From: Actinomycetota bacterium | GTDB lineage: Bacteria; Actinomycetota; Actinomycetes; Nanopelagicales; Nanopelagicaceae | Direction: 5' to 3' | Assembly: GCA_009699575.1 (NCBI GenBank) | Contig: WLNY01000005.1 | Location: 23,280-87,279 of the forward strand | Length of the DNA: 64,000 nt | Position numbers and translations under genes: made by a program | Part shown: in pieces, positions 1 to 64,000 of the stretch | Position numbering within the stretch: position 1 is the first letter of the stretch | Layout: the number at the start of each line of letters is the position of its first letter | The notes under the pieces: model-generated | Told to the model about the DNA's origin: nothing | Databases searched by the model: none | Seen by the model: only the letters and a program-made list of their open reading frames with translations

Positions 1-262
1 TGTCGATGTCATTTATTCTTGCGGCCCCATGGGTATGCTCTCGGCTATCTCGTCAATCGTTAAAGGTTCTGATGTGGTCCATCAATGTGCAGTTGAAGAG
101 TCAATGGCCTGTGGTGTGGGAATTTGCATGACTTGCGTTATCCCCGTTGCAGATGAATTCGGCGTGACAACAATGAAACGTTCATGCATTGATGGCCCCG
201 TGATGGATGGATCACTGGTTCAATGGAACTTAGTAGGCAAAATTCCAGAGGTAACACCATGA
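1..262 (+). CDS. pyrK: Dihydroorotate dehydrogenase electron transfer subunit (PyrK-like), C-terminal part, truncated by window start
   Basis: Frame open from base 2 (VDVIYSCGPMGML...), 2Fe-2S cysteine motif CGVGICMTC, overlaps pyrD start (ATGA). Confidence 0.85.
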   Translation, partial: VDVIYSCGPMGMLSAISSIVKGSDVVHQCAVEESMACGVGICMTCVIPVADEFGVTTMKRSCIDGPVMDGSLVQWNLVGKIPEVTP

Positions 263-1200
263 TTGACATGTCGACGACTCTTGGTACGGCTTGGTTTGCA
301 CATCCAATATTTACAGCAAGTGGATGTGCAAGTTCAGGAAAAGAATTAGCTCAATTTATTAATCTCGAAGATATAGGCGCAGTAGTTACAAAATCTGTGA
401 TGAACAAGGCTCGTCATGGGCGACCAACTCCTCGCATGGCTGAGACTGCAAGTGGAATGGTCAATTCGATTGGACTCCAAGGCCCAGGAATTGATTCATT
501 TCTGGCTAATGACCTACCGTGGTTAGTTGAAAATAGAGCGAGAGTAATTGTCTCTATTGCAGGGGAGACAGTTGAAGAATATGCGGTTCTTGCTCGTAAA
601 TTGAGATCTGCCCCAGGAATCAGCGCGGTAGAAGTAAATATTTCCTGCCCCAATGTTGAGAATCGCGGATTGGTCTTCGCATGCGACCCAGATGCCTCCC
701 GTAATGTCATTGATGGAGTACGCCGAGCACTAGGTGGTGAATTGCCGATCATCGCCAAACTTTCTCCAGATGTGACGGATCTTGTCTCCATCGCTCGGGG
801 AGTAATTGATTCGGGAGCGGATGGGTTGGCTTTAATTAATACAGTTCTTGCCATGGTGATAAATATTGATTCAATGCGCCCACATCTTGCGGGGAAAACT
901 GGTGGCCTTTCTGGTCCAGCGATAAAACCAATTGCAGTGCGCGCGATTTATCAGGTTCACAGTGCGATGCCGAAAGTACCCATTCTCGGTATGGGTGGAG
1001 TGTCATCAGGGCGAGACGCACTTGAATTGATCTTGGCGGGGGCAAGTGGCGTTTCAGTAGGCACGGCTTCCTTTGGTAATCCAAGTGCTGTAACGCAGAT
1101 CCAGAATGAATTGCAATTTCTCCTTGAGGCACGCGGTTTTACTTCACTTACTCAAGCGGTTGGATACGCACATCGAATAGAGGAGGCAAGTACATCGTGA
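259..1200 (+). CDS. pyrD: Dihydroorotate dehydrogenase, class 1B
   Basis: MIDMSTTLGTAWFAHPIFTASG..., NISCPN active-site region, GMGGVSSGRDALE; ATG at 259 preferred over the ORF-track start at 223. Confidence 0.93.
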   Translation: MIDMSTTLGTAWFAHPIFTASGCASSGKELAQFINLEDIGAVVTKSVMNKARHGRPTPRMAETASGMVNSIGLQGPGIDSFLANDLPWLVENRARVIVSIAGETVEEYAVLARKLRSAPGISAVEVNISCPNVENRGLVFACDPDASRNVIDGVRRALGGELPIIAKLSPDVTDLVSIARGVIDSGADGLALINTVLAMVINIDSMRPHLAGKTGGLSGPAIKPIAVRAIYQVHSAMPKVPILGMGGVSSGRDALELILAGASGVSVGTASFGNPSAVTQIQNELQFLLEARGFTSLTQAVGYAHRIEEASTS

Positions 1201-1904
1201 GCAATCGGGCACCGATTATTTTGGCAGTAGATACTTCCTCTATAAGCACTGCAATATCGTGGATAAAAGCAACAGAAGATTATGTTTCAGGATACAAACT
1301 AGGACTTGAATTCTTTTTAGCATGTGGCCTTGATGGAGTAAAAGAGGTTTCGCAGCATATTGACCTTGATTTATTTCTTGACCTTAAGCTGCACGATATT
1401 CCCAATACAGTTTCAAAAGCAGCAAAGGCAATCGAAGAGTTTTCTCCACGGTTTCTGACAGTTCATGCAAGTGGAGGCACTGCAATGATTGCGGCAGCGG
1501 TTCACTCTCTTCCAAACACATTAGTTACAGCAGTCACGATTTTGACTTCCCTGTCTGCCTTAGATGTACACGAAATTGGCTACTCTCAACCACCATTAGA
1601 GTCTGCGGTTCGACTCGCGTCACTTGCAGTAAAGGCAGGCGCGAAAGCTTTAGTGTGTTCACCTCAAGAGACATCAGCGATTCGAAATGAGGTAGGCGCG
1701 GAACCTGTGATTATCACACCAGGAGTTCGTCCAATCGAGTCTTCTGGTGGCGACGATCAGGTTCGCACAATGACGCCGTCGCAGGCAATTCGCCAGGGAG
1801 CTAACTACGTCGTTATTGGTCGCCCTGTTACAGGCGGGGATTCGCTTCAAGATATACACACTCGGGCCAAGAAAATAGCCGCCGATATTTTAATCGGAGA
1901 GTAA
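1197..1904 (+). CDS. pyrF: Orotidine 5'-phosphate decarboxylase
   Basis: DLFLDLKLHDIPNTV motif; GTG start overlaps pyrD stop. Confidence 0.93.
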   Translation: MSNRAPIILAVDTSSISTAISWIKATEDYVSGYKLGLEFFLACGLDGVKEVSQHIDLDLFLDLKLHDIPNTVSKAAKAIEEFSPRFLTVHASGGTAMIAAAVHSLPNTLVTAVTILTSLSALDVHEIGYSQPPLESAVRLASLAVKAGAKALVCSPQETSAIRNEVGAEPVIITPGVRPIESSGGDDQVRTMTPSQAIRQGANYVVIGRPVTGGDSLQDIHTRAKKIAADILIGE

Positions 1905-1918
1905 CTCTGTACTAGATT

Positions 1919-2785
1919 GTGCACGTGTCTACGCCCCCGAAACTGACTCCCCAAGCTCGAGCGGCAGCCCTAGAAAAGGCGAAAGTTTCCCGCCAGGAGC
2001 GGGCTTTCATAAAAGCATCTCTCAAAGCGGGCGACGTATTTCTTTCCGATGTTTTAGATATGGCTCAAAAGAATGAAGCGGTAGGAAAAATGAGAGTCGC
2101 TGACTTACTCTCTTCACTGTCAGGAGTAGGAAAAGTTCGCGCGCAAAGTATTATGGAGAAGATTGGAATTTCTCCTACTCGAAGAATCCAAGGTTTGGGT
2201 GTTCATCAGTTACTGGCATTACGTAAAGAATTTTCGATACCAACTTTTCGGGGAAAACTCTTTGTGCTTTCGGGCCCAGGTGGCGTTGGCAAAAGTACGG
2301 TGGCAAAAGAGTTGCGCAAAAACAGTGATTTTTGGGTGAGCATCTCAGCAACAACACGGGAACCCCGTGCAAATGAAATTGAAGGAATAGATTACAAGTT
2401 TTTAAGTAACGAAGAATTCGACAGGGAAATAGCTGAAGATAATTTCCTTGAGTGGGCAGCTTTCGCTGGCTCTCGGTATGGGTCTCCTCGTAGACCTGTT
2501 GAAACAGCCCTCGCATCTGGGCGTAATGTTTTGCTGGAGATAGAAATTGCCGGTGCTAGGCAGGTGAAGCAGCACGCGCCAGAAGCGATCTTGGTCTTCC
2601 TAGAACCTCCCAGCTGGGAGGAGCTTGTCGGCCGCCTGGAAGGCAGAGCTACGGATTCTCCCGAGAGACGCGCTCAGAGACTGCTTTTGGCGCAAGAAGA
2701 ATTGGCTGCAGCGTCATTTTTTGACGTTGTTATCACTAATGATCAGGTCAGTAAGGTCGTCGATAGGCTGTTATCCTTAGCCTAA
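1919..2785 (+). CDS. Fusion protein: actinobacterial integration host factor (mIHF) domain plus guanylate kinase
   Basis: N-terminal GVGKVRAQSIMEKIGISPTRRIQGLG resembles mIHF; followed in frame by GPGGVGKSTVAKEL P-loop and TTREPRANEIEGIDYKF typical of Gmk. Confidence 0.9.
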   Translation: MHVSTPPKLTPQARAAALEKAKVSRQERAFIKASLKAGDVFLSDVLDMAQKNEAVGKMRVADLLSSLSGVGKVRAQSIMEKIGISPTRRIQGLGVHQLLALRKEFSIPTFRGKLFVLSGPGGVGKSTVAKELRKNSDFWVSISATTREPRANEIEGIDYKFLSNEEFDREIAEDNFLEWAAFAGSRYGSPRRPVETALASGRNVLLEIEIAGARQVKQHAPEAILVFLEPPSWEELVGRLEGRATDSPERRAQRLLLAQEELAAASFFDVVITNDQVSKVVDRLLSLA

Positions 2786-2823
2786 GTTTCCAACGCGTAC
2801 AGCTACATTTTTAGGAGAAATAC

Positions 2824-3072
2824 ATGGACGGTATTACTAACCCACCAATTGATGAACTTCTTGACAAGAGTGGATCCAAGTACAGCCTAGTTCTCTATGC
2901 AGCCAAGCGTGCACGCCAAATCAACGCGTACTACTCACAACTTGGTGAAGGACTTTTGGAATATGTAGGGCCTTTGGTTGAAACTCATATTCACGAGAAG
3001 CCACTCTCTATTGCATTGCGCGAAATTAACGAAGGTCTTCTCACAATCGAAAATCTAGAACCAACCGCGTAA
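2824..3072 (+). CDS. rpoZ: DNA-directed RNA polymerase omega subunit
   Basis: [29 protein letters not shown]; position after gmk. Confidence 0.92.
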
Positions 3073-3097
3073 GTAACACCGCGCCTCTTTTCACACT

Positions 3098-4285
3098 ATG
3101 AAGAGCAGAAACCGAGAGTTAATCCTTGGTATTGGTGGAGGTATTGCAGCGTATAAGTCCTGTGAATTACTACGTCGTTTCCAAGACAGTGGCTTCGGCG
3201 TAACCGTTATCCCAACGCCTTCAAGTCTGAATTTCGTTGGTCTTGCGACGTGGGAAGCGCTCTCAGGGCGTGAAGTAACCACTGGAGTATTTCAAGATGT
3301 CAAGAATGTACGACATATCTCACTGGCTCACGATCACGGCGCGATAGTTATTGCGCCCGCAACTGCTGATCTCATTGCTCGCCTGGCAGCTGGGCGAGCA
3401 GATGATCTGCTCACCAATGTGGTTTTGGCTTCGACTTCTCCTAAGATTTTAGTGCCCGCAATGCATCCAGCAATGTGGAAAAATCCGGCAACAATGGAAA
3501 ACATTCGCACATTGAAAGAGCGCGGCTTTCACGTGATTACACCAGATGTGGGGCGCCTAACGGGAGAGGATGTCGGAATAGGTCGTTTTCCTACCGTTGA
3601 ACGAATAATCAAGGAATGCACAGAGTTTCTCAATAGTGACTTGAATTTTATAGGCAAAAAGGTTTTAGTTTCGGCTGGCGGTACCCGTGAGGCTATAGAT
3701 CCGGTGCGCTACATCGGAAATCGAAGTTCTGGCAAGCAAGGATATGCAATTGCAACATCGGCCCTTGATCGGGGAGCGCAGGTAGTGCTTGTCTTAGCTA
3801 ATTCGGCACTACCCGATCTGCCAGGTGCTACAACGATACGAGTCGAGACCGCTCAGGAGATGTCTACGGCACTTCATCAACATTTCCCAGAGTGTGATCT
3901 CCTTGCAATGGCAGCTGCTGTATCCGATGCTCGGCCCGTAACGCCATCTAGTCAAAAAATTAAGAAGGATAAGTTCACGTCCATCGAACTAACACAGAAC
4001 CCCGACATTCTTGCCTCGTTGGCAGCGTCTAAAAAAAGAAACCAGATCATCATCGGCTTCGCTGCCGAGACCCAACTAAAACCTTCCGAGGCTCGAGAGA
4101 AATTGGCGAAGAAAGGTGCCGATATCGCTTACGTCAATGATGTGTCACAGGGCGCAATCTTTGGTCAAGATGTGAGTTCTGGAGTCCTCTTTACTGACAC
4201 AGGTGAAGAGATCGTGATTTCTGACATGGAGAAAGACACGCTTGCCCATATCATGCTCGATTGCGCCCTATCTGCGTTAAGTTAG
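3098..4285 (+). CDS. coaBC: Bifunctional phosphopantothenoylcysteine decarboxylase / phosphopantothenate-cysteine ligase
   Basis: [48 protein letters not shown]. Confidence 0.95.
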
Positions 4286-4289
4286 CCCA

Positions 4290-5480
4290 ATGTCTGCGCG
4301 CCTATTTACATCTGAATCAGTCACCGAAGGCCACCCGGATAAAATTGCGGATCAGATTTCTGATGCAATTCTTGATTCACTCATCGGTCCAGATCCCACA
4401 AGTCGCGTTGCGGTTGAAACCCTCATTACGACAGGCCAGGTTCATGTTGCTGGGGAAGTGACAACCGATGTCTACGCAGATATCACCGGGATTATTCGAG
4501 ACACAGTTTTGGCAATCGGGTATGACTCATCAGATAAAGGCTTCGACGGAAATTCCTGCGGCGTAAGTGTCTCTATTGGTCAGCAGTCTCAGGACATTGC
4601 TCAGGGAGTTGATGATGCTTACGAGAATCGTGTTTCGTTTTCCGGCGACCCTTTAGATTTACAAGGTGCCGGCGACCAAGGATTAATGTTTGGTTACGCG
4701 TGCGATGACACCAAGGAATTAATGCCACTTCCAATTTGGTTAGCGCACGAATTAGCAGCCCAATTGGCGAAAGTTCGAAAGTCTGGAGAGCTGGAATATT
4801 TACGTCCTGATGGAAAAACGCAGGTCACTATTGAGTACGAAGGTGACAAGGCTGTAGCCCTAAATACAATAGTTGTTTCCTCGCAACATAGAGCAGATAT
4901 TGATGTCACAAAACAACTCACACCAGAGATTATTGCGTATGTAATCAACCCCGTCTTAGAGAAGATTGATTTGCCTCGTAGCGATTTAAACATATTGATC
5001 AATCCGACAGGTCGGTTCGTGATCGGTGGCCCGATGGGAGATGCCGGACTCACTGGACGAAAAATAATTGTTGATACATACGGTGGTATGGCGCGACATG
5101 GCGGGGGGGCATTCAGTGGGAAAGATCCATCAAAGGTTGATCGATCTGCTGCATATGCCATGCGCTGGGTGGCTAAGAATGTGGTGGCAGCAGGACTTGC
5201 TCGTCGCTGCGAAGTCCAAGTTGCTTACGCAATTGGAAAAGCACAACCCGTTGGTTTATTTGTAGAGACGTTCGGAACACACACTGTGCCAGTTATCGAG
5301 ATTCAAAACGCAGTATTGACCGTTTTCGATTTGCGTCCTGCGGCTATTATTGCGCAATTGGATTTATTACGACCTATTTATTCTAAGACAAGCGCCTATG
5401 GGCACTTTGGTCGCGAACTCCCTGAATTCACGTGGGAGAGAACCAACCGAATAGACGCACTTCGCGCCGCAATCAAGTAG
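4290..5480 (+). CDS. metK: S-adenosylmethionine synthase
   Basis: [52 protein letters not shown]. Confidence 0.97.
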
Positions 5481-5488
5481 ATACTTCC

Positions 5489-7402
5489 ATGTCGCAAGCA
5501 CGTCCGCTTCGACTTCGAAGAGAGGTAATACCTGTTCCTGCGGGTCCGGTCGCATCACACAATCACATTGCGCGAGTATGGGTAGATTCTGGTGTAGCGC
5601 ATTTGGATGGATACTTCGATTACGAGATTCCGCAGGCATTGAGCGAGCAAGTTAGAGCTGGCGTACGCGTAGGTGTTTCCTTTGCGGGTCGCGAAGTAGA
5701 AGCACTGGTACTCGCACGTTTGAACAGTTCGGATTCGGGTGCGCACCTAAAATCCATCACGAGAGTTTTATCTCCGATACCGCTTGCTTCACCTGCAACA
5801 CTTTCTTTAATTGAAAATATTGCAAGGGAGTGGGCCTGTCACCCATTTGAGCTTATTCGCTCAGCTATACCACCTCGTGTCGTACTTTCAGAGAAAGCTA
5901 TCACTGCTCACGCACAATCTTGGTGGGAGTTAAGGAATTCTAAGATAGATTTTGCACATAAGCCTTCTAAAACATATTTCTCACATAGCCCTAGTGTTCT
6001 TGCTTTAGATGAAGTTCTTTCTTTAGCCTTAGACAACATTGCACGCGGCAAAGTATTGATACTCGTACCGGACGAAAATAACTTAGATGTATTGCAGAAT
6101 ATTTTGAGAGAGTCCACAAACACAGTGGAAGTTTTACGTCTCGACAGCACTCTGGCTCGTTCCACGCGATATTCACATTTCTTGAGAATTTGTCTAGGCT
6201 CGCCCGATATAGTGATTGGAACCCGAAGCGCCGTTTTCGCTCCAATCCAAGACCTAGCCACCATTATCATCGTGCACGAATCGTCGGAACAGTTTTATGA
6301 GCCGCGATCTCCAGGGTGGAACGTAAGAGCAGTAGCTGACGAGCGGTCAAAATCCGAAGGAATTAACATTATTTACACCGGTTACAGCCCTTCCATCGAA
6401 GTAGGCATGCAAATTGAAGCAAAGGAGATTAAGTATCTCAGTGCTTCAACACGAGTGCCAGTAAATGCATTTGCGCAAACCTCTGGAGAACTTCTACCTG
6501 ATCGCATATTTTCACCAATACGATCTGCTCTGCGTGATGGGACTGTTTTATTCTTAGTACCTCGAAAGGGTTACGGAAACGCACTACTCTGTGCGAAATG
6601 CCGAAATATTGCATATTGCAGTTGTGGCGGACGACTTGCGGTGGCCGGTTCTGGAATGGATCCTCAATGTGTTGTATGCCTTAGATTTAACGGTGATTGG
6701 AAATGTTCGTGGTGTCAAAGTACTGAACGTTATTACGCCGCTCGAGGCATCGATCGCGCAGTTGAGGAGATTGGGCGGGCATTTCCTAATAATGCAATAG
6801 TTTCATCTTCAGGGGATCACATACTTAGGGGAGTGGGTCACGAAACAAAAATAGTTGTCAGCACTCCTGGGTCTATCCCGCATATACAAGGGGGCTATTC
6901 AGCAGTTGTTATTCTAGAAGGTTTACGCTTCCTAGCTGGTACTGATTTCAAAAGCACGCAAAGAGCCACTGAATTCTTCTTTGACGCCGCCTCGCACAAG
7001 AGCATTCACGGTGCTGTTCTCATTGTTCTAGATAATGCCCATCCAGTTGTAGCCGCTCTGGCGAGATGGAACCCAACAATTGTTGTAAAAAATGAATTGA
7101 GGGATCGCAAGGAGCTATCTTTGCCGCCGTACGTAACAACAACTAGTTTTGAGATAGACGCGTCTGAGGCAGCACGCTTTGCTAGTGGTCTACGTGAATC
7201 AGTAACGTCGCATCGATTACCACCCCTTACTAAAATATATGGTCCCACTCCTATCGGTTCTTCACGCAGCAGAATTCACATGACTACACCCCTTGATGGA
7301 CGCCTAGAAGTAGCTCAGTTTCTTCGAGAGCTTAATAGACGCCGGGCCATCGCCAAGAAAATCGCCCTTGTTATAAGAATTGATCCCTACAGTCTCATCT
7401 GA
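5489..7402 (+). CDS. priA: Primosomal protein N' (PriA)-like protein, helicase motifs degenerate
   Basis: Length, position between metK and def, paired zinc cysteines CAKCRNIAYCSCGG...CVVCLRFNGDWKCSWC; no Walker A; ATG at 5489 preferred over 5432. Confidence 0.85.
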   Translation: MSQARPLRLRREVIPVPAGPVASHNHIARVWVDSGVAHLDGYFDYEIPQALSEQVRAGVRVGVSFAGREVEALVLARLNSSDSGAHLKSITRVLSPIPLASPATLSLIENIAREWACHPFELIRSAIPPRVVLSEKAITAHAQSWWELRNSKIDFAHKPSKTYFSHSPSVLALDEVLSLALDNIARGKVLILVPDENNLDVLQNILRESTNTVEVLRLDSTLARSTRYSHFLRICLGSPDIVIGTRSAVFAPIQDLATIIIVHESSEQFYEPRSPGWNVRAVADERSKSEGINIIYTGYSPSIEVGMQIEAKEIKYLSASTRVPVNAFAQTSGELLPDRIFSPIRSALRDGTVLFLVPRKGYGNALLCAKCRNIAYCSCGGRLAVAGSGMDPQCVVCLRFNGDWKCSWCQSTERYYAARGIDRAVEEIGRAFPNNAIVSSSGDHILRGVGHETKIVVSTPGSIPHIQGGYSAVVILEGLRFLAGTDFKSTQRATEFFFDAASHKSIHGAVLIVLDNAHPVVAALARWNPTIVVKNELRDRKELSLPPYVTTTSFEIDASEAARFASGLRESVTSHRLPPLTKIYGPTPIGSSRSRIHMTTPLDGRLEVAQFLRELNRRRAIAKKIALVIRIDPYSLI

Positions 7403-7423
7403 TTCCCTTGATAGACTAGCCAC

Positions 7424-7984
7424 ATGTCGATCATGCCTATTCGTCTCTTTGGAGATCCGGTCTTGATCACTCCTGCCGCAGAAGTTATCGACTTTGATAA
7501 AGAGTTGCGTACATTGGTTTCTGATTTGACGGAGACAATGCTTAATGCGCCCGGTGCGGGTTTAGCAGCACCGCAGATTGGAGTTCCATTAAGAGTTTTT
7601 GTCTGGGATGTCGATGAAGCTCTGGGACACCTCATTAACCCAACCTTAGATTTATCGCCTGAATTGCAGGAGGGGACTGAGGGTTGCTTATCCTTTCCGG
7701 AAATACTCTATGACACTCCTCGCGCCATGCGTGTTGTCGCAAAGGGGTGGAACATGTACGGAGAGCCGATCAGCGTGGAGGGGAGCGAACTCCTTGCTCG
7801 CGCAATTCAACATGAGACAGACCATCTTGATGGAATCGTTTTTATTGATCGCTTATCTCCTGAGAATCGCAAGTTAGCTATGAAGGAGATTCGTGAGTCG
7901 GACTGGTTTGGAACTGCAGCGAGCGCGGGGCTTACCCCACAGTTCAAAACTTCCCCTCACTCAACTTTTGGTCTAGGGCTTTAG
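7424..7984 (+). CDS. def: Peptide deformylase
   Basis: GAGLAAPQIGV, EGCLSFPE, QHETDHLDG. Confidence 0.96.
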   Translation: MSIMPIRLFGDPVLITPAAEVIDFDKELRTLVSDLTETMLNAPGAGLAAPQIGVPLRVFVWDVDEALGHLINPTLDLSPELQEGTEGCLSFPEILYDTPRAMRVVAKGWNMYGEPISVEGSELLARAIQHETDHLDGIVFIDRLSPENRKLAMKEIRESDWFGTAASAGLTPQFKTSPHSTFGLGL

Positions 7985-8898
7985 TGCGTATCTGTGTTGC
8001 TGCGACACCTGATGTAGCAATTCCAACGCTGGATTATCTCCTTCACAGCGATCACGAACTTATTTCGGTGATTACTCAGCCAGATCGACCCGCGGGACGA
8101 GGCAGGGAGTTGCAATCAACTCCCGTCGCACAATGGGCGTCAGTGAATAATATTTTGCTCCATAAATGTAATAGTGATGACGAAGTCGCGAGTGCGCTCG
8201 AAAATATCGATTTGGTCATCGCAATCGGATATGGACGTATTCTTGCTCCCTACGTTTTGCAAATTCCTCGCTATGGTTTTATAAACCTACATTTCTCACT
8301 TCTGCCCTCATATCGCGGCGCAGCGCCTGCTCAGCGTGCACTATTGGCTGGCGAGGTGAAAACTGGTGTCACTGTTTTTAAATTAGATGCCGGCATGGAT
8401 ACAGGACCCATTTATCGTTCTCAAGTAGTTGATATTGCTCAAACGTGGAACACCGGCGATCTGCTGAAAGTTTTATCTGAAATAGGTAGCGACATTGTTT
8501 CAGCAACAATTGATGACATTCTTGCGGGGGTTTTACCGGTCGCGCAATCAGGGGCAGGAATTTCATTTGCTCCTAAGATCCTTCGCGATGAAACCTGGAT
8601 TGACTGGTCCCAGAGTGCTGAGAAGATTAATAACCATGTCCGAGCCTTTACGCCTCATCCAGGCGCGCTCACTAAATTTCGAGGTCAGATTTTCAAAATA
8701 ATTAACATTGGATACGCCGAGGAGGAGATCATGTTAAAAGCAGGAGAACTCACCCTCCTCAATAAAAAGGTTTATGTGGGATGCGATGATGGGCAGATTG
8801 TGAATTTAATTTCAGTGACACCCTCAGGAGGCAAACCCATGTCTGCCTGTGACTGGGCTAATGGCGCACGCCTTGTACTAGGGGAGAAATTTGGCTAA
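7984..8898 (+). CDS. fmt: Methionyl-tRNA formyltransferase
   Basis: QPDRPAGRGRELQSTPV, NLHFSLLPSYRGAAPAQRAL; GTG start. Confidence 0.95.
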   Translation: MRICVAATPDVAIPTLDYLLHSDHELISVITQPDRPAGRGRELQSTPVAQWASVNNILLHKCNSDDEVASALENIDLVIAIGYGRILAPYVLQIPRYGFINLHFSLLPSYRGAAPAQRALLAGEVKTGVTVFKLDAGMDTGPIYRSQVVDIAQTWNTGDLLKVLSEIGSDIVSATIDDILAGVLPVAQSGAGISFAPKILRDETWIDWSQSAEKINNHVRAFTPHPGALTKFRGQIFKIINIGYAEEEIMLKAGELTLLNKKVYVGCDDGQIVNLISVTPSGGKPMSACDWANGARLVLGEKFG

Positions 8899-10252
8899 CA
8901 CGTCCGGTCGATCTTTTAAGCCACCTAAACCAGATGCTCCACGTTTACTGGTATTTGATTTGATTACTGAAGTTAATCGTCATGGTGGTTACTCAAATCT
9001 TCTGTTGCCTAAAGCGCTGGCTGCATCAAATTTCGAGGAGCGAGATAAGGGATTTGCAACTGAACTGCTCTATGGAACTCTTCGCATGCAGGGAAGACAC
9101 GATTGGATTCTGGAGCAGGTAAGTGATCGTCCCTGGAACGATGTTGACGCAGGAATTATTGATGTTACACGCATGGGAGTTCATCAGCTTTTTGAAATGA
9201 GAGTGGCTACACACGCCGCTGTCTCTGCAACTGTTGAACTTGCCCGAAAAGTTCTAGGCGAGTCTAAGGCAAGTTTCGTCAATGCACTTTTGCGTAAGGT
9301 GAGTGCTCTTTCGTTGGAGGAATGGGTGGAACCGTTACGCGCCGAGAAAGATCCCATCCGTCGACTCGCGATATTGCATTCACATCCCGAGTGGATTGTC
9401 TCTGCGTACTTTGATCTACTCAAAGACGAAGACGAAGTCGAATCTATTTTGATTGCCAATAACACTCCAGCTGTGCCGACTCTCGTCGCTTGGCCAGGGT
9501 TATCTACTCAGGAGGATCTCATTGAATGTGGGGGTGTTCCCACTCAATTCTCTCCTTACGGGGTACGCATGCCAGGTTCCCCTGGTTCTCTAGATCTAAT
9601 CAGGTCGCGAAAAGCTGGAGTGCAAGATGAAGGTTCTCAATTAGTTGCTCAAATATTTTCTCAAGCAGCGATCAAAAATGATAACTGGCTCGATTTGTGC
9701 GCAGGCCCTGGTGGTAAAGCTGCTCTATTATCGGCAATAGCTCGCGAACAAGGAAAAAATTTTACTGCCAATGAAACTTCTGAGATTCGCGCTGCACTAG
9801 TCAAACAAGTTATCGGAGAATTTCCCATAATCGTAAGTGATGGCCGGAAAATAAAAGATCTCGGAGTTACCTACGGAGCTATTTTGGCTGATGTGCCATG
9901 CACGGGTCTTGGAGCTCTGCGCCGTCGACCTGAAGTCCGCTGGCGTAGAACTCCTGCAGATTTACGAGCACTCATTGAATTGCAACACGACCTTGCCGAG
10001 GCTGCCATCTCAATTTTAGATGTCGGTGGCATTTTTGGGTACGCAACGTGTTCACCTCATTTTGCCGAGACACGGGTTCAAGTAAAAGATATTCTCAGAG
10101 GTCATCCCGAACTAGAGCAATTACAAGTGGGGGATTACATGAGCTCGGAGCTTCGCGATGCCGGCGCATGTGATGGGGCCAATTTGGCGTTATGGACTCA
10201 TCGACAGGGAACTGATGCAATGTTTCTGGCACTCTTTCGACGAGTTTCTTAA
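8891..10252 (+). CDS. rsmB: 16S rRNA (cytosine-C5)-methyltransferase RsmB/Sun family
   Basis: NusB-like N-terminus, DLCAGPGGKAALL, DVPCTGLGALRRRPEVRW, YATCSPHFAET. Confidence 0.92.
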   Translation: MANTSGRSFKPPKPDAPRLLVFDLITEVNRHGGYSNLLLPKALAASNFEERDKGFATELLYGTLRMQGRHDWILEQVSDRPWNDVDAGIIDVTRMGVHQLFEMRVATHAAVSATVELARKVLGESKASFVNALLRKVSALSLEEWVEPLRAEKDPIRRLAILHSHPEWIVSAYFDLLKDEDEVESILIANNTPAVPTLVAWPGLSTQEDLIECGGVPTQFSPYGVRMPGSPGSLDLIRSRKAGVQDEGSQLVAQIFSQAAIKNDNWLDLCAGPGGKAALLSAIAREQGKNFTANETSEIRAALVKQVIGEFPIIVSDGRKIKDLGVTYGAILADVPCTGLGALRRRPEVRWRRTPADLRALIELQHDLAEAAISILDVGGIFGYATCSPHFAETRVQVKDILRGHPELEQLQVGDYMSSELRDAGACDGANLALWTHRQGTDAMFLALFRRVS

Positions 10253-10283
10253 TCTATTGTCTTCAAACCGATAACATAACGAT

Positions 10284-10949
10284 ATGTCACGTGAAATACG
10301 CATAAATCCAAGCATTCTCAATGCCGATCATGATCATATTCATGAAGAGATTGCTCGTATTGCGAAGGTTTCGGACTATATACACTTGGACATTTTTGAT
10401 AATAAATTCGCACCAAATTTTTCGTTTGATTGGAAACTGGCGCAGGAGATAATTTCACGCAGTGAAGCACCCATTGACGCTCATCTCATGGTTTGTGATG
10501 CTGATTACATCGGACCACAATATGCCGAGGCTGGAGCCAAGAGCGTTACGGTGCATGTGGAAGCAACTCACAATATTTCGCAAACAGTCAAAAATATTCG
10601 CTCCCATGGGGCCCGTGCAAGTCTTGCCATAAAACCAAGGACTTCTATTGATGATTACTCTCAATACATTGATGAGGTAGACATGTTCCTGATTATGACC
10701 GTGGAACCCGGTTTCGGAGGGCAGAAATTTATGACCGAAATGCTTGAGAAAATCAGTCGAACTCGAGAATTGATTGGGAATAGACCAATTTGGATTCAAG
10801 TCGATGGTGGAATTTCACAGGAGACTATAGAAATCGCTCGCGACGCTGGAGCTGACACCTTTGTCGCTGGCAGTGCGGTCTTTCGTTCACTTGATCCGGC
10901 CGCCATGGTCGAGTCATTGCGCCAATTAGCCTCGAATGTGAAAGACTAG
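10284..10949 (+). CDS. rpe: Ribulose-phosphate 3-epimerase
   Basis: INPSILNADHDHIHEE, HLDIFDNKFAPNFSF, MTVEPGFGGQKF, QVDGGIS. Confidence 0.95.
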   Translation: MSREIRINPSILNADHDHIHEEIARIAKVSDYIHLDIFDNKFAPNFSFDWKLAQEIISRSEAPIDAHLMVCDADYIGPQYAEAGAKSVTVHVEATHNISQTVKNIRSHGARASLAIKPRTSIDDYSQYIDEVDMFLIMTVEPGFGGQKFMTEMLEKISRTRELIGNRPIWIQVDGGISQETIEIARDAGADTFVAGSAVFRSLDPAAMVESLRQLASNVKD

Positions 10950-10957
10950 TCCTACGT

Positions 10958-11085
10958 TGTTCCGGGGGTCGGTGTAATTCCGAACCGGCGGTGAAGTCCG
11001 CGACCCGATCAAATCCATTGATCGGTTGATTTGGTTAAATTCCAAAACCGACAGTTAGAGTCTGGATAAAGGGACATAGTTTCCG
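10958..11085 (+). promoter_or_regulatory. FMN riboswitch (RFN element)
   Basis: GGTGTAATTCCGAACCGGCGGTGAAGTCCGCGACCC ... GATCAAATCCATTGATC variable stem ... GGTTAAATTCCAAAACCGACAGTTAGAGTCTGGATAAAGGGA matches the RFN consensus. Confidence 0.95.
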
Positions 11086-11152
11086 TTGCGCACTCTGCGC
11101 CACGGTTCTTTGTTGCTTCCTGGGCGCTCTAACCGAGGAAGGATCTACGTAG

Positions 11153-11818
11153 ATGTCATTTTTGACGTGGCTTTTTGAAACAAATATTCACTTTGGAAGT
11201 AAGTCGATTCCATTGCGAGAAATAATTGGCGGAACACTTGGTCTTACCAGCGCGATTTTAGGCGCTCGTCGAAAAGTAGCAGCGTGGCCGATAGGAATTA
11301 TGGGTGACGCGTTGCTCTTTACAGTCTTCCTAGGTGCCGTATTTACAACAAGTGATCAGGATGCAAATTTCTATGGTCAGGCGGGCAGAAACGCCCTACT
11401 CATCATTGTCAGCGCGTATGGATGGGTCAGATGGAGTAATGCTCGCAGAGCCAACCAATCACATTCACCTGTCACGCCTCGCTGGACCACTGCTAAAGAA
11501 AGAATGATCCTGCTCCCTGCAATTATCGTTGCCTTCTTCTTATCAATGCAGGTTTTTAAGAGCCTTGGAGAAAGTGGAAACTGGTTAATTGTAGATACAT
11601 GGATCTTCACAGGCACAGCCCTTGCCACCTATGGCATGAGTCGCGGATATGTTGAGTTTTGGCTTGTGTGGGTTGCAGTCGACTTAGTTGGCGTTCCCTT
11701 TGCCTTCATCAACGGCTATTACCCGACAGGAACGCTCTATGCAATCTATCTTCCCTTTGTTATATGGGGATTCGTATCGTGGCTTCGAATTAGCAAGAAA
11801 GAGAGGGTCCTCATCTAG
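11153..11818 (+). CDS. ribM: PnuC-superfamily transporter, predicted riboflavin transporter RibM/PnuX type
   Basis: PnuC-like membrane protein (EIIGGTLGLTSAILGARRKVAAWPIGIMGD); FMN riboswitch in leader implies a flavin substrate. Confidence 0.85.
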   Translation: MSFLTWLFETNIHFGSKSIPLREIIGGTLGLTSAILGARRKVAAWPIGIMGDALLFTVFLGAVFTTSDQDANFYGQAGRNALLIIVSAYGWVRWSNARRANQSHSPVTPRWTTAKERMILLPAIIVAFFLSMQVFKSLGESGNWLIVDTWIFTGTALATYGMSRGYVEFWLVWVAVDLVGVPFAFINGYYPTGTLYAIYLPFVIWGFVSWLRISKKERVLI

Positions 11819-11830
11819 TAAAGTAGCGCT

Positions 11831-12094
11831 ATGAAGTCTTTTGATTCCCTCTGGGTTGAGTTATCCAGCATTGCACTCACTCGCCCGGAGGGGTCAGGCA
11901 CTATTAAGGCCCTTGACGCCGGGGTTCACGGGATTGGCAAGAAGGTACTGGAGGAAGCCGGCGAAGTCTGGCTCGCAGCAGAGCATGAGAGCGATGACGC
12001 CCTAGCGCAAGAAATTAGTCAGCTTCTCTATCATCTCCAAACTCTCATGTTGGCTCGAGGTCTCACTCTCGATGATGTTTACAAATACCTCTAA
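11831..12094 (+). CDS. hisE: Phosphoribosyl-ATP diphosphatase
   Basis: [43 protein letters not shown]. Confidence 0.93.
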
Positions 12095-12103
12095 GGAGTT
12101 GTG

Positions 12104-12949
12104 ATGCTGCGTATCGCTGTACCAAATAAGGGCTCCTTGGCTGAGTCGGCAATTCAAGTTCTTAAAGAAGCAGGATATAAACAGCGAAGTGATACTCGCG
12201 ATTTGATCTTGATCGATTCTGAAAACGAAGTGGAATTTTATTACTTACGCCCACGAGACATTGCGCTATACGTTGGCTCAGGTGAGCTCGATGCGGGAAT
12301 CACTGGTCGGGATTTATTGATTGACTCAGGGGCGCAGGCTAGTGAAATTCTTGCTTTAGATTTTGCTGCGTCGACCTTTAGATGGGCAGCCAAGGTTGGA
12401 ACGCAGATGGTCGAATCAGATATATCCGGTAAGAGAGTGGCGACTGCCTATCCCGGCCTTGTTCAAAATTACCTAGATTCACGTTCCATTGTTGCCTCTG
12501 TTGTCAGACTTGATGGCGCCGTCGAAAGCAGCGTTCGTCTTGGGGTCGCTGATGTAATTGCAGATGTTGTCAGTACAGGAAATACGCTTCGCCAAGCTGG
12601 ACTGGAAATTTTTGGTGAACCCATTCTCACAAGTGAAGCCATTTTGGTTTCAAGAGCTACCACTTCAATTTCTACCTCCTTGGAGATTTTAGTTCGCCGA
12701 CTCCAGGGAGTTATAACAGCTCGTCAGTATGTACTTCTTGATTATGACTGTCCAAAAGAGAAAGTGGATCAGGCCTGCTCAATCACACCAGGATTAGAAT
12801 CTCCCACGATTTCCCCACTTCAAAAACAGGACTGGGTGGCAGTTCGGGCAATGGTTTTGCGAAAAGAAACTAATCACGTCATGGATCAATTGTGGGCGCT
12901 AGGCGCTCGAGGAATCCTCGTGACTGATATTCATGCGTGCAGGTTATAG
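12104..12949 (+). CDS. hisG: ATP phosphoribosyltransferase
   Basis: MLRIAVPNKGSLAESAIQVLKEAGY, GITGRDLL, adjacent to hisE. Confidence 0.95.
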   Translation: MLRIAVPNKGSLAESAIQVLKEAGYKQRSDTRDLILIDSENEVEFYYLRPRDIALYVGSGELDAGITGRDLLIDSGAQASEILALDFAASTFRWAAKVGTQMVESDISGKRVATAYPGLVQNYLDSRSIVASVVRLDGAVESSVRLGVADVIADVVSTGNTLRQAGLEIFGEPILTSEAILVSRATTSISTSLEILVRRLQGVITARQYVLLDYDCPKEKVDQACSITPGLESPTISPLQKQDWVAVRAMVLRKETNHVMDQLWALGARGILVTDIHACRL

Positions 12950-14167
12950 TTTTAAGAGCGCATCGGAAGAGTCAGCGCTTTCGATATCTTCACGATTAAT
13001 GCCAAGCATGAAAAGTACCGAATCTAAGTACGGGGCGTTGAGGGAACTATCTGCGGCAGCTTGAACAGATGGTTTTGCATTAAAGGCGATTCCCAGTCCT
13101 GCGGCAGCGATCATATCTAAATCATTAGCACCATCGCCGATTGCAACCGTTTGATCGATAGATACTGACTCAGAGAGTGCGAAATCACGAAGCGCCGAGG
13201 CCTTGCCAGCTCTATCAATTATTGTGCCCAGTAGGTTACCGGTGATTACTCCATCAATAATCTCAAGTCTATTTGCGCGAACATGTTCGATTCCTAGTTC
13301 GGTAGCTATTGGAAATACAACATCAGAAAACCCGCCAGAAACTAAACCTACGCTGTGGCCAAGCCTTTGCAGGGTACGTATGAGAGTCCGAGCACCTGGA
13401 GTGAGTGTCACTTCGCTCTTCACATCTTCGATAATTGATGCGCTAGCTCCCTTCAACAAAGCTACGCGTGCCCTAAGCGAGTGTTCAAAGTCGAGTTCTC
13501 CGCGCATCGCAGATTCGGTGATCACACTTACTTGCTCTCCGACACCATGTTTTTTAGCAAGCAAATCGATGACTTCTTGTTGGATGAGTGTCGAGTCAAC
13601 ATCCATGACGACAAGCTTTCGAGCCCAACGGGCAAGTCCTCCCGGAGCTACCGCGATATCCACTTTTACTTCCTTTGCAACAGCAGCAAGGCTCATTCGC
13701 AAATCATTGATAGGAGCTCCTGAAATGAGAAACTCAATTGCAGTGAGGGGGAAGGAGGCACTGCGATGAATTCTTTCGATATTTCCTCCTGCTTGCGCAA
13801 TGGCGCTTGCTAGAGAACTGATAGCTGAAGGAATCAATTTTTGAGCGAGAGCGACCACATGGACTAATCCACTTTTTGCCGCAATTGAGGCGGTTGGCTC
13901 ATCTGTAAATGAGGTTGCTATGTCGACACCTAATCGCACTGCACATTGATCGAGATCCTCCTCTATTGATTGCGCATGAGCACGATCGAGGGAAATCAAT
14001 ATTGTCAGAATTAGCCTACTGCGAATCACGACCTGCTCAATGTCAAGAACTGAGATGGCAAACGGGGCCAAGGTCCCAAATAATTCTTGGGTGATTCCCG
14101 GTGCATCATCGCCAGAAAGCAAAATTAAGCCTGTGAATTGACTCTGGTGCGTATCGTTCTCGCTCAT
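12944..14167 (-). CDS. serB: Phosphoserine phosphatase with N-terminal ACT-type region
   Basis: VVMDVDSTLIQQEVIDLLA, VSGGFSDVV, IGDGANDLDM; start placed at MSENDT. Confidence 0.93.
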   Translation of the reverse strand: MSENDTHQSQFTGLILLSGDDAPGITQELFGTLAPFAISVLDIEQVVIRSRLILTILISLDRAHAQSIEEDLDQCAVRLGVDIATSFTDEPTASIAAKSGLVHVVALAQKLIPSAISSLASAIAQAGGNIERIHRSASFPLTAIEFLISGAPINDLRMSLAAVAKEVKVDIAVAPGGLARWARKLVVMDVDSTLIQQEVIDLLAKKHGVGEQVSVITESAMRGELDFEHSLRARVALLKGASASIIEDVKSEVTLTPGARTLIRTLQRLGHSVGLVSGGFSDVVFPIATELGIEHVRANRLEIIDGVITGNLLGTIIDRAGKASALRDFALSESVSIDQTVAIGDGANDLDMIAAAGLGIAFNAKPSVQAAADSSLNAPYLDSVLFMLGINREDIESADSSDALLKL

Positions 14168-14250
14168 GTGCACCAGTTTATCGCGAATAAGTCCGCCACT
14201 TACTCGCTTTATCAAGCGCGAGAGCTTCGAACACGATATGTTTTTAACCT

Positions 14251-15036
14251 ATGAGCGCAACAACGGTTCTAACACTTGACTCTGTGCGAGTACATAGAGA
14301 TGGCAAAGATATCTTGGGTCCAGTCTCATTTTCGATTGCAGCAGGGGAGCGTTGGGTAATCCTTGGGCCAAATGGCGCTGGTAAATCTACGCTCATGGGA
14401 GTTCTCTCTACTCATATTTTTCCTTCACGAGGTCGAGCAATAATTTTAGATCAAGAAATGGGGAAAGTTGATTTACACGAGTTGCGAACTCGTATTGGCA
14501 TCTCTTCAGCAGCCCTAGTGAGCAGAGTTCCAGACAATGAGATAGTTAAAGACGTAGTCTTGACAGCGGCGTATGCGATCACTGGAAGATGGAATGAATC
14601 CTATGATCTGTGGGATGAATCGAGAGCGGTCGCGTTATTAACGACTTTCGGCGTTCGTGAGTTGGGCGATCGCCGTTACGCAACGCTGAGTGAAGGTGAA
14701 AAGAAACGAGTTCAAATAGCCAGAGCGCTGATGGCGGATCCTGAATTGCTTTTATTGGACGAGCCTGCAGCAGGACTCGATCTCGGCGGTCGTGAGGATT
14801 TGCTCTCTCGCTTTGCCGAGTTTGCTCAAGATCCAAACGCTCCAGCGAGTGTGATCGTCACGCACCATATTGAGGAGATTCCAGTTGGGACGACTCATGC
14901 CATCCTAATGAAAAATGGAGAGATTGCCGTGTCAGGACCAATTTCTTCGGTAGTTACCTCTGAACATATCAGCGCTGTATTTGACATAGATATTACTGTT
15001 ACACAAGAGGGCGCTAGATTCTTTGCTCGCGCTTAG
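14251..15036 (+). CDS. ABC transporter ATP-binding protein
   Basis: LGPNGAGKSTLM, LSEGEKKRVQIARAL, LLLLDEPAAGLD. Confidence 0.9.
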   Translation: MSATTVLTLDSVRVHRDGKDILGPVSFSIAAGERWVILGPNGAGKSTLMGVLSTHIFPSRGRAIILDQEMGKVDLHELRTRIGISSAALVSRVPDNEIVKDVVLTAAYAITGRWNESYDLWDESRAVALLTTFGVRELGDRRYATLSEGEKKRVQIARALMADPELLLLDEPAAGLDLGGREDLLSRFAEFAQDPNAPASVIVTHHIEEIPVGTTHAILMKNGEIAVSGPISSVVTSEHISAVFDIDITVTQEGARFFARA

Positions 15037-15661
15037 AGAACAATTACACCCAGAGTGGATTGTGGCTTTGGGAACTCATCTGCACATTCTTGATGAGATA
15101 CAAGAGCGCCTACCCGAGATTGTGTACCCCCAACGAGAGTTAATGATGCGGGCATTCTCGCAACCTTTAAGTGAAATCCGCATAGTGATTATTGGTCAGG
15201 ATCCGTATCCAACTCTTGGATATGCCAATGGATTAGCTTTTAGCGTTGATAACGACATTGCCCCTTTGCCTGCATCTTTACGAAATATTTTGAAAGAACT
15301 CGCTGATGATTTAGGAGCACCTCAGCTACATAAAGGTGACCTCTCCTCATGGGCTAATAACGGTGTTTTCTTACTTAACAGATCTCTATCCTATGACCCT
15401 CGTTCTCGAAAAATTGATCCACAATGGAATCCCTTTACAGAACGAGTTGTGGAAGTACTTGCAGAAAGAGATCTTGTTGGAATTTTATGGGGTAAAAGTG
15501 CGCAGGAGCTAGGACGGTTTTTTAATTCCGATCGAGTGATAACAAGTCCACACCCTAGTCCATTATCCGCGTATCGAGGTTTTTTTGGAAGCAAACCATT
15601 TTCAAAGGCAAACGGGCTTCTGCGACAGATGGGCTTAGAAGAAATCAATTGGAGTATATAA
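15023..15661 (+). CDS. ung: Uracil-DNA glycosylase
   Basis: IIGQDPYPTLGYANGLAFSV, LLNRSLS, SPHPSPLSAYRGFFGSKPFSKAN. Confidence 0.95.
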   Translation: MLALREQLHPEWIVALGTHLHILDEIQERLPEIVYPQRELMMRAFSQPLSEIRIVIIGQDPYPTLGYANGLAFSVDNDIAPLPASLRNILKELADDLGAPQLHKGDLSSWANNGVFLLNRSLSYDPRSRKIDPQWNPFTERVVEVLAERDLVGILWGKSAQELGRFFNSDRVITSPHPSPLSAYRGFFGSKPFSKANGLLRQMGLEEINWSI

Positions 15662-15701
15662 ATTTGGCGGGACCGAATGATTTTCGGTCCCGCCAAATTT
15701 T
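15659..15701. terminator. Bidirectional intrinsic terminator between ung and the NCS2 permease gene
   Basis: Perfect inverted repeat AAATTTGGCGGGACCGAA(15660-15677)/TTCGGTCCCGCCAAATTT(15683-15700) with flanking A/T tracts; convergent genes. Confidence 0.93.
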
Positions 15702-15711
15702 CGTAGGTGTG

Positions 15712-17145
15712 TTATCCGATCCAGGTATTAATTGGAGATGTTAGGAAATAAACCAGAAAGAGAATAGTCACGACATAGAGAAGTGGGTGAACTTCCTTAC
15801 GACGTCCTTGGATCACGCGAATAATCACATGAGAGACAAAACCTGCTCCAATGCCTACTGAAATACTGTAAGTAAATGGCATCAAGATCATTGTAAGAAA
15901 TGCCGGAATTGCAATTCCGTAATCAGTCCAGTCAATGTTCTTGATCTGAGTCATCATGAGGAATCCAACGATGACAAGTGCTGGCGTTGCAGCCTCGTAT
16001 GGAATAACTGCGACTAGAGGAGCCAAGAATGTTGTTAGCAAGAAACATGCACCAGTAACAACTGATGCAAGTCCAGTGCGAGCACCTTCTCCGACACCTG
16101 AGGCGGATTCGATATAACTCGTGTTCGAAGAAATACTTCCAGCTCCACCAGCTACTGCGGCGAGTGAATCGACGAAAAGGATTCGTTCATTATTTGGGAT
16201 ATTTCCATCGGCATCGATGAGACCTGATTCGTGACCGATAGCAGTCACGGTTCCAACGGTGTCAAAAAAGTCTGATAGCAAAAGTGTAAATATTAGAAGA
16301 ATTGCAGAGACCGCAGAGATTCTGCTGAAAGATCCGAATAGCGAGAAATGACCCAGTAGTCCGAAATCTGGCGTCGAGACAATATCAGTAGGGATAGCTG
16401 GCACATTGAGTCCCCAACCCTTTGGATTAATTTTGTCTGGAGCTATGAAGTTAGGACCTATTTTAAACGCTGATTCAACAGCGATTGCAGCAACAGTTGC
16501 CAGCCCAATTCCAATGAGAAGAGCGCCTTTAACCTTCTTCACCATAAGGCCAATCATGAGAAATAGTCCAAATGCAAAGATAACTACAGGCCAACCCACA
16601 AGAGTTCCGTTATCACCCAAAGTTACCGGAACAGGGCCAGAACCTGTGCGGCGCACAAAACCAGCATCAACAAGTCCAATGAGGGCAATAAAAAGTCCGA
16701 TACCGACTGAGATTGCAATTTTCAATTGCGCTGGTACCGCGCGGAAAACGGCAGTTCGAAATCCGGTGAGAACTAGAACTGTAATAATGAGGCCTTCAAT
16801 AACGATTAAGCCCATTGCATCCGCCCATGACATCTTGGTAGCGATGCCGACTGCAACAAATGTGTTGAGACCCAAGCCAGTTGCTAACGCGAGCGGATAG
16901 TTTCCGACAACCCCCATCAGAATTGTGAGAATACCGGCGATGAGCGCTGTGGTCGCTGCGATCATCGCTAGATTCGGCGCGTCGCCTCCGCCTAGGAATT
17001 TTCCATCGGCATCTTTCGACAAACCAATAATCAAAGGATTAAGCGCGACGATATATGCCATCGTGAAAAAAGTGACTACGCCACCTCTTACTTCGCGCCC
17101 AACTGTTGACCCTCTTTGTGTGATCTTAAAATAACTATCGAGCAT
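15712..17145 (-). CDS. NCS2 family permease (guanine/hypoxanthine-type)
   Basis: VVTFFTMAYIVALNPLIIG, SDFFDTVGT, NTSYIESASGVGEGARTGLASV; start at MLDSYF. Confidence 0.9.
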   Translation of the reverse strand: MLDSYFKITQRGSTVGREVRGGVVTFFTMAYIVALNPLIIGLSKDADGKFLGGGDAPNLAMIAATTALIAGILTILMGVVGNYPLALATGLGLNTFVAVGIATKMSWADAMGLIVIEGLIITVLVLTGFRTAVFRAVPAQLKIAISVGIGLFIALIGLVDAGFVRRTGSGPVPVTLGDNGTLVGWPVVIFAFGLFLMIGLMVKKVKGALLIGIGLATVAAIAVESAFKIGPNFIAPDKINPKGWGLNVPAIPTDIVSTPDFGLLGHFSLFGSFSRISAVSAILLIFTLLLSDFFDTVGTVTAIGHESGLIDADGNIPNNERILFVDSLAAVAGGAGSISSNTSYIESASGVGEGARTGLASVVTGACFLLTTFLAPLVAVIPYEAATPALVIVGFLMMTQIKNIDWTDYGIAIPAFLTMILMPFTYSISVGIGAGFVSHVIIRVIQGRRKEVHPLLYVVTILFLVYFLTSPINTWIG

Positions 17146-17239
17146 GGTGAACCTTCCTGATTTTGGTATCGGGGGTGATTGCGACCCCGTGCACATTCAC
17201 GGCGCGCAAGCCGGGGGAAGATTTGCCAAAGGTTAGTGC

Positions 17240-17923
17240 CTACTTGGAGGTAACCCGAGCCACCACACCAAGGGCGACGGCAATAGATTGACCTACGAAT
17301 ATGGCGAAGAGAGCAGTTCCTACGCCTATCTGGCCTCCTAGCGCGGCTCCCAGTAAGAGCACGCTGCCTTCAATTCCAAGTCTCACTCGACCCACTCGGA
17401 CACCACTTCTGTGGTGAATCGCAGTCATCAGTCCATCCCGAGGACCTGGTCCAAGCCCGCAGGTTATGTACAGAGCAGAACCGATACCCACCATTGCGAT
17501 ACCTAAGGAATCCATCGCTATGCCAGTTACAAAATTTGGCGCTTCTGGAAAAATATTCACGCCCAATTGAATGGATGCTGCAATTATTGCGATATTTGCT
17601 AAAGTGCCAAATCCTGGCCGCTCACGCAACGGTAGCCACAGCAGCAACACGAGGGCGCTTATTCCAAAAGTCGACCACCCGAGGGAAATGTCGAGTCGTT
17701 TGGAAATTCCTTGTGCGAGTACGGTCCAAGGGGCATTCCCTGTTTGACTCTGTACCAGAAGTGAGTCTCCTAGACCAAAAATTAAAAGCCCACCGAATAA
17801 AACAATAAGTCGAGTCGCGGAAATATCCCAGCGATGAATAGCCCTCCATGGAGTGATCGGAATTGTTTTGTGGGGACGCAAGAAGTCCAAGACGGCACTT
17901 TTTTTATTCTTTTCAAAAGACAT
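17240..17923 (-). CDS. YczE/YitT-type integral membrane protein
   Basis: GDSLLVQSQTGNAPWTVLAQGIS, GLGPGPRDGLMTAIHHRSG. Confidence 0.75.
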   Translation of the reverse strand: MSFEKNKKSAVLDFLRPHKTIPITPWRAIHRWDISATRLIVLFGGLLIFGLGDSLLVQSQTGNAPWTVLAQGISKRLDISLGWSTFGISALVLLLWLPLRERPGFGTLANIAIIAASIQLGVNIFPEAPNFVTGIAMDSLGIAMVGIGSALYITCGLGPGPRDGLMTAIHHRSGVRVGRVRLGIEGSVLLLGAALGGQIGVGTALFAIFVGQSIAVALGVVARVTSK

Positions 17924-17996
17924 GGGTGGAGTCTAGAGGAGTTTGAATCTGTGATGACCGATAAATCTCACCTACTTCGGTATAAGGTTAAGTATT

Positions 17997-18857
17997 ATGG
18001 AATTCACCTATTTTCAAGCAATTGTTACTGGTGTTGTCCAAGGAATTACAGAACTCTTCCCGATTTCTAGCCTAGGCCATGCGGTTCTCTTGCCGGCTTG
18101 GATTGGGGGGTCTTGGTCGACATTTACTACCGACCCATCATCGTCATACCTTTCCGTAACTGTCGCATTTCACCTAGCAAGCGCTGTGGCGCTTTTTATA
18201 GTTTTTCGTAAGCGATGGATCGGACTAATCGCTGGAGGACTCCAATCCATTCGCGGAGTGAAATCAGAAGCGTCCGGGGTTTTTTGGCGTGTTGTTATTG
18301 CCACAATTCCTGTAGCAATAATTGGGAAAGTTTTTGAAGAGCCATTAGGAAAGATTTTCGCTAAACCTATTTTTGCGGGGCTGTTTTTAACAATAAATGG
18401 AGTGATTCTATTTACTGTTGAGAGGGTGACACGCAGAACCAGTGCGCCTCACCCTGCGGAGAATTCCAATGCCGAAATTATGCAGCACGTGACAATTCCC
18501 GTTGCGCTGACGATTGGATTTGGACAATCTCTTGCCCTTCTCTCCGGTATTAGTCGTTTTGGAATAACCATGAGTTCGGGTTTATTAAGAAGACTCTCGC
18601 ATGCAAGTGCAGCTGATTTTGCTTTCCTCTTAGCCTTGCCGGTAATTGCCGGTGCGGCTATTTTGAAAGTGCCAGAACTTTTCACGCCGGAGCAAACTCA
18701 TATACGAGGCCAGATAGTGGTCGGTTCCCTTGTCTCGTTCGTGTGCACGTATGCCTCCGTTACTTTTCTTGTTCGTTGGTTTCGCACTCGAACCCTCTAT
18801 CCCTTCGCAATATATTCTCTGATCGTGGGTCTTGCTTCAGTAATACGGTTTGGTTAA
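17997..18857 (+). CDS. uppP: Undecaprenyl-diphosphate phosphatase
   Basis: QAIVTGVVQGITELFPISSLGHAVLLP, SGISRFGITMSSGLLRRLS. Confidence 0.95.
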   Translation: MEFTYFQAIVTGVVQGITELFPISSLGHAVLLPAWIGGSWSTFTTDPSSSYLSVTVAFHLASAVALFIVFRKRWIGLIAGGLQSIRGVKSEASGVFWRVVIATIPVAIIGKVFEEPLGKIFAKPIFAGLFLTINGVILFTVERVTRRTSAPHPAENSNAEIMQHVTIPVALTIGFGQSLALLSGISRFGITMSSGLLRRLSHASAADFAFLLALPVIAGAAILKVPELFTPEQTHIRGQIVVGSLVSFVCTYASVTFLVRWFRTRTLYPFAIYSLIVGLASVIRFG

Positions 18858-18860
18858 TAA

Positions 18861-19595
18861 ATGTTTATTGGCATCGGAACAATTATCAATGTTGTTGCAA
18901 TTCTTTGCGGCGCAGGGGTCGGAGTTCTTGTTGGTTCGAAATTAAAGGCTCACACACGAGACCTGATTACTGACATTCTTGGCTTGGTTACTTTATTAGC
19001 CGCTGCGGGAGCTCTGACGGCCTTGTGGAGTCAGCGCTATATCTCTGCATTTCCCTCCGGCTGGCCACTTCTAGTTGTCCTGAGTTCTCTTCTTATTGGA
19101 GGATTACTCGGTTCGGCATTGCATCTTGATGAACGCTTGGAGAAGGCTGGCGAAAGTTTACGAAAAAAATTTGGAGCATCGGGTGAGTCTCCATTCGTTG
19201 AAGGTTTCGTCTCTTCATCGTTGCTCTTTGTTATCGGCCCACTAGCAATATTGGGCAGCATTAGTGATGGTATGGGCAATGGGATAGATCAACTTATTTT
19301 GAAATCAACACTGGACTTTTTTGCAGCTATTGCATTTGCGGCATCACTTGGTTGGGGAGTGGGGGCTTCTGCGATACCGGTGGCTATGTACCAGGGGCTT
19401 TGGACGCTCATTGGGTTAGGGCTGGGTAGCATTTTGTTGGATTATCAAATTGACGCAATGACTGTAGTTGGCGGACTATTGCTGGTAGCCATCGGACTCA
19501 GGCTTCTAAAGATTAGAGAAATAGCCGTAGGCAATTTGCTTCCGTGTCTTGCTGTTGCACCACTTATTGCTTGGGGAGTTCACTTACTTAAGTGA
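18861..19595 (+). CDS. DUF554 family membrane protein
   Basis: MFIGIGTIINVVAILCGAGVGVLVGSKL... FVSSSLLFVIGPLAILGSISDGMG. Confidence 0.85.
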   Translation: MFIGIGTIINVVAILCGAGVGVLVGSKLKAHTRDLITDILGLVTLLAAAGALTALWSQRYISAFPSGWPLLVVLSSLLIGGLLGSALHLDERLEKAGESLRKKFGASGESPFVEGFVSSSLLFVIGPLAILGSISDGMGNGIDQLILKSTLDFFAAIAFAASLGWGVGASAIPVAMYQGLWTLIGLGLGSILLDYQIDAMTVVGGLLLVAIGLRLLKIREIAVGNLLPCLAVAPLIAWGVHLLK

Positions 19596-19603
19596 ATAAT
19601 TGC

Positions 19604-20644
19604 CTAGAAGGTTGAAGCATCAAGAACAAAGCGATACTTAACATCACTTGCAACTGTGCGATCGTAAGCCGTGTTTGCGTAGTCAGCGCCGATTACTTCC
19701 ACATCACTGACAATGCCGTGCTCTCCGCAGAAATCAAGCATTTCTTGAAGCTCAGGCATTCCACCAATCATTGACCCCGCCATTCGGCGACGACCATCGA
19801 GTAATGAACCAACGTTGACTGCGTAAGGCTTCCCAGGGAGTCCGATGACAACTAAAGTGCCATCCAAAGCCAGCAATCCTAAATAGGGATTAATGTCGAT
19901 TTCTGCACTAACAGTATTTAGGATCAAATCAAATTTCTTTGAATACTCTTTTAAAATGGAAATATCTGATGTGCATATAAACTCATCAGCACCCATCTCG
20001 AGAGCATCACTTTTCTTGGATGCTGTGTGTGAAATAACGGTTACGTGGGCTCCCATTGCGTGCGCGAACTTAACTCCCATGTGACCAAGTCCGCCCAACC
20101 CCATAACTGCCACTCGTGTTGTAGGCCCCACATTCCATTTCTTGATAGGGGAGTACAAAGTAATCCCAGCACACAAAAGCGGAGCCACAGCCTCTAAGGG
20201 AAGATTTTCTGGAATATGAACTGCGAAATTCTCATCAATCACGAATGTATTTGAATAGCCCCCACGGGTTTGAGTTATTCCATCTCTCTCAAATCCGTTG
20301 TAAGTTCCGGTCATTCCGTCGAGGCAATAGTTTTGCAATCCAGCATCACAATTAGAACAGGTCTGGCATGAGTCAACAAAAACGCCCACTCCGATCAGTT
20401 GACCTACTTGAAATTTGCTCACCTCAGTGCCGATGCTGCTGACAACTCCAACAATTTCATGACCGGGGACGAGCGGATAAAGAACGGGACCCCACTCGCC
20501 TCGCGCAGTGTGTATATCGGAATGGCAAATACCAGAATATTTAACATCGATTGCAACGTCGCGAGGACGTAAATCGCGACGTTCGAATTCGAAAGATACT
20601 AGTGGTGATGTTGCATCGTGAATGGCAAGTCCGCGTGATTTCAT
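19604..20644 (-). CDS. Zinc-dependent NAD(P) alcohol dehydrogenase (cinnamyl-alcohol-dehydrogenase-like)
   Basis: YSGICHSDIHTARGEWG, VPGHEIVGVV, CQTCSNCDAGLQNYC, GLGGLGHMGVKFAHAMG. Confidence 0.92.
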   Translation of the reverse strand: MKSRGLAIHDATSPLVSFEFERRDLRPRDVAIDVKYSGICHSDIHTARGEWGPVLYPLVPGHEIVGVVSSIGTEVSKFQVGQLIGVGVFVDSCQTCSNCDAGLQNYCLDGMTGTYNGFERDGITQTRGGYSNTFVIDENFAVHIPENLPLEAVAPLLCAGITLYSPIKKWNVGPTTRVAVMGLGGLGHMGVKFAHAMGAHVTVISHTASKKSDALEMGADEFICTSDISILKEYSKKFDLILNTVSAEIDINPYLGLLALDGTLVVIGLPGKPYAVNVGSLLDGRRRMAGSMIGGMPELQEMLDFCGEHGIVSDVEVIGADYANTAYDRTVASDVKYRFVLDASTF

Positions 20645-21285
20645 AGAGTGAATGGTAAGGGGTCGGCCGATGTATGTGCAGCCCGAGAAATGCGGGCAGT
20701 CACTTGACGCATGTGATGTCTGCGACAGAGCACCTCGTAAGCAACTTCATTTTTTCTCTCAACATCACCAACAACAACTTGCTCGCCCTCTACAACCATA
20801 GTTCCGTCAATGGTTCGGGCATTGTGAGTAGCCCTGGATCCGCACCAACAGAGAGCCTCCACTTGAAGCGTATTTACCCGGTCTGCTAGTTCAACTAATC
20901 GAGCGGATCCAGGGAATAATTTTGTGCGAAAATCAGAGAGAATGCCGAAAGCGAAGACATCTATTCCAAGGCCATCGACAATTTTTGCGAGGCCTTCAAT
21001 TTGTTCGGGTTGGTAAAACTGTGCCTCATCACAAATGATGTAATCGATGCGATTACCAATTGAGAGTTGTTCCACAACAAATTTATGAATATCCATCTCA
21101 GGGGAAACCTCAATAGCGGGGCTCTGCAAGCCCAAGCGCGAGGAAATAACACCTGAACCAGCTCGATCTTGAGATGTGAAAATAAGTCCGGTTCTTCCGC
21201 GACTTTGATGATTGTGCGCGGTCTGCAAAGCCAATGTGGATTTACCACTATCCATGGTTCCGCAGTAATAAATTAATTCAGGCAC
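20641..21285 (-). CDS. tdk: Thymidine kinase
   Basis: GTMDSGKSTLALQTAHNH, DEAQFYQPEQIEGL, FGILSDFRTKLFPGSARLVELAD. Confidence 0.95.
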   Translation of the reverse strand: MPELIYYCGTMDSGKSTLALQTAHNHQSRGRTGLIFTSQDRAGSGVISSRLGLQSPAIEVSPEMDIHKFVVEQLSIGNRIDYIICDEAQFYQPEQIEGLAKIVDGLGIDVFAFGILSDFRTKLFPGSARLVELADRVNTLQVEALCWCGSRATHNARTIDGTMVVEGEQVVVGDVERKNEVAYEVLCRRHHMRQVTARISRAAHTSADPLPFTL

Positions 21286-21323
21286 GAGCGCATCTTGCCA
21301 CTTCTCGATTGAAAATGCTGAAT

Positions 21324-23171
21324 CTAGAGTGGGAGCCCGGCAGTGGCAAGTGCCTCATTCAACCGAGGGATAAGCGCGGTCGCGATATCGACTGAGATAT
21401 GGGAATCGTCGCGATAGGCAACAATCCCATCGAGTACAGCCGGGCAGATGCTTGAGCAAAGCCAAGGGTTAGGGTTGATAACTTGGAAACCCAGTGTTGC
21501 TAATGGTTGGGATGCAGTGCCTTTGTTGCACACCGATATTTCTTGACTCACTAGACATGATGGAATGTCACGTGTGGGCCTAGGGGTATCTACAATATAA
21601 ATGAGTAGAGGCGAAGATTTCCTAATTGAATTGAGAAGGCGCTTTTGACCATCACTCCACCACAGAGCTCGATTAGTTACATTCGAAGGTGGAGCAAAAT
21701 ATTGAAAGCTGCTCATAATTATCGCATCAGGACGAATTGAATTAATACGTGCTATGGAATTCTCTCGCCATTTAGTGCAGTCCGACATTTTGAATGCACC
21801 TTTATCTGGTCGGGTGACATCAATTGAGGGACAGGCAGATTTCGTCAGCGAAATTAATTTGTACCCTGAACGCTGTGCAATCACATCAATCGCCGGAAAC
21901 CATTGTGCGGCATGCGAATCACCATACAAAACGATGGTACGCGAGGACTTAACATCCCCATATGTGCACTCTCCAGAAAGACTTTTTCCATAAAATACGT
22001 GACAGCCATCGTCGTAAATCTGAGGACTTGATTTGATTCTCTCGAGCGTGACCTCACCCTGAACTCCAGTGATCTTCAATGCTTGAGTGTTTGTGAAATA
22101 GATTCCCGTGCCAAGAATTATGGAAATAAGTGTTATGGCTCCAACGGATTTGAACACCTTTGACGGTGTTGTTTCACGATGACGAAATCTTTCTTCAATG
22201 AATCTATGTGTTAAGTCTGCAAAGGCTATCGTGAGAGCAATACAACCAAACTTCTCGGGAAATGTAAGAGGGCGAGAAAGATAAGTACTTGGCAGGACAA
22301 GGAGTGGCCAATGCCAGAGGTAAAGGGGATAAGAGATCTCACCTAACCACTGTGACACCTTGCTATTTGCGAGATCGTTGAAGATTGGTGGCCAATATTT
22401 AATTGAACTGATAAGCAAGAAGGTTCCAAGGACTGGCAACAGTGCTGCTTTGCCAGGAAAGGCCGTATTCTCACTAAACGCCATCGAACTGTAGGTGAGA
22501 GCGATGAATCCAATCCACGGAATCCAACGATTTTTTGGCATTGTAGGCAGAAAGACTAAAAGAGCACCAACGCCAAGTTCCCACGCACGGGTTGGTAGTG
22601 AATAGAAAGCCCAGATTGGCGCAGTCTCAGTTTGGTACATCGAAAATACTAGAGATCCCAAAGTTAAGAGAAGTACACCTGCGACCACAATTGCTTTGCG
22701 GCGAAAACGAGTGAGTGCAAAGATGAAAAGGGGCCAAATAAAATAGAATTGCTCTTCAACAGCTAATGACCAGAAATGGATGACAGGAGATGGGGTAGCG
22801 TTGAGATTTTGATAATCATTTTGCCACCAGGCGAAAAGGTAATTCGAAATATAGAGACTCGCAGCAATAATATCTCTACCGAGAGATTGGCGCATTGTCG
22901 CTGGTAAAATCAGGAAAGACACGATTGCAGTTACGACAAGGACAAACGCTGATGTTGGAAGTAAACGTTTAGAACGACGGGCATAGAACTTTTTGAATCC
23001 GAATTCTCCAGAACGATCAATCTCGCGAAGTATCAAACCTGTTATGAGATAACCGGAGATAACATAGAAAATATCAACACCGATGAATCCTCCGGTGATG
23101 AATTTGGCGTGAAAGACTGTAACTAGGATTGCAGCTAGAGCGCGCAGCCCCTGAATTTGTGTGATGCGCAT
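21324..23171 (-). CDS. Acyltransferase-3 family protein with C-terminal SGNH domain (OafA/YrhL-like)
   Basis: RALAAILVTVFHAKFITGGFIGVDIFYVISGYLIT, HFWSLAVEEQFYFIWP, VLYGDSHAAQWFP. Confidence 0.92.
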   Translation of the reverse strand: MRITQIQGLRALAAILVTVFHAKFITGGFIGVDIFYVISGYLITGLILREIDRSGEFGFKKFYARRSKRLLPTSAFVLVVTAIVSFLILPATMRQSLGRDIIAASLYISNYLFAWWQNDYQNLNATPSPVIHFWSLAVEEQFYFIWPLFIFALTRFRRKAIVVAGVLLLTLGSLVFSMYQTETAPIWAFYSLPTRAWELGVGALLVFLPTMPKNRWIPWIGFIALTYSSMAFSENTAFPGKAALLPVLGTFLLISSIKYWPPIFNDLANSKVSQWLGEISYPLYLWHWPLLVLPSTYLSRPLTFPEKFGCIALTIAFADLTHRFIEERFRHRETTPSKVFKSVGAITLISIILGTGIYFTNTQALKITGVQGEVTLERIKSSPQIYDDGCHVFYGKSLSGECTYGDVKSSRTIVLYGDSHAAQWFPAIDVIAQRSGYKLISLTKSACPSIDVTRPDKGAFKMSDCTKWRENSIARINSIRPDAIIMSSFQYFAPPSNVTNRALWWSDGQKRLLNSIRKSSPLLIYIVDTPRPTRDIPSCLVSQEISVCNKGTASQPLATLGFQVINPNPWLCSSICPAVLDGIVAYRDDSHISVDIATALIPRLNEALATAGLPL

Positions 23172-23187
23172 GATGTTCTAGTGGGCT

Positions 23188-23715
23188 CTATTTTTTCGCC
23201 AGTGAAGTGATAGTGATGTCGGGATGTACTTCGTGGATACGATCGCGTCCGCCTAAAGCCTCTATCTCCAGCAGAAAACCAATATCAGAGATCGTTCCCC
23301 CGGCTCTACGAACAAGATCTATCGCTGCAATGGCTGTTCCGCCTGTAGCCAAAACATCGTCAATAATGAAAACATGAGAATTCCCGGTAACGGCATCTTG
23401 GTGGATCTCGAGTTCATCTATTCCGTATTCAAGTCCGTATTTTTGGGAATAAGTAGTGTGCGGAAGCTTGCCTTTTTTTCGCAAGGGAATAAAACCAATA
23501 GAGCGGTTTTGGGCTATTGCCGCAGCAAGAATGAAACCACGCGCCTCAATTCCAGCGACGAGAGTTGCCTGAATGTCTATTGCGCCCAATGCATCCGTGA
23601 TGCTTAAGAAAGCTTCACCATTGGCTAAGAGGGGAGTTATGTCTTGGAAGCGAATGCCAGGCTCCGGGAAATTGGGAACCTCACGTATGAGCCCCAATGC
23701 TTGAGCAATCTTCAC
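23188..23715 (-). CDS. apt: Adenine phosphoribosyltransferase
   Basis: VPNFPEPGIRFQDITPLLA, GIEARGFILAAAIA, FIIDDVLATGGTA. Confidence 0.95.
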   Translation of the reverse strand: MKIAQALGLIREVPNFPEPGIRFQDITPLLANGEAFLSITDALGAIDIQATLVAGIEARGFILAAAIAQNRSIGFIPLRKKGKLPHTTYSQKYGLEYGIDELEIHQDAVTGNSHVFIIDDVLATGGTAIAAIDLVRRAGGTISDIGFLLEIEALGGRDRIHEVHPDITITSLAKK

Positions 23716-23767
23716 GGTTCGAATAGTTCCATATTCTCTATGTCGATATGCGAGATTTGATTAAGAG

Positions 23768-23851
23768 TGTCCGAACGGGGACTTGAACCCCGAAGCCCTT
23801 GCGGGCACTAGCACCTCAAGCTAGCGCGTCTGCCAATTCCGCCACCCGGAC
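23768..23851 (-). tRNA. tRNA-Leu (anticodon GAG)
   Basis: GTCCGGGTGGCGGAATTGGCAGACGCGCTAGCTTGAGGTGCTAGTGCCCGCAAGGGCTTCGGGGTTCAAGTCCCCGTTCGGACA folds as a class II tRNA with long variable arm. Confidence 0.95.
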
Positions 23852-23923
23852 GAGTGATGGAACACGATAGCAATCCAGGGGTCACTCGCGCAAAAGCAGT
23901 CACTTACAGGCGAGAATACCTCC

Positions 23924-25240
23924 ATGACACATGATGAATATCGCCAGATATTAGAAGAAGAAACAATCCGAATTTGCCAGGAAATGATCAGAATTCCAAG
24001 TGTCAATTACGGAGATGGCAAAGGTGATGAATCGGCAATGGCGGCATATGTCGTCGCATCCTTGGCAGAGGTTGGAATTTCTGCGCTGGTATTCGAGTCC
24101 GCTCCCGGGCGATGCAATGTCGTTGCGAAGATTGAAAGTGCCAATCCATCACGTCCAGGACTAGTTGTACACGGACATCTAGATGTTGTCCCAGCTGACG
24201 CCAATGATTGGAGCGTAGATCCTTTTGCAGCAATTATTAAAGATGGAATGATCTGGGGTCGCGGCGCAGTTGATATGAAGAATACAGATGCGATGATGCT
24301 GGCAGTCATACGTGCATGGTCTCGAAGTGGATACAAACCACCGAGACCAATCTTGCTGGTGTTCTTCGCAGATGAAGAAGCCGGCTCGCTCTTCGGCTCA
24401 AGGTGGATGGTCAAGAATCATCCAGAAGTTTTCGAAGGTTATTCTGAAGCGATTTCCGAGGTCGGTGGTTTTTCAGTTACCGTTGGAGAAGGTAAGCGAC
24501 TCTATTTCGTAGAGACCGCACAAAAGGGAATTCACTGGATGAAAATTACAGCGCATGGGCGCGCTGGCCATGGGTCAATGATTAACGAAGAGAACGCAAT
24601 TACTTCACTCTCACGTGCAGTGGAGAAAATTGGAACTCACCAATGGCCGCAACGGTACACAGCAACAGTCAAATCTTTATTTGAAAAAGTTGCTCACGCA
24701 ACTGGCAAGCCATTTGATTTGAGTGATTTAAGACCGTTGCTCAAAGAACTTGGTTCCACTGCTCGAATGATTGGTGCGACCCTTCAAAATACTGCTAATC
24801 CAACCATGTTAGATTCAGGCTATAAGGCAAACGTTATTCCGCAAAGCGCTAGCGCAGTAATAGATGGCCGCTTTCTTCCAGGATACGAAGATGAATTAAA
24901 TGACACAATACGTAAGATAGTTGGCCCAGAGATAGAAATAGAGACACTTACACGAGATATCGCTCTAGAGGTTGAATTCGAAGGAGACTTAGTTGCAGCT
25001 ATGTGCCAGGCGCTTATTTCCGAAGATCCAGATGCAATTCCAGTCCCGTACCTCATGAGTGGCGGAACGGATAATAAAGCGTTGTCGGAACTTGGAATTA
25101 TTGGATATGGTTTTTCACCTTTAAAATTGCCACCAGATCTCGACTTCATGTCGCTTTTTCATGGCGTAGATGAGCGAGTACCGGTTGACGGACTCAAATT
25201 CGGAGTACATGTTCTTGAGAACCTTTTAAAGAATTCCTAG
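23924..25240 (+). CDS. M20/M25/M40 family metallopeptidase
   Basis: VVHGHLDVVPADANDWSVDPF, WGRGAVDMKN, ADEEAGS. Confidence 0.92.
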   Translation: MTHDEYRQILEEETIRICQEMIRIPSVNYGDGKGDESAMAAYVVASLAEVGISALVFESAPGRCNVVAKIESANPSRPGLVVHGHLDVVPADANDWSVDPFAAIIKDGMIWGRGAVDMKNTDAMMLAVIRAWSRSGYKPPRPILLVFFADEEAGSLFGSRWMVKNHPEVFEGYSEAISEVGGFSVTVGEGKRLYFVETAQKGIHWMKITAHGRAGHGSMINEENAITSLSRAVEKIGTHQWPQRYTATVKSLFEKVAHATGKPFDLSDLRPLLKELGSTARMIGATLQNTANPTMLDSGYKANVIPQSASAVIDGRFLPGYEDELNDTIRKIVGPEIEIETLTRDIALEVEFEGDLVAAMCQALISEDPDAIPVPYLMSGGTDNKALSELGIIGYGFSPLKLPPDLDFMSLFHGVDERVPVDGLKFGVHVLENLLKNS

Positions 25241-25249
25241 AGTGTGTAT

Positions 25250-26194
25250 CTAGGAAGACACTTCATCAAGAACATCTCGTACAATCAAAGGAAGGGTCAT
25301 CTGCTCAGATAACAAGATTCCTCGAAGTTGAGCGCCCGTTCGCGCTCCAACAATGGCGCTTGTAACACCTGGTGCGTCTCGAACCCAGGCAAGCGCCACT
25401 TCAAGTGGGGAGAATCCCAGGCGTTCGGCAGCCACTGCGACAGCTTCAACTATGCGTGAACTACGGTCATCTAAATATGGATCTACAAAGGATGCAAAGT
25501 GTGGAGTAGCGCCTCGAGAATCACTCGGAATTCCTCTCCGATACTTTCCAGTGAGAACTCCTCGTCCAAGTGGAGACCAAGCAAGGAGTCCGATGTTGAG
25601 GGCAGAAACACAATCAATTAGTTCGTTCTCAACGTTTCGGTTCAATAATGAATATTCATTTTGCAATGTTGTGACGGGGGCTTTGCTTTGTATAGATTCT
25701 TGTTGAGTTATTGCACGGGCACTTTGCCAGCCTGAAAAATTACACACTCCGACATAGCGAGCTTTGCCTGATGAGTAGGCATAATCGAGAGCAGAAAGTG
25801 TGTCATCTAGCGGGTTATTCGGATCCCATGCGTGTATCTGCCAGAGGTCTACGAAATCTGTGCCCAAGCGAGTCAGTGATTTCTCAAGTTGTGAAATTAG
25901 ATGCGAGCGGGAATTATCAACAGTTCGGACTCCCTCGGGAAAGGTCACGCCTGCTTTAGTTGCGATGACGACTTCATCGCGATTAAACAAAGTGCCCACA
26001 AGCCCGCCGATTACTCTTTCACTATCGCCGTCACCGTATACCGCTGCTGTATCAATGAAATTACCGCCGGCATCTAGGAAAGCCCTGCATTGGTCGGCCG
26101 CTTCATGCTCGTCGGTATCACGGCCCCATGTCATCGTGCCCAGGCCAAGTCGAGATAATTGAAGGCCACTGCTTCCTGCTCGACGAAGTTCCAT
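25250..26194 (-). CDS. Aldo/keto reductase
   Basis: LGLGTMTWGRDTDEHEA, FIDTAAVYGDGDSER, DLWQIHAWDP, LAWSPLGRGVLTGKY. Confidence 0.92.
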   Translation of the reverse strand: MELRRAGSSGLQLSRLGLGTMTWGRDTDEHEAADQCRAFLDAGGNFIDTAAVYGDGDSERVIGGLVGTLFNRDEVVIATKAGVTFPEGVRTVDNSRSHLISQLEKSLTRLGTDFVDLWQIHAWDPNNPLDDTLSALDYAYSSGKARYVGVCNFSGWQSARAITQQESIQSKAPVTTLQNEYSLLNRNVENELIDCVSALNIGLLAWSPLGRGVLTGKYRRGIPSDSRGATPHFASFVDPYLDDRSSRIVEAVAVAAERLGFSPLEVALAWVRDAPGVTSAIVGARTGAQLRGILLSEQMTLPLIVRDVLDEVSS

Positions 26195-26287
26195 GGAGTG
26201 ACCTTAGCAAGCCCATGATGTGATTCCCCGATAACCTAGTGCAAGTAATTTCTGGTGTCTGAACAAGAATGTCAAGAGGGAGGTGAA

Positions 26288-26956
26288 ATGTCACTTGTAG
26301 CACTGATACGGCATGCCCACTCCGAGGCAAATAAAAATGGAATTCTTGCGGGAAGAACTCCAGGAGTTGGACTCAGTAGTGATGGAATGTCGCAATCTCA
26401 TGGATTAGTGACGCGGTTAGGTGTCTTTGACGTCAAGGAAATTCGCACGAGTCCGATAGAAAGATGTGTACAAACAATTACGCCGTGGAAAGATTCTTTT
26501 CCACGAAGAATTCGTTTTGTGGAAGATTCAGATTTACAAGAAGTGGATTATGGCAAATGGACAGGAAGAAAAATTTCGGCACTCTCTCGCCTTAAGGCAT
26601 GGGAAACAGTGCAGAAGAAGCCTAGCGAGATGGTATTTCCCGATGGAGAGGGTCTGCTCGCAATGCAAGCCCGAGCTATGAAAGCTATTCATCGAGGACT
26701 GAAATCAAAAGGCACGGGTGTTTTGGTTGTCGTGAGCCATGGAGACGTAATTAAGGCAATTCTTTCCAGCGCTTTGGGTCAGCCTTTCGACGAGTTTCAA
26801 AGAATTGTGATCGATCCTGCGTCAGTTACTGTGATTGATTTTGGAGGTAATAAACCTCGCGTCCTCCACATGAATGATTCTCAGTCTCATTTTGAAAAAA
26901 CACTGACGCGCAGTCACTCTCATCGTTTATTGGTTGGGGGAGGTTCTGGCAAATGA
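26288..26956 (+). CDS. Histidine phosphatase family protein (MSMEG_4193-type)
   Basis: LIRHAHSEANKNG, TSPIERCVQT, VVVSHGDVIKA; start at MSLVAL. Confidence 0.88.
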   Translation: MSLVALIRHAHSEANKNGILAGRTPGVGLSSDGMSQSHGLVTRLGVFDVKEIRTSPIERCVQTITPWKDSFPRRIRFVEDSDLQEVDYGKWTGRKISALSRLKAWETVQKKPSEMVFPDGEGLLAMQARAMKAIHRGLKSKGTGVLVVVSHGDVIKAILSSALGQPFDEFQRIVIDPASVTVIDFGGNKPRVLHMNDSQSHFEKTLTRSHSHRLLVGGGSGK

Positions 26957-27504
26957 GTGGTGTTGTTTATGATTATGAAAATGTTGAACGGTTTGTCTCA
27001 GGGACTGTGGGTCAACCTGGAGAAAGAGTTTTCTTTCTTCAGGCGCGAGATGGCTCTAGAGTCACTTCTGTTGTCGTTGAAAAATCCCAGGTAGCTGCGT
27101 TGGCAACACGTACAAAAATAATGTTGCGCGAAATAAAGAAATCTGATCCATCGATAAGATGGCGATTGAGCGAAACTGACAATTTTCCTCTGGAGCAACC
27201 AATATTTGAGGAATTTCGAGTAGGAGTTATTTCAATTGCTTGGGATGTGAGCGCACAGAGAATCGTCTATGAGTTGCGGGAAGCTTCTTCGTCGGACTCC
27301 GATAATGACGAAGAGATTCTTTTTACTTCCGAAGATCTTTCCTCAGATGTACTGCGCGTGCATTTGACTCCTTCTCAGGCGCAATCATTTGTGAAGCGAT
27401 CCGAGTCACTTATAAGCGCAGGTCGCTTACCGTGCCCATTCTGCGCGATTCCCATTGATCCACAAGGACACCTGTGCCCTCGTGCAAACGGATACCGACG
27501 CTAA
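26953..27504 (+). CDS. DUF3090 family protein with C-terminal zinc-ribbon-like cysteines
   Basis: VVYDYENVERFVSGTVGQPGERVFFLQARDG, C-terminal CPFCAIPIDPQGHLCP; ATGA overlap with upstream gene. Confidence 0.87.
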   Translation: MSGVVYDYENVERFVSGTVGQPGERVFFLQARDGSRVTSVVVEKSQVAALATRTKIMLREIKKSDPSIRWRLSETDNFPLEQPIFEEFRVGVISIAWDVSAQRIVYELREASSSDSDNDEEILFTSEDLSSDVLRVHLTPSQAQSFVKRSESLISAGRLPCPFCAIPIDPQGHLCPRANGYRR

Positions 27505-28203
27505 ATGAGTGAGATAGTGAAACGATTGCTCGGCGGAGAACTCGAGGTTACTGGTCGCTTGATAGATGCGTCGAATGCAACCCTATATGCGACTTTAACC
27601 TTCGAAGGAGCGCGGTCCGCTTGTATCTATAAACCGATTCAAGGAGAGCGACCATTGTGGGATTTTCCAGATGGAAATCTTGCCTCTCGTGAATACGCAG
27701 CCTACTTAGTGAGTGAGGCTCTAGCAATTAGCGTCGTTCCACCCACGGTGTTGCGTGATGGTCCTTTCGGTCCTGGAATGGTTCAACAATGGATTGAAGT
27801 AGATGAATCAATCGATCTTGCACTTTTTTATGCAACGCAGGATCCGCAGTTACGACAGATGGCCCTATTTGATGCGGTTATCAATAACACAGATCGAAAA
27901 ATAGGTCACTTACTCCCAGATTCTGAAGGAAAACTTTACGGATGCGATCATGGAGTTACCTTCCACAGTGAAGATAAATTGCGTACAGTCCTATGGCAGT
28001 GGGCGGGGGAGGAATTCACTTCCAACGAGCGCACGAGTCTTGAGATCCTCGCATCTTGGGTAATTAATACAAGCGAGTTGACTTCACTCCTCACGGTCAT
28101 GGAGATTTCAGCTCTTTCCACGCGAATACGGCAGCTTCTCAGAGCTAATTCTTTCCCTTTGCCTAACCCCGATTGGCCATCAATACCATGGCCGGCATTT
28201 TGA
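27505..28203 (+). CDS. SCO1664 family protein, kinase-like (PI3K/HipA-like motifs)
   Basis: ARSACIYKPIQGERPLWDFPDG..., DAVINNTDRKIGHLL...YGCDHGVTFH; synteny. Confidence 0.83.
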   Translation: MSEIVKRLLGGELEVTGRLIDASNATLYATLTFEGARSACIYKPIQGERPLWDFPDGNLASREYAAYLVSEALAISVVPPTVLRDGPFGPGMVQQWIEVDESIDLALFYATQDPQLRQMALFDAVINNTDRKIGHLLPDSEGKLYGCDHGVTFHSEDKLRTVLWQWAGEEFTSNERTSLEILASWVINTSELTSLLTVMEISALSTRIRQLLRANSFPLPNPDWPSIPWPAF

Positions 28204-28241
28204 AAAACGTGACGTGAGTTGTTTTCCTTTAGGATGTCACA

Positions 28242-29483
28242 GTGAATTCATGGGCCGAAGTGAGCATTCCACCTGTTTCGTCATCCTTTATTTTTCCAAC
28301 ACTTTCCTTGTTTAACTCATCCTCAGAGCGAGTAGAGGAACTTCCCAAGAAGTCTGTATATCGGATGTATGTATGCGGAATTACTCCATATGATGCAACG
28401 CATTTAGGTCATGCTGCAACATATATAACTTTCGATCTCATCAATCGCTATCTCACGGCTGCAGGTGCGCGAGTCCATTTTGTGGAAAATATTACTGATA
28501 TAGATGACCCCCTTCTTGAGAGAGCAAACCGCGATGGCGTTGCTTGGCAAGATTTGGCTCAATCTCAAATAGAGCTCTTTCGTGGAGATATGGTTGATTT
28601 GCATGTTATTCCACCCAGTAATTACATAGGCGCAGTGGAGGCAATCCCATTAGTAGTTAATGCGATAACTCGATTGCAGGAGCGCGGAACAATTTACCCA
28701 GTTGATGCTGATCTTTATTATGAAGTGAGAGCCGATCCACAATTTGGTACGAGAGCTCATTTGGATGATGAAACATCAGAGCGGATTTTTTCAGAACGAG
28801 GCGGCGATCCTCACAGAGCCGGAAAAAAAGATCCTTTGGATTGCCTCGTGTGGATGTCACAACGTGAAGGCGAACCAGGTTGGGATAGTCCCTGGGGCAC
28901 AGGTCGCCCAGGTTGGCATATTGAATGTAGCGCGATCGCTCTTCACTACCTGGAGAGCGAAGTGGGCGATGACTATTCCATAGATATTCAGGGCGGAGGA
29001 AGTGACCTTATTTTTCCTCATCACGAGATGGGAGCATCCCAAGCACATATTCTTGGCGGTCATCCGTTCGCGCGCTTATATGTCCATTCTGGAATGATTG
29101 GCTTAGATGGCGAAAAGATGAGTAAGAGCCTTGGTAATTTAGTGTTCGTTTCCAAATTAGTTGCTAGTGGTGTTAACCCTATGGCGATTCGACTTGCTTT
29201 GTTATCTGGAGAGTACCGCGCTGATCGCATGTGGACTTCTAGTCAGTTAGACAGTGCCATCGAATTCTTGGATGAATTACGGATAGCACTATCGCGGGAA
29301 GAAACAGCACCAACGTCTCATGTCATCCAGGAAATTGTGAATCATATGTCTAACGACCTAAATACCGTCGGCGCATTGGAATCAGTCAAGAGTTGGGTCC
29401 GCGAGACGAATCGTGGTTCTACTGGAGGGTCTCCAGGAGAACTCTCCAGAGCAATCGATGCTCTTTTAGGTATTGCGATTTAA
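28242..29483 (+). CDS. mshC: Cysteine--1-D-myo-inosityl 2-amino-2-deoxy-alpha-D-glucopyranoside ligase
   Basis: CysS-like but MshC signature [33 protein letters not shown]; synteny. Confidence 0.92.
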
Positions 29484-30343
29484 TCTTCTTTTTGACGCCG
29501 AAGGTATCGTTCAAATTCTCGCGCAATCGAATCACCGGTCGCATCTGGAATACTTGATGCATCAGTATTTTCTTCAAGCTCTTTTATATAACTAGCCACA
29601 TCGGAATCTTGTTCCGCCAACATGTCCATCGACTCTTCCCAGCGTGTTGTTAAATCTGGTAATTCACCCTCAGGTATACGAACTCCCATGAGATCTTCGA
29701 AGGCATTGATTAGCGCAAGTGTTGCCTTTGGTGATGGTGAAGACGATGCGTAATGGGGCAAAGGTGCCCACAGCGAGACAGCATCTATTCCTCGCTTATG
29801 GGCTCCATCTAAAAGTACTCCCAAAATTCCAGTGGGTCCTTGATACGTGCTGACGCCCACTCCTAATCTGGCACTCAGATCAGGATGTGAACCAGTAGCG
29901 CTAATAGAAATGGGGCGAGTATGGGGAGAGTCGGAAAGCATTGAACCAAAGGTGACAATCATCGAAACTTCGAGATCGTCAAAGAAGTCAAGCAGTTCCT
30001 TGGAAAACTGCTTCCATCGCATAGATGGCTCTGCACCCTGCACAACAACGAGATCAAAGGGGAGTGAGGGCGTTTGAATACTCATGACACGAACATCGGG
30101 CCAGGTGAGTTCACGTACTTGGCCCTGATCAATACGAACGAGCGGTCGATTAACTTGATAATCAAAGTAATCCTCGGAATCTACGTGCGCAATGAGTTCG
30201 GGCGCATCGGAAGAGGAATCCTTTGCCCACACTGAGAGAAAGTGTGAAGCGGCGTAGGTCGCAGCTTCACCTGCGTCACTCCAACCGGAGAATGCAAGGA
30301 GTGCAACCGGATCGCGTAGTTGCGGTATCGAGTGAATATCCAC
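29480..30343 (-). CDS. PAC2 family protein
   Basis: LLAFSGWSDAGEAATYAASHF..., VVQGAEPSMRWKQFSKELLDF, mshC neighbourhood. Confidence 0.88.
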   Translation of the reverse strand: MDIHSIPQLRDPVALLAFSGWSDAGEAATYAASHFLSVWAKDSSSDAPELIAHVDSEDYFDYQVNRPLVRIDQGQVRELTWPDVRVMSIQTPSLPFDLVVVQGAEPSMRWKQFSKELLDFFDDLEVSMIVTFGSMLSDSPHTRPISISATGSHPDLSARLGVGVSTYQGPTGILGVLLDGAHKRGIDAVSLWAPLPHYASSSPSPKATLALINAFEDLMGVRIPEGELPDLTTRWEESMDMLAEQDSDVASYIKELEENTDASSIPDATGDSIAREFERYLRRQKED

Positions 30344-30370
30344 ACGGTAAGCCTACGGTAAAGTTCATTC

Positions 30371-31048
30371 ATGGCTACTCATGTGAAAGCAGAATTCTAT
30401 AGCGCTGTTTTCTTCGATATGGATGGACTGTTCGTTAATTCAGAACCCTTGTGGCTTGAAGCGGAAACAGAGCTCATGGCTAAGCACGGAGTTCAATGGA
30501 CACTTGACGATCAAGCACATTGCATCGGCGGGCCGTTATCAAAAGTTGGGGGATATATGTCTCAACTCGCTTTAGGTGTTGAGAGCCAAGAGTATTTTAC
30601 TGAGGCAGTTATCGAGCAAGTTCGAACAAAGATGACTCAGGGTACTCCACTCATGCCTGGGGCCATCGAACTGACGCGTGACCTTCACGCTAATGGAGTT
30701 TCAATCGCTTTGGTGTCAGCTAGTCCGAGAGTTTTAGTAGATGCGGTTTTAAATAACATCCCAGAACATTTCTTTTCCTTCTCTATATCGAGTTCAGAAG
30801 TCTCTATGCCTAAGCCGGATCCGGAAGCGTACGTTAAAGCAGCCCACGATTCGGGTGTCAATATTTCTGATTGCTTGATCTTCGAAGATTCGCTGACGGG
30901 TGTAACCGCGGCGAAAGCAAGCGGTGCACATGTCATTGCGATTCCCCATATAGTTCGAGTCGAAGCTTCGGAACGAGTTCACGTGGGGAAAAGTTTAGAA
31001 GAATTTTCGTTCAATTCTTTACAGACCCGCTTCTCACGTCACGTTTAA
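30371..31048 (+). CDS. HAD family hydrolase
   Basis: AVFFDMDGLFVNSEPLW, SASPRVLV, PKPDPEAY, IFEDSLTGVTAAKASG. Confidence 0.93.
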   Translation: MATHVKAEFYSAVFFDMDGLFVNSEPLWLEAETELMAKHGVQWTLDDQAHCIGGPLSKVGGYMSQLALGVESQEYFTEAVIEQVRTKMTQGTPLMPGAIELTRDLHANGVSIALVSASPRVLVDAVLNNIPEHFFSFSISSSEVSMPKPDPEAYVKAAHDSGVNISDCLIFEDSLTGVTAAKASGAHVIAIPHIVRVEASERVHVGKSLEEFSFNSLQTRFSRHV

Positions 31049-31053
31049 TAAAA

Positions 31054-31806
31054 CTATTGATGCGCTGGACAGATATCCTTAAATGAACACCAGTCACATA
31101 AACGTGAAGGCTTAGGCTTCCAATCATCTTTGTCCGTTGCACTCCAAATCTGTTCAGCAATTGAAATGAGGGTGGATTCAGTAGCGTCGAGGTCCTTTTG
31201 GGTTGGAGAATTCTTAACAAGCTTTCCATCGCCTAGGTAGATTAATTGAAGGAGTTTCGGTAGCACACCTTCTCTCTTCCAATACAGTAAGGCATAGACA
31301 CGAAGTTGAAAAAGTGCCTTCTCTTCCCAGCCGGGTTTGGGAGCCTTGCCCGTTTTGTAATCAATAATTCGAACTTCACCCGTTGGTGCTACATCTAAAC
31401 GATCGACATATCCATGCAGATATAATTTTTCAGTAAGGTCGCATTCGAGATGTATCTCTCTATGGGTGGCTTCGAATGTTTCCGGCTTCTCTAGGTGGAA
31501 ATACGTCTCTAATAGTGAACCAGCGCGATCGAGCCACTCCTTCTCGCTAGTAATGAGGCCTTGAAGTTCGGGGGATTCATGCAGTTGGGTAACCCAACGA
31601 CTTGGAAGAAGTTCAATGGCGGTTTCTAGCGTTCTCTTTGCGGGGGGCGAATCGAAAAGGTCATGCAAAACAGTATGAACGAGGGTCCCTCGATGGGCAT
31701 CAAGACTTGGTTTCTCAGCCAATTTATCTATCGCGCGATATTTGTAGAGTTGAGGGCAATTTTGAAAATCATTGACTCGGCTAGGGGAGAGGCGCAACTC
31801 ATTCAC
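31054..31806 (-). CDS. RecB family exonuclease (PD-(D/E)XK)
   Basis: LSPSRVNDFQNCPQLYKYRAIDKL, GTLVHTVLHDLF, RIIDYKTGK, CDWCSFKDICP; GTG start at 31806 avoids overlap with divergent trmI. Confidence 0.85.
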   Translation of the reverse strand: MNELRLSPSRVNDFQNCPQLYKYRAIDKLAEKPSLDAHRGTLVHTVLHDLFDSPPAKRTLETAIELLPSRWVTQLHESPELQGLITSEKEWLDRAGSLLETYFHLEKPETFEATHREIHLECDLTEKLYLHGYVDRLDVAPTGEVRIIDYKTGKAPKPGWEEKALFQLRVYALLYWKREGVLPKLLQLIYLGDGKLVKNSPTQKDLDATESTLISIAEQIWSATDKDDWKPKPSRLCDWCSFKDICPAHQ

Positions 31807-31857
31807 CTTCGCGAAGATACTCGCTATGAAAGCCTGTTGCACGCCTAGAATAGTGCC

Positions 31858-32709
31858 GTGTCGAACAATGGGTATTTCGCAGCAGGGGATCGAATCCAAC
31901 TCACTGACCCGAAAGGCAAACTCTACAGTTTCACAATCACACCGGGTAAAGAGTGGCATACCCACAAAGGTTGGATTGTGCACGATGAACTCATTGGCCT
32001 TCCAGAGGGAAGTGTTCTCAGTACATCAGGTGGTCTTAAATTTACAGCTTTTAAACCTTTACTTGGAGATTACGTTCTATCAATGCCACGCGGTGCAACG
32101 ATTGTTTACCCAAAAGATGCCGCAATGATTCTAGGGGTTGCAGATATATTTCCTGGCGCGCGTGTATTAGAAGCTGGTGTTGGCAGCGGTGCTCTTACGA
32201 TTTCGCTTGTGCGTGCTGTTGGCGAATCAGGACGAGTACACAGCGTTGAAAGACGTGAAGAATTCGCTGATAATGCAGTCGCAAATATCGAACACTATTT
32301 CTCAGGAAGACCTGCGCAATGGACGTATGCGATTGGGTCGCTTCAGGATCAAGAAATCACCGATGTTTACGATCGAGTTATCCTTGACATGCTTGCACCG
32401 TGGGAGTGCGTAGATTTCGCAGCGAATGTATTAAGGCCAGGTGGAGTTTTTCTCGCTTACGTCGCAACTACAACCCAGCTCTCAGCCACTGCTGAAGCTC
32501 TTAAGTCAGATGGTAGATTCACTGAACCAGAAAGTTCTGAAACTATTGTTCGAGGTTGGCATCATGAAGGACTTGCCGTGAGACCTCAGCAGAGAATGAT
32601 TGGACATACAGGTTTTCTTATAATTAGCCGCCGCATGGCGCCGGGTGTTGAAGTTCTCGCTAGAAGAAGACGCCCAGCAAAAGGAGCGTACGGTGTCGCG
32701 GAAGAGTGA
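31858..32709 (+). CDS. trmI: tRNA (adenine-58-N1)-methyltransferase
   Basis: MPRGATIVYPKDAAMILGVADIFPGARVLEAGVGSGALTISLVRAVG. Confidence 0.93.
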   Translation: MSNNGYFAAGDRIQLTDPKGKLYSFTITPGKEWHTHKGWIVHDELIGLPEGSVLSTSGGLKFTAFKPLLGDYVLSMPRGATIVYPKDAAMILGVADIFPGARVLEAGVGSGALTISLVRAVGESGRVHSVERREEFADNAVANIEHYFSGRPAQWTYAIGSLQDQEITDVYDRVILDMLAPWECVDFAANVLRPGGVFLAYVATTTQLSATAEALKSDGRFTEPESSETIVRGWHHEGLAVRPQQRMIGHTGFLIISRRMAPGVEVLARRRRPAKGAYGVAEE

Positions 32710-33634
32710 GCGTCTAGTCAATTTAACAATTGCGCTTCTAGCAACTAAACGTTTTCTAACGAAAGCCGAAATTTTCAGAAACATCGAAGGATACGAGGGC
32801 TCTGATGAGTCGATGGAGAGAATGTTTGAACGAGATAAAGATGAGTTACGCAAATTAGGAGTAGTCATAGAAGTGGGGGGAATTGACCCACTTTTTGATG
32901 ATGAAGCTGGGTACAAGATTCGTCCTGAAAGTTACGCTTTAGATCTTGGGGCCTTGAGTTCAAGTGATATTGGTCTACTCTCATTAGCAACACAGGCGTG
33001 GCGTGGCGCTGCCCTGGCTGACACCGCGCAGTCTGCGTTACGCAAATTTCAATCGCTAGGGTTGGATTCAGATCTATCGTCAATCCCTTCGCTAGCCCCG
33101 CACCTCATTTCGGATTCGAATCTCATTGATGACATCGCACAGGCGATACTCTCTCGAAGTTCAATATTATTTGGCTATTTCAATGCTCAATTGGTTTCGG
33201 AAAGGCGCGAGGTTAACCCTTACGCCATGGCAGCCCGAAGTGGCTATTGGTACCTCATCGGTTTTGACCTGACAAAGAAGGCAATGCGCGTATTTCGGTG
33301 TGACCGAATCGAAGAGTCCATTCAAGTTTCTCCAATTAAGAATTCTTTTGAAATACCCACTGATTTCGATTTGGCTCCATTCCTTAGTTCTTCGGAAAAT
33401 TTATTAGTGGCTATGGTAAAAATTCGAATTGGTAAGGGTCAAGCTTTGCGAAGCACCGCAAAAATTATCTCCAGTGATGATGAGTGGGATACGGTCGAGC
33501 TCAATTATATTGACGAAAAGAACTTGATTGAAAGAATTTTGTGGCATCTAGATGATGCAGTGCTCCTAGAGCCTGAAAGTATGCGCCACACTATTTCGCA
33601 ATCATTGCAAGCGATTGTGCATGCACATGGCTAG
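32693..33634 (+). CDS. pafB: WYL-domain transcriptional regulator PafB
   Basis: N-terminal HTH, WYL-type RSGYWYLIGFDLTKKAMRVFRCDRI; tandem WYL gene pair before tatA; GTG at 32693. Confidence 0.85.
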   Translation: MSRKSERLVNLTIALLATKRFLTKAEIFRNIEGYEGSDESMERMFERDKDELRKLGVVIEVGGIDPLFDDEAGYKIRPESYALDLGALSSSDIGLLSLATQAWRGAALADTAQSALRKFQSLGLDSDLSSIPSLAPHLISDSNLIDDIAQAILSRSSILFGYFNAQLVSERREVNPYAMAARSGYWYLIGFDLTKKAMRVFRCDRIEESIQVSPIKNSFEIPTDFDLAPFLSSSENLLVAMVKIRIGKGQALRSTAKIISSDDEWDTVELNYIDEKNLIERILWHLDDAVLLEPESMRHTISQSLQAIVHAHG

Positions 33635-34559
33635 AGAAGAGCCAGGGCACAATACTCAAGTATCCAGATTATTGGACTTGGTTCCTTTTCTGATTTCACA
33701 TCAAGGAGTCTCGTTGCAAGAATTAGCAGCGACTTTTGATGTGAGCATCTCGCAGATTACCAATGATCTAAATACTTTATGGATGTGTGGTCTACCTGGT
33801 TACACCCCCTTGGAGCTAATAGATTTAGATTTTGACTCAGGTTTTGTCTCCATAAGCAACGCACAGATTCTTAAAAATCCGAGATCTTTGACTTCTATCG
33901 AGGCACTTTCGGTTTTAATCGGTTTGGAATTGATCTCACAATCTGCGGCATTAGAAAATGAGCAAATGCGTGAGTCAATTTCGGAACTGTCAAAGAAGAT
34001 CGCACGTGGCATGAGTACGCATGTTCCAATTGAAGTGCTTCCCAGTGTTGACGTGTTCATACGTAAAGAGCTGGAGAAAGCTATCTCGACACGATCTTCG
34101 CTCATTGTTGATTACTATTCACCTACTCACGATGCTTTAACTAGCCGTGAGATTGCACCTTTGGAGATTATTTTCTCAAAGGGTTTCGAATACGTTTCAG
34201 CATTTAACCTCGAACCGCACGGTCTGCGACTGTTTAGAGTCGATCGCATTCACAGCGTTGCCCCTGGACATACGCCCGTAGCTCTTTCACTAGAGGCCGC
34301 ATCGGCGCATGGTGCTCCTTCAATTGAGGTCTCTGTGTTGGTTAAAAAAGATGCTCGAATCGCTAAGGAGCGACTAGGTCTGACGGTGGATCAGGTAACT
34401 CAGGCTCAACTTCATGCAATTGCCATTGATGTCTATAGCCTTAATTGGGTCAAGCGGGTAGTGGTGGCCTCCGCTGGAGGCATCGAAATTGGGGAGCCTC
34501 AGGAGCTTCGAGACCTCGTACGAAGCCAAGCTGAGACCATATTGAGCCTCTACTCCTAA
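33627..34559 (+). CDS. pafC: WYL-domain transcriptional regulator PafC
   Basis: RLLDLVPFLISHQGVSLQELAATFDVSISQITNDLNTLWMCGLPGYTPLELID. Confidence 0.9.
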   Translation: MAREEPGHNTQVSRLLDLVPFLISHQGVSLQELAATFDVSISQITNDLNTLWMCGLPGYTPLELIDLDFDSGFVSISNAQILKNPRSLTSIEALSVLIGLELISQSAALENEQMRESISELSKKIARGMSTHVPIEVLPSVDVFIRKELEKAISTRSSLIVDYYSPTHDALTSREIAPLEIIFSKGFEYVSAFNLEPHGLRLFRVDRIHSVAPGHTPVALSLEAASAHGAPSIEVSVLVKKDARIAKERLGLTVDQVTQAQLHAIAIDVYSLNWVKRVVVASAGGIEIGEPQELRDLVRSQAETILSLYS

Positions 34560-34680
34560 TAATTGATGCGATTTCGTTACAGAGATCGAATACCCAAAGA
34601 ACTCTTCCCTCATGTACCTTTGTCTTTTAGAGCACCACGTGTTGACCCCCTTGGACACACTTAGACCGAAAGAGAGCCCC

Positions 34681-34866
34681 ATGTTCCTCAAAGAACCAAG
34701 CCACATTTTGATTCTGCTTCTCGTAGTTCTTTTCCTATTTGGCGCGAAGCGTCTTCCGGACTCAGCTCGATCTATCGGCAAGTCAATGCGTATCTTTAAG
34801 AGTGAAATAAAAGATATTAACCAGGACGAGAAGAAGACAAGCCCAGAAGACTCGTCAGAGAAGTAA
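34681..34866 (+). CDS. tatA: Sec-independent protein translocase TatA
   Basis: [37 protein letters not shown]; start at 34681 (ORF track starts too early). Confidence 0.93.
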
Positions 34867-34871
34867 ATAGC

Positions 34872-35654
34872 ATGTCGACCTCCTTCGGTGGTCGCATGCC
34901 GCTCTTCGACCATATCCGCGAATTTCGTCGTCGGATAGTTCGTGCATCTATTGCGATTCTTCTTGCATCCATAGCTGGGTGGTTTTTTTACAACACAATA
35001 ATTACTACTTTAGCCCTGCCTGTTTGCGACCTAGCTCTCGCTCAATCAACTGGAGCGACTCATTGTGGGTCTCTTTATATTAACGGAGTTCTTGGTCCAC
35101 TTAATCTACAAATAAAAGTATCTCTAATCATTGGGGTAATAGTGTCGGCTCCACTGTGGCTCTACCAGCTATGGGCTTTTATCGCGCCTGCTTTACACCG
35201 TAAGGAGAAGCTTAGGTCAGTTCTTTTCCTAGCTGTGGCAACGCCGTTCTTTGCAATTGGCGCAACCCTTGGTTACAAAATATTGCCAGTGGCGATAAAG
35301 GTTCTTTTCGGTTTCACACCTTCAGCACTTTCTAACCTTGTTAAATTTGATGATTACTTGGATTTCGTATTGCGAATTATCCTTCTTTTTGGTTTGGCAT
35401 TTGAGTTACCCGTATTTCTGCTCTCGCTTAACCTCATTGGATTCCTCCGAGGAACTTCGATTCTCAAACCTTGGCGTGCATGGGTTTTCTCAATTGTGCT
35501 TTTCACGGCCGCTTTTACACCGACTGCTGATCCAATAACAATGGCAGTATTAGCGGTTCCTCTAATCATCTTGTATTTTGCCGCAGGAGTCATAGCTCTT
35601 TTTAACGATAAGCGCAGAGATAAACGTGCGCTTCTATTAGAAGACTCCCAGTAA
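34872..35654 (+). CDS. tatC: Sec-independent protein translocase TatC
   Basis: MPLFDHIREFRRRIVRASIAIL, PLWLYQLWAFIAPALHRKEK. Confidence 0.95.
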   Translation: MSTSFGGRMPLFDHIREFRRRIVRASIAILLASIAGWFFYNTIITTLALPVCDLALAQSTGATHCGSLYINGVLGPLNLQIKVSLIIGVIVSAPLWLYQLWAFIAPALHRKEKLRSVLFLAVATPFFAIGATLGYKILPVAIKVLFGFTPSALSNLVKFDDYLDFVLRIILLFGLAFELPVFLLSLNLIGFLRGTSILKPWRAWVFSIVLFTAAFTPTADPITMAVLAVPLIILYFAAGVIALFNDKRRDKRALLLEDSQ

Positions 35655-36524
35655 ATGTGGGGGATTGCTATCAATCCAATGTCTGGCCAAGGAAAAGGCT
35701 CCACGATAGGAAAGGCGGTAGCGGGATACTTCACTAAACATGACCTCGAATATCAGATTATTTCCTCGTCGTCATCGGCTAAATTTAGAGAGTCGTTGAA
35801 TATATTTGTTGAAAAATATCCACAAGCCCTTGGTGTCCTTTCAGTAGGTGGCGATGGGCTCGCACATATGGTTTTACAAGCTGTTGTTCCAAAATCAATC
35901 GCTTTTGGAATTGTTCCGGCAGGAACAGGAAATGATTTCTATAGGGCTCTTGGTTGGAAAGATGAAGAGCTGGAAACATTGTTGGACTCGATTACCACCT
36001 CGCCTGCGACTCGGATTGATCTGGGACAAGTGGATAGCGAATGGTTTGGCGCAATACTTTCCTGTGGATTCGATGCCGTCGTAAACGAACGGGCGAACTC
36101 TCTCAGTTGGCCAAAGGGCCCTTCACGATACAATGTATCTATCGCACTCGAACTTCCACGGTTTACTCCTGAACATTTTGAAATAACACTCGATGATCAA
36201 ATTATTTCAACACAGGCAATGCTAATAGCAGTTGGAAATGGTTCATCGTATGGGGGAGGAATGAAAGTGTGCCCCAATGCCTATATGCATGATGGTCTAT
36301 TTGATGTGATGATTCTCAAACCAGTTTCTAAATTGGAATTTTTAAGAGTTTTCCCTCGAGTGTATGCAGGTTCACATATTCATCATCCTCAAGTAGACAT
36401 CTACCGCAGCAAACGAGTGCGTATCGAAGCGCAAGCTGTGGCTTACGCTGATGGTGAAAGAATTGGACAACTGCCGGTTGACGCGCACTGTGTTCCAGAA
36501 GCGGGATTAACATGGACAAGGTGA
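35655..36524 (+). CDS. Diacylglycerol kinase family lipid kinase
   Basis: INPMSGQGKG, SVGGDGLAHMVLQ, GIVPAGTGNDFYRALG. Confidence 0.92.
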   Translation: MWGIAINPMSGQGKGSTIGKAVAGYFTKHDLEYQIISSSSSAKFRESLNIFVEKYPQALGVLSVGGDGLAHMVLQAVVPKSIAFGIVPAGTGNDFYRALGWKDEELETLLDSITTSPATRIDLGQVDSEWFGAILSCGFDAVVNERANSLSWPKGPSRYNVSIALELPRFTPEHFEITLDDQIISTQAMLIAVGNGSSYGGGMKVCPNAYMHDGLFDVMILKPVSKLEFLRVFPRVYAGSHIHHPQVDIYRSKRVRIEAQAVAYADGERIGQLPVDAHCVPEAGLTWTR

Positions 36525-38896
36525 TGTCGCCTGCCGAGAGATTTGCAGCCTCAAAAAAGCGCGGGTCAAGTCCGATTACAGATCAATTCATCTCCACCTT
36601 TAATTTTGCTTTCGATGAGTTTCAAATTGATGCTTGTCAGGCCGTCGAGAGTGGGCAAGGAGTACTTGTTGCCGCGCCAACAGGTGCGGGCAAGACAGTT
36701 GTTGGCGAATTCGCAGCCTATCTCGCACTTAGTCAAGGTAAAAAATGTTTTTACACTACCCCTATCAAGGCTCTCTCTAATCAAAAATATCAGGAGTTCG
36801 TTGATCGTTTTGGCGTGGCAAAGGTTGGACTTCTCACGGGAGACACAAGCATCAACAGTGAAGCAGATATCTTGGTTATGACAACCGAAGTGCTTCGCAA
36901 TATGTTGTATGCCAGTTCCTCAACTTTAACAAATCTCGGGTCTGTAGTGATGGATGAAGTGCATTATTTGGCTGATAAGTTTCGCGGCGCCGTGTGGGAA
37001 GAAGTCCTTATTCATCTCATGGAGAGTGTCCAAGTTATTTCATTGTCAGCCACAGTTTCTAACGCTGAGGAATTCGGTGAATGGTTAGGTGAGATTCGCG
37101 GCAAGACCGCAGTAATTGTTAGCGAAGTCAGGCCAATTCCTCTGTACCAGCATGTACTTATCGGCAATAGATTAATAGATCTCTTCACGAAGCCGGGTCA
37201 AATCAATCCTGAAATCTTGCGTTTGGAAAACGAAGCAATGCGTAAAGTGAGGACCCGCAATGGTCGCAGAGAACGATGGAGCGAAGATTTCAATCGCCTT
37301 TCCCGAGCAGAGATAATTGAATATCTCAACCGAGAAAACTTGCTGCCTGCGATTACATTCATTTTCTCCCGCATCGGTTGTGATGCAGCAGTAAAACAAT
37401 GTCTTACTGCTGGGCTTAAACTTACTAATACAGAAGAGCGTGCCGAGATTCGTGCAACGGCTGCCAAATACACCCAGAATTTGGCGGAAGAAGATCTTGA
37501 CGTTCTAGGGTATAAAGAATGGCTCGTCGCATTAGAACGCGGGATAGCCGCTCATCACGCGGGCTTGTTGCCAAGTTTTAAAGGCGCAGTTGAAGATCTG
37601 TTCCAGCGCGGATTAGTAAAAGCAGTATTTGCCACAGAGACTCTGGCCTTGGGAATTAATATGCCCGCGCGCACTGTTGTGTTGGAAAAACTTGTCAAAT
37701 GGAATGGGGAAGCCCATGTCGCAATTACCCCGGGAGAATTTACTCAGCTGACCGGGCGAGCTGGTCGACGAGGAATTGATATTGAAGGAAATGCCGTCAT
37801 TCAATGGTCTCCGACAGTTGACTCAGCAACAGCGGCAGGTTTAGCTTCTACTCGAACCTATCCTTTGAGATCATCATTCACACCGACATACAACATGGCC
37901 ATCAATCTAATTTCCCAGTTTGGTCGTGAGAGAGCTCGTCGCTCCCTGGAGTCTTCTTTCGCTCAGTTTCAAGCCGATAGAGCAGTAATTGGACTTGTAA
38001 GGCAGTTACGAAAGAACTCTCAAATGATTGACGAACTCCAAGAAAGTGCGCTCTGTCATTTAGGTGATTTCGCTGGGTATGCGAGTATTCGTCGAGATAT
38101 CAAAGAAATCGAATCACTTCTTTCCAAACGCGGCGGTAAGAAAACTTTCGATAATCGACAGAGGCAACATCTGGAATCCGAACTAGCTGAAATGAGAAAG
38201 ACCTTACGTAATCATCCTTGCCATGCCTGCAATGATCGCGAGGCACATTCTAGGTATGCTGAAAAATCGGATAGATTGGAAAGGGAGAGCGCAGGATTAA
38301 ATAAACGAGTAGAAAACCGCACACATGTCATCGCAAAAACTTTCGACAGAATTTGCAATGTTTTAAGTGAGTTGGGGTACATGGAAGGCGAGAAGCCGCT
38401 ACCTCAGGGGAAGATTCTTGCCAAGATTTATGCGGAGTCAGATTTGCTCTTAACCGAGACAATTCGTAAAGGTATCTTTGATGATTTAAGTGCGAGTGAG
38501 CTGCTTAGCGTTGCTTCAGGAATGATATTCCAAACTCGATCTTCAGAAGTTGTTGCTCCAAAAATCCCGACGCAAAATATTGCTAGTGCACTGGCGCAAG
38601 TGACGGGCATTTGGGTGCGCTTAGAAGAGATTGAGAATGATTTTGGTGTGAAAACACAAAAGGAACCAGATTTCGGTTTCTGTTGGATCTCCTACCGCTG
38701 GTCTACTGGAAATTCACTCCAAGCGGTATTGAAAGGATCAGATCTATCAGTGGGAGACTTTGTGCGTTCAACCAAACAGCTTATTGATTTACTCGGCCAG
38801 ATTGCCACGGCGAGTGAGAGTTTGCGAAAGAAATGCCAAGAGGGTATTTCATCACTTGATAGAGGGGTTGTTTCATACCTTATGGAGGAAGTATGA
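36512..38896 (+). CDS. DEAD/DEAH box RNA helicase (HelY/Mtr4-like)
   Basis: VAAPTGAGKTVVGEFAAYLAL, VMDEVHYLADKFRGAVWEE, LTGRAGRRGIDIEG. Confidence 0.93.
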   Translation: MDKVMSPAERFAASKKRGSSPITDQFISTFNFAFDEFQIDACQAVESGQGVLVAAPTGAGKTVVGEFAAYLALSQGKKCFYTTPIKALSNQKYQEFVDRFGVAKVGLLTGDTSINSEADILVMTTEVLRNMLYASSSTLTNLGSVVMDEVHYLADKFRGAVWEEVLIHLMESVQVISLSATVSNAEEFGEWLGEIRGKTAVIVSEVRPIPLYQHVLIGNRLIDLFTKPGQINPEILRLENEAMRKVRTRNGRRERWSEDFNRLSRAEIIEYLNRENLLPAITFIFSRIGCDAAVKQCLTAGLKLTNTEERAEIRATAAKYTQNLAEEDLDVLGYKEWLVALERGIAAHHAGLLPSFKGAVEDLFQRGLVKAVFATETLALGINMPARTVVLEKLVKWNGEAHVAITPGEFTQLTGRAGRRGIDIEGNAVIQWSPTVDSATAAGLASTRTYPLRSSFTPTYNMAINLISQFGRERARRSLESSFAQFQADRAVIGLVRQLRKNSQMIDELQESALCHLGDFAGYASIRRDIKEIESLLSKRGGKKTFDNRQRQHLESELAEMRKTLRNHPCHACNDREAHSRYAEKSDRLERESAGLNKRVENRTHVIAKTFDRICNVLSELGYMEGEKPLPQGKILAKIYAESDLLLTETIRKGIFDDLSASELLSVASGMIFQTRSSEVVAPKIPTQNIASALAQVTGIWVRLEEIENDFGVKTQKEPDFGFCWISYRWSTGNSLQAVLKGSDLSVGDFVRSTKQLIDLLGQIATASESLRKKCQEGISSLDRGVVSYLMEEV

Positions 38897-39795
38897 CTTT
38901 AATGCTCCTTGACAGTGCCTCTCTTTGGTATCGCGCCTATTACGGAATGCCTGACACTCTTGTCGCCCCTGATGGTGCGCCAGTAAATGCAATTCGCGGG
39001 TACTTAGACATGACGGCAAGACTCCTTTCGTTATACAAGCCGAACCGACTTGTAGCGTGCATCGAGGGGGACTGGCGGCCTTCTTGGAGGGTGGATATTT
39101 TTCCAGGGTATAAAGCTAATCGAGTCGATGCCACTGATGGCGAAGAGGAGGAACCAGATACCCTCACGCCACAAATTCCTATTCTTCTAGATATCTTGGA
39201 TGCTTTTGGAATCGCTCTAGTAGGAGTTGATGATTATGAAGCCGATGACGTCATGGCAACTTTCGCCGTCAAGGAATCAGGACCTATAAGAATCGTCACT
39301 GGAGATAGAGATCTCTTCCAGTTAGTAGATGATTCTCGCGATGTAAAAGTTGTTTACCTTGCAAAAGGAATTTCCCAACACGATTTGGTAGATGTGAGTT
39401 GGGTGGCTAATAAGTACCAGATTCCCGGTGAACGGTACGCGCTTTTCGCCATGTTTAGGGGAGACCCGTCAGATGGTTTACCTGGCGTCAAAGGAATAGG
39501 CGAAAAAGGCGCGGCTCTCATTGCCAATAGCTTCGCCAATGTCGATGATGCGATGTCTGCAGCACTTGAGTCACATATTTCTTTGCCACCAGCTTTAGCA
39601 AAAAAGATTATTGCTGGCGCAGATTATTTGAAAATAGCACCGACCTTGGTTCATTGTGCCAAAGATGTTGCGCTTCCAAAAATAGACTTACAAGTTCCGG
39701 AAAGACCAAAGAATCTGGATGAAATTTATCAATTTCAAAGCACTTACGCACTGGGAGCTAGTATCGATCGAATGATTGCAGCTCTTGGATGGTAA
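38893..39795 (+). CDS. 5'-3' exonuclease
   Basis: LLDSASLWYRAYYGMPDTLVAPDGAPVNAIRGYLDM, DDYEADDVMAT, GDPSDGLPGVKGIGEKGAA. Confidence 0.93.
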   Translation: MTLMLLDSASLWYRAYYGMPDTLVAPDGAPVNAIRGYLDMTARLLSLYKPNRLVACIEGDWRPSWRVDIFPGYKANRVDATDGEEEEPDTLTPQIPILLDILDAFGIALVGVDDYEADDVMATFAVKESGPIRIVTGDRDLFQLVDDSRDVKVVYLAKGISQHDLVDVSWVANKYQIPGERYALFAMFRGDPSDGLPGVKGIGEKGAALIANSFANVDDAMSAALESHISLPPALAKKIIAGADYLKIAPTLVHCAKDVALPKIDLQVPERPKNLDEIYQFQSTYALGASIDRMIAALGW

Positions 39796-41237
39796 GTGCT
39801 TTGCTTGCAATTATTTCTGGCGCAACTCTTTCATGTGCCTTTGCACCAATTGATCAATGGTGGCTCGCTCCAATAGCAATAGCAATTTTTCTATATTCAG
39901 TAACTAAAACACGGCGAAGTTATCTTGTTGCCTTTATTTTTGGATTAACATTTAATTTGCTCACCTTGTCGTGGAGCGGGCGTTATGTAGGAGTAATACC
40001 GTGGGCGATTCTTTCAATCTTGGAATCTCTTTTCTTTATTCCTTTAGGATTTATTTCATGGAAAAGAGAAAGATTTTCGCGCATCTTTCTGTTACCTCCT
40101 GTTTATCTTTTGATGGAGCTCATGCGGACCCACTACCCATTCGGGGGCTTCGGATGGAATCGAATTGCGTTTAGTCAAGCTGATGCGCCCTATGCAGATG
40201 TGGTTAGATTTATTTCAACTTCCGGATTGACTTTGTTGACACTGTATTTTGGAATTGCTGTGTACCTATTGTTTTCCAAACCACATTCATGGGCATTGGT
40301 ATCCATAATAATATTAATAACACTGTGCATCTCTATTCCTAACTCTGCATTAATAGGCAAACCATTCGATGTTCTTGCAATTCAAGGAAATGTTCCACGC
40401 CCTGGACTAAATTTCAACGCTCGTGCGACTGAGGTTTTTAACCTTCACGTACAGCAAACACTGCGCAGCGTGTCACATCAAACACAGTTACCTGATGTGA
40501 TCGTATGGCCCGAAAATGCAGTAGATGTGGATCCATACAGCAATCCCTCCGTTGGATTGACAATCACAAAAATTGTCGACGAATTCCGCACCCCTTTAAT
40601 ATTTGGAGCGGTTCTTCATCACACCGGTGTACTTCAAAATGCATCGATTTTGTGGAATCCAGATCAGGGGAGTGGTTCTATCTACATAAAACGGCATTTG
40701 ACGCCATTTGGTGAATACATGCCACTTCGAACCTTGGCCGAGATAGTCTCCCCTTACGCTAAGGATGTCGCAGATTTCACGCCTTCAAATGAGATTGTTA
40801 CTCATCGAGTCAATGAAGCAGTTATCGGTCCAGTCATCTGTTTTGAATTAATTGACGATGGCGCGGTCAGAACAATGTCAGCTGCTTCTAATTTCCTACT
40901 TGTACAGACAAACAGTGCAACATTTGCCGACACTGCGGAAAGCGAACAACAACTCGATATCACCAGGATTAGAGCCATGGAAAACGACCGCTATGCAGTA
41001 AGTATTTCCACTACGGGCGTCAGTGCCTTTGTTACTAGTTCGGGCCACGTGTACAAGAAAAGCAGTGTCGACATTGCTCAATCACTTCAAGGTACCGTTC
41101 AACTTGCGCCAGTAGACTCGCAAACACCTTCAAATAGAGTGGGCGGCTACTTTCCGTTAATAAATCTAGGCACTAGCTTGGGCCTATATGGGCTTTCGCG
41201 CAGACGTAAAGAGATCCTGACTAGCGCCGATAAGTAA
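39789..41237 (+). CDS. lnt: Apolipoprotein N-acyltransferase
   Basis: Hydrophobic N-terminus, YPFGGFGWNRIAFSQ, DVIVWPENAVDVDP, LTPFGEYMPLR, ICFELI. Confidence 0.92.
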   Translation: MVSALLAIISGATLSCAFAPIDQWWLAPIAIAIFLYSVTKTRRSYLVAFIFGLTFNLLTLSWSGRYVGVIPWAILSILESLFFIPLGFISWKRERFSRIFLLPPVYLLMELMRTHYPFGGFGWNRIAFSQADAPYADVVRFISTSGLTLLTLYFGIAVYLLFSKPHSWALVSIIILITLCISIPNSALIGKPFDVLAIQGNVPRPGLNFNARATEVFNLHVQQTLRSVSHQTQLPDVIVWPENAVDVDPYSNPSVGLTITKIVDEFRTPLIFGAVLHHTGVLQNASILWNPDQGSGSIYIKRHLTPFGEYMPLRTLAEIVSPYAKDVADFTPSNEIVTHRVNEAVIGPVICFELIDDGAVRTMSAASNFLLVQTNSATFADTAESEQQLDITRIRAMENDRYAVSISTTGVSAFVTSSGHVYKKSSVDIAQSLQGTVQLAPVDSQTPSNRVGGYFPLINLGTSLGLYGLSRRRKEILTSADK

Positions 41238-41250
41238 CATTATGTAAAGT
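41223..41250 (+). other. dif: Candidate chromosome dimer resolution site (dif)
   Basis: AGCGCCGATAA-GTAACA-TTATGTAAAGT: 11-6-11 XerC/central/XerD layout; strand bias switches here; xerD gene in window. Confidence 0.85.
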
Positions 41251-41273
41251 AAATAAGAAGAAGCGAACCTCTC

Positions 41274-41306
41274 CCAGTATCTGACTTAAGCGAAGTCAGA
41301 TACTGG
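41274..41306. terminator. Perfect 14-bp hairpin between convergent lnt and gcvP; includes the gcvP stop codon
   Basis: CCAGTATCTGACTT(41274-41287) aagcg AAGTCAGATACTGG(41293-41306); no clear U-tract. Confidence 0.7.
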
Positions 41307-44174
41307 TGGGCACGAGCAAACCAGATTGCGATCACCGAAGGCGCCATCTATTCGACCGACAGTCGGCCAATATTTAGAACGCAATCCAATTATCTCGCCC
41401 GGAATCAGACCTTCTAAGGTCTCTGGAAAGGCTCCAACTTCCCTTGGGTACTCTCGTTGCCAATCTGAAGTTACTACATCTGCAATTGTGTGAGGGGCGA
41501 ATGCTAGGGCGCTCTGCTCATGCGAAATGCGACCTTCTTGTACATCCATAATCTCCCCGTGAATCGAAATCATTGCTTGAATGAATCTTTCGATCTCGGC
41601 TATATCTTCACTTTCAGTCGGCTCAACCATTAATGTTCCAGCAACGGGAAAACTCATCGTCGGAGCGTGAAAGCCGTAGTCCATGAGCCGCTTTGCTACA
41701 TCATCGACAGTTACTCCACTTTCTTTCGTTATGTCGCGAAGATCTAAAATACATTCATGTGCAACGCGTCCGTTATTGCCTGTGTAGAGCACTGGGAAAT
41801 ATGGATTTAATCTCTGTGCAATGTAATTAGCTGACAAGATTGCAACCTGAGTTGCGTGCGTGAGTCCTTCGCCACCCATCATTCGAATGTATGCCCAAGA
41901 GATCGGCAAAATACTTGCTGATCCATAGGGTGCGGCGCTTACTGGTCCAGGTCCTGTTGATGGCCCAGCAGTCGAATCATGTGGATGGTTCGGTAAAAAA
42001 GGCGCTAAATGTTCTCGCGAGATCACTGGGCCAACACCTGGTCCCCCACCACCATGTGGAATGCAAAAAGTTTTATGAAGATTCAAATGCGATACGTCTG
42101 CACCAAATTTCCCAGGCTGTGCCAAACCAACGAGTGCATTGAGATTTGCACCATCAACATAAACTTGGCCTCCCGCATCGTGAATAAGTCCACATATCTG
42201 AGTAATTTCCGATTCGAAAACTCCGTGAGTTGACGGATATGTGACCATTAGCGCTGCCAGGTTTATGGAATGTTCAGCAATTTTCGATTTCAAATCATCG
42301 AGGCTTACATTTCCGTGTTCGTCACAAGAAATTACAACAACTTTCATCCCTGCCATTACAGCACTGGCTGCATTGGTCCCGTGAGCACTCGATGGAATGA
42401 GACATATCGTGCGATGAATATCGCCTCGAGAATCATGATAATTTCTTATTGCTAGCAACCCAGCAAACTCTCCTTGACTGCCGGCGTTTGGCTGTAATGA
42501 CACTGCGTCATAGCCAGTGATTGCGAGCAACCAATCAGATAATTCTTGGATTAACTCGCGTGATCCAACGCTTTGCTCCAATGGTGCGAAGGGATGTAAC
42601 GAAGAAAATTCTGGCCAGGTAACGGCTTCCATTTCTGTCGTTGCATTGAGTTTCATTGTGCATGAGCCAAGAGGAATCATTGTTCGATCCAGAGCTAAAT
42701 CGCGATCTGAAAGTGTCCGTATATAGCGCAACATTCCGGTCTCTGAGTGATTCGTGTTAAAAATGGGATGAGTCAAATATGATGAAGTACGAACGAGGGT
42801 TGCGGGAATGGCGGTACTCCCCTGTCGGATTTCCACTGTTTCAATACCAAAAATTTCTGAAAGATCAGCCAAGGTTTTAGCACTTGTTAATTCATCAAAT
42901 GAAAAACCAACGTGCAAAGAGTCAATAGCTCGCAGATTTATTTTTAACTCTGCAGCTTTTTTATGAATAGCATCAGCATCTCGCACCTCAACTACACACG
43001 TGTCAAAAAAATGTGAGTTCTCAATTGTGAAACCAGCACTTTTCAAAGCGGAAGCAAATGAAAATGTTTGGCTGTGTATTCGCGAAGCGATTGTTCTGAG
43101 TCCTACCGGTCCATGCCACATGGCGTAAAACGCGCTCATCACTGCAAGGAGTACTTGGGCAGTGCAAATATTGCTTGTAGCCTTATCGCGACGAATATGT
43201 TGTTCACGTGTTTGAAGAGCTAACCGAAATGCCGGAGACCCATGTGTATCAACGCTTTGACCTATAAGCCGACCAGGTATAGAGCGCTCTAGCCCTTCGC
43301 GGACCGCCATAAATCCAGCGTGCGGCCCTCCAAATCCCATGGGTACTCCGAAACGTTGAGCAGATCCAATTGCAATATCGGCTCCCCACTCCCCTGGTGC
43401 GACAATAAGAGTCAATGCAAGTAAATCTGTCGCTGCAATTAAAAGAGCGCCTTTAGCATGAACAGCATGAGCGAGTTCAGCAAAATCATTTATCTCGCCG
43501 CGTGTGTCAGGGTATTGAACAAGCACTCCAAAAATTTCAGATGAATCAGAAAATTTATCGTTTGCATTAAATTCTTCAATGCGTATATTGAGTGGCTTTG
43601 CTCGGGTATGTATAACGGCTTTCGTTTGTGGATGAACGTTTTGATCTATGAGAAAAATTGCTTCATCCCCACCTTTGAAAACTCTACGAGCAAGAGTCAT
43701 TGCTTCGGCTGCGGCAGTTGCTTCATCGAGCATTGAAGCATTTGCGACAGGCAACCCAGTTAAATCACACACAGTGGTTTGGAAAGCGAAGAGTGCTTCT
43801 AATCGTCCCTGCGAAATCTCTGGCTGATACGGTGTATACGCCGTATACCACGCTGGGTTTTCAAGAACGTTTCGCAAAACTACAGGTGGTGTGATTGTCG
43901 CGTAGTAACCGGTACCTATTAAAGAAGTAAATAAAATATTCTTATCCGCTAATGCACGAAGTGCTCCTATGGTCTCAACTTCGTTCAGGGGTGCAGGTAA
44001 TGCACTTGATAATCTATGACTCATTGCGATATTGCTCGGAAGTACGTCAGCGATAAAGGAATCCATGTCCTGATATCCAAGCTCAAGGAGCAAAGCTTTT
44101 TCTTGCTCACTCGAAGGCCCTATGTGGCGACGTTCAAATGCATCATATGGAAGTTGTGTGCTCTTACCTGACAT
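41286..44174 (-). CDS. gcvP: Glycine dehydrogenase (aminomethyl-transferring), P protein
   Basis: [81 protein letters not shown]. Confidence 0.97.
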
Positions 44175-44235
44175 CGCGAGTGCTCCTTAGAAGCGTTAGC
44201 CAGGTGGCAAACGCACAGGAACAGAATATGACTCT

Positions 44236-44736
44236 TTAGGCGCCTTTGCGGTTGCGGCGAAGGGATAATTCGTCGTTACTTTCGCCACCTATCACCGCGC
44301 CATTTAGTTCACCTTGGAGCAGCGAGAGGGAACCTTCAACCTCGTGCCACACCTTGCCTACTGCGATACCGAATACTCCCTGTCCCCCTTGCAAGAGGTC
44401 CACGATTTCATCCGGGCTACCACACTCATAAATTGATGCGCCATCGCTCATTAGCGTGATTCGCTCGAGCTCAGTAACTCCGCGACTTCTCAAATGATTG
44501 ACCGCTGTTCGAATGTTTTGCAAAGAGACTCCAGCGTCAAGTAAACGCTTCACAACTTTAAGAACGAGAATGTCTCTGAAACCATAGAGGCGCTGAGTGC
44601 CTGAACCGCCAGCCGGTCGAATGCTTGGTTCTACTAAACCAGTTCGCGCCCAATAATCGAGTTGCCGATACGTGATTCCTGCGGCAGAACATGCTGTCGC
44701 GCCTCTGTAGCCAATCTGATCGAAATCTACGCTCAC
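44236..44736 (-). CDS. MerR family transcriptional regulator
   Basis: GITYRQLDYWARTGLVEPSIRPAGGSGTQRLYGFRDILVLKVVKRLLDAGVSLQNIRTAV; synteny with Rv1830-type gene. Confidence 0.9.
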   Translation of the reverse strand: MSVDFDQIGYRGATACSAAGITYRQLDYWARTGLVEPSIRPAGGSGTQRLYGFRDILVLKVVKRLLDAGVSLQNIRTAVNHLRSRGVTELERITLMSDGASIYECGSPDEIVDLLQGGQGVFGIAVGKVWHEVEGSLSLLQGELNGAVIGGESNDELSLRRNRKGA

Positions 44737-44841
44737 GAAATGCTCAATTCTCTTGGGGAGTGATTAAGGGTACGAGATAGCGAGGGAAAAATACAGGAAC
44801 GACACTCCCAAAACCTCTACTTGAGATTGAGAGTTTTAAGC

Positions 44842-45339
44842 CTATCCTGCAAAGTCTTCCGGATTAATTTGCTCCAGAAATTCCCGAAAAGCTTCTAACT
44901 CCTGCGTGCTTTCAGCGCCTTCAATCCCCTGCTCTGGAATCTCAATTCCAACTGAATCAAGGAGCTCGCCATCCGCCAAAATATTGCTGTGAGTTCGCAA
45001 GGCGAGGGCTATCGCATCCGATGGTCTAGCAGAGACTACAAGTGAGGTACCGGTTGCATCGCGCAATTGAAGATTTGCATAGAAAACACCTTCCTCGATT
45101 GCGGTGATTTGAACGGACGTCATAGTCGCATCTAGTGACTCGAGAACGTCTTGCAAAAGATCGTGTGTTAAAGGTCGTGGTGGTGTCACCCCTTGTTGCG
45201 CGAAAGCAATAGCCGTCGCTTCCACCGCGCCCACCCATATGGGAAGGAATCGCACTCCATCAATCTCTTTGAGCAGGACAATTGGCTGATTGGAGGGCAT
45301 TTCTATGCGGACTCCGACAACTTCCATGGCAACCATCAT
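44842..45339 (-). CDS. Bifunctional nuclease (DUF151) family protein
   Basis: VVGVRIEMPSNQPIVLLKEIDGVRFLPIWVGAVEATAIAFAQQGV. Confidence 0.92.
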   Translation of the reverse strand: MMVAMEVVGVRIEMPSNQPIVLLKEIDGVRFLPIWVGAVEATAIAFAQQGVTPPRPLTHDLLQDVLESLDATMTSVQITAIEEGVFYANLQLRDATGTSLVVSARPSDAIALALRTHSNILADGELLDSVGIEIPEQGIEGAESTQELEAFREFLEQINPEDFAG

Positions 45340-45377
45340 GCCTTTATAACGCTCTTCACTCTCAAATTATTTCACTC

Positions 45378-46100
45378 TCAACGAAAACGATGGAGTCCGC
45401 CGCGTACAAGGGCGGCATGTAATCGTATAGATAGAGATGCAATCTCCTTCTGCACCTCTTGAGCTCGCGCCTTGGATTCAGCGCTCTTTTGGCGAGTCAA
45501 TGGCGTAATAACTTGTTCAATCAGGCCAATTTCACGATCAGCTGCAGATTTAAATGATCGCAGATGTCTGGCTTCGATTCCAAAACTCGACATCTCCGTG
45601 ACGGCCTTAGCAACAGCAAGTGCGTCTGAATCATAATGACGGCCACGAAGTGATATCAACCCGAACGACTCAAGTTCTACGAGTTGATCCTCGCGTAGAC
45701 CGCTGGCAGAGATAAGTTCTTCACGAGATAGGCGCATGTCAGTAGCTTGTTCAAAAGCTGCTGGGGCCAATTCACCGGCGACAGTTGCTAGTCCAAGACT
45801 ATGTCTGGGCGCGGCAACGCCACCAGTGGCTGCAGGTTCTAATCCTCGGTCGAGAGCATCAAGATTATCTTTGATGACTCGAAGGGGAAGATACTGATCT
45901 CGCTGAGCGAGAAGGACATATCTCAAACGCTCTAAATCTGAACTCGTAAACTTACGATACCCAGATGGCGTTCTCTGTGGCTCTATGAGACCTTCGGATT
46001 CCAGAAAGCGGATCTTGGAGATTGTTATATCCGGGAAATCTCCACGCAGTTTCGATAATACTTCACCGATACTTAGATACGCACGAGCTGGAACACTCAT
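45378..46100 (-). CDS. ftsR: MerR family regulator FtsR-like (Rv1828 type)
   Basis: YLSIGEVLSKLRGDFPDITISKIRFLESEGLIEPQRTPSGYRKFTSSDLERLRYVL; adjacent to garA. Confidence 0.87.
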   Translation of the reverse strand: MSVPARAYLSIGEVLSKLRGDFPDITISKIRFLESEGLIEPQRTPSGYRKFTSSDLERLRYVLLAQRDQYLPLRVIKDNLDALDRGLEPAATGGVAAPRHSLGLATVAGELAPAAFEQATDMRLSREELISASGLREDQLVELESFGLISLRGRHYDSDALAVAKAVTEMSSFGIEARHLRSFKSAADREIGLIEQVITPLTRQKSAESKARAQEVQKEIASLSIRLHAALVRGGLHRFR

Positions 46101-46604
46101 TTACTTCTCCCCTGATTGTTTTTGATGAACGTGTGAAACAAAAATCATATGGAACTTTCCAACTTGAATTTGATCTCCATTGCCAAGAATACTTTGTGTG
46201 ACACTTGTATTATTTAGATAGGTCCCATTGAGGCTTCCTAAATCACTTATTTCAAAAAGCGCCTGCGAATTAAAGGCGATAGCGCAATGCTTTCTCGATA
46301 CCGTTACATCGTCAAGAAATATTGAACTTTCCGGAGATCGCCCAATTGCAACCCCTTCAGATGTAATCAAGAAACGTGAACCTTTCTGCGGGCCCCTGTG
46401 AATAATAATCATCGCTCTGCTGGAATCACCGTTTTGGATCTCCTCGATGGTCGCACGTTCTTGAGCAGTAGCGGTCTGAAGATATTCATCAACTTCATTT
46501 GTTGACACGGGCTGCGAAAGAGACCTTAAGCCCAGATGTAGTGTTGAGGTTAGTTCGCGCTCATCAGGCTCTGCCGACACGTTCACTCCCCCTTTTTCAC
46601 TCAC
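46101..46604 (-). CDS. garA: FHA domain protein GarA/OdhI-like
   Basis: TSTLHLG, GSRFLITSEGVAIGRSPESSIFLDDVTVSRKHCAI, LGSLNGTYLN; start codon approximate. Confidence 0.9.
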   Translation of the reverse strand: MSEKGGVNVSAEPDERELTSTLHLGLRSLSQPVSTNEVDEYLQTATAQERATIEEIQNGDSSRAMIIIHRGPQKGSRFLITSEGVAIGRSPESSIFLDDVTVSRKHCAIAFNSQALFEISDLGSLNGTYLNNTSVTQSILGNGDQIQVGKFHMIFVSHVHQKQSGEK

Positions 46605-46646
46605 CTTAAACTTAAGGGTGACACTAGAGAAGTATGTGGGTCCTGG

Positions 46647-47027
46647 TCAAGCCGTGATTTCACCGTATTCTGAGGCACCTAAGAGTTCAGTTGGCGCTTG
46701 TGATACTTCTACATCCACGAGCCACCCAGCACCGTATGGATCGGAATTAATCGTCTCGGGAGCATTATTGAGAGATTCGTTAACCGCAGTCACGGTTCCA
46801 CTGACTGGTGCAAAGATTTCAGAAACGCTCTTAGTCGATTCCACTTCACCACACACATCACCAGCGATAATTTTTTCACCAACTTTAGGAAGTTGCACGT
46901 AGACGATGTCTCCGAGTGCGCCTTGCGCGAAATCTGTAATCCCAAAACGAAGCACGGTGTCCTGAGCGGTAGCTCCAACCCATTCGTGTTCCTTTGTGTA
47001 TTGCAAATCATCTGGGATGAGTGACAT
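46647..47027 (-). CDS. gcvH: Glycine cleavage system H protein
   Basis: YTKEHEWVGA, GITDFAQGALGDIVYVQLPKVG, EVESTKSVSEIFAPVSG. Confidence 0.96.
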   Translation of the reverse strand: MSLIPDDLQYTKEHEWVGATAQDTVLRFGITDFAQGALGDIVYVQLPKVGEKIIAGDVCGEVESTKSVSEIFAPVSGTVTAVNESLNNAPETINSDPYGAGWLVDVEVSQAPTELLGASEYGEITA

Positions 47028-47072
47028 GTCCGCTCCTAATCGTAATTCCGGGATATTGTGTAATGGTACAGA

Positions 47073-47666
47073 TTATTCAAGTACTTCAAAGCTGGACCCG
47101 ACTCTAATCCTTCGAAGTCCAATGCGGAAGTAGCTCATACCCGTGTACACATAGAGCGCAACTCCCCATATCGCGAATGACCAACCCACAACGTAGGCCA
47201 CTGACCCAAAGGTTGTCTTGGCAAGGCCGAGAAGAAGAAAAGGGAAGGCATAAAGCAAAGTAAAGGTCGCTGCCTTGCCAAGAAAGGTGACCGTCAGCAA
47301 TCCATATCCTTTGCCTTTTAGAACTAAGGCAAGTAGAGCTAGAAGAATATCTCTGATGACTAATGTTGCTATTAGCCATAGTGGAATGACATCTCGCATA
47401 TAGAGAACAACAAGAGTAGAGACTATATAGAGCCTGTCTACTGCAGGATCCAACATCGCACCAAGGCTAGATTCTTGGCCCCAAGCTCTAGCTATCTTTC
47501 CATCAAAGTAATCTGAAGCGCCACCAAGTGCTAAAAGCAATACGGCCCAACCGTCCTGATGCGTCACAAGAGCTAGGTAGAAAAAAAGTGGAATTCCACA
47601 AGCCCGCAAAATACTCAACACATTAGGTAACGTCCAATTTGTTCCGGAACCCATTCGCATCATCAT
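47073..47666 (-). CDS. CDP-alcohol phosphatidyltransferase family protein
   Basis: TLPNVLSILRACGIPLFFYL, GGASDYFDGKIARAWGQESSLGAMLDPAVDRL. Confidence 0.9.
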   Translation of the reverse strand: MMMRMGSGTNWTLPNVLSILRACGIPLFFYLALVTHQDGWAVLLLALGGASDYFDGKIARAWGQESSLGAMLDPAVDRLYIVSTLVVLYMRDVIPLWLIATLVIRDILLALLALVLKGKGYGLLTVTFLGKAATFTLLYAFPFLLLGLAKTTFGSVAYVVGWSFAIWGVALYVYTGMSYFRIGLRRIRVGSSFEVLE

Positions 47667-47675
47667 GAGAATTCT

Positions 47676-49631
47676 TTAGTCACGCTCTTTTACGCGGACA
47701 GCAACTTGTACTGGAGTGCCTGGAAATGAGAATTCTTCGCGTAAACGTCGTTCAATAAATCGACGGTACGACGCTTCAATCCAGCCACTGGAGAAAACCA
47801 CAAATTTCGGAGGAGCAATACCAGCTTGAGTTGCGTAATAAACCTTCGGTTGTTTTCCTCCACGGACGGGTGGCGGAGTCTGCCCGATCAGTGCGCCTAG
47901 GAAGGAATTTAACTTACTCGTTGGAACTCTCTTCTCCCAACTATCAAGGGAGGTTCTCAAAGCCGGAGCTAGGCGATCTCTATGCCATCCAGTTTTCGCT
48001 GCAACGTTAACTCTCTGAGCCCATTCGACTTGATCAAGATGTCGATCAATTTCTCGATCAAGCTGGTCTCGTCTATCTTCATCAACCAAGTCCCATTTAT
48101 TCATCACGATAACCATGGCTTTTCCAGCCTCTTCGACCATAGTAATGATTCGCAAATCCTGCTCGGAAATGGGTTCGCTTGCATCAAGAACCACCACCGC
48201 AACTTCACAACGCTCCAAGGCAGCCTGCGTACGAAGTGTGGCGTAATAATCTGTACCACTTGCTTGATTCGCCCGCTTACGCAAACCAGCAGTATCAACA
48301 AATCTCCAAATAGATCCCCCGAACTCTATTAACTCATCCACGGGATCCCTAGTAGTGCCAGCAATTTCGGAAACGATTGCTCGCTCTTCACCAGCTAATG
48401 CATTGAGAAGACTTGATTTACCGACGTTTGGACGACCAATGAGGGCAACACGCCGATAACCATCTTGCACCTGTGCTCCACCTACTTCAGGAAGAACGGA
48501 AACAATTTTATCTAAGAGATCACCGCTACCGCGCCCGTGAAGTGCTGAAACAAAATATGGCTCACCCAGTCCTAAATTCCATAGCGCGTGCGCATCCGAC
48601 TCTTCTCGTTCGCTGTCCACTTTGTTAGCGATCAAAATAATCGGTTTTTTTGCCTTGCGTAACTCTTGAACGAGTACATCGTCTTCATCTAGTGCACCAA
48701 CTTGTGAGTCCACCACAAAACATAGAACATCAGATTCGCGCATAGCTATTTCGGCGCCGGCGCTTACTTGAATAGAGATGCCATCTGGCTTTGATTCCCA
48801 GCCACCTGTGTCCATCACGATGAAGCGACGACCGCCCCATTCGCATTCATATTGAATTCTGTCTCTCGTCACGCCAGGCGTGTCTTCAACTATGGCTTCT
48901 CTACGGCCAATGAATCGATTTATTAATGTGGATTTACCAACATTGGGACGTCCCAAGATTCCAACTATTGGAAGCCCAAGAAGTGAACGCTCTTTCAGAA
49001 GTTCCCAAATTCGTTCGACGGTGTCATCCAAGGAAAGTTGCGTTGAATCAATCACAACACTGTCCTGAGCAATTGTGAGAGGAGAGGCGCTCCGGGTGGA
49101 ATCAATGACATCTCTTGAATTCAAAGACTTCTTCACTTCCGTGACGCCAACTTCAATCTCTTTATCTCGACGAAGAGCGCGCGCTTCAAGATCAGCGGTG
49201 AGATAAATCTTCAGTGCTGAATCAGGTGCTACGACGGTTCCGATATCTCTTCCTTCTACTACGATGCCACGTGTCGCCTCTGAAATATATTTTCTCTGTA
49301 TCGCGAGTAACTCTTTGCGAACTTCCAACATCGCTGCAACAACGCTTACATGCCCGGTAACTTCCTGCGAGCGAATCTCGTCTGTTATCTCGGTATCCCC
49401 TGCGAATAGTTGCGGGGTAAGTGGATTGCAAACGAAACGCAAAGGTGAGCGCTTTAATGCGGCAACTATTTCAGCAGGATCTTTGCACTCCTCGCGTTGA
49501 GCTACCCACGTTGCGCCTCGATATAAGGCGCCTGTGTCTAAGTAGTTCCAACCAGCACGGATAGCTACCAACTTAGAAGCGCTCGATTTTCCAGCTCCGC
49601 TCGGGCCATCTACTGCTACGACAATGCCCAT
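47676..49631 (-). CDS. Bifunctional cytidylate kinase / GTPase Der fusion
   Basis: [19 protein letters not shown] plus two GTPase domains [15 protein letters not shown] and [17 protein letters not shown] in one frame. Confidence 0.95.
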
Positions 49632-49657
49632 GCATTCATTCTATTGCCTGGTGTGAG

Positions 49658-50722
49658 TTATGAATTACGTGAAGCGTGAATGCTCCAACCCCGCGTGCTT
49701 AGATGTGTAGTTAACTTATAGGCATCCAAAGAGGAAAGAATAGCCAAGGTCACCAGCCCCGTAAATTGACCCGGTGTATGTTCGATAGTTAGATCTTCCA
49801 CATTGACTCCAGCGACTGCACACTCGTTAAAAAGAGCTGCTAATTGCCCAGGTTTATCTTGGATCACAATCGGCACATATGTGTAGTCACGAGCCGTCCC
49901 GCCATGCTTTCCCGGTATGCGTTCTCGACCCTTATTTCCATCTTCAATAAGTGCGTGAGCTACACGTGAGTCATTGAGGCTCTCAACAAGAATGGTTAAG
50001 TCTTTTTGTAGACTTATCAATAAAGGACGGATATGGGACGCATTACTTGAAAGTATTTCCTCCCAAAGCACCGCACTTGAGCCGGCCAAGCGCGTCATAT
50101 CCCTTAATCCCTGACCCGAAAGCTCTAGCCACGTGGGCTCTCCCGAAGTGAGCGCCTTAGCCAAGAGTGAGGCAAGGATCTGAGGAAGATGTGAGACCAG
50201 CGCGACTGCCTTATCATGCTCGGCAGGCGGCATGTGAAAAGTAATCGCCGAACACATTTCGGCCACCTCAGTTGCTATGGCAATGGCATGCTCACTTGTT
50301 AAAAGAGTGGGTGTGATGATCCACGGTCTCGAGGCAAACAGATCGCCGCGAGCGGACTGCGCCCCTCCCACCTCTCGGCCAGCCATGGGGTGAGTGAAGC
50401 AAAATCTCTCCTCTAGACCATCTATTTCTGACACGTCTACTAGAGGTTTAGTTTTAACACTGCTAATATCTATAAATATCGAGTTGGGATTTAATGCAAA
50501 TTCACTCTTAATAACCTTTTTGAATGCTCCAATAGGAACCGCAATGATAATTAAGTCGGCGACGTCAGGCTCCCCCGAATAACCAACTAATTCTTGGGCC
50601 AGCGCCTGCGCCTCTTCATCGGAGTCGACCATCTCGACATCTACACCTTTGGCCGAGAGAGCCAGGCCTATAGACGTTCCAATGAGGCCAGAACCGATGA
50701 TTCGAACGCTCTTTAGCCCCAT
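49658..50722 (-). CDS. tyrA: Prephenate dehydrogenase with C-terminal ACT region
   Basis: VRIIGSGLIGTSIGLALSAKG, FCFTHPMAGREVGGAQSARGDLF, VPIVIQDKPGQLAALF. Confidence 0.92.
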   Translation of the reverse strand: MGLKSVRIIGSGLIGTSIGLALSAKGVDVEMVDSDEEAQALAQELVGYSGEPDVADLIIIAVPIGAFKKVIKSEFALNPNSIFIDISSVKTKPLVDVSEIDGLEERFCFTHPMAGREVGGAQSARGDLFASRPWIITPTLLTSEHAIAIATEVAEMCSAITFHMPPAEHDKAVALVSHLPQILASLLAKALTSGEPTWLELSGQGLRDMTRLAGSSAVLWEEILSSNASHIRPLLISLQKDLTILVESLNDSRVAHALIEDGNKGRERIPGKHGGTARDYTYVPIVIQDKPGQLAALFNECAVAGVNVEDLTIEHTPGQFTGLVTLAILSSLDAYKLTTHLSTRGWSIHASRNS

Positions 50723-50732
50723 AAGTACTCCA

Positions 50733-51095
50733 TTATTGAGCTAAATCCTGGCGCAAAACACTTGCCCCACCCAGATAAACATGTTCGATTTGTTCAGGGG
50801 ATCGAGATGAATTGCAATGAATGAGCGCTCGGATAGTCCGCGCAAGGGCTCCTGGGACGTCTATTTCTACTGCACATAAGAGCGGAACTAGCTCGAAACC
50901 AAGTTCTCTCGCCGCTCGCGCTGGAAAGGTGGCATTGAGGTCTGCGGTGGCTGTGAAAATAACCGAGATAATTTCTTGTGGGGCCAACTCATTGACTTGA
51001 AGAATCCGAGTGAGAAGCTCCTTTGAGCCTTGCGAAATGGCCTCCTCGGTGTTGGACTCAACTTGAATCGCTCCACGTATCGCTCGCACAGTCAT
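50733..51095 (-). CDS. aroH: Chorismate mutase, AroH type
   Basis: VRAIRGAIQVESNTEEAISQGSKELLTRIL, SVIFTATADLNATFPARAARELG; start at MTVRAI. Confidence 0.93.
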   Translation of the reverse strand: MTVRAIRGAIQVESNTEEAISQGSKELLTRILQVNELAPQEIISVIFTATADLNATFPARAARELGFELVPLLCAVEIDVPGALARTIRALIHCNSSRSPEQIEHVYLGGASVLRQDLAQ

Positions 51096-51135
51096 GTGAG
51101 AATCGTAGCGTGACTTTGAGTAAGAGTGCGGCATC

Positions 51136-51358
51136 GCCTTAGTGCTTTAAACAATAAAATAGTTTATACGTTTAGCGATAAATGGTTATTAATCCAAGTC
51201 GACCAGGGTGCTTTTGAATTCCATTGCCATCCCAATTATATAGATTTATCGATTTTATCCAGCCCAATAACTTGTATTTTTGGCGACTTATCGATAATTC
51301 AACCTGGAATATAGATAAAACGATAAAAAGACTATTGTGAAAAAAACCTTAAATAGAC
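51136..51358. other. AT-rich intergenic region with repeated GATAAA/TTATCG motifs
   Basis: About 31% GC by hand count over 51141-51358; several GATAAA/TTTATC copies including TTATCGATAA. Confidence 0.7.
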
Positions 51359-52090
51359 TTATTTCTTTAAATCTAAAGCTGTATAGAGATTAGTTATCTC
51401 TCCTTCGTTGAGGTCTCGCCAACGACCTTCGAGAGTTTCCCCAAGCGAGATAGGACCGAATTTGGTTCTGATCAATCGCAGCACATCTACGCCTACCGCC
51501 TCCATTAGGCGACGGATAATGTGGTACCGGCCTTCGTGGATGCTTACTTCAATCCAGGCTGGAGAGAGCTGTTTAAAGGTCAGGACTCGACCCATCCCAT
51601 CCTCGAGTTCAACACCTTTAAGTAGTGTTTTCTCGACTCCAACCGGCAATTTTCCATCAAATTCAATGATGTAAGTTTTTTCTAATCCAAAGGATGGGTG
51701 CGTGGCGCGAAAGGTCATATCGCCATCATTTGTAAGCAAAATTAGCCCTTCGGAATCCTTATCAAGGCGACCCACATGAAAAAGCCTCTCGGTCCTTAAG
51801 TTGATGAAATCTGATAGCGATGGCCTTCCTTCGGGATCGAACATGGTTGACACAACACCTCTTGGTTTATGAAGTGCAAGGTAAGTTTTGGTCAAACTTC
51901 GATGAATTGTCTCACCATCAACCATTACTATAGACTTCTCAGCGTCACATTTCGCACCAAGTTCTCTTACGATTTTTCCATCTACGCTGACTCGACCATC
52001 TGATATCAGTTCATCAGCACCTCGGCGGCTGGTTATTCCTGCATCGGCAATAATCTTATTAAGGCGCATTTCGGCCATGTGGCTATCCAT
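51359..52090 (-). CDS. rluB: Ribosomal large subunit pseudouridine synthase B-type
   Basis: MRLNKIIADAGITSRRGADELISDGRVSVDG, HVGRLDKDSEGLILLTNDGD. Confidence 0.94.
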   Translation of the reverse strand: MDSHMAEMRLNKIIADAGITSRRGADELISDGRVSVDGKIVRELGAKCDAEKSIVMVDGETIHRSLTKTYLALHKPRGVVSTMFDPEGRPSLSDFINLRTERLFHVGRLDKDSEGLILLTNDGDMTFRATHPSFGLEKTYIIEFDGKLPVGVEKTLLKGVELEDGMGRVLTFKQLSPAWIEVSIHEGRYHIIRRLMEAVGVDVLRLIRTKFGPISLGETLEGRWRDLNEGEITNLYTALDLKK

Positions 52091-52168
52091 TCTCGACAGT
52101 CATCGCACGGCTGTGGCCGGGCAAGTGTAAGTGTAGAGGTAAGAAATAGGCTTTGCTAATTGAGCGTG

Positions 52169-52720
52169 TTAGTCGATGAGAGATTCAAGAATCTCATCTA
52201 AGTGATCAAGGTCAGGCAAGTACGGCGCTAAGGCTGGAAGGTCTTCGAGGTTATTAAGACCTAGGCGCTCAAGAAAATAGGTCGTTGTCTTGTATAGAAT
52301 TGCGCCTGTTTCTGGCTCGAGGCCGAATTCCTCCACAAGGCCTCTCGTCACTAAAGTCTTCATGACCGCTTCTACATTAACTCCTCGTATGGCCGAGACT
52401 CTGGCTCGTGAAACAGGCTGGCGATAGGCAATTACTGCCAAGGTTTCAAGAGCTGCCTGGGTTAACCGATTCTGCTGACCGTCAAGCACGAATTTCTCCA
52501 CTACGGAGGCGCACTCAGGATGACTATAGAAGCGCCACCCGCCTGAGATGGCCTTAAGGGTGAACCCTCTCCCTTCGTAGCTCTCTATGAGCGCTGTGAG
52601 CGCCGCCGAGATTTCATCCGTTGGAACTTCAAGGACCGTCGCAAGTGTTATTTCAGTAACTGGCTCGTCCACGACCATCAGAATCGCTTCAATTGAGCGC
52701 AGGAGCTCAGAATTAGGCAT
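52169..52720 (-). CDS. scpB: Segregation and condensation protein B
   Basis: LLRSIEAILMVVDEPVT, FTLKAISGGWRFYSHPECA, LAVIAYRQPVSRARVSAIRGVN. Confidence 0.94.
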   Translation of the reverse strand: MPNSELLRSIEAILMVVDEPVTEITLATVLEVPTDEISAALTALIESYEGRGFTLKAISGGWRFYSHPECASVVEKFVLDGQQNRLTQAALETLAVIAYRQPVSRARVSAIRGVNVEAVMKTLVTRGLVEEFGLEPETGAILYKTTTYFLERLGLNNLEDLPALAPYLPDLDHLDEILESLID

Positions 52721-53627
52721 TTTCCCCTCCAGGTTCCACGACATCATATGAGTCGTCTAAAACGATAGGTATATCAAATTCATCGGTAGTCTCAATCTCT
52801 CCATCATCTGGGCCTGTCCAACTGATCTGGAGCTCCCCCAAAGCCACCACCTGTTCAAAGCGCAGGGCGCCCTGCCTGTAAAGATCCAAAAGAGCCAAGA
52901 ATCGCGCCACAATCACCAAAGTGCTTTCAGCATCAAGCACGAGTGCTCTAAAAGTCATCGATCTGGAGCGGCGCAAAGCCTCAACCACTAGTTGAGACTG
53001 CTCAGTTACGCTCACTTGAGCGCTGTGTAGATGCTCAACAGCTACCACTGGTGCCGACTTAGGTGTCAAAACCCTCTCTGCAATCGCGGCAAAACGGGCG
53101 GCGCCTACGCCGATGAGAACCTCAGGCAAAAGGGCTGAAAGAGCGGGATCCAAGGCGACTATGCGAGCAAAGCTTTTATCGCTTTGCGCAATCCGCTCGC
53201 TAAATGTTGCCGCGATCTCTTTAAAGGCGCGATATTGGAGAAGGCGGGCAAAGAGAAGGTCTCGAGCCTCCAGAAGCGCCAAATCTTCTTCATCATCAAC
53301 TTCCCCGGAAGGCAATAATCTCGCCGCCTTGAGATCAAGCAATGTTGCCGCGATCACGAGAAATTCCGTGGCTTGATCTAATCGCCACCCTTCTCCCGAA
53401 ATCTCCAAGGCTCGGATGAAGGCGATAAATTCGTCGGTGACGGTACTTAAAGCAACCTCTGTAATGTCCATTTTGTGGCGCGAGATGAGCTGAAGAAGTA
53501 GATCAAAGGGTCCATCAAAATTCTCTAGGTGAACCGAAAAGGGGCCAGAGATCTCCTGTACGACAGGCTCGTTGGTTATCTCAGTTTCCACCAGCGAACC
53601 GTACTTTACTTTTGAGTCTTTGCGCAC
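52713..53627 (-). CDS. scpA: Segregation and condensation protein A
   Basis: FSVHLENFDGPFDLLLQLISRHKMDITEVALSTVTDEFIAFI. Confidence 0.94.
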   Translation of the reverse strand: MRKDSKVKYGSLVETEITNEPVVQEISGPFSVHLENFDGPFDLLLQLISRHKMDITEVALSTVTDEFIAFIRALEISGEGWRLDQATEFLVIAATLLDLKAARLLPSGEVDDEEDLALLEARDLLFARLLQYRAFKEIAATFSERIAQSDKSFARIVALDPALSALLPEVLIGVGAARFAAIAERVLTPKSAPVVAVEHLHSAQVSVTEQSQLVVEALRRSRSMTFRALVLDAESTLVIVARFLALLDLYRQGALRFEQVVALGELQISWTGPDDGEIETTDEFDIPIVLDDSYDVVEPGGENA

Positions 53628-53687
53628 TTGCTCACTACGTGGCTAACGCGTACAGTCGGCCGAAAGGTATAGAAAGAGGTTTCTCGC

Positions 53688-54572
53688 TTGAACGCTAAAT
53701 CGACAATTGATGATGATGTCGCGACTACCTCAGCACTTCTAGGTCGTCCTCCCATGAGTTTCTCGGTGCCAGCACCGTTGACCACCCACGGACATGCCAA
53801 AATCATCGCAATATTTAATCAAAAAGGCGGAGTAGGTAAAACCACTTCAACAATTAATTTAGGAGCTAGCCTTGCTGAATTAGGCAGACGAGTTCTTCTC
53901 GTCGATTTTGATCCGCAAGGGGGTCTTTCCCTCGGCCTTGGTGTCAACGCACATAGTCTGCCTCTTGAACAAACCGTGTACTACGCCTTGATGACGCCGA
54001 GCGCCAATGTAGATGAAATTGTTTTAAAATCATCGGTTGCTGGCCTTGATTTTCTTCCAGCAAATCGAGACTTAGGAACTGCTGAGACCACATTGGGCGC
54101 AGAAATTGGCGGGCAGCAGTATCTCAAGAGAGCGCTCACCCCTCTTCGTGATTTCTACGATGTGATCCTCATCGATTGCCAACCGACCATGGGTCAGCTG
54201 ACGATTAATGCTCTGGTTGCGTCGGATGAAGTAATTGTTCCCCTCCAATGTGAATACTTTGCTCTTCATGGATTCATTGAACTTAAAGGCAATCTAGATA
54301 AAGTGAAGAACTTTCTCAATCCTGATCTTAAATTAATTGGAATTCTTGCCACAATGTATGACAAGAAAACTCTTCATAACAGAGAAGTACTTGGAGCAAT
54401 TCTTGAAAAATATCCAGAAGATGTATTTGAAACCATAATTTCCAAAACGATTCGTTTTCCAGAAACAACAGTGGTTGGTGAACCGATCACTACCTATGCT
54501 TCTTCGTCAACAGGCGCTGCCTCTTATCGACGTTTAGCAAGAGAACTCATAGCCAGAGGAGGCGCACAATGA
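53688..54572 (+). CDS. parA: ParA family ATPase
   Basis: IIAIFNQKGGVGKTTSTINLGASLAELGRRVLLVDFDPQGGLSLGLG; TTG start. Confidence 0.93.
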   Translation: MNAKSTIDDDVATTSALLGRPPMSFSVPAPLTTHGHAKIIAIFNQKGGVGKTTSTINLGASLAELGRRVLLVDFDPQGGLSLGLGVNAHSLPLEQTVYYALMTPSANVDEIVLKSSVAGLDFLPANRDLGTAETTLGAEIGGQQYLKRALTPLRDFYDVILIDCQPTMGQLTINALVASDEVIVPLQCEYFALHGFIELKGNLDKVKNFLNPDLKLIGILATMYDKKTLHNREVLGAILEKYPEDVFETIISKTIRFPETTVVGEPITTYASSSTGAASYRRLARELIARGGAQ

Positions 54573-54982
54573 CACGTAGAGCAAGTTTGCCAGGGGCAGA
54601 TGAATTGTTTAGGTCCACATCACCGGCACTCACTTCGGTGCGCACCACTGACACTGAACCTGCTCGCCCTTTGGTCGCTCCATCAATCGCCGCACCAACT
54701 ATTTCACCTTCAAAAAAGGGTGTTCGATCTATAGCTCGAAGAAGAGTTACATCCGTTGAAAAGGCGCCATCGGGTCGCGAACGTCATGATGAGAAAATAA
54801 CTGTCTACCTCTCCCCTGATGAACTCTATGACTTGGATCAGGCTCGATTGCAGTTACGTGGAGATTTAGGTTTAGGGGTTGATCGCGGTCGCATAGTTCG
54901 CGAATCTATTGCCGTAATTATTGCCGACTTAGAAGCTAAAGGCGATCAAAGCATTCTGGCACGCAGGTTACGCGGCCAGTAA
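54569..54982 (+). CDS. Small basic protein with C-terminal ribbon-helix-helix-like domain, candidate ParA partner
   Basis: Disordered N-terminus then EKITVYLSPDELYDLDQARLQLRG...DRGRIVRESIAVIIADLEAKG; overlaps parA stop. Confidence 0.65.
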   Translation: MTRRASLPGADELFRSTSPALTSVRTTDTEPARPLVAPSIAAPTISPSKKGVRSIARRRVTSVEKAPSGRERHDEKITVYLSPDELYDLDQARLQLRGDLGLGVDRGRIVRESIAVIIADLEAKGDQSILARRLRGQ

Positions 54983-55909
54983 TTAAGTCCGTGCTCGAGG
55001 GTGCGAAAGGCTATACGTTTCACGAACTTTATCGATGGTTATCAGTGTGTAGATTTGTGTTGTTGTAACAGAGGCGTGGCCAAGTAATTCCTGGACAACG
55101 CGAATGTCTGCTCCTCCATCGAGCAAGTGAGTTGCGTATGAATGCCGGAAAACGTGTGGAGAAACTTTTCCTTCTAAGCCTGTTTGTTTTGCAGCTGCAG
55201 TTACTACGTTCCATGCACTTTGACGCGTCAATCTAGTTCCTCGTGAATTAAGAAAGAGAGCGCCTGTGCCCTTCGAGTTTCGGGTGGCCAACAAGGGTCT
55301 TGTTCGAGTCAGGTAGTTTTCGATCGCCTTAACTGCAAAACTTCCAAGTGGAACCACTCTCTCTTTGCCACCTTTCCCCCGTAGCTTTAATATTGTTACT
55401 GAACCACTCTCGGTTTCCAGAGAAGTAAAATCGCCCAAATTTGAACCAATTAGCTCACTCACTCTGCCGCCACTACTGTAAAGCAATTCGAGTAAAGCCT
55501 TATCGCGTAGTGATGTGGGATTATCCAAGCGATCTGCGCTGTCAATCAATAAAAAAATTTCACTTACCGTAAGGGCTTTAGGTAGGCGTTTTGGAAGTTG
55601 GGCTACCGCGAGACCGGTTGTGACGTTTGGTACATCAAATTCGTTTGCTAGATATTTAAAAAACGATCGAAGAGAAGAAAGGTTCCTATTGACACTTCCC
55701 TGTGAAAGTCCGCTGGAACGTAATCCATCAAGAAATTCCAAAAAATGACTCTCCTCAACTTGAGAGATTTCGATTCCCTTGTCATTCATGTATCCAGAAA
55801 ATTTTGCAAGATCCCGCTTGTAGGCTTCTATGGAATTAGGTGCTAATCCACGTTCGATACGTAAGTGGTCCAGAAAACTCTGAAATATTTTATTACTCAT
55901 CGCCTTCAT
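54983..55909 (-). CDS. xerD: Site-specific tyrosine recombinase XerD
   Basis: LLELLYSSGGRVSELIGSNLGD, KGGKERVVPLG, SPHVFRHSYATHLLDGGADIRVVQELLGHASVTTTQIYT. Confidence 0.94.
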   Translation of the reverse strand: MKAMSNKIFQSFLDHLRIERGLAPNSIEAYKRDLAKFSGYMNDKGIEISQVEESHFLEFLDGLRSSGLSQGSVNRNLSSLRSFFKYLANEFDVPNVTTGLAVAQLPKRLPKALTVSEIFLLIDSADRLDNPTSLRDKALLELLYSSGGRVSELIGSNLGDFTSLETESGSVTILKLRGKGGKERVVPLGSFAVKAIENYLTRTRPLLATRNSKGTGALFLNSRGTRLTRQSAWNVVTAAAKQTGLEGKVSPHVFRHSYATHLLDGGADIRVVQELLGHASVTTTQIYTLITIDKVRETYSLSHPRART

Positions 55910-55917
55910 AAATAACT

Positions 55918-57021
55918 CTAGAAGATCATCGGGACGTGCTTATAGCTATGCGCATCAGCAACTTCTTGATATGTAATCTTTCCGTCATTGACATTAAGAC
56001 CTTTCGCCAAATTTGAATCTTCTGTCAGCGCGCGCAACCATCCCTTATTCGCAATAGCTAAGGCATAAGGAGTTGTTGCATTAGTCAGAGAATATGTCGA
56101 TGTTGCGGGCACTGCGCCAGGCATATTTGCCACGCAATAAAAAATAGAATCATGCACTTTAAAAACAGGGTCCGCATGAGTGGTCGCGTGCGAATCTTCA
56201 AAGCAGCCACCTTGGTCGATTGCGATATCTACAAGAACCGACCCCGACTTCATCAATTTCACTTGAGCATTAGACACTAATTTTGGCGCCTTAGCTCCAT
56301 GCACCAATACGGCGCCAATAACTAGATCAGCCTGGCGTATTTCACGATCAATAGCCGCATGAGAAGCAGCCAAGGTCTTTATCCGTCCTGAATACAAGGA
56401 ATCAATGGTTGCCAAGCGAGAAAGTGATCTATCAATAACGGTTACATCTGCGCCCATTCCCAAGGCGATCACCGCTGCATTAAGGCCCGCAACTCCTGCG
56501 CCAATCACGACAACTCTTCCGGGAGCAACACCTGGAACTCCCGCGAGCAATACACCGCGACCGCCATGAGGGCGTTGCAGAGCAGTTGCACCTACCTGCG
56601 TTGCCATGCGCCCAGCAACTTCACTCATCGGGGCCAGTAACGGCAAGGAACCATTGACCTCTACTGTTTCGTAGGCAATTGCAATTGAGCCACTTGCGAT
56701 CAGTGCATCAGTGCACGATTTTGATGCAGCGAGATGGAGATAGGTAAAAAGAATCTGCCCTTTTCTCATCAGTGGATATTCAGTCTCTATTGGCTCTTTC
56801 ACTTTCAAAATCATCTCAGCTTGCTTCCACACTTCAGAAGCGCTTTGAAGCATCTGAGCTCCTTGTGACATATAATCCTCATCTGAGATTGCGGAGCCTA
56901 TGCCGGCACCAGCCTCAATGAGAACAGTGTGCCCAGCTCGAATAAACTCACTCACGCCCTCGGGAGTGATTGCGACACGTGACTCGTGGACCTTGATCTC
57001 TTTTGGTACTCCAATAATCAT
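55918..57021 (-). CDS. ald: Alanine dehydrogenase
   Basis: MIIGVPKEIKVHESRVAITPEGV, VVIGAGVAGLNAAVIALGMGADVTVID, VANMPGAVPATSTYSLTNATTPY. Confidence 0.96.
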   Translation of the reverse strand: MIIGVPKEIKVHESRVAITPEGVSEFIRAGHTVLIEAGAGIGSAISDEDYMSQGAQMLQSASEVWKQAEMILKVKEPIETEYPLMRKGQILFTYLHLAASKSCTDALIASGSIAIAYETVEVNGSLPLLAPMSEVAGRMATQVGATALQRPHGGRGVLLAGVPGVAPGRVVVIGAGVAGLNAAVIALGMGADVTVIDRSLSRLATIDSLYSGRIKTLAASHAAIDREIRQADLVIGAVLVHGAKAPKLVSNAQVKLMKSGSVLVDIAIDQGGCFEDSHATTHADPVFKVHDSIFYCVANMPGAVPATSTYSLTNATTPYALAIANKGWLRALTEDSNLAKGLNVNDGKITYQEVADAHSYKHVPMIF

Positions 57022-57022
57022 A

Positions 57023-58684
<1,662 letters not shown>

Positions 58685-60406
58685 TTAAACCCTCATTGCC
58701 AAGAGTTCCGCGGCGTGTTCTCTCGCACTTGTTGAATTCTCCAGTCCTGCCAGCATTCTTGCAATCTCTTCAACTCTACTTTCCCCAAGTACCTGATTCA
58801 CACCGCTCGCCGTGATGGTCCCATCTTGACTTTTTATGACTACGTAATGAGTGTCTGCCCACGCCGCAACTTGAGCGAGGTGGGTCACTACGATAACTTG
58901 GGAATGTTTTGAGAGAACACTTAGTCGACGTCCCACTTCAATTGCTGCCTTACCCCCGATGCCAGCATCGATCTCATCAAAAATGTAAGTCCCCACAGGA
59001 TGCGTCGCGGCGAGTACAACTTCAAGTGCGAGCATCACGCGGGAAAGTTCTCCACCCGATGCGCCCTTTGCTAATGAAACCAATGGGCCATCTGTGTGAG
59101 ATTGCAAAAGCATTGAAACTTCGTCGCACCCCCATTGTGTGAAATCACTTTCCTTCAATTGACCCTCATAATTAATAGACTCAACGCGAGCGAAAAAATT
59201 GGTGTGAGGCATCGATAATTGGTGAATCTCATTTGAGACTTTCTCGCCTAAAACTTTCGCTGCATCTACTCTGCCCTGAGTTAATTGCTTTGCTAATTCC
59301 ACAAGGCGAGTACGCAATAACTTTAACTCTTCCTCAAGTTCACTAATCTTGGTCTCTCCCCCTTCAAGGTCTTCTAAATCAGTGTGAGCACTTCGCGAAC
59401 GTTTGATAAGGCTTTCCAGCGCTTCATCTAATATGAGATTTTTTTCCCACACTTTGATAAAAGACAGTAGTTCAGCCTTGCGTTCTTGAATGAATTCCAG
59501 ACGCGCAGGATCGGCTTCCAAGGACTGCAAATAGGAGGAGAGGTTTGGTGACACATCGGCAAGAATGAAAAAGGCCTCAGAAATTTGATCCGAGAAGCTT
59601 TCAAGAAGAGCGTCTTTCCCCTTTACCGCATCCAAATATTTTCTCGCCTGTCCCAAGAAATTGATAACACCTTCGTCTTCGTGTTCAAGAACGTTAGATG
59701 CTCCCATCGCCGCGATACGCAACTCCTCCACACTTGAAAGTCGTGCTATTTGCTGTTCAATCTCACTGATTTCTCCAGGCATTGGCTTGATTTTAGAAAA
59801 ACTTTTTACAAAATCTTTCAAGAGCGCAATCTCTTCGTCTCGTTTTGAAGCGCTCTCGCGCATCACACGTATACGATCTTTCAAGTCGTGATACTTTCTC
59901 AACTCGTTCTGATAGATTTGCAATACCTTCTCCAAGTTTGAGCCCGCGAAACGATCAAGCAACTCTCTCTGCTTTGCACTTTTTGCGATACTTGAGTTCG
60001 CAGATTGTCCATGGATTTCAACGAGTTCGGCGCTAAGAGCCAAAAGAGTGCTCGCAGGAACTGCTACACCTCCGGCTAAAGCCTTACTTTTACCATCACT
60101 ATTAACCGTTCGTGCAAGAACAAGCGATCCGTCTTCAGTTTCTACTCCGAAAGAATCGAGAACACTTTTCATCTCGTTTGGAATTCGAAAAATAGCACTC
60201 GCGGCTAGACGTTCTTCACCTGACCGGACAATCGAACTATCACTTTTGCCACCAAGTACGAGATTTAAAGCAGTCAAGACCATCGTCTTTCCCGCGCCTG
60301 TTTCTCCAGTGAGGACGGTGAGACCGGGCGAAATTTCAATGCTGGACTCGGTAATTACACCAATATTCTTAATTCGGATCTCTTCTAGATAAGTGCGATC
60401 ACTCAC
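58685..60406 (-). CDS. recN: DNA repair protein RecN
   Basis: LEEIRIKNIGVITESSIEISPGLTVLTGETGAGKTMVLTALNLVLGG, IFDEIDAGIGGKAA; GTG at 60406. Confidence 0.95.
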   Translation of the reverse strand: MSDRTYLEEIRIKNIGVITESSIEISPGLTVLTGETGAGKTMVLTALNLVLGGKSDSSIVRSGEERLAASAIFRIPNEMKSVLDSFGVETEDGSLVLARTVNSDGKSKALAGGVAVPASTLLALSAELVEIHGQSANSSIAKSAKQRELLDRFAGSNLEKVLQIYQNELRKYHDLKDRIRVMRESASKRDEEIALLKDFVKSFSKIKPMPGEISEIEQQIARLSSVEELRIAAMGASNVLEHEDEGVINFLGQARKYLDAVKGKDALLESFSDQISEAFFILADVSPNLSSYLQSLEADPARLEFIQERKAELLSFIKVWEKNLILDEALESLIKRSRSAHTDLEDLEGGETKISELEEELKLLRTRLVELAKQLTQGRVDAAKVLGEKVSNEIHQLSMPHTNFFARVESINYEGQLKESDFTQWGCDEVSMLLQSHTDGPLVSLAKGASGGELSRVMLALEVVLAATHPVGTYIFDEIDAGIGGKAAIEVGRRLSVLSKHSQVIVVTHLAQVAAWADTHYVVIKSQDGTITASGVNQVLGESRVEEIARMLAGLENSTSAREHAAELLAMRV

Positions 60407-61259
60407 TTCGCCATCCTTCAATTGGTAACTTGAATTTCGCAACTAATCGATCGGTGAACAAGGTCGCTTTAATATGAGCTAACTTAATTGTTTGGGCATC
60501 TTTTGTTATGACAACGCGATCATTCTCATGAAGCTCAAATCTTCGTAAAGCATCCGCTGAGAGTTGGGACCTGTGAGATTGGATTTCGATCACTATTTCA
60601 GAAGAAGGTGAAATTACCATTGGGCGAGAGAAAAGTGCATGGGCTGAAATCGGTAACAGAACGAGGGCTTCAACCTCTGGCCACACAACAGGACCACCAG
60701 CTGAAAAGGCATAAGCAGTCGAACCGGTTGGCGTTGCGCAAATAATGCCATCGCACCCCCAACGAGATAGCGGCCTTTCATCAATCTGCAGAAAAAGTTC
60801 TATCATCGCTGTTTCACTTCGTTCTACAGTCACTTCGTTAAGCGCCCAACCGGTCGAAATATTTTCTCCATCGCGAAGAATGCGATATGAAAGAACCATT
60901 CTTTCATCAATCACATAACTCTTATCTACGACACATTGAGCTACTTCCACAATTGAAAATTTATCTACTTCTGCCATAAAACCTACGCGTCCCAAATTCA
61001 CGCCAAGTAATGGGATATTTCGAATCCGTGCGACTTCGGCACCGCGTAAAATAGTCCCATCGCCACCGAGTACAACAACTACTTCAACTTCTTCGAGTGA
61101 TTCAATTGATCTGTTAGTAACGCCTTCAATTTCAAGATCCGAGATAGTGTAAAGAGCGAAATTATTTTTCATTAAAAATTTGGATAATTCGTGAGCAGCG
61201 CTCACCGCTTCATCGCGGGATGGATTGACAACTAAAAGTGCGCAACGATTGTTCATCAT
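60399..61259 (-). CDS. nadK: NAD kinase
   Basis: VVVLGGDGTILRGAEVAR, GVNLGRVGFMAEV, CATPTGSTAYAFSAGGPVVWPEVEALVLLPISAHALFSRP. Confidence 0.96.
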   Translation of the reverse strand: MMNNRCALLVVNPSRDEAVSAAHELSKFLMKNNFALYTISDLEIEGVTNRSIESLEEVEVVVVLGGDGTILRGAEVARIRNIPLLGVNLGRVGFMAEVDKFSIVEVAQCVVDKSYVIDERMVLSYRILRDGENISTGWALNEVTVERSETAMIELFLQIDERPLSRWGCDGIICATPTGSTAYAFSAGGPVVWPEVEALVLLPISAHALFSRPMVISPSSEIVIEIQSHRSQLSADALRRFELHENDRVVITKDAQTIKLAHIKATLFTDRLVAKFKLPIEGWRSE

Positions 61260-62044
61260 TGGGGACCTTGCGCAATGGCTCGCTCTAAATCAATTTCATC
61301 AATAAGTGGAGCGCCTCTGCGAAGCCAAAGGAAATACTCAACATTTCCTGCTGGACCAGGTAGCGGACTTGCGACAATGCCGCGAGTTCCTAGCCCCACT
61401 TCAAATGCAGATCGCGCAACATCCATCACCGCTGATTTTCTTAAGAGAGGATCTCGAACAACTCCACCGGCCCCTAATCTCTCTCTTCCTACTTCAAATT
61501 GAGGTTTCACCATCACAGCGTAATCCGCCTCAAGAGTAGAAATCGAAGCTAATGCGGGCAAAACGATGGATAAAGATATAAATGAAAGATCAGCGACTAT
61601 AAGCTCGATTGGCTCTCCTACTAATTCAGGACTGAGATGGCGAATATTCGTTCGGTCCAGAATTCGCACACGAGCATCTTGTCTGAGCTCCCAGGCAAGT
61701 TGTCCATAGCCAACATCAACAGCAACTACTTCAGAAGCACCTCGGCGCAAGAGCACGTCAGTAAACCCGCCAGTGGAAGCGCCAGCATCAAGACACCGCT
61801 TGCCCGTGACCGTTATTTCAGCAAAAGCATCTAAGGCACCTGCAAGTTTATGCCCACCTCTAGAAACAAAATCATCGCGTTTGCCCTGTAACGTGATTGA
61901 GGTTTGTGCGTCCACCTGAGTCGCTGCTTTGGTAGCTGGGATTCCATTGACTAATACATTTCGTGATTCGATTAAATCGCATGCCTGCTCTCGCGAACGA
62001 GCCATCTCGCGCCGAACAAGTTCTGCATCCAATCTAATTTTCAC
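61256..62044 (-). CDS. tlyA: TlyA family rRNA (cytidine-2'-O)-methyltransferase
   Basis: IRLDAELVRREMARSREQACDLIESRNVLVNG, DFVSRGGHKLAGALDAF, CLDAGASTGGFTDVLLRRGA. Confidence 0.95.
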   Translation of the reverse strand: MKIRLDAELVRREMARSREQACDLIESRNVLVNGIPATKAATQVDAQTSITLQGKRDDFVSRGGHKLAGALDAFAEITVTGKRCLDAGASTGGFTDVLLRRGASEVVAVDVGYGQLAWELRQDARVRILDRTNIRHLSPELVGEPIELIVADLSFISLSIVLPALASISTLEADYAVMVKPQFEVGRERLGAGGVVRDPLLRKSAVMDVARSAFEVGLGTRGIVASPLPGPAGNVEYFLWLRRGAPLIDEIDLERAIAQGPQ

Positions 62045-62066
62045 GAAAAACCTTCACTTCTCTCTA

Positions 62067-62222
62067 CTATAAGCCGTCAATGGAAGAGAGGGCTTGCTGC
62101 AATTGCTGGTGCAGCGCTTCGTAACGTGGCGCATGCTCTGACACATCTAGAGCATCTATCTCGTTGAGTTCAGCTTTGACTTGATTGACCAGTTCGCTCT
62201 CAACGGTATTCTCTTCATTCAT
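62067..62222 (-). CDS. Small hypothetical protein, 51 aa (absent from supplied ORF track)
   Basis: Minus-strand ATG...TAG: MNEENTVESELVNQVKAELNEIDALDVSEHAPRYEALHQQLQQALSSIDGL; start overlaps upstream TGA (ATGA coupling). Confidence 0.7.
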   Translation of the reverse strand: MNEENTVESELVNQVKAELNEIDALDVSEHAPRYEALHQQLQQALSSIDGL

Positions 62223-62551
62223 TTTTTTCCCACACCTTTCGCCGGAGTTATCTTCGATGTCGTCTTCTTAGCGCTTGCTTTAACAGATGAACTCTTCTTA
62301 GCGCTTGCTTTTGGCTGAGGTTGTACAGACTTATTTAATTGGGCAACTTCATTTTGAAGTTTTTCAAATTCTTCTCGACGTATGAACCCCATTCGAGATA
62401 CCGCTAGCTGGACTTCCTCTTCCACCTTAGTTTTGATCACTTCGCCACTTTCGCGAGCCCAGGAACTCATAGAGGCAATTACTTCTGAACTCTCCCCTTC
62501 AGATACTTTGCCAAGAAGGGCGCGCATTGTTGCAAGCAGATCATTACTCAT
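62219..62551 (-). CDS. Small coiled-coil-like protein with Lys/Ser/Ala-rich C-terminal tail
   Basis: MSNDLLATMRALLGKVSEGESSEVIASM...SRMGFIRREEFEKLQNEVAQLNKSVQ...KASAKKSSSVKASAKKTTSKITPAKGVGKK. Confidence 0.7.
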   Translation of the reverse strand: MSNDLLATMRALLGKVSEGESSEVIASMSSWARESGEVIKTKVEEEVQLAVSRMGFIRREEFEKLQNEVAQLNKSVQPQPKASAKKSSSVKASAKKTTSKITPAKGVGKK

Positions 62552-62634
62552 TGCTTCCGATCCTTTCGCGCCAGGCGCGCAATTTAACGTGGACAATAAG
62601 GGCATCTGATGCGTGCATCTAATGCTCAGCCTAC

Positions 62635-62994
62635 CTATAAACGGGTTATTTCGAAGGCTTCTATTTGCCAGCGACTGGCAACACCATGGGCTCCCTGCCA
62701 AAATCGACGATGAACAGGGCCGTCAATCTGTACCCAATCGCTATCCTTTAGGCTCAGCGCTCTCTTGCGCAGCCTATAACTCCATGCAGCGATATCGAGA
62801 GTATCGACCCCAGAGCGACTGTCCGCACGTTCACCTTCGCGAGCGATAACCAGCCTTAACTCTACAATTCTATCGCCACTCGGAAGTACTTTCTCAGACG
62901 GTTGACCTGAGATTCGTCCCCTGAGGCACGCTTCGTTAAATGAATAATCTTCTTGCTCGACAGATATTTGAGTAATTACATTTTTCTTTGCCAT
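62635..62994 (-). CDS. Single-stranded DNA-binding protein family (OB fold), no acidic C-terminal tail
   Basis: NEACLRGRISGQPSEKVLPSGDRIVELRLVIAREGE...DTLDIAAWSYRLRKRALSLKDSDWVQIDGPVHRRFW; ends IEAFEITRL. Confidence 0.75.
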   Translation of the reverse strand: MAKKNVITQISVEQEDYSFNEACLRGRISGQPSEKVLPSGDRIVELRLVIAREGERADSRSGVDTLDIAAWSYRLRKRALSLKDSDWVQIDGPVHRRFWQGAHGVASRWQIEAFEITRL

Positions 62995-63082
62995 AAACAT
63001 TCCTCCCATAGTGATTGCGGGAGATAATTCTTGACACCTACGACATATTAATTACTACAGCAACTTTCATGTGGATAAGAAC

Positions 63083-64000
63083 CTACACAGACGAACGATC
63101 CAGCGCATCTGTCACTTCGTCCACATCTACCTGTGCGCATTTCGAAAACCATTCGCGCGCTTCAATAACTCTTCCCGCGGCGTGCAAAGCATCCGCATAT
63201 GCATATCTCAAACGAGGCGCCCATTCATCAGTTTCATTTTTGAGTTCCTTGCAAGTTAACGTGATAACAGCGGCATCTAACTCCCCCAAGTCACGCCGAG
63301 CACCGGCAGCGACTATTCGCATCTCAACTTCTTGTGCTTTATCCAGGCGAGAAACTTCAGGTGACCCGGCCAGCGCCAATGCCTTAAGAGGTTTGCCTAA
63401 CCCTCTCTCACAATCAGCCATCACGGGCCACGATGAAACGTCACCTGAGATTCTGTTTGCTGCGCGCAATTCTTTTAGTGCGATTTCGTAATGACCTGCT
63501 CGGTAAGCAGCGTACCCAGCGCTCTCGCGTACTACAGCAAGGCGACCGGCATGATGGGCTGCAGCTAAAGCGTGCTTATAGGAAAGTTCTGGATCCTCAT
63601 CCATGTGCATGTTTACACAGACCAGGTGTCGAGCGACCACTTTGGCATTTTCAGCGGAAAGACTCAACAGTTCAGCGCGAACAGTTTTTTCTAATTCTTC
63701 CCCTGTAACTTCCTCAGGAATGTCTGGTTCAAAAATACGTGGACGCAGTCGAGACATATCTCGCTCGATTGGCGCTGGGCGTGCACCACGAATATCTTGC
63801 CGAGGTGCTCCAGCTCTTGAAGCGCTGCCCGCTCTAGGCGCATTCGTACGATCTGATGAACTACTACGTGGACGCTGTGCAGATGAATCAGAAGAGGTGG
63901 TATTTCCACGCACTGGCCTAGCACTTCCAGAACGTGATGACGAAGGGCGTGATGACGAAGGGCGTGATGACGAAGGGCGTGATGACGAAGGGCGTGATGA
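63083..64000 (-). CDS. TPR-like repeat protein with low-complexity N-terminus, truncated by window end
   Basis: ALAAAHHAGRLAVVRESAGYAAYRAGHYEIALKELRAANRI; reading frame stays open upstream through PSSSR repeats to the edge. Confidence 0.75.
   Translation of the reverse strand, partial: SSRPSSSRPSSSRPSSSRPSSSRSGSARPVRGNTTSSDSSAQRPRSSSSDRTNAPRAGSASRAGAPRQDIRGARPAPIERDMSRLRPRIFEPDIPEEVTGEELEKTVRAELLSLSAENAKVVARHLVCVNMHMDEDPELSYKHALAAAHHAGRLAVVRESAGYAAYRAGHYEIALKELRAANRISGDVSSWPVMADCERGLGKPLKALALAGSPEVSRLDKAQEVEMRIVAAGARRDLGELDAAVITLTCKELKNETDEWAPRLRYAYADALHAAGRVIEAREWFSKCAQVDVDEVTDALDRSSV
63933..64000. repeat. 15-bp tandem repeat (CGTGATGACGAAGGG), at least 4.5 copies, running off the window
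   Basis: Identical units at 63933, 63948, 63963, 63978 and partial at 63993; in-frame PSSSR on minus strand. Confidence 0.97.

Follow-up and report, generated by a model that had tools for sequence, protein, structure and literature searches.

The 64,000 nucleotides of DNA analysed here (the window) come from the MAG of a freshwater actinobacterium, 1.39 Mb in 49 contigs (completeness 85.36%; G000 below), and the locus between rpe and hisE in this window very probably supplies flavin to a riboflavin auxotroph of the acI/Planktophila group. At this locus riboflavin would be imported by the transporter PnuX, an FMN riboswitch would control the translation of pnuX, and the whole arrangement would be the remnant of a block of riboflavin biosynthesis (rib) genes. 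In lakes, the most numerous cells are frequently acI bacteria. If the need for riboflavin varies among close relatives, and synthesis is regained as well as lost, then one-way gene loss would be too static a picture of vitamin exchange in the plankton, and media for cultivation could be designed species by species.

The rpe-hisE locus and its FMN riboswitch

The features of the locus, by position in the window, are as follows.

10284..10949, + strand: rpe, ribulose-phosphate 3-epimerase, the upstream neighbour (TIGR01163, 224.6 bits, above cut-off)
10954..11080, + strand: FMN riboswitch aptamer (RFN element; RF00050, 95.7 bits, gathering score 66.2, model positions 1-138)
11054..11060, + strand: predicted antisequestor arm GUUAGAG within the aptamer, able to pair with CUCUAAC at 11127-11133 (from the minimum-energy fold computed for the whole leader)
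11116..11143, + strand: predicted expression platform, a sequestor hairpin over the Shine-Dalgarno sequence (fold of 11075-11175)
11153..11818, + strand: pnuX/ribM, predicted riboflavin facilitator of the PnuC family (PF04973, 144 bits; fold match to 4qtn; FMN riboswitch upstream)
11831..12094, + strand: hisE, downstream neighbour (NF001610, 140.6 bits, above cut-off)
12101..12949, + strand: hisG, downstream neighbour (TIGR00070, 173 bits, and TIGR03455, 109 bits, both above cut-off)

The initial annotation had described a complete RFN aptamer from 10958, which is 4 nt inside the full-length RF00050 match, followed by a PnuC-like transporter, with rpe upstream and hisE-hisG downstream, and the family models bear out each of these elements (for the transporter, TIGR01528, whose 51.7 bits exceed the cut-off of 42.45, in addition to PF04973). 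The aptamer follows the rpe stop after only 4 nt and hisE follows the pnuX stop after 12 nt, so the rpe-hisE interval of the window holds no hidden gene and no recognisable gene remnant.

In the covariance-model search of the window the aptamer scored above the gathering score over the full length of the model (E 8e-21), which places it in the FMN riboswitch family, and no other FMN riboswitch was found in the whole assembly. In the predicted sequestor, CUUCCU (11116-11121) pairs with AGGAAG (11136-11141) and covers the Shine-Dalgarno sequence GAGGAAGGA (11135-11143), and in the predicted ligand-free fold the antisequestor arm of the aptamer is paired with CUCUAAC. The computed folds of the window leader give the Shine-Dalgarno sequence an unpaired probability of 0.52 in the ligand-free state versus 0.15 in the bound-like state, and the bound-like state lowers its predicted accessibility in 22 of the 25 relatives that were scored (mean 0.14 vs 0.26). 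The arms of the sequestor hairpin are conserved across 21 relatives, and as they show hardly any variation there is next to no covariation. The antisequestor shows one covarying pair, in relative L159 (GUUAAAG/CUUUAAC), and its pairing is broken in L176, which amounts to modest support across relatives.

A promoter scan around the locus gave no promoter-like site above chance, and a terminator scan of the pnuX leader gave none except for a match inside the aptamer's own hairpin. Because there is room for a promoter before the riboswitch only inside rpe, and because hisEG lie directly behind pnuX, the likely design is translational control within a transcript that rpe, pnuX and hisEG would share. 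When FMN is plentiful it would bind the aptamer in the rpe-pnuX leader, and the hairpin over the Shine-Dalgarno sequence would then keep pnuX from being translated; at low FMN the aptamer's 3' portion would pair with the platform and free the ribosome site. Control at this level would let one transcript go on serving hisE-hisG.

Identity and substrate of the transporter

The transporter belongs to the PnuC family by the curated PnuC model TIGR01528 and by its fold, as the predicted structure (pLDDT 79) matches PnuC 4qtn with a TM score of 0.65 (E 4.7e-6). This is its only solved relative; a phmmer search of the transporter sequence against the PDB gave no match, and 4qtn was found by a profile search. 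According to a survey of ribM (PMC4418817), RibM and PnuC cannot be told apart by sequence alone, and a gene is recognised as ribM by FMN-riboswitch control or by location in a rib operon. In the window the riboswitch is upstream, and in genome G155 the same gene ends a rib operon.

A rival view would make the transporter a PnuC for nicotinamide riboside, or else a thiamine-importing PnuT, that merely happens to be coupled to an FMN riboswitch. The TIGR01528 score, the NCBIfam name of the family (nicotinamide riboside transporter), the fact that the sole solved relative is a PnuC and the inseparability of RibM and PnuC by sequence (PMC4418817) all lean that way. Nevertheless we regard this as highly improbable, for the riboswitch family is specific for FMN and the transporter gene and the rib operon replace one another reciprocally, the gene being inside the rib operon in G155. 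As for thiamine, only FMN and tRNA families matched in the window, with no TPP riboswitch upstream of the transporter, and the thiamine role appears to be already taken by a second, shorter PF04973 paralogue that acI genomes have; in G000 this paralogue is known from a count, which gives its number and not its place. In three congeners (L294, L295, L296) a TPP-like riboswitch is just upstream of the short paralogue with 31-42 bits (E 6e-6 to 4e-3), scores that are below the gathering score of 54.3, and this fits a role of the short paralogue as a PnuT that transports thiamine. In L295-L297 a P-loop kinase-like gene either overlaps the short paralogue or comes directly after it. Because of the FMN riboswitch upstream and the reciprocity with the rib operon, we infer that riboflavin, and not nicotinamide riboside, is the substrate of the window transporter.

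The riboflavin pathway in this genome

A full riboflavin pathway elsewhere in the genome had been named in advance as the finding that would overturn the prediction of riboflavin import and possible auxotrophy. Family searches of the G000 assembly (85% complete) found no RibH, RibE or RibB, whereas RibF is present outside the locus, and this is the gene content expected of an auxotroph. Among 57 genomes RibE and RibB share one presence pattern (35 with, 22 without), and RibF is present in 57 of 57. The sister species G116 has its rib operon between nrdJ and dinG; in G000 the nrdJ-dinG interval (L098, contig C48) is contiguous and without rib genes, and there are none at the argG site either. 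The prediction of import together with auxotrophy is thus well supported by gene content, and G000 may with strong reason be taken for a riboflavin auxotroph. PnuX (RibM) would import riboflavin, and RibF, the bifunctional kinase/FAD synthetase, would turn it into FMN and FAD and in this way trap it in the cell.

With 49 contigs and a completeness of 85.36%, a rib locus could sit in a gap of the assembly, and the species would then be a prototroph. The rib operon of the sister lineage (G116/G199) and the 18 of 201 genomes that hold both systems speak for such a reading, but it is very unlikely: the sites at which rib operons are known in the genus (nrdJ-dinG and argG) and the rpe-hisE site are all present and rib-free, a pnuX with a riboswitch is typical of genomes without rib (26/27 vs 3/16, see below), and the 99% complete relatives G092 and G140 are in the same state.

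One of these two relatives, G092, is the acI-A4 strain IMCC26103 (CP015604), for which Kang et al. 2017 (PMC5301498) reported a genome that lacks the rib operon and has its sole FMN riboswitch in front of a PnuC-like gene, and for which they proposed PnuX and riboflavin auxotrophy. The lone riboswitch-pnuX arrangement is therefore already published for a congener. IMCC26103 resembles G000 in its genus, in the lone FMN riboswitch-PnuX, in the absence of a rib operon and in the presence of RibF, but its cassette is between argG and fpg instead of rpe and hisE, and the two PnuX proteins are 71% identical. The RibM of Streptomyces davawensis, compared here by its description (PMC3239331), is likewise a PnuC-family facilitator under the control of an FMN riboswitch, and its transport of riboflavin and roseoflavin has been demonstrated (PMC3239331); its gene, however, is inside a biosynthesis operon (ribBMAH), whereas the window pnuX stands alone in a predicted auxotroph. 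The monocistronic FMN-regulated ribM of Actinobacteria (PMC4418817) has the same build of a riboswitch and a single transporter gene, and the exchange across the acI family described below does not appear to be covered by that survey. The RibM of Corynebacterium is a low-affinity facilitator with a Km of 11 uM (PMC3239331), which sits awkwardly with such a protein being the sole source of riboflavin in oligotrophic lakes.

Exchange of synthesis and import across the family

What is new here is the near-exclusivity of the rib operon and pnuX across the family, the polyphyly of the rib operons within the genus and the tie of the riboswitch to the absence of a rib operon. Of 201 family genomes, 101 have rib only, 64 have pnuX only, 18 have both and 18 have neither; among the high-quality genomes these numbers are 52, 36, 7 and 4 (Fisher odds ratio 0.015), and both sets of counts ignore kinship. 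One of the genomes with neither, G190, has a contig that begins at hisE, so that its pnuX may lie in the gap. A tree of 47 scored genomes yielded 8 independent contrasts in rib state, and pnuX changed in the opposite way in 6.6 of them on average and in the same way in 0 (sign test on the independent contrasts, median p 0.016).

The rib operons of the window's genus are polyphyletic (a single clade gives AU p 3e-39), and those of acI as a whole are phylogenetically scrambled between genera (L077-L089, L141-L150, L274-L292); for example, that of G020 from genus g6 groups with those of G122 and G051, and that of G034 from genus g8 groups with that of G181. Given this polyphyly within the genus, the simplest reading is that riboflavin synthesis was regained, probably by horizontal transfer.

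Origin of the lone riboswitch-pnuX arrangement

The initial annotation had suggested that the biosynthesis genes were lost while the transporter and its sensor were kept, and the arrangement in genus g4 supports this. In G155 the order is rpe-RS-ribD-E-BA-H-pnuX-hisG, where RS is the riboswitch and pnuX is the last gene of the operon, and in G003 and G077 of the same genus rpe-RS-ribD-E-BA(-H) is at the same place. In G119 RS-pnuX is at rpe-hisEG with no biosynthesis genes, and its pnuX-hisE junction is identical to that of G155. The riboswitch tree has two groups (SH-aLRT 98), and the rib riboswitches of G155, G003 and G077 group with the pnuX riboswitches of the rpe-hisE site (site A) and not with the rib riboswitches of other sites. 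A single clade of rib riboswitches is rejected (AU p 0.001); one clade of all site-A riboswitches is not rejected (AU p 0.16), and this value is no proof of one clade. At this site, where pnuX is found in genera g1, g4, g6, g8 and g15, the pnuX tree shares 10 of 14 strong splits with the flanks and conflicts in 3. From the synteny in g4, the kinship of riboswitches by site and the fact that pnuX mostly follows the flanks, loss in place is favoured, and the site is most likely the remnant of an older rpe-RS-ribDEBAH-pnuX-hisEG block, with loss as the presumed direction of change.

The opposite course would be that RS-pnuX was inserted as a cassette between rpe and hisE and that the g4 operons arose later by insertion of rib between the riboswitch and pnuX. 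In most members of the window's genus rpe and hisE are adjacent; its prototrophs have rpe adjoining hisE without pnuX, and their rib operon is elsewhere, for instance at nrdJ-dinG or argG-fpg. RS-pnuX is not confined to rpe-hisE either, being found for example at argG-fpg in IMCC26103 and next to argG in genus g2, and given the horizontal mobility of rib operons in the family noted above, the arrangement in g4 may have arisen by insertion at a later stage. We consider this course possible but clearly the less probable one, since pnuX at rpe-hisE, where it is found in five genera, mostly tracks the phylogeny of the flanks and the riboswitch lineage goes with the site and not with the gene. With regard to scope, the RibH search at the order level gave matches only from the same family, and the contig scan covered mainly acI-type MAGs.

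The riboswitch and the presence of a rib operon

When riboswitches in relatives were scored by covariance model, one was found before pnuX in 26 of the 27 genomes without a rib operon versus 3 of the 16 scorable genomes with both systems (Fisher p 2e-7, uncorrected for kinship; the loci are spread over several genera). Two dual genomes were not counted: G155, with pnuX inside the operon, and G014, whose contig ends at pnuX. The exception that lacks RibH in its assembly is G044 from genus g6, of which the members G020, G032 and G055 have rib operons. Among the three dual exceptions, pnuX of G147 is on a contig of 1.5 kb and the RibH match of G127 is partial. In three dual genomes, G168 (L090), G188 (L092) and G196 (L262), the leader of about 200 nt is gone and the riboswitch is cleanly missing, and the start of pnuX either is 0-10 nt away from the stop codon of rpe or overlaps the rpe end. 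dN/dS was saturated in most pairs; the sole usable pair that includes a riboswitch-free pnuX, G188 vs G194, gave 0.026, one value that is in line with purifying selection. In G009 (IMCC26077; L298, 797-1820), which also has a rib operon, a riboswitch-free pnuX is directly beside the RNase P RNA gene.

We offer a broader picture that we hold to be rather unlikely in its entirety. The FMN riboswitch of acI would mark the sole source of flavin, with lineages switching between import and synthesis and regaining rib horizontally; once a rib operon is present, pnuX would lose its riboswitch, stay constitutive by coupling to the preceding gene and might serve as an energy-independent route of exchange or export, which would make the prototrophs suppliers of riboflavin. 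For the riboswitch pattern itself (26 of 27 vs 3 of 16 genomes), a limited literature search gave no earlier report. The dual genomes with a riboswitch-free pnuX are a natural test of the release of a transporter from feedback once synthesis is present.

Two further observations concern the his genes beside this locus. With the window HisG as the query, no match at E 1e-40 was found in G001, G018 and G030 of genus g2 or in G010, three of these four genomes being 99-100% complete, and it is possible that their histidine pathway has been lost or has strongly diverged. In G068 (L239, 5372-8529) rpe-hisE-hisG is duplicated in tandem, and the first hisG is a truncated copy.

Follow-up and report, generated by a model that had tools for sequence, protein, structure and literature searches.

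A chromosomal dif site that overlaps coding sequence in a freshwater actinobacterium of the Nanopelagicaceae

The 28-mer AGCGCCGATAAGTAACATTATGTAAAGT, located at positions 41223-41250 on the + strand of the window (the whole 64,000-nucleotide stretch of DNA analyzed here), represents the chromosomal dif site of a freshwater actinobacterium of the Planktophila type (Nanopelagicaceae), a reading to which we assign a probability of about 97%. We place the host in this type by kinship, since its named relatives include Candidatus Planktophila lacus along with further genomes of Planktophila and the Nanopelagicaceae. At dif sites, chromosomes that are joined are separated by Xer enzymes once replication is over. 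The kind of element is well known, and what is noteworthy to the specialist is that the site overlaps coding sequence and comes with a candidate KOPS motif.

Results

The site reads AGCGCCGATAA-GTAACA-TTATGTAAAGT, with the XerC-binding arm at 41223-41233, the central 6 bp at 41234-41239, and the XerD-binding arm at 41240-41250, all on the + strand, and both the position and the 11-6-11 layout given in the initial annotation were thus borne out. Compared with reference sequences from Kono et al. 2011 (PMC3025954), the 28-mer agrees with the dif site of Frankia alni (CACGCCGATAATGCACATTATGTCAAGT) at 22/28 positions, with 9/11 in the XerC arm and 10/11 in the XerD arm, and with those of E. coli and B. 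subtilis at 18/28 positions each. The F. alni site has the same layout and the same CGCCGATAA and TTATGT cores, and the likeness to actinobacterial dif sites such as this one extends to the presence of a single copy at the GC-skew switch and of genes for both XerC and XerD. The differences from F. alni lie in the center (TGCACA, compared with GTTACA in the genus and GTAACA in the window), in position 24 of the XerD arm (C in F. alni but A or T in the genus), and in the overlap with coding sequence. The E. coli site (GGTGCGCATAATGTATATTATGTTAAAT) is alike in layout and XerD arm (9/11) but differs in the rest, with a match of only 7/11 in the XerC arm. The counts given earlier for the XerD arm, 10/11 for B. 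subtilis and 9/11 for E. coli, were correct, whereas the XerC arm fits actinobacterial dif better than had been claimed. A scan of the window with the F. alni arms, one of the checks suggested at the outset, returned the candidate as the top match with 19/22 arm positions, followed by a runner-up with 15; in 200 mononucleotide shuffles of the window, 18/22 was reached once, and all other shuffles gave 17 or fewer.

In the host assembly, a 1.39-Mb draft of 49 contigs that is 85% complete and in which the window belongs to the 87-kb contig C45, the 28-mer is unique within 3 mismatches. No better 28-mer exists elsewhere in the window, and the next best one in Planktophila lacus MMS-21-148 is 7 mismatches away. 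Of 90 further genomes in the genus, 75 hold the 28-mer within 3 mismatches, nearly always once, and a looser pattern recovers the site in 6 of the remaining 15, so that the conservation in relatives that the initial annotation had proposed to look for was found in 81/90. The 9 genomes without the site even under the looser pattern are 56-88% complete, and a reversed control of the 28-mer gave zero matches across the 90 genomes. The class-wide pattern CGCCGATAANNNNCATTATGTNA, allowing up to 2 mismatches, is present in 145/178 genomes and 64/71 genera; when reversed as a control, it gives almost no matches. It is missing from all listed members of group f19, which have large genomes of 6-11 Mb and are possibly, at a guess, streptomycetes with linear chromosomes. 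Another class-wide pattern, CGCCGATAANNNNACATTATGTNA, was spaced one base wrong and missed even the window's own site; it was discarded and has no evidential value. Two copies occur in each of the draft genomes G041 (C27/C60) and G069 (C12/C99), on separate contigs and in some cases near contig ends. Since the flanks differ between the copies while gcvP lies beside each of them, the pattern suggests a bin that contains a second strain and not two dif sites in one chromosome.

Conservation is confined to the site itself. Across 70 distinct sites of the Planktophila family, the 28 bp carry an average of 1.86 bits of information per base, compared with 0.36 and 0.30 for the two 40-base flanks, and the borders of the conserved block coincide with those of dif, except for a preference for A/T immediately beyond them. 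Positions 4-11 of the XerC arm are invariant, the XerD arm is conserved save for the alternating position 24, and the consensus center GTTACA is nearly fixed. The T-to-A change at position 14 of the window's site, found in 3/70 sites, creates the TAA stop codon of the overlapping gene. A usable profile of dif for the genus is AACGCCGATAAGTTACATTATGTWAAGT.

The position on the chromosome is that of the terminus region. Whole-chromosome skew was measured in the relative P. lacus MMS-21-148 (1,460,061 bp), the host genome being a draft, and there dif lies at 708,552-708,579 and the maximum of the cumulative GC skew at 710,491, 1.9 kb apart. In nine complete genomes (G014, G015, G040, G052, G065, G068, G083, P. 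lacus, and IMCC26103), dif is found at 0.474-0.526 of the chromosome measured from dnaA. The cumulative GC-skew maximum of the window is at 40262, 961 bases from dif, and remains the highest point when the skew is followed over the entire 87-kb contig; the skew extremum that had been expected near the site was therefore found both here and in P. lacus. A mechanical count of open reading frames gave 32/42 on the + strand to the left of dif and 21/23 on the - strand to the right, which upholds the flip in gene orientation described previously (34/44 on + and 23/25 on -). The earlier statement that the site marks the replication terminus holds for the terminus region and for the site of dimer resolution but not necessarily for the precise point at which forks meet, and Kono et al. 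2011 (PMC3025954) argued that termination need not occur at dif.

Genes for the enzymes that would act on the site are present. A xerD-like tyrosine recombinase gene is located at 54983-55909 on the - strand, 13.7 kb from dif, in agreement with the roughly 14 kb noted before; its product scores 321.5 bits against TIGR02225 (cut-off, 329.6) and lower, 282.9 bits, against the XerC family TIGR02224. XerC is encoded on contig C12 of the host assembly (G000). Both host proteins fall slightly under the NCBIfam equivalog cut-offs, with each closest to the expected family, and FtsK-gamma is encoded in the host and in four relatives. The xerD gene is 13-14 kb from dif in complete relatives also, while Kono et al. 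2011 (PMC3025954) describe a usual trend in which dif has xerC close by and xerD lies close to the origin. In the open-access literature, we found no paper on Planktophila together with XerD.

An independent test of dif is the polarity of FtsK-type motifs. When words with a strand bias were sought along both replichores of P. lacus, GGGGGAG emerged as the most strand-polar 7-mer, with 65 versus 2 copies on the left arm and 103 versus 1 on the right. The best single switch point, at 707,921-710,276, brackets dif and leaves 168/171 copies correctly oriented, and the density of the motif drops with distance from dif. The host's 87-kb contig had no part in deriving the motif, and all 15 of its copies are correctly oriented, 10/10 on the + strand to the left of dif and 5/5 on the - strand to the right. 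The copies inside the window are at 26936, 28005, and 36252 on the + strand (26936-36258) and at 46586, 50570, 52833, 59356, and 63281 on the - strand (46586-63287). GGGGGAG is thus a candidate KOPS for the genus that FtsK of this organism may read. It shares with the E. coli KOPS (GGGNAGGG) that it is a G-rich polar motif that points to dif on both arms and is denser toward dif, but the sequence is a different one. In P. lacus, GGGNAGGG had no clear polarity (19 versus 14), and when the E. coli, Lactococcus lactis, and B. subtilis motifs were tried there, only GAAGAAG was moderately polar, far weaker than GGGGGAG. No paper linking KOPS with GGGGGAG was found in the open-access literature.

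The gene that runs into dif in the window is lnt, encoding apolipoprotein N-acyltransferase (39789-41237, + strand; TIGR00546, 205.8 bits with a cut-off of 132.9). We confirmed the overlap of its 3' end with dif: the stop codon TAA at 41235-41237 lies in the dif center, and the XerC arm makes up the last four codons, S-A-D-K, less one base. Beyond dif, the convergent neighbor is gcvP, encoding glycine dehydrogenase (41286-44174, - strand; TIGR00461, 1340 bits), and this gene is convergent across dif in every relative whose locus reaches that far. Between dif and gcvP, and across the gcvP stop codon, there is a strong hairpin with a near-perfect 14-bp stem (41274-41306; -26 kcal/mol, z of -4.9) and no U-run, which is possibly a bidirectional transcription terminator.

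In 64/65 distinct relatives, the upstream reading frame ends inside dif or runs through it, and all three frames are used. The stop codon starts at -1 relative to dif in 16 loci, where it shares the first two bases of dif; at position 8, as the TAA of the XerC arm, in 17; at position 12 in 2, including the window; at position 27 in 27; and at position 48 in 2. The stop at 27 is formed by the last T of dif and the two bases after it, and in these loci the entire dif site would be translated, usually as NADKLHYVK. The gene upstream of dif is lnt in 33/65 relatives and a Ppm1-like family-2 glycosyltransferase gene in 32/65. When these two states are placed on a GcvP tree, omitting L211, which has merely 94 bases upstream of its dif, the state changes at least 8 times, with 6 of the changes forced by well-supported branches. 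Relatives with lnt abutting dif keep the ppm1-like gene elsewhere, beside xerC in G015 (C1:459145-460355) and G083 (C1:1300838-1302048), and the window's own genome has it on contig C17.

Dif-like sites were also seen on viral contigs. Ten of these, with a GC content of about 47%, have the site GTCGCCGATAATATGCATTATGTAAACT in common (L222, L225, L227, L231, L233, L237, L238, L239, L241, and L248), and in L225 it is found at 5833-5860, directly before the genes for the terminase large subunit and the portal protein. This site is a candidate attachment site of Xer-using phages. In a second group (L221, L234, L243, L246, and L250), the sites are of the ATTTAACATAAT-ACCGCCGATAATAGTCATTATGTTAAAT type, and the XerD arm is repeated alongside as an inverted copy; L221 encodes a primase and a terminase.

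Discussion

Other explanations of the 28-mer must be weighed against a dif site. If it were conserved as coding sequence for the C terminus of Lnt, the likeness to dif would be incidental, and it is true that the XerC arm is coding in this genome and that the entire site is read through in 29/65 relatives. However, the relatives use different frames and two unrelated genes, the stop codon varies among positions -1, 8, 12, 27, and 48, and the conserved block ends at the 28-bp borders, the adjacent A/T bases aside, which makes this explanation very improbable. The frame in which these 28 bp are read varies among species, and selection therefore acts on the DNA and not on the protein. Phage copies do exist, with dif-like cores on 31 viral contigs and some of them beside terminase genes, and the 28-mer might accordingly be a dif-like attachment site used by a phage or mobile element instead of the chromosomal dif. 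We give this just as little credence, as the flanks are conserved host genes (lnt or ppm1 and then gcvP) with no element in any relative inspected, each genome has a single copy, placed where the skew switches, and the exact genus core is on no viral contig searched.

Less credible still is a 28-mer that arose by chance close to the terminus where two convergent genes meet. The arms are short and AT rich, but the site leads the next match in the window by 4 arm positions, scores above all 200 shuffles, and is conserved across the class, and its homologs throughout the genus rule out chance.

The sequence of the chromosomal dif site, its position, uniqueness, and conservation at the DNA level, the polarity of the motif, and the presence of the genes are direct observations, and from these we infer how XerC, XerD, and FtsK would act at the 28-mer. 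FtsK at the division septum would pump DNA toward the terminus, guided to dif by polar motifs, for which GGGGGAG is the candidate, on both chromosome arms. It would activate XerD on the TTATGTAAAGT arm first, with XerC acting on the AGCGCCGATAA arm next, and a crossover across the 6-bp center would resolve the chromosome dimer into two monomers. With dif placed at a convergent-gene junction where no spacer is left, the upstream frame would enter dif and take a stop codon that dif supplies.

Our reading of the overlap is that spacers have nearly gone in this compact genome and that dif supplies the stop codon of the upstream gene by default, because, whatever its register, a frame that enters dif will usually reach a stop codon in the next 30 bases or so. 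Coding overlap is an unusual though not unknown habit for dif, given that 93.92% of the predicted sites in the survey of Kono et al. 2011 (PMC3025954) were noncoding. A bolder idea, which we regard as rather unlikely, is that dif is also a three-frame stop module and a fixed border and that repeated exchange or loss of lnt and the ppm1-like gene has taken place with one edge fixed at dif, a process in which Xer recombination may have participated. The repeated changes between the two genes on the GcvP tree could also result from recombination between lineages. If the idea were true, dif would, besides being the place of dimer resolution, serve as a fixed boundary and as a terminator for reading frames.

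In conclusion, our findings locate both the terminus region and the site of dimer resolution in a freshwater lineage that is highly abundant and hard to grow, and they make a candidate FtsK-guiding motif, GGGGGAG, available for it. The dif-like sites in freshwater phages suggest that Xer-using phages of actinobacteria deserve attention. Coding sequence routinely includes dif in this lineage, in contrast to the published rule that 94% of sites are noncoding, and annotation pipelines that skip genes would therefore miss such dif sites.
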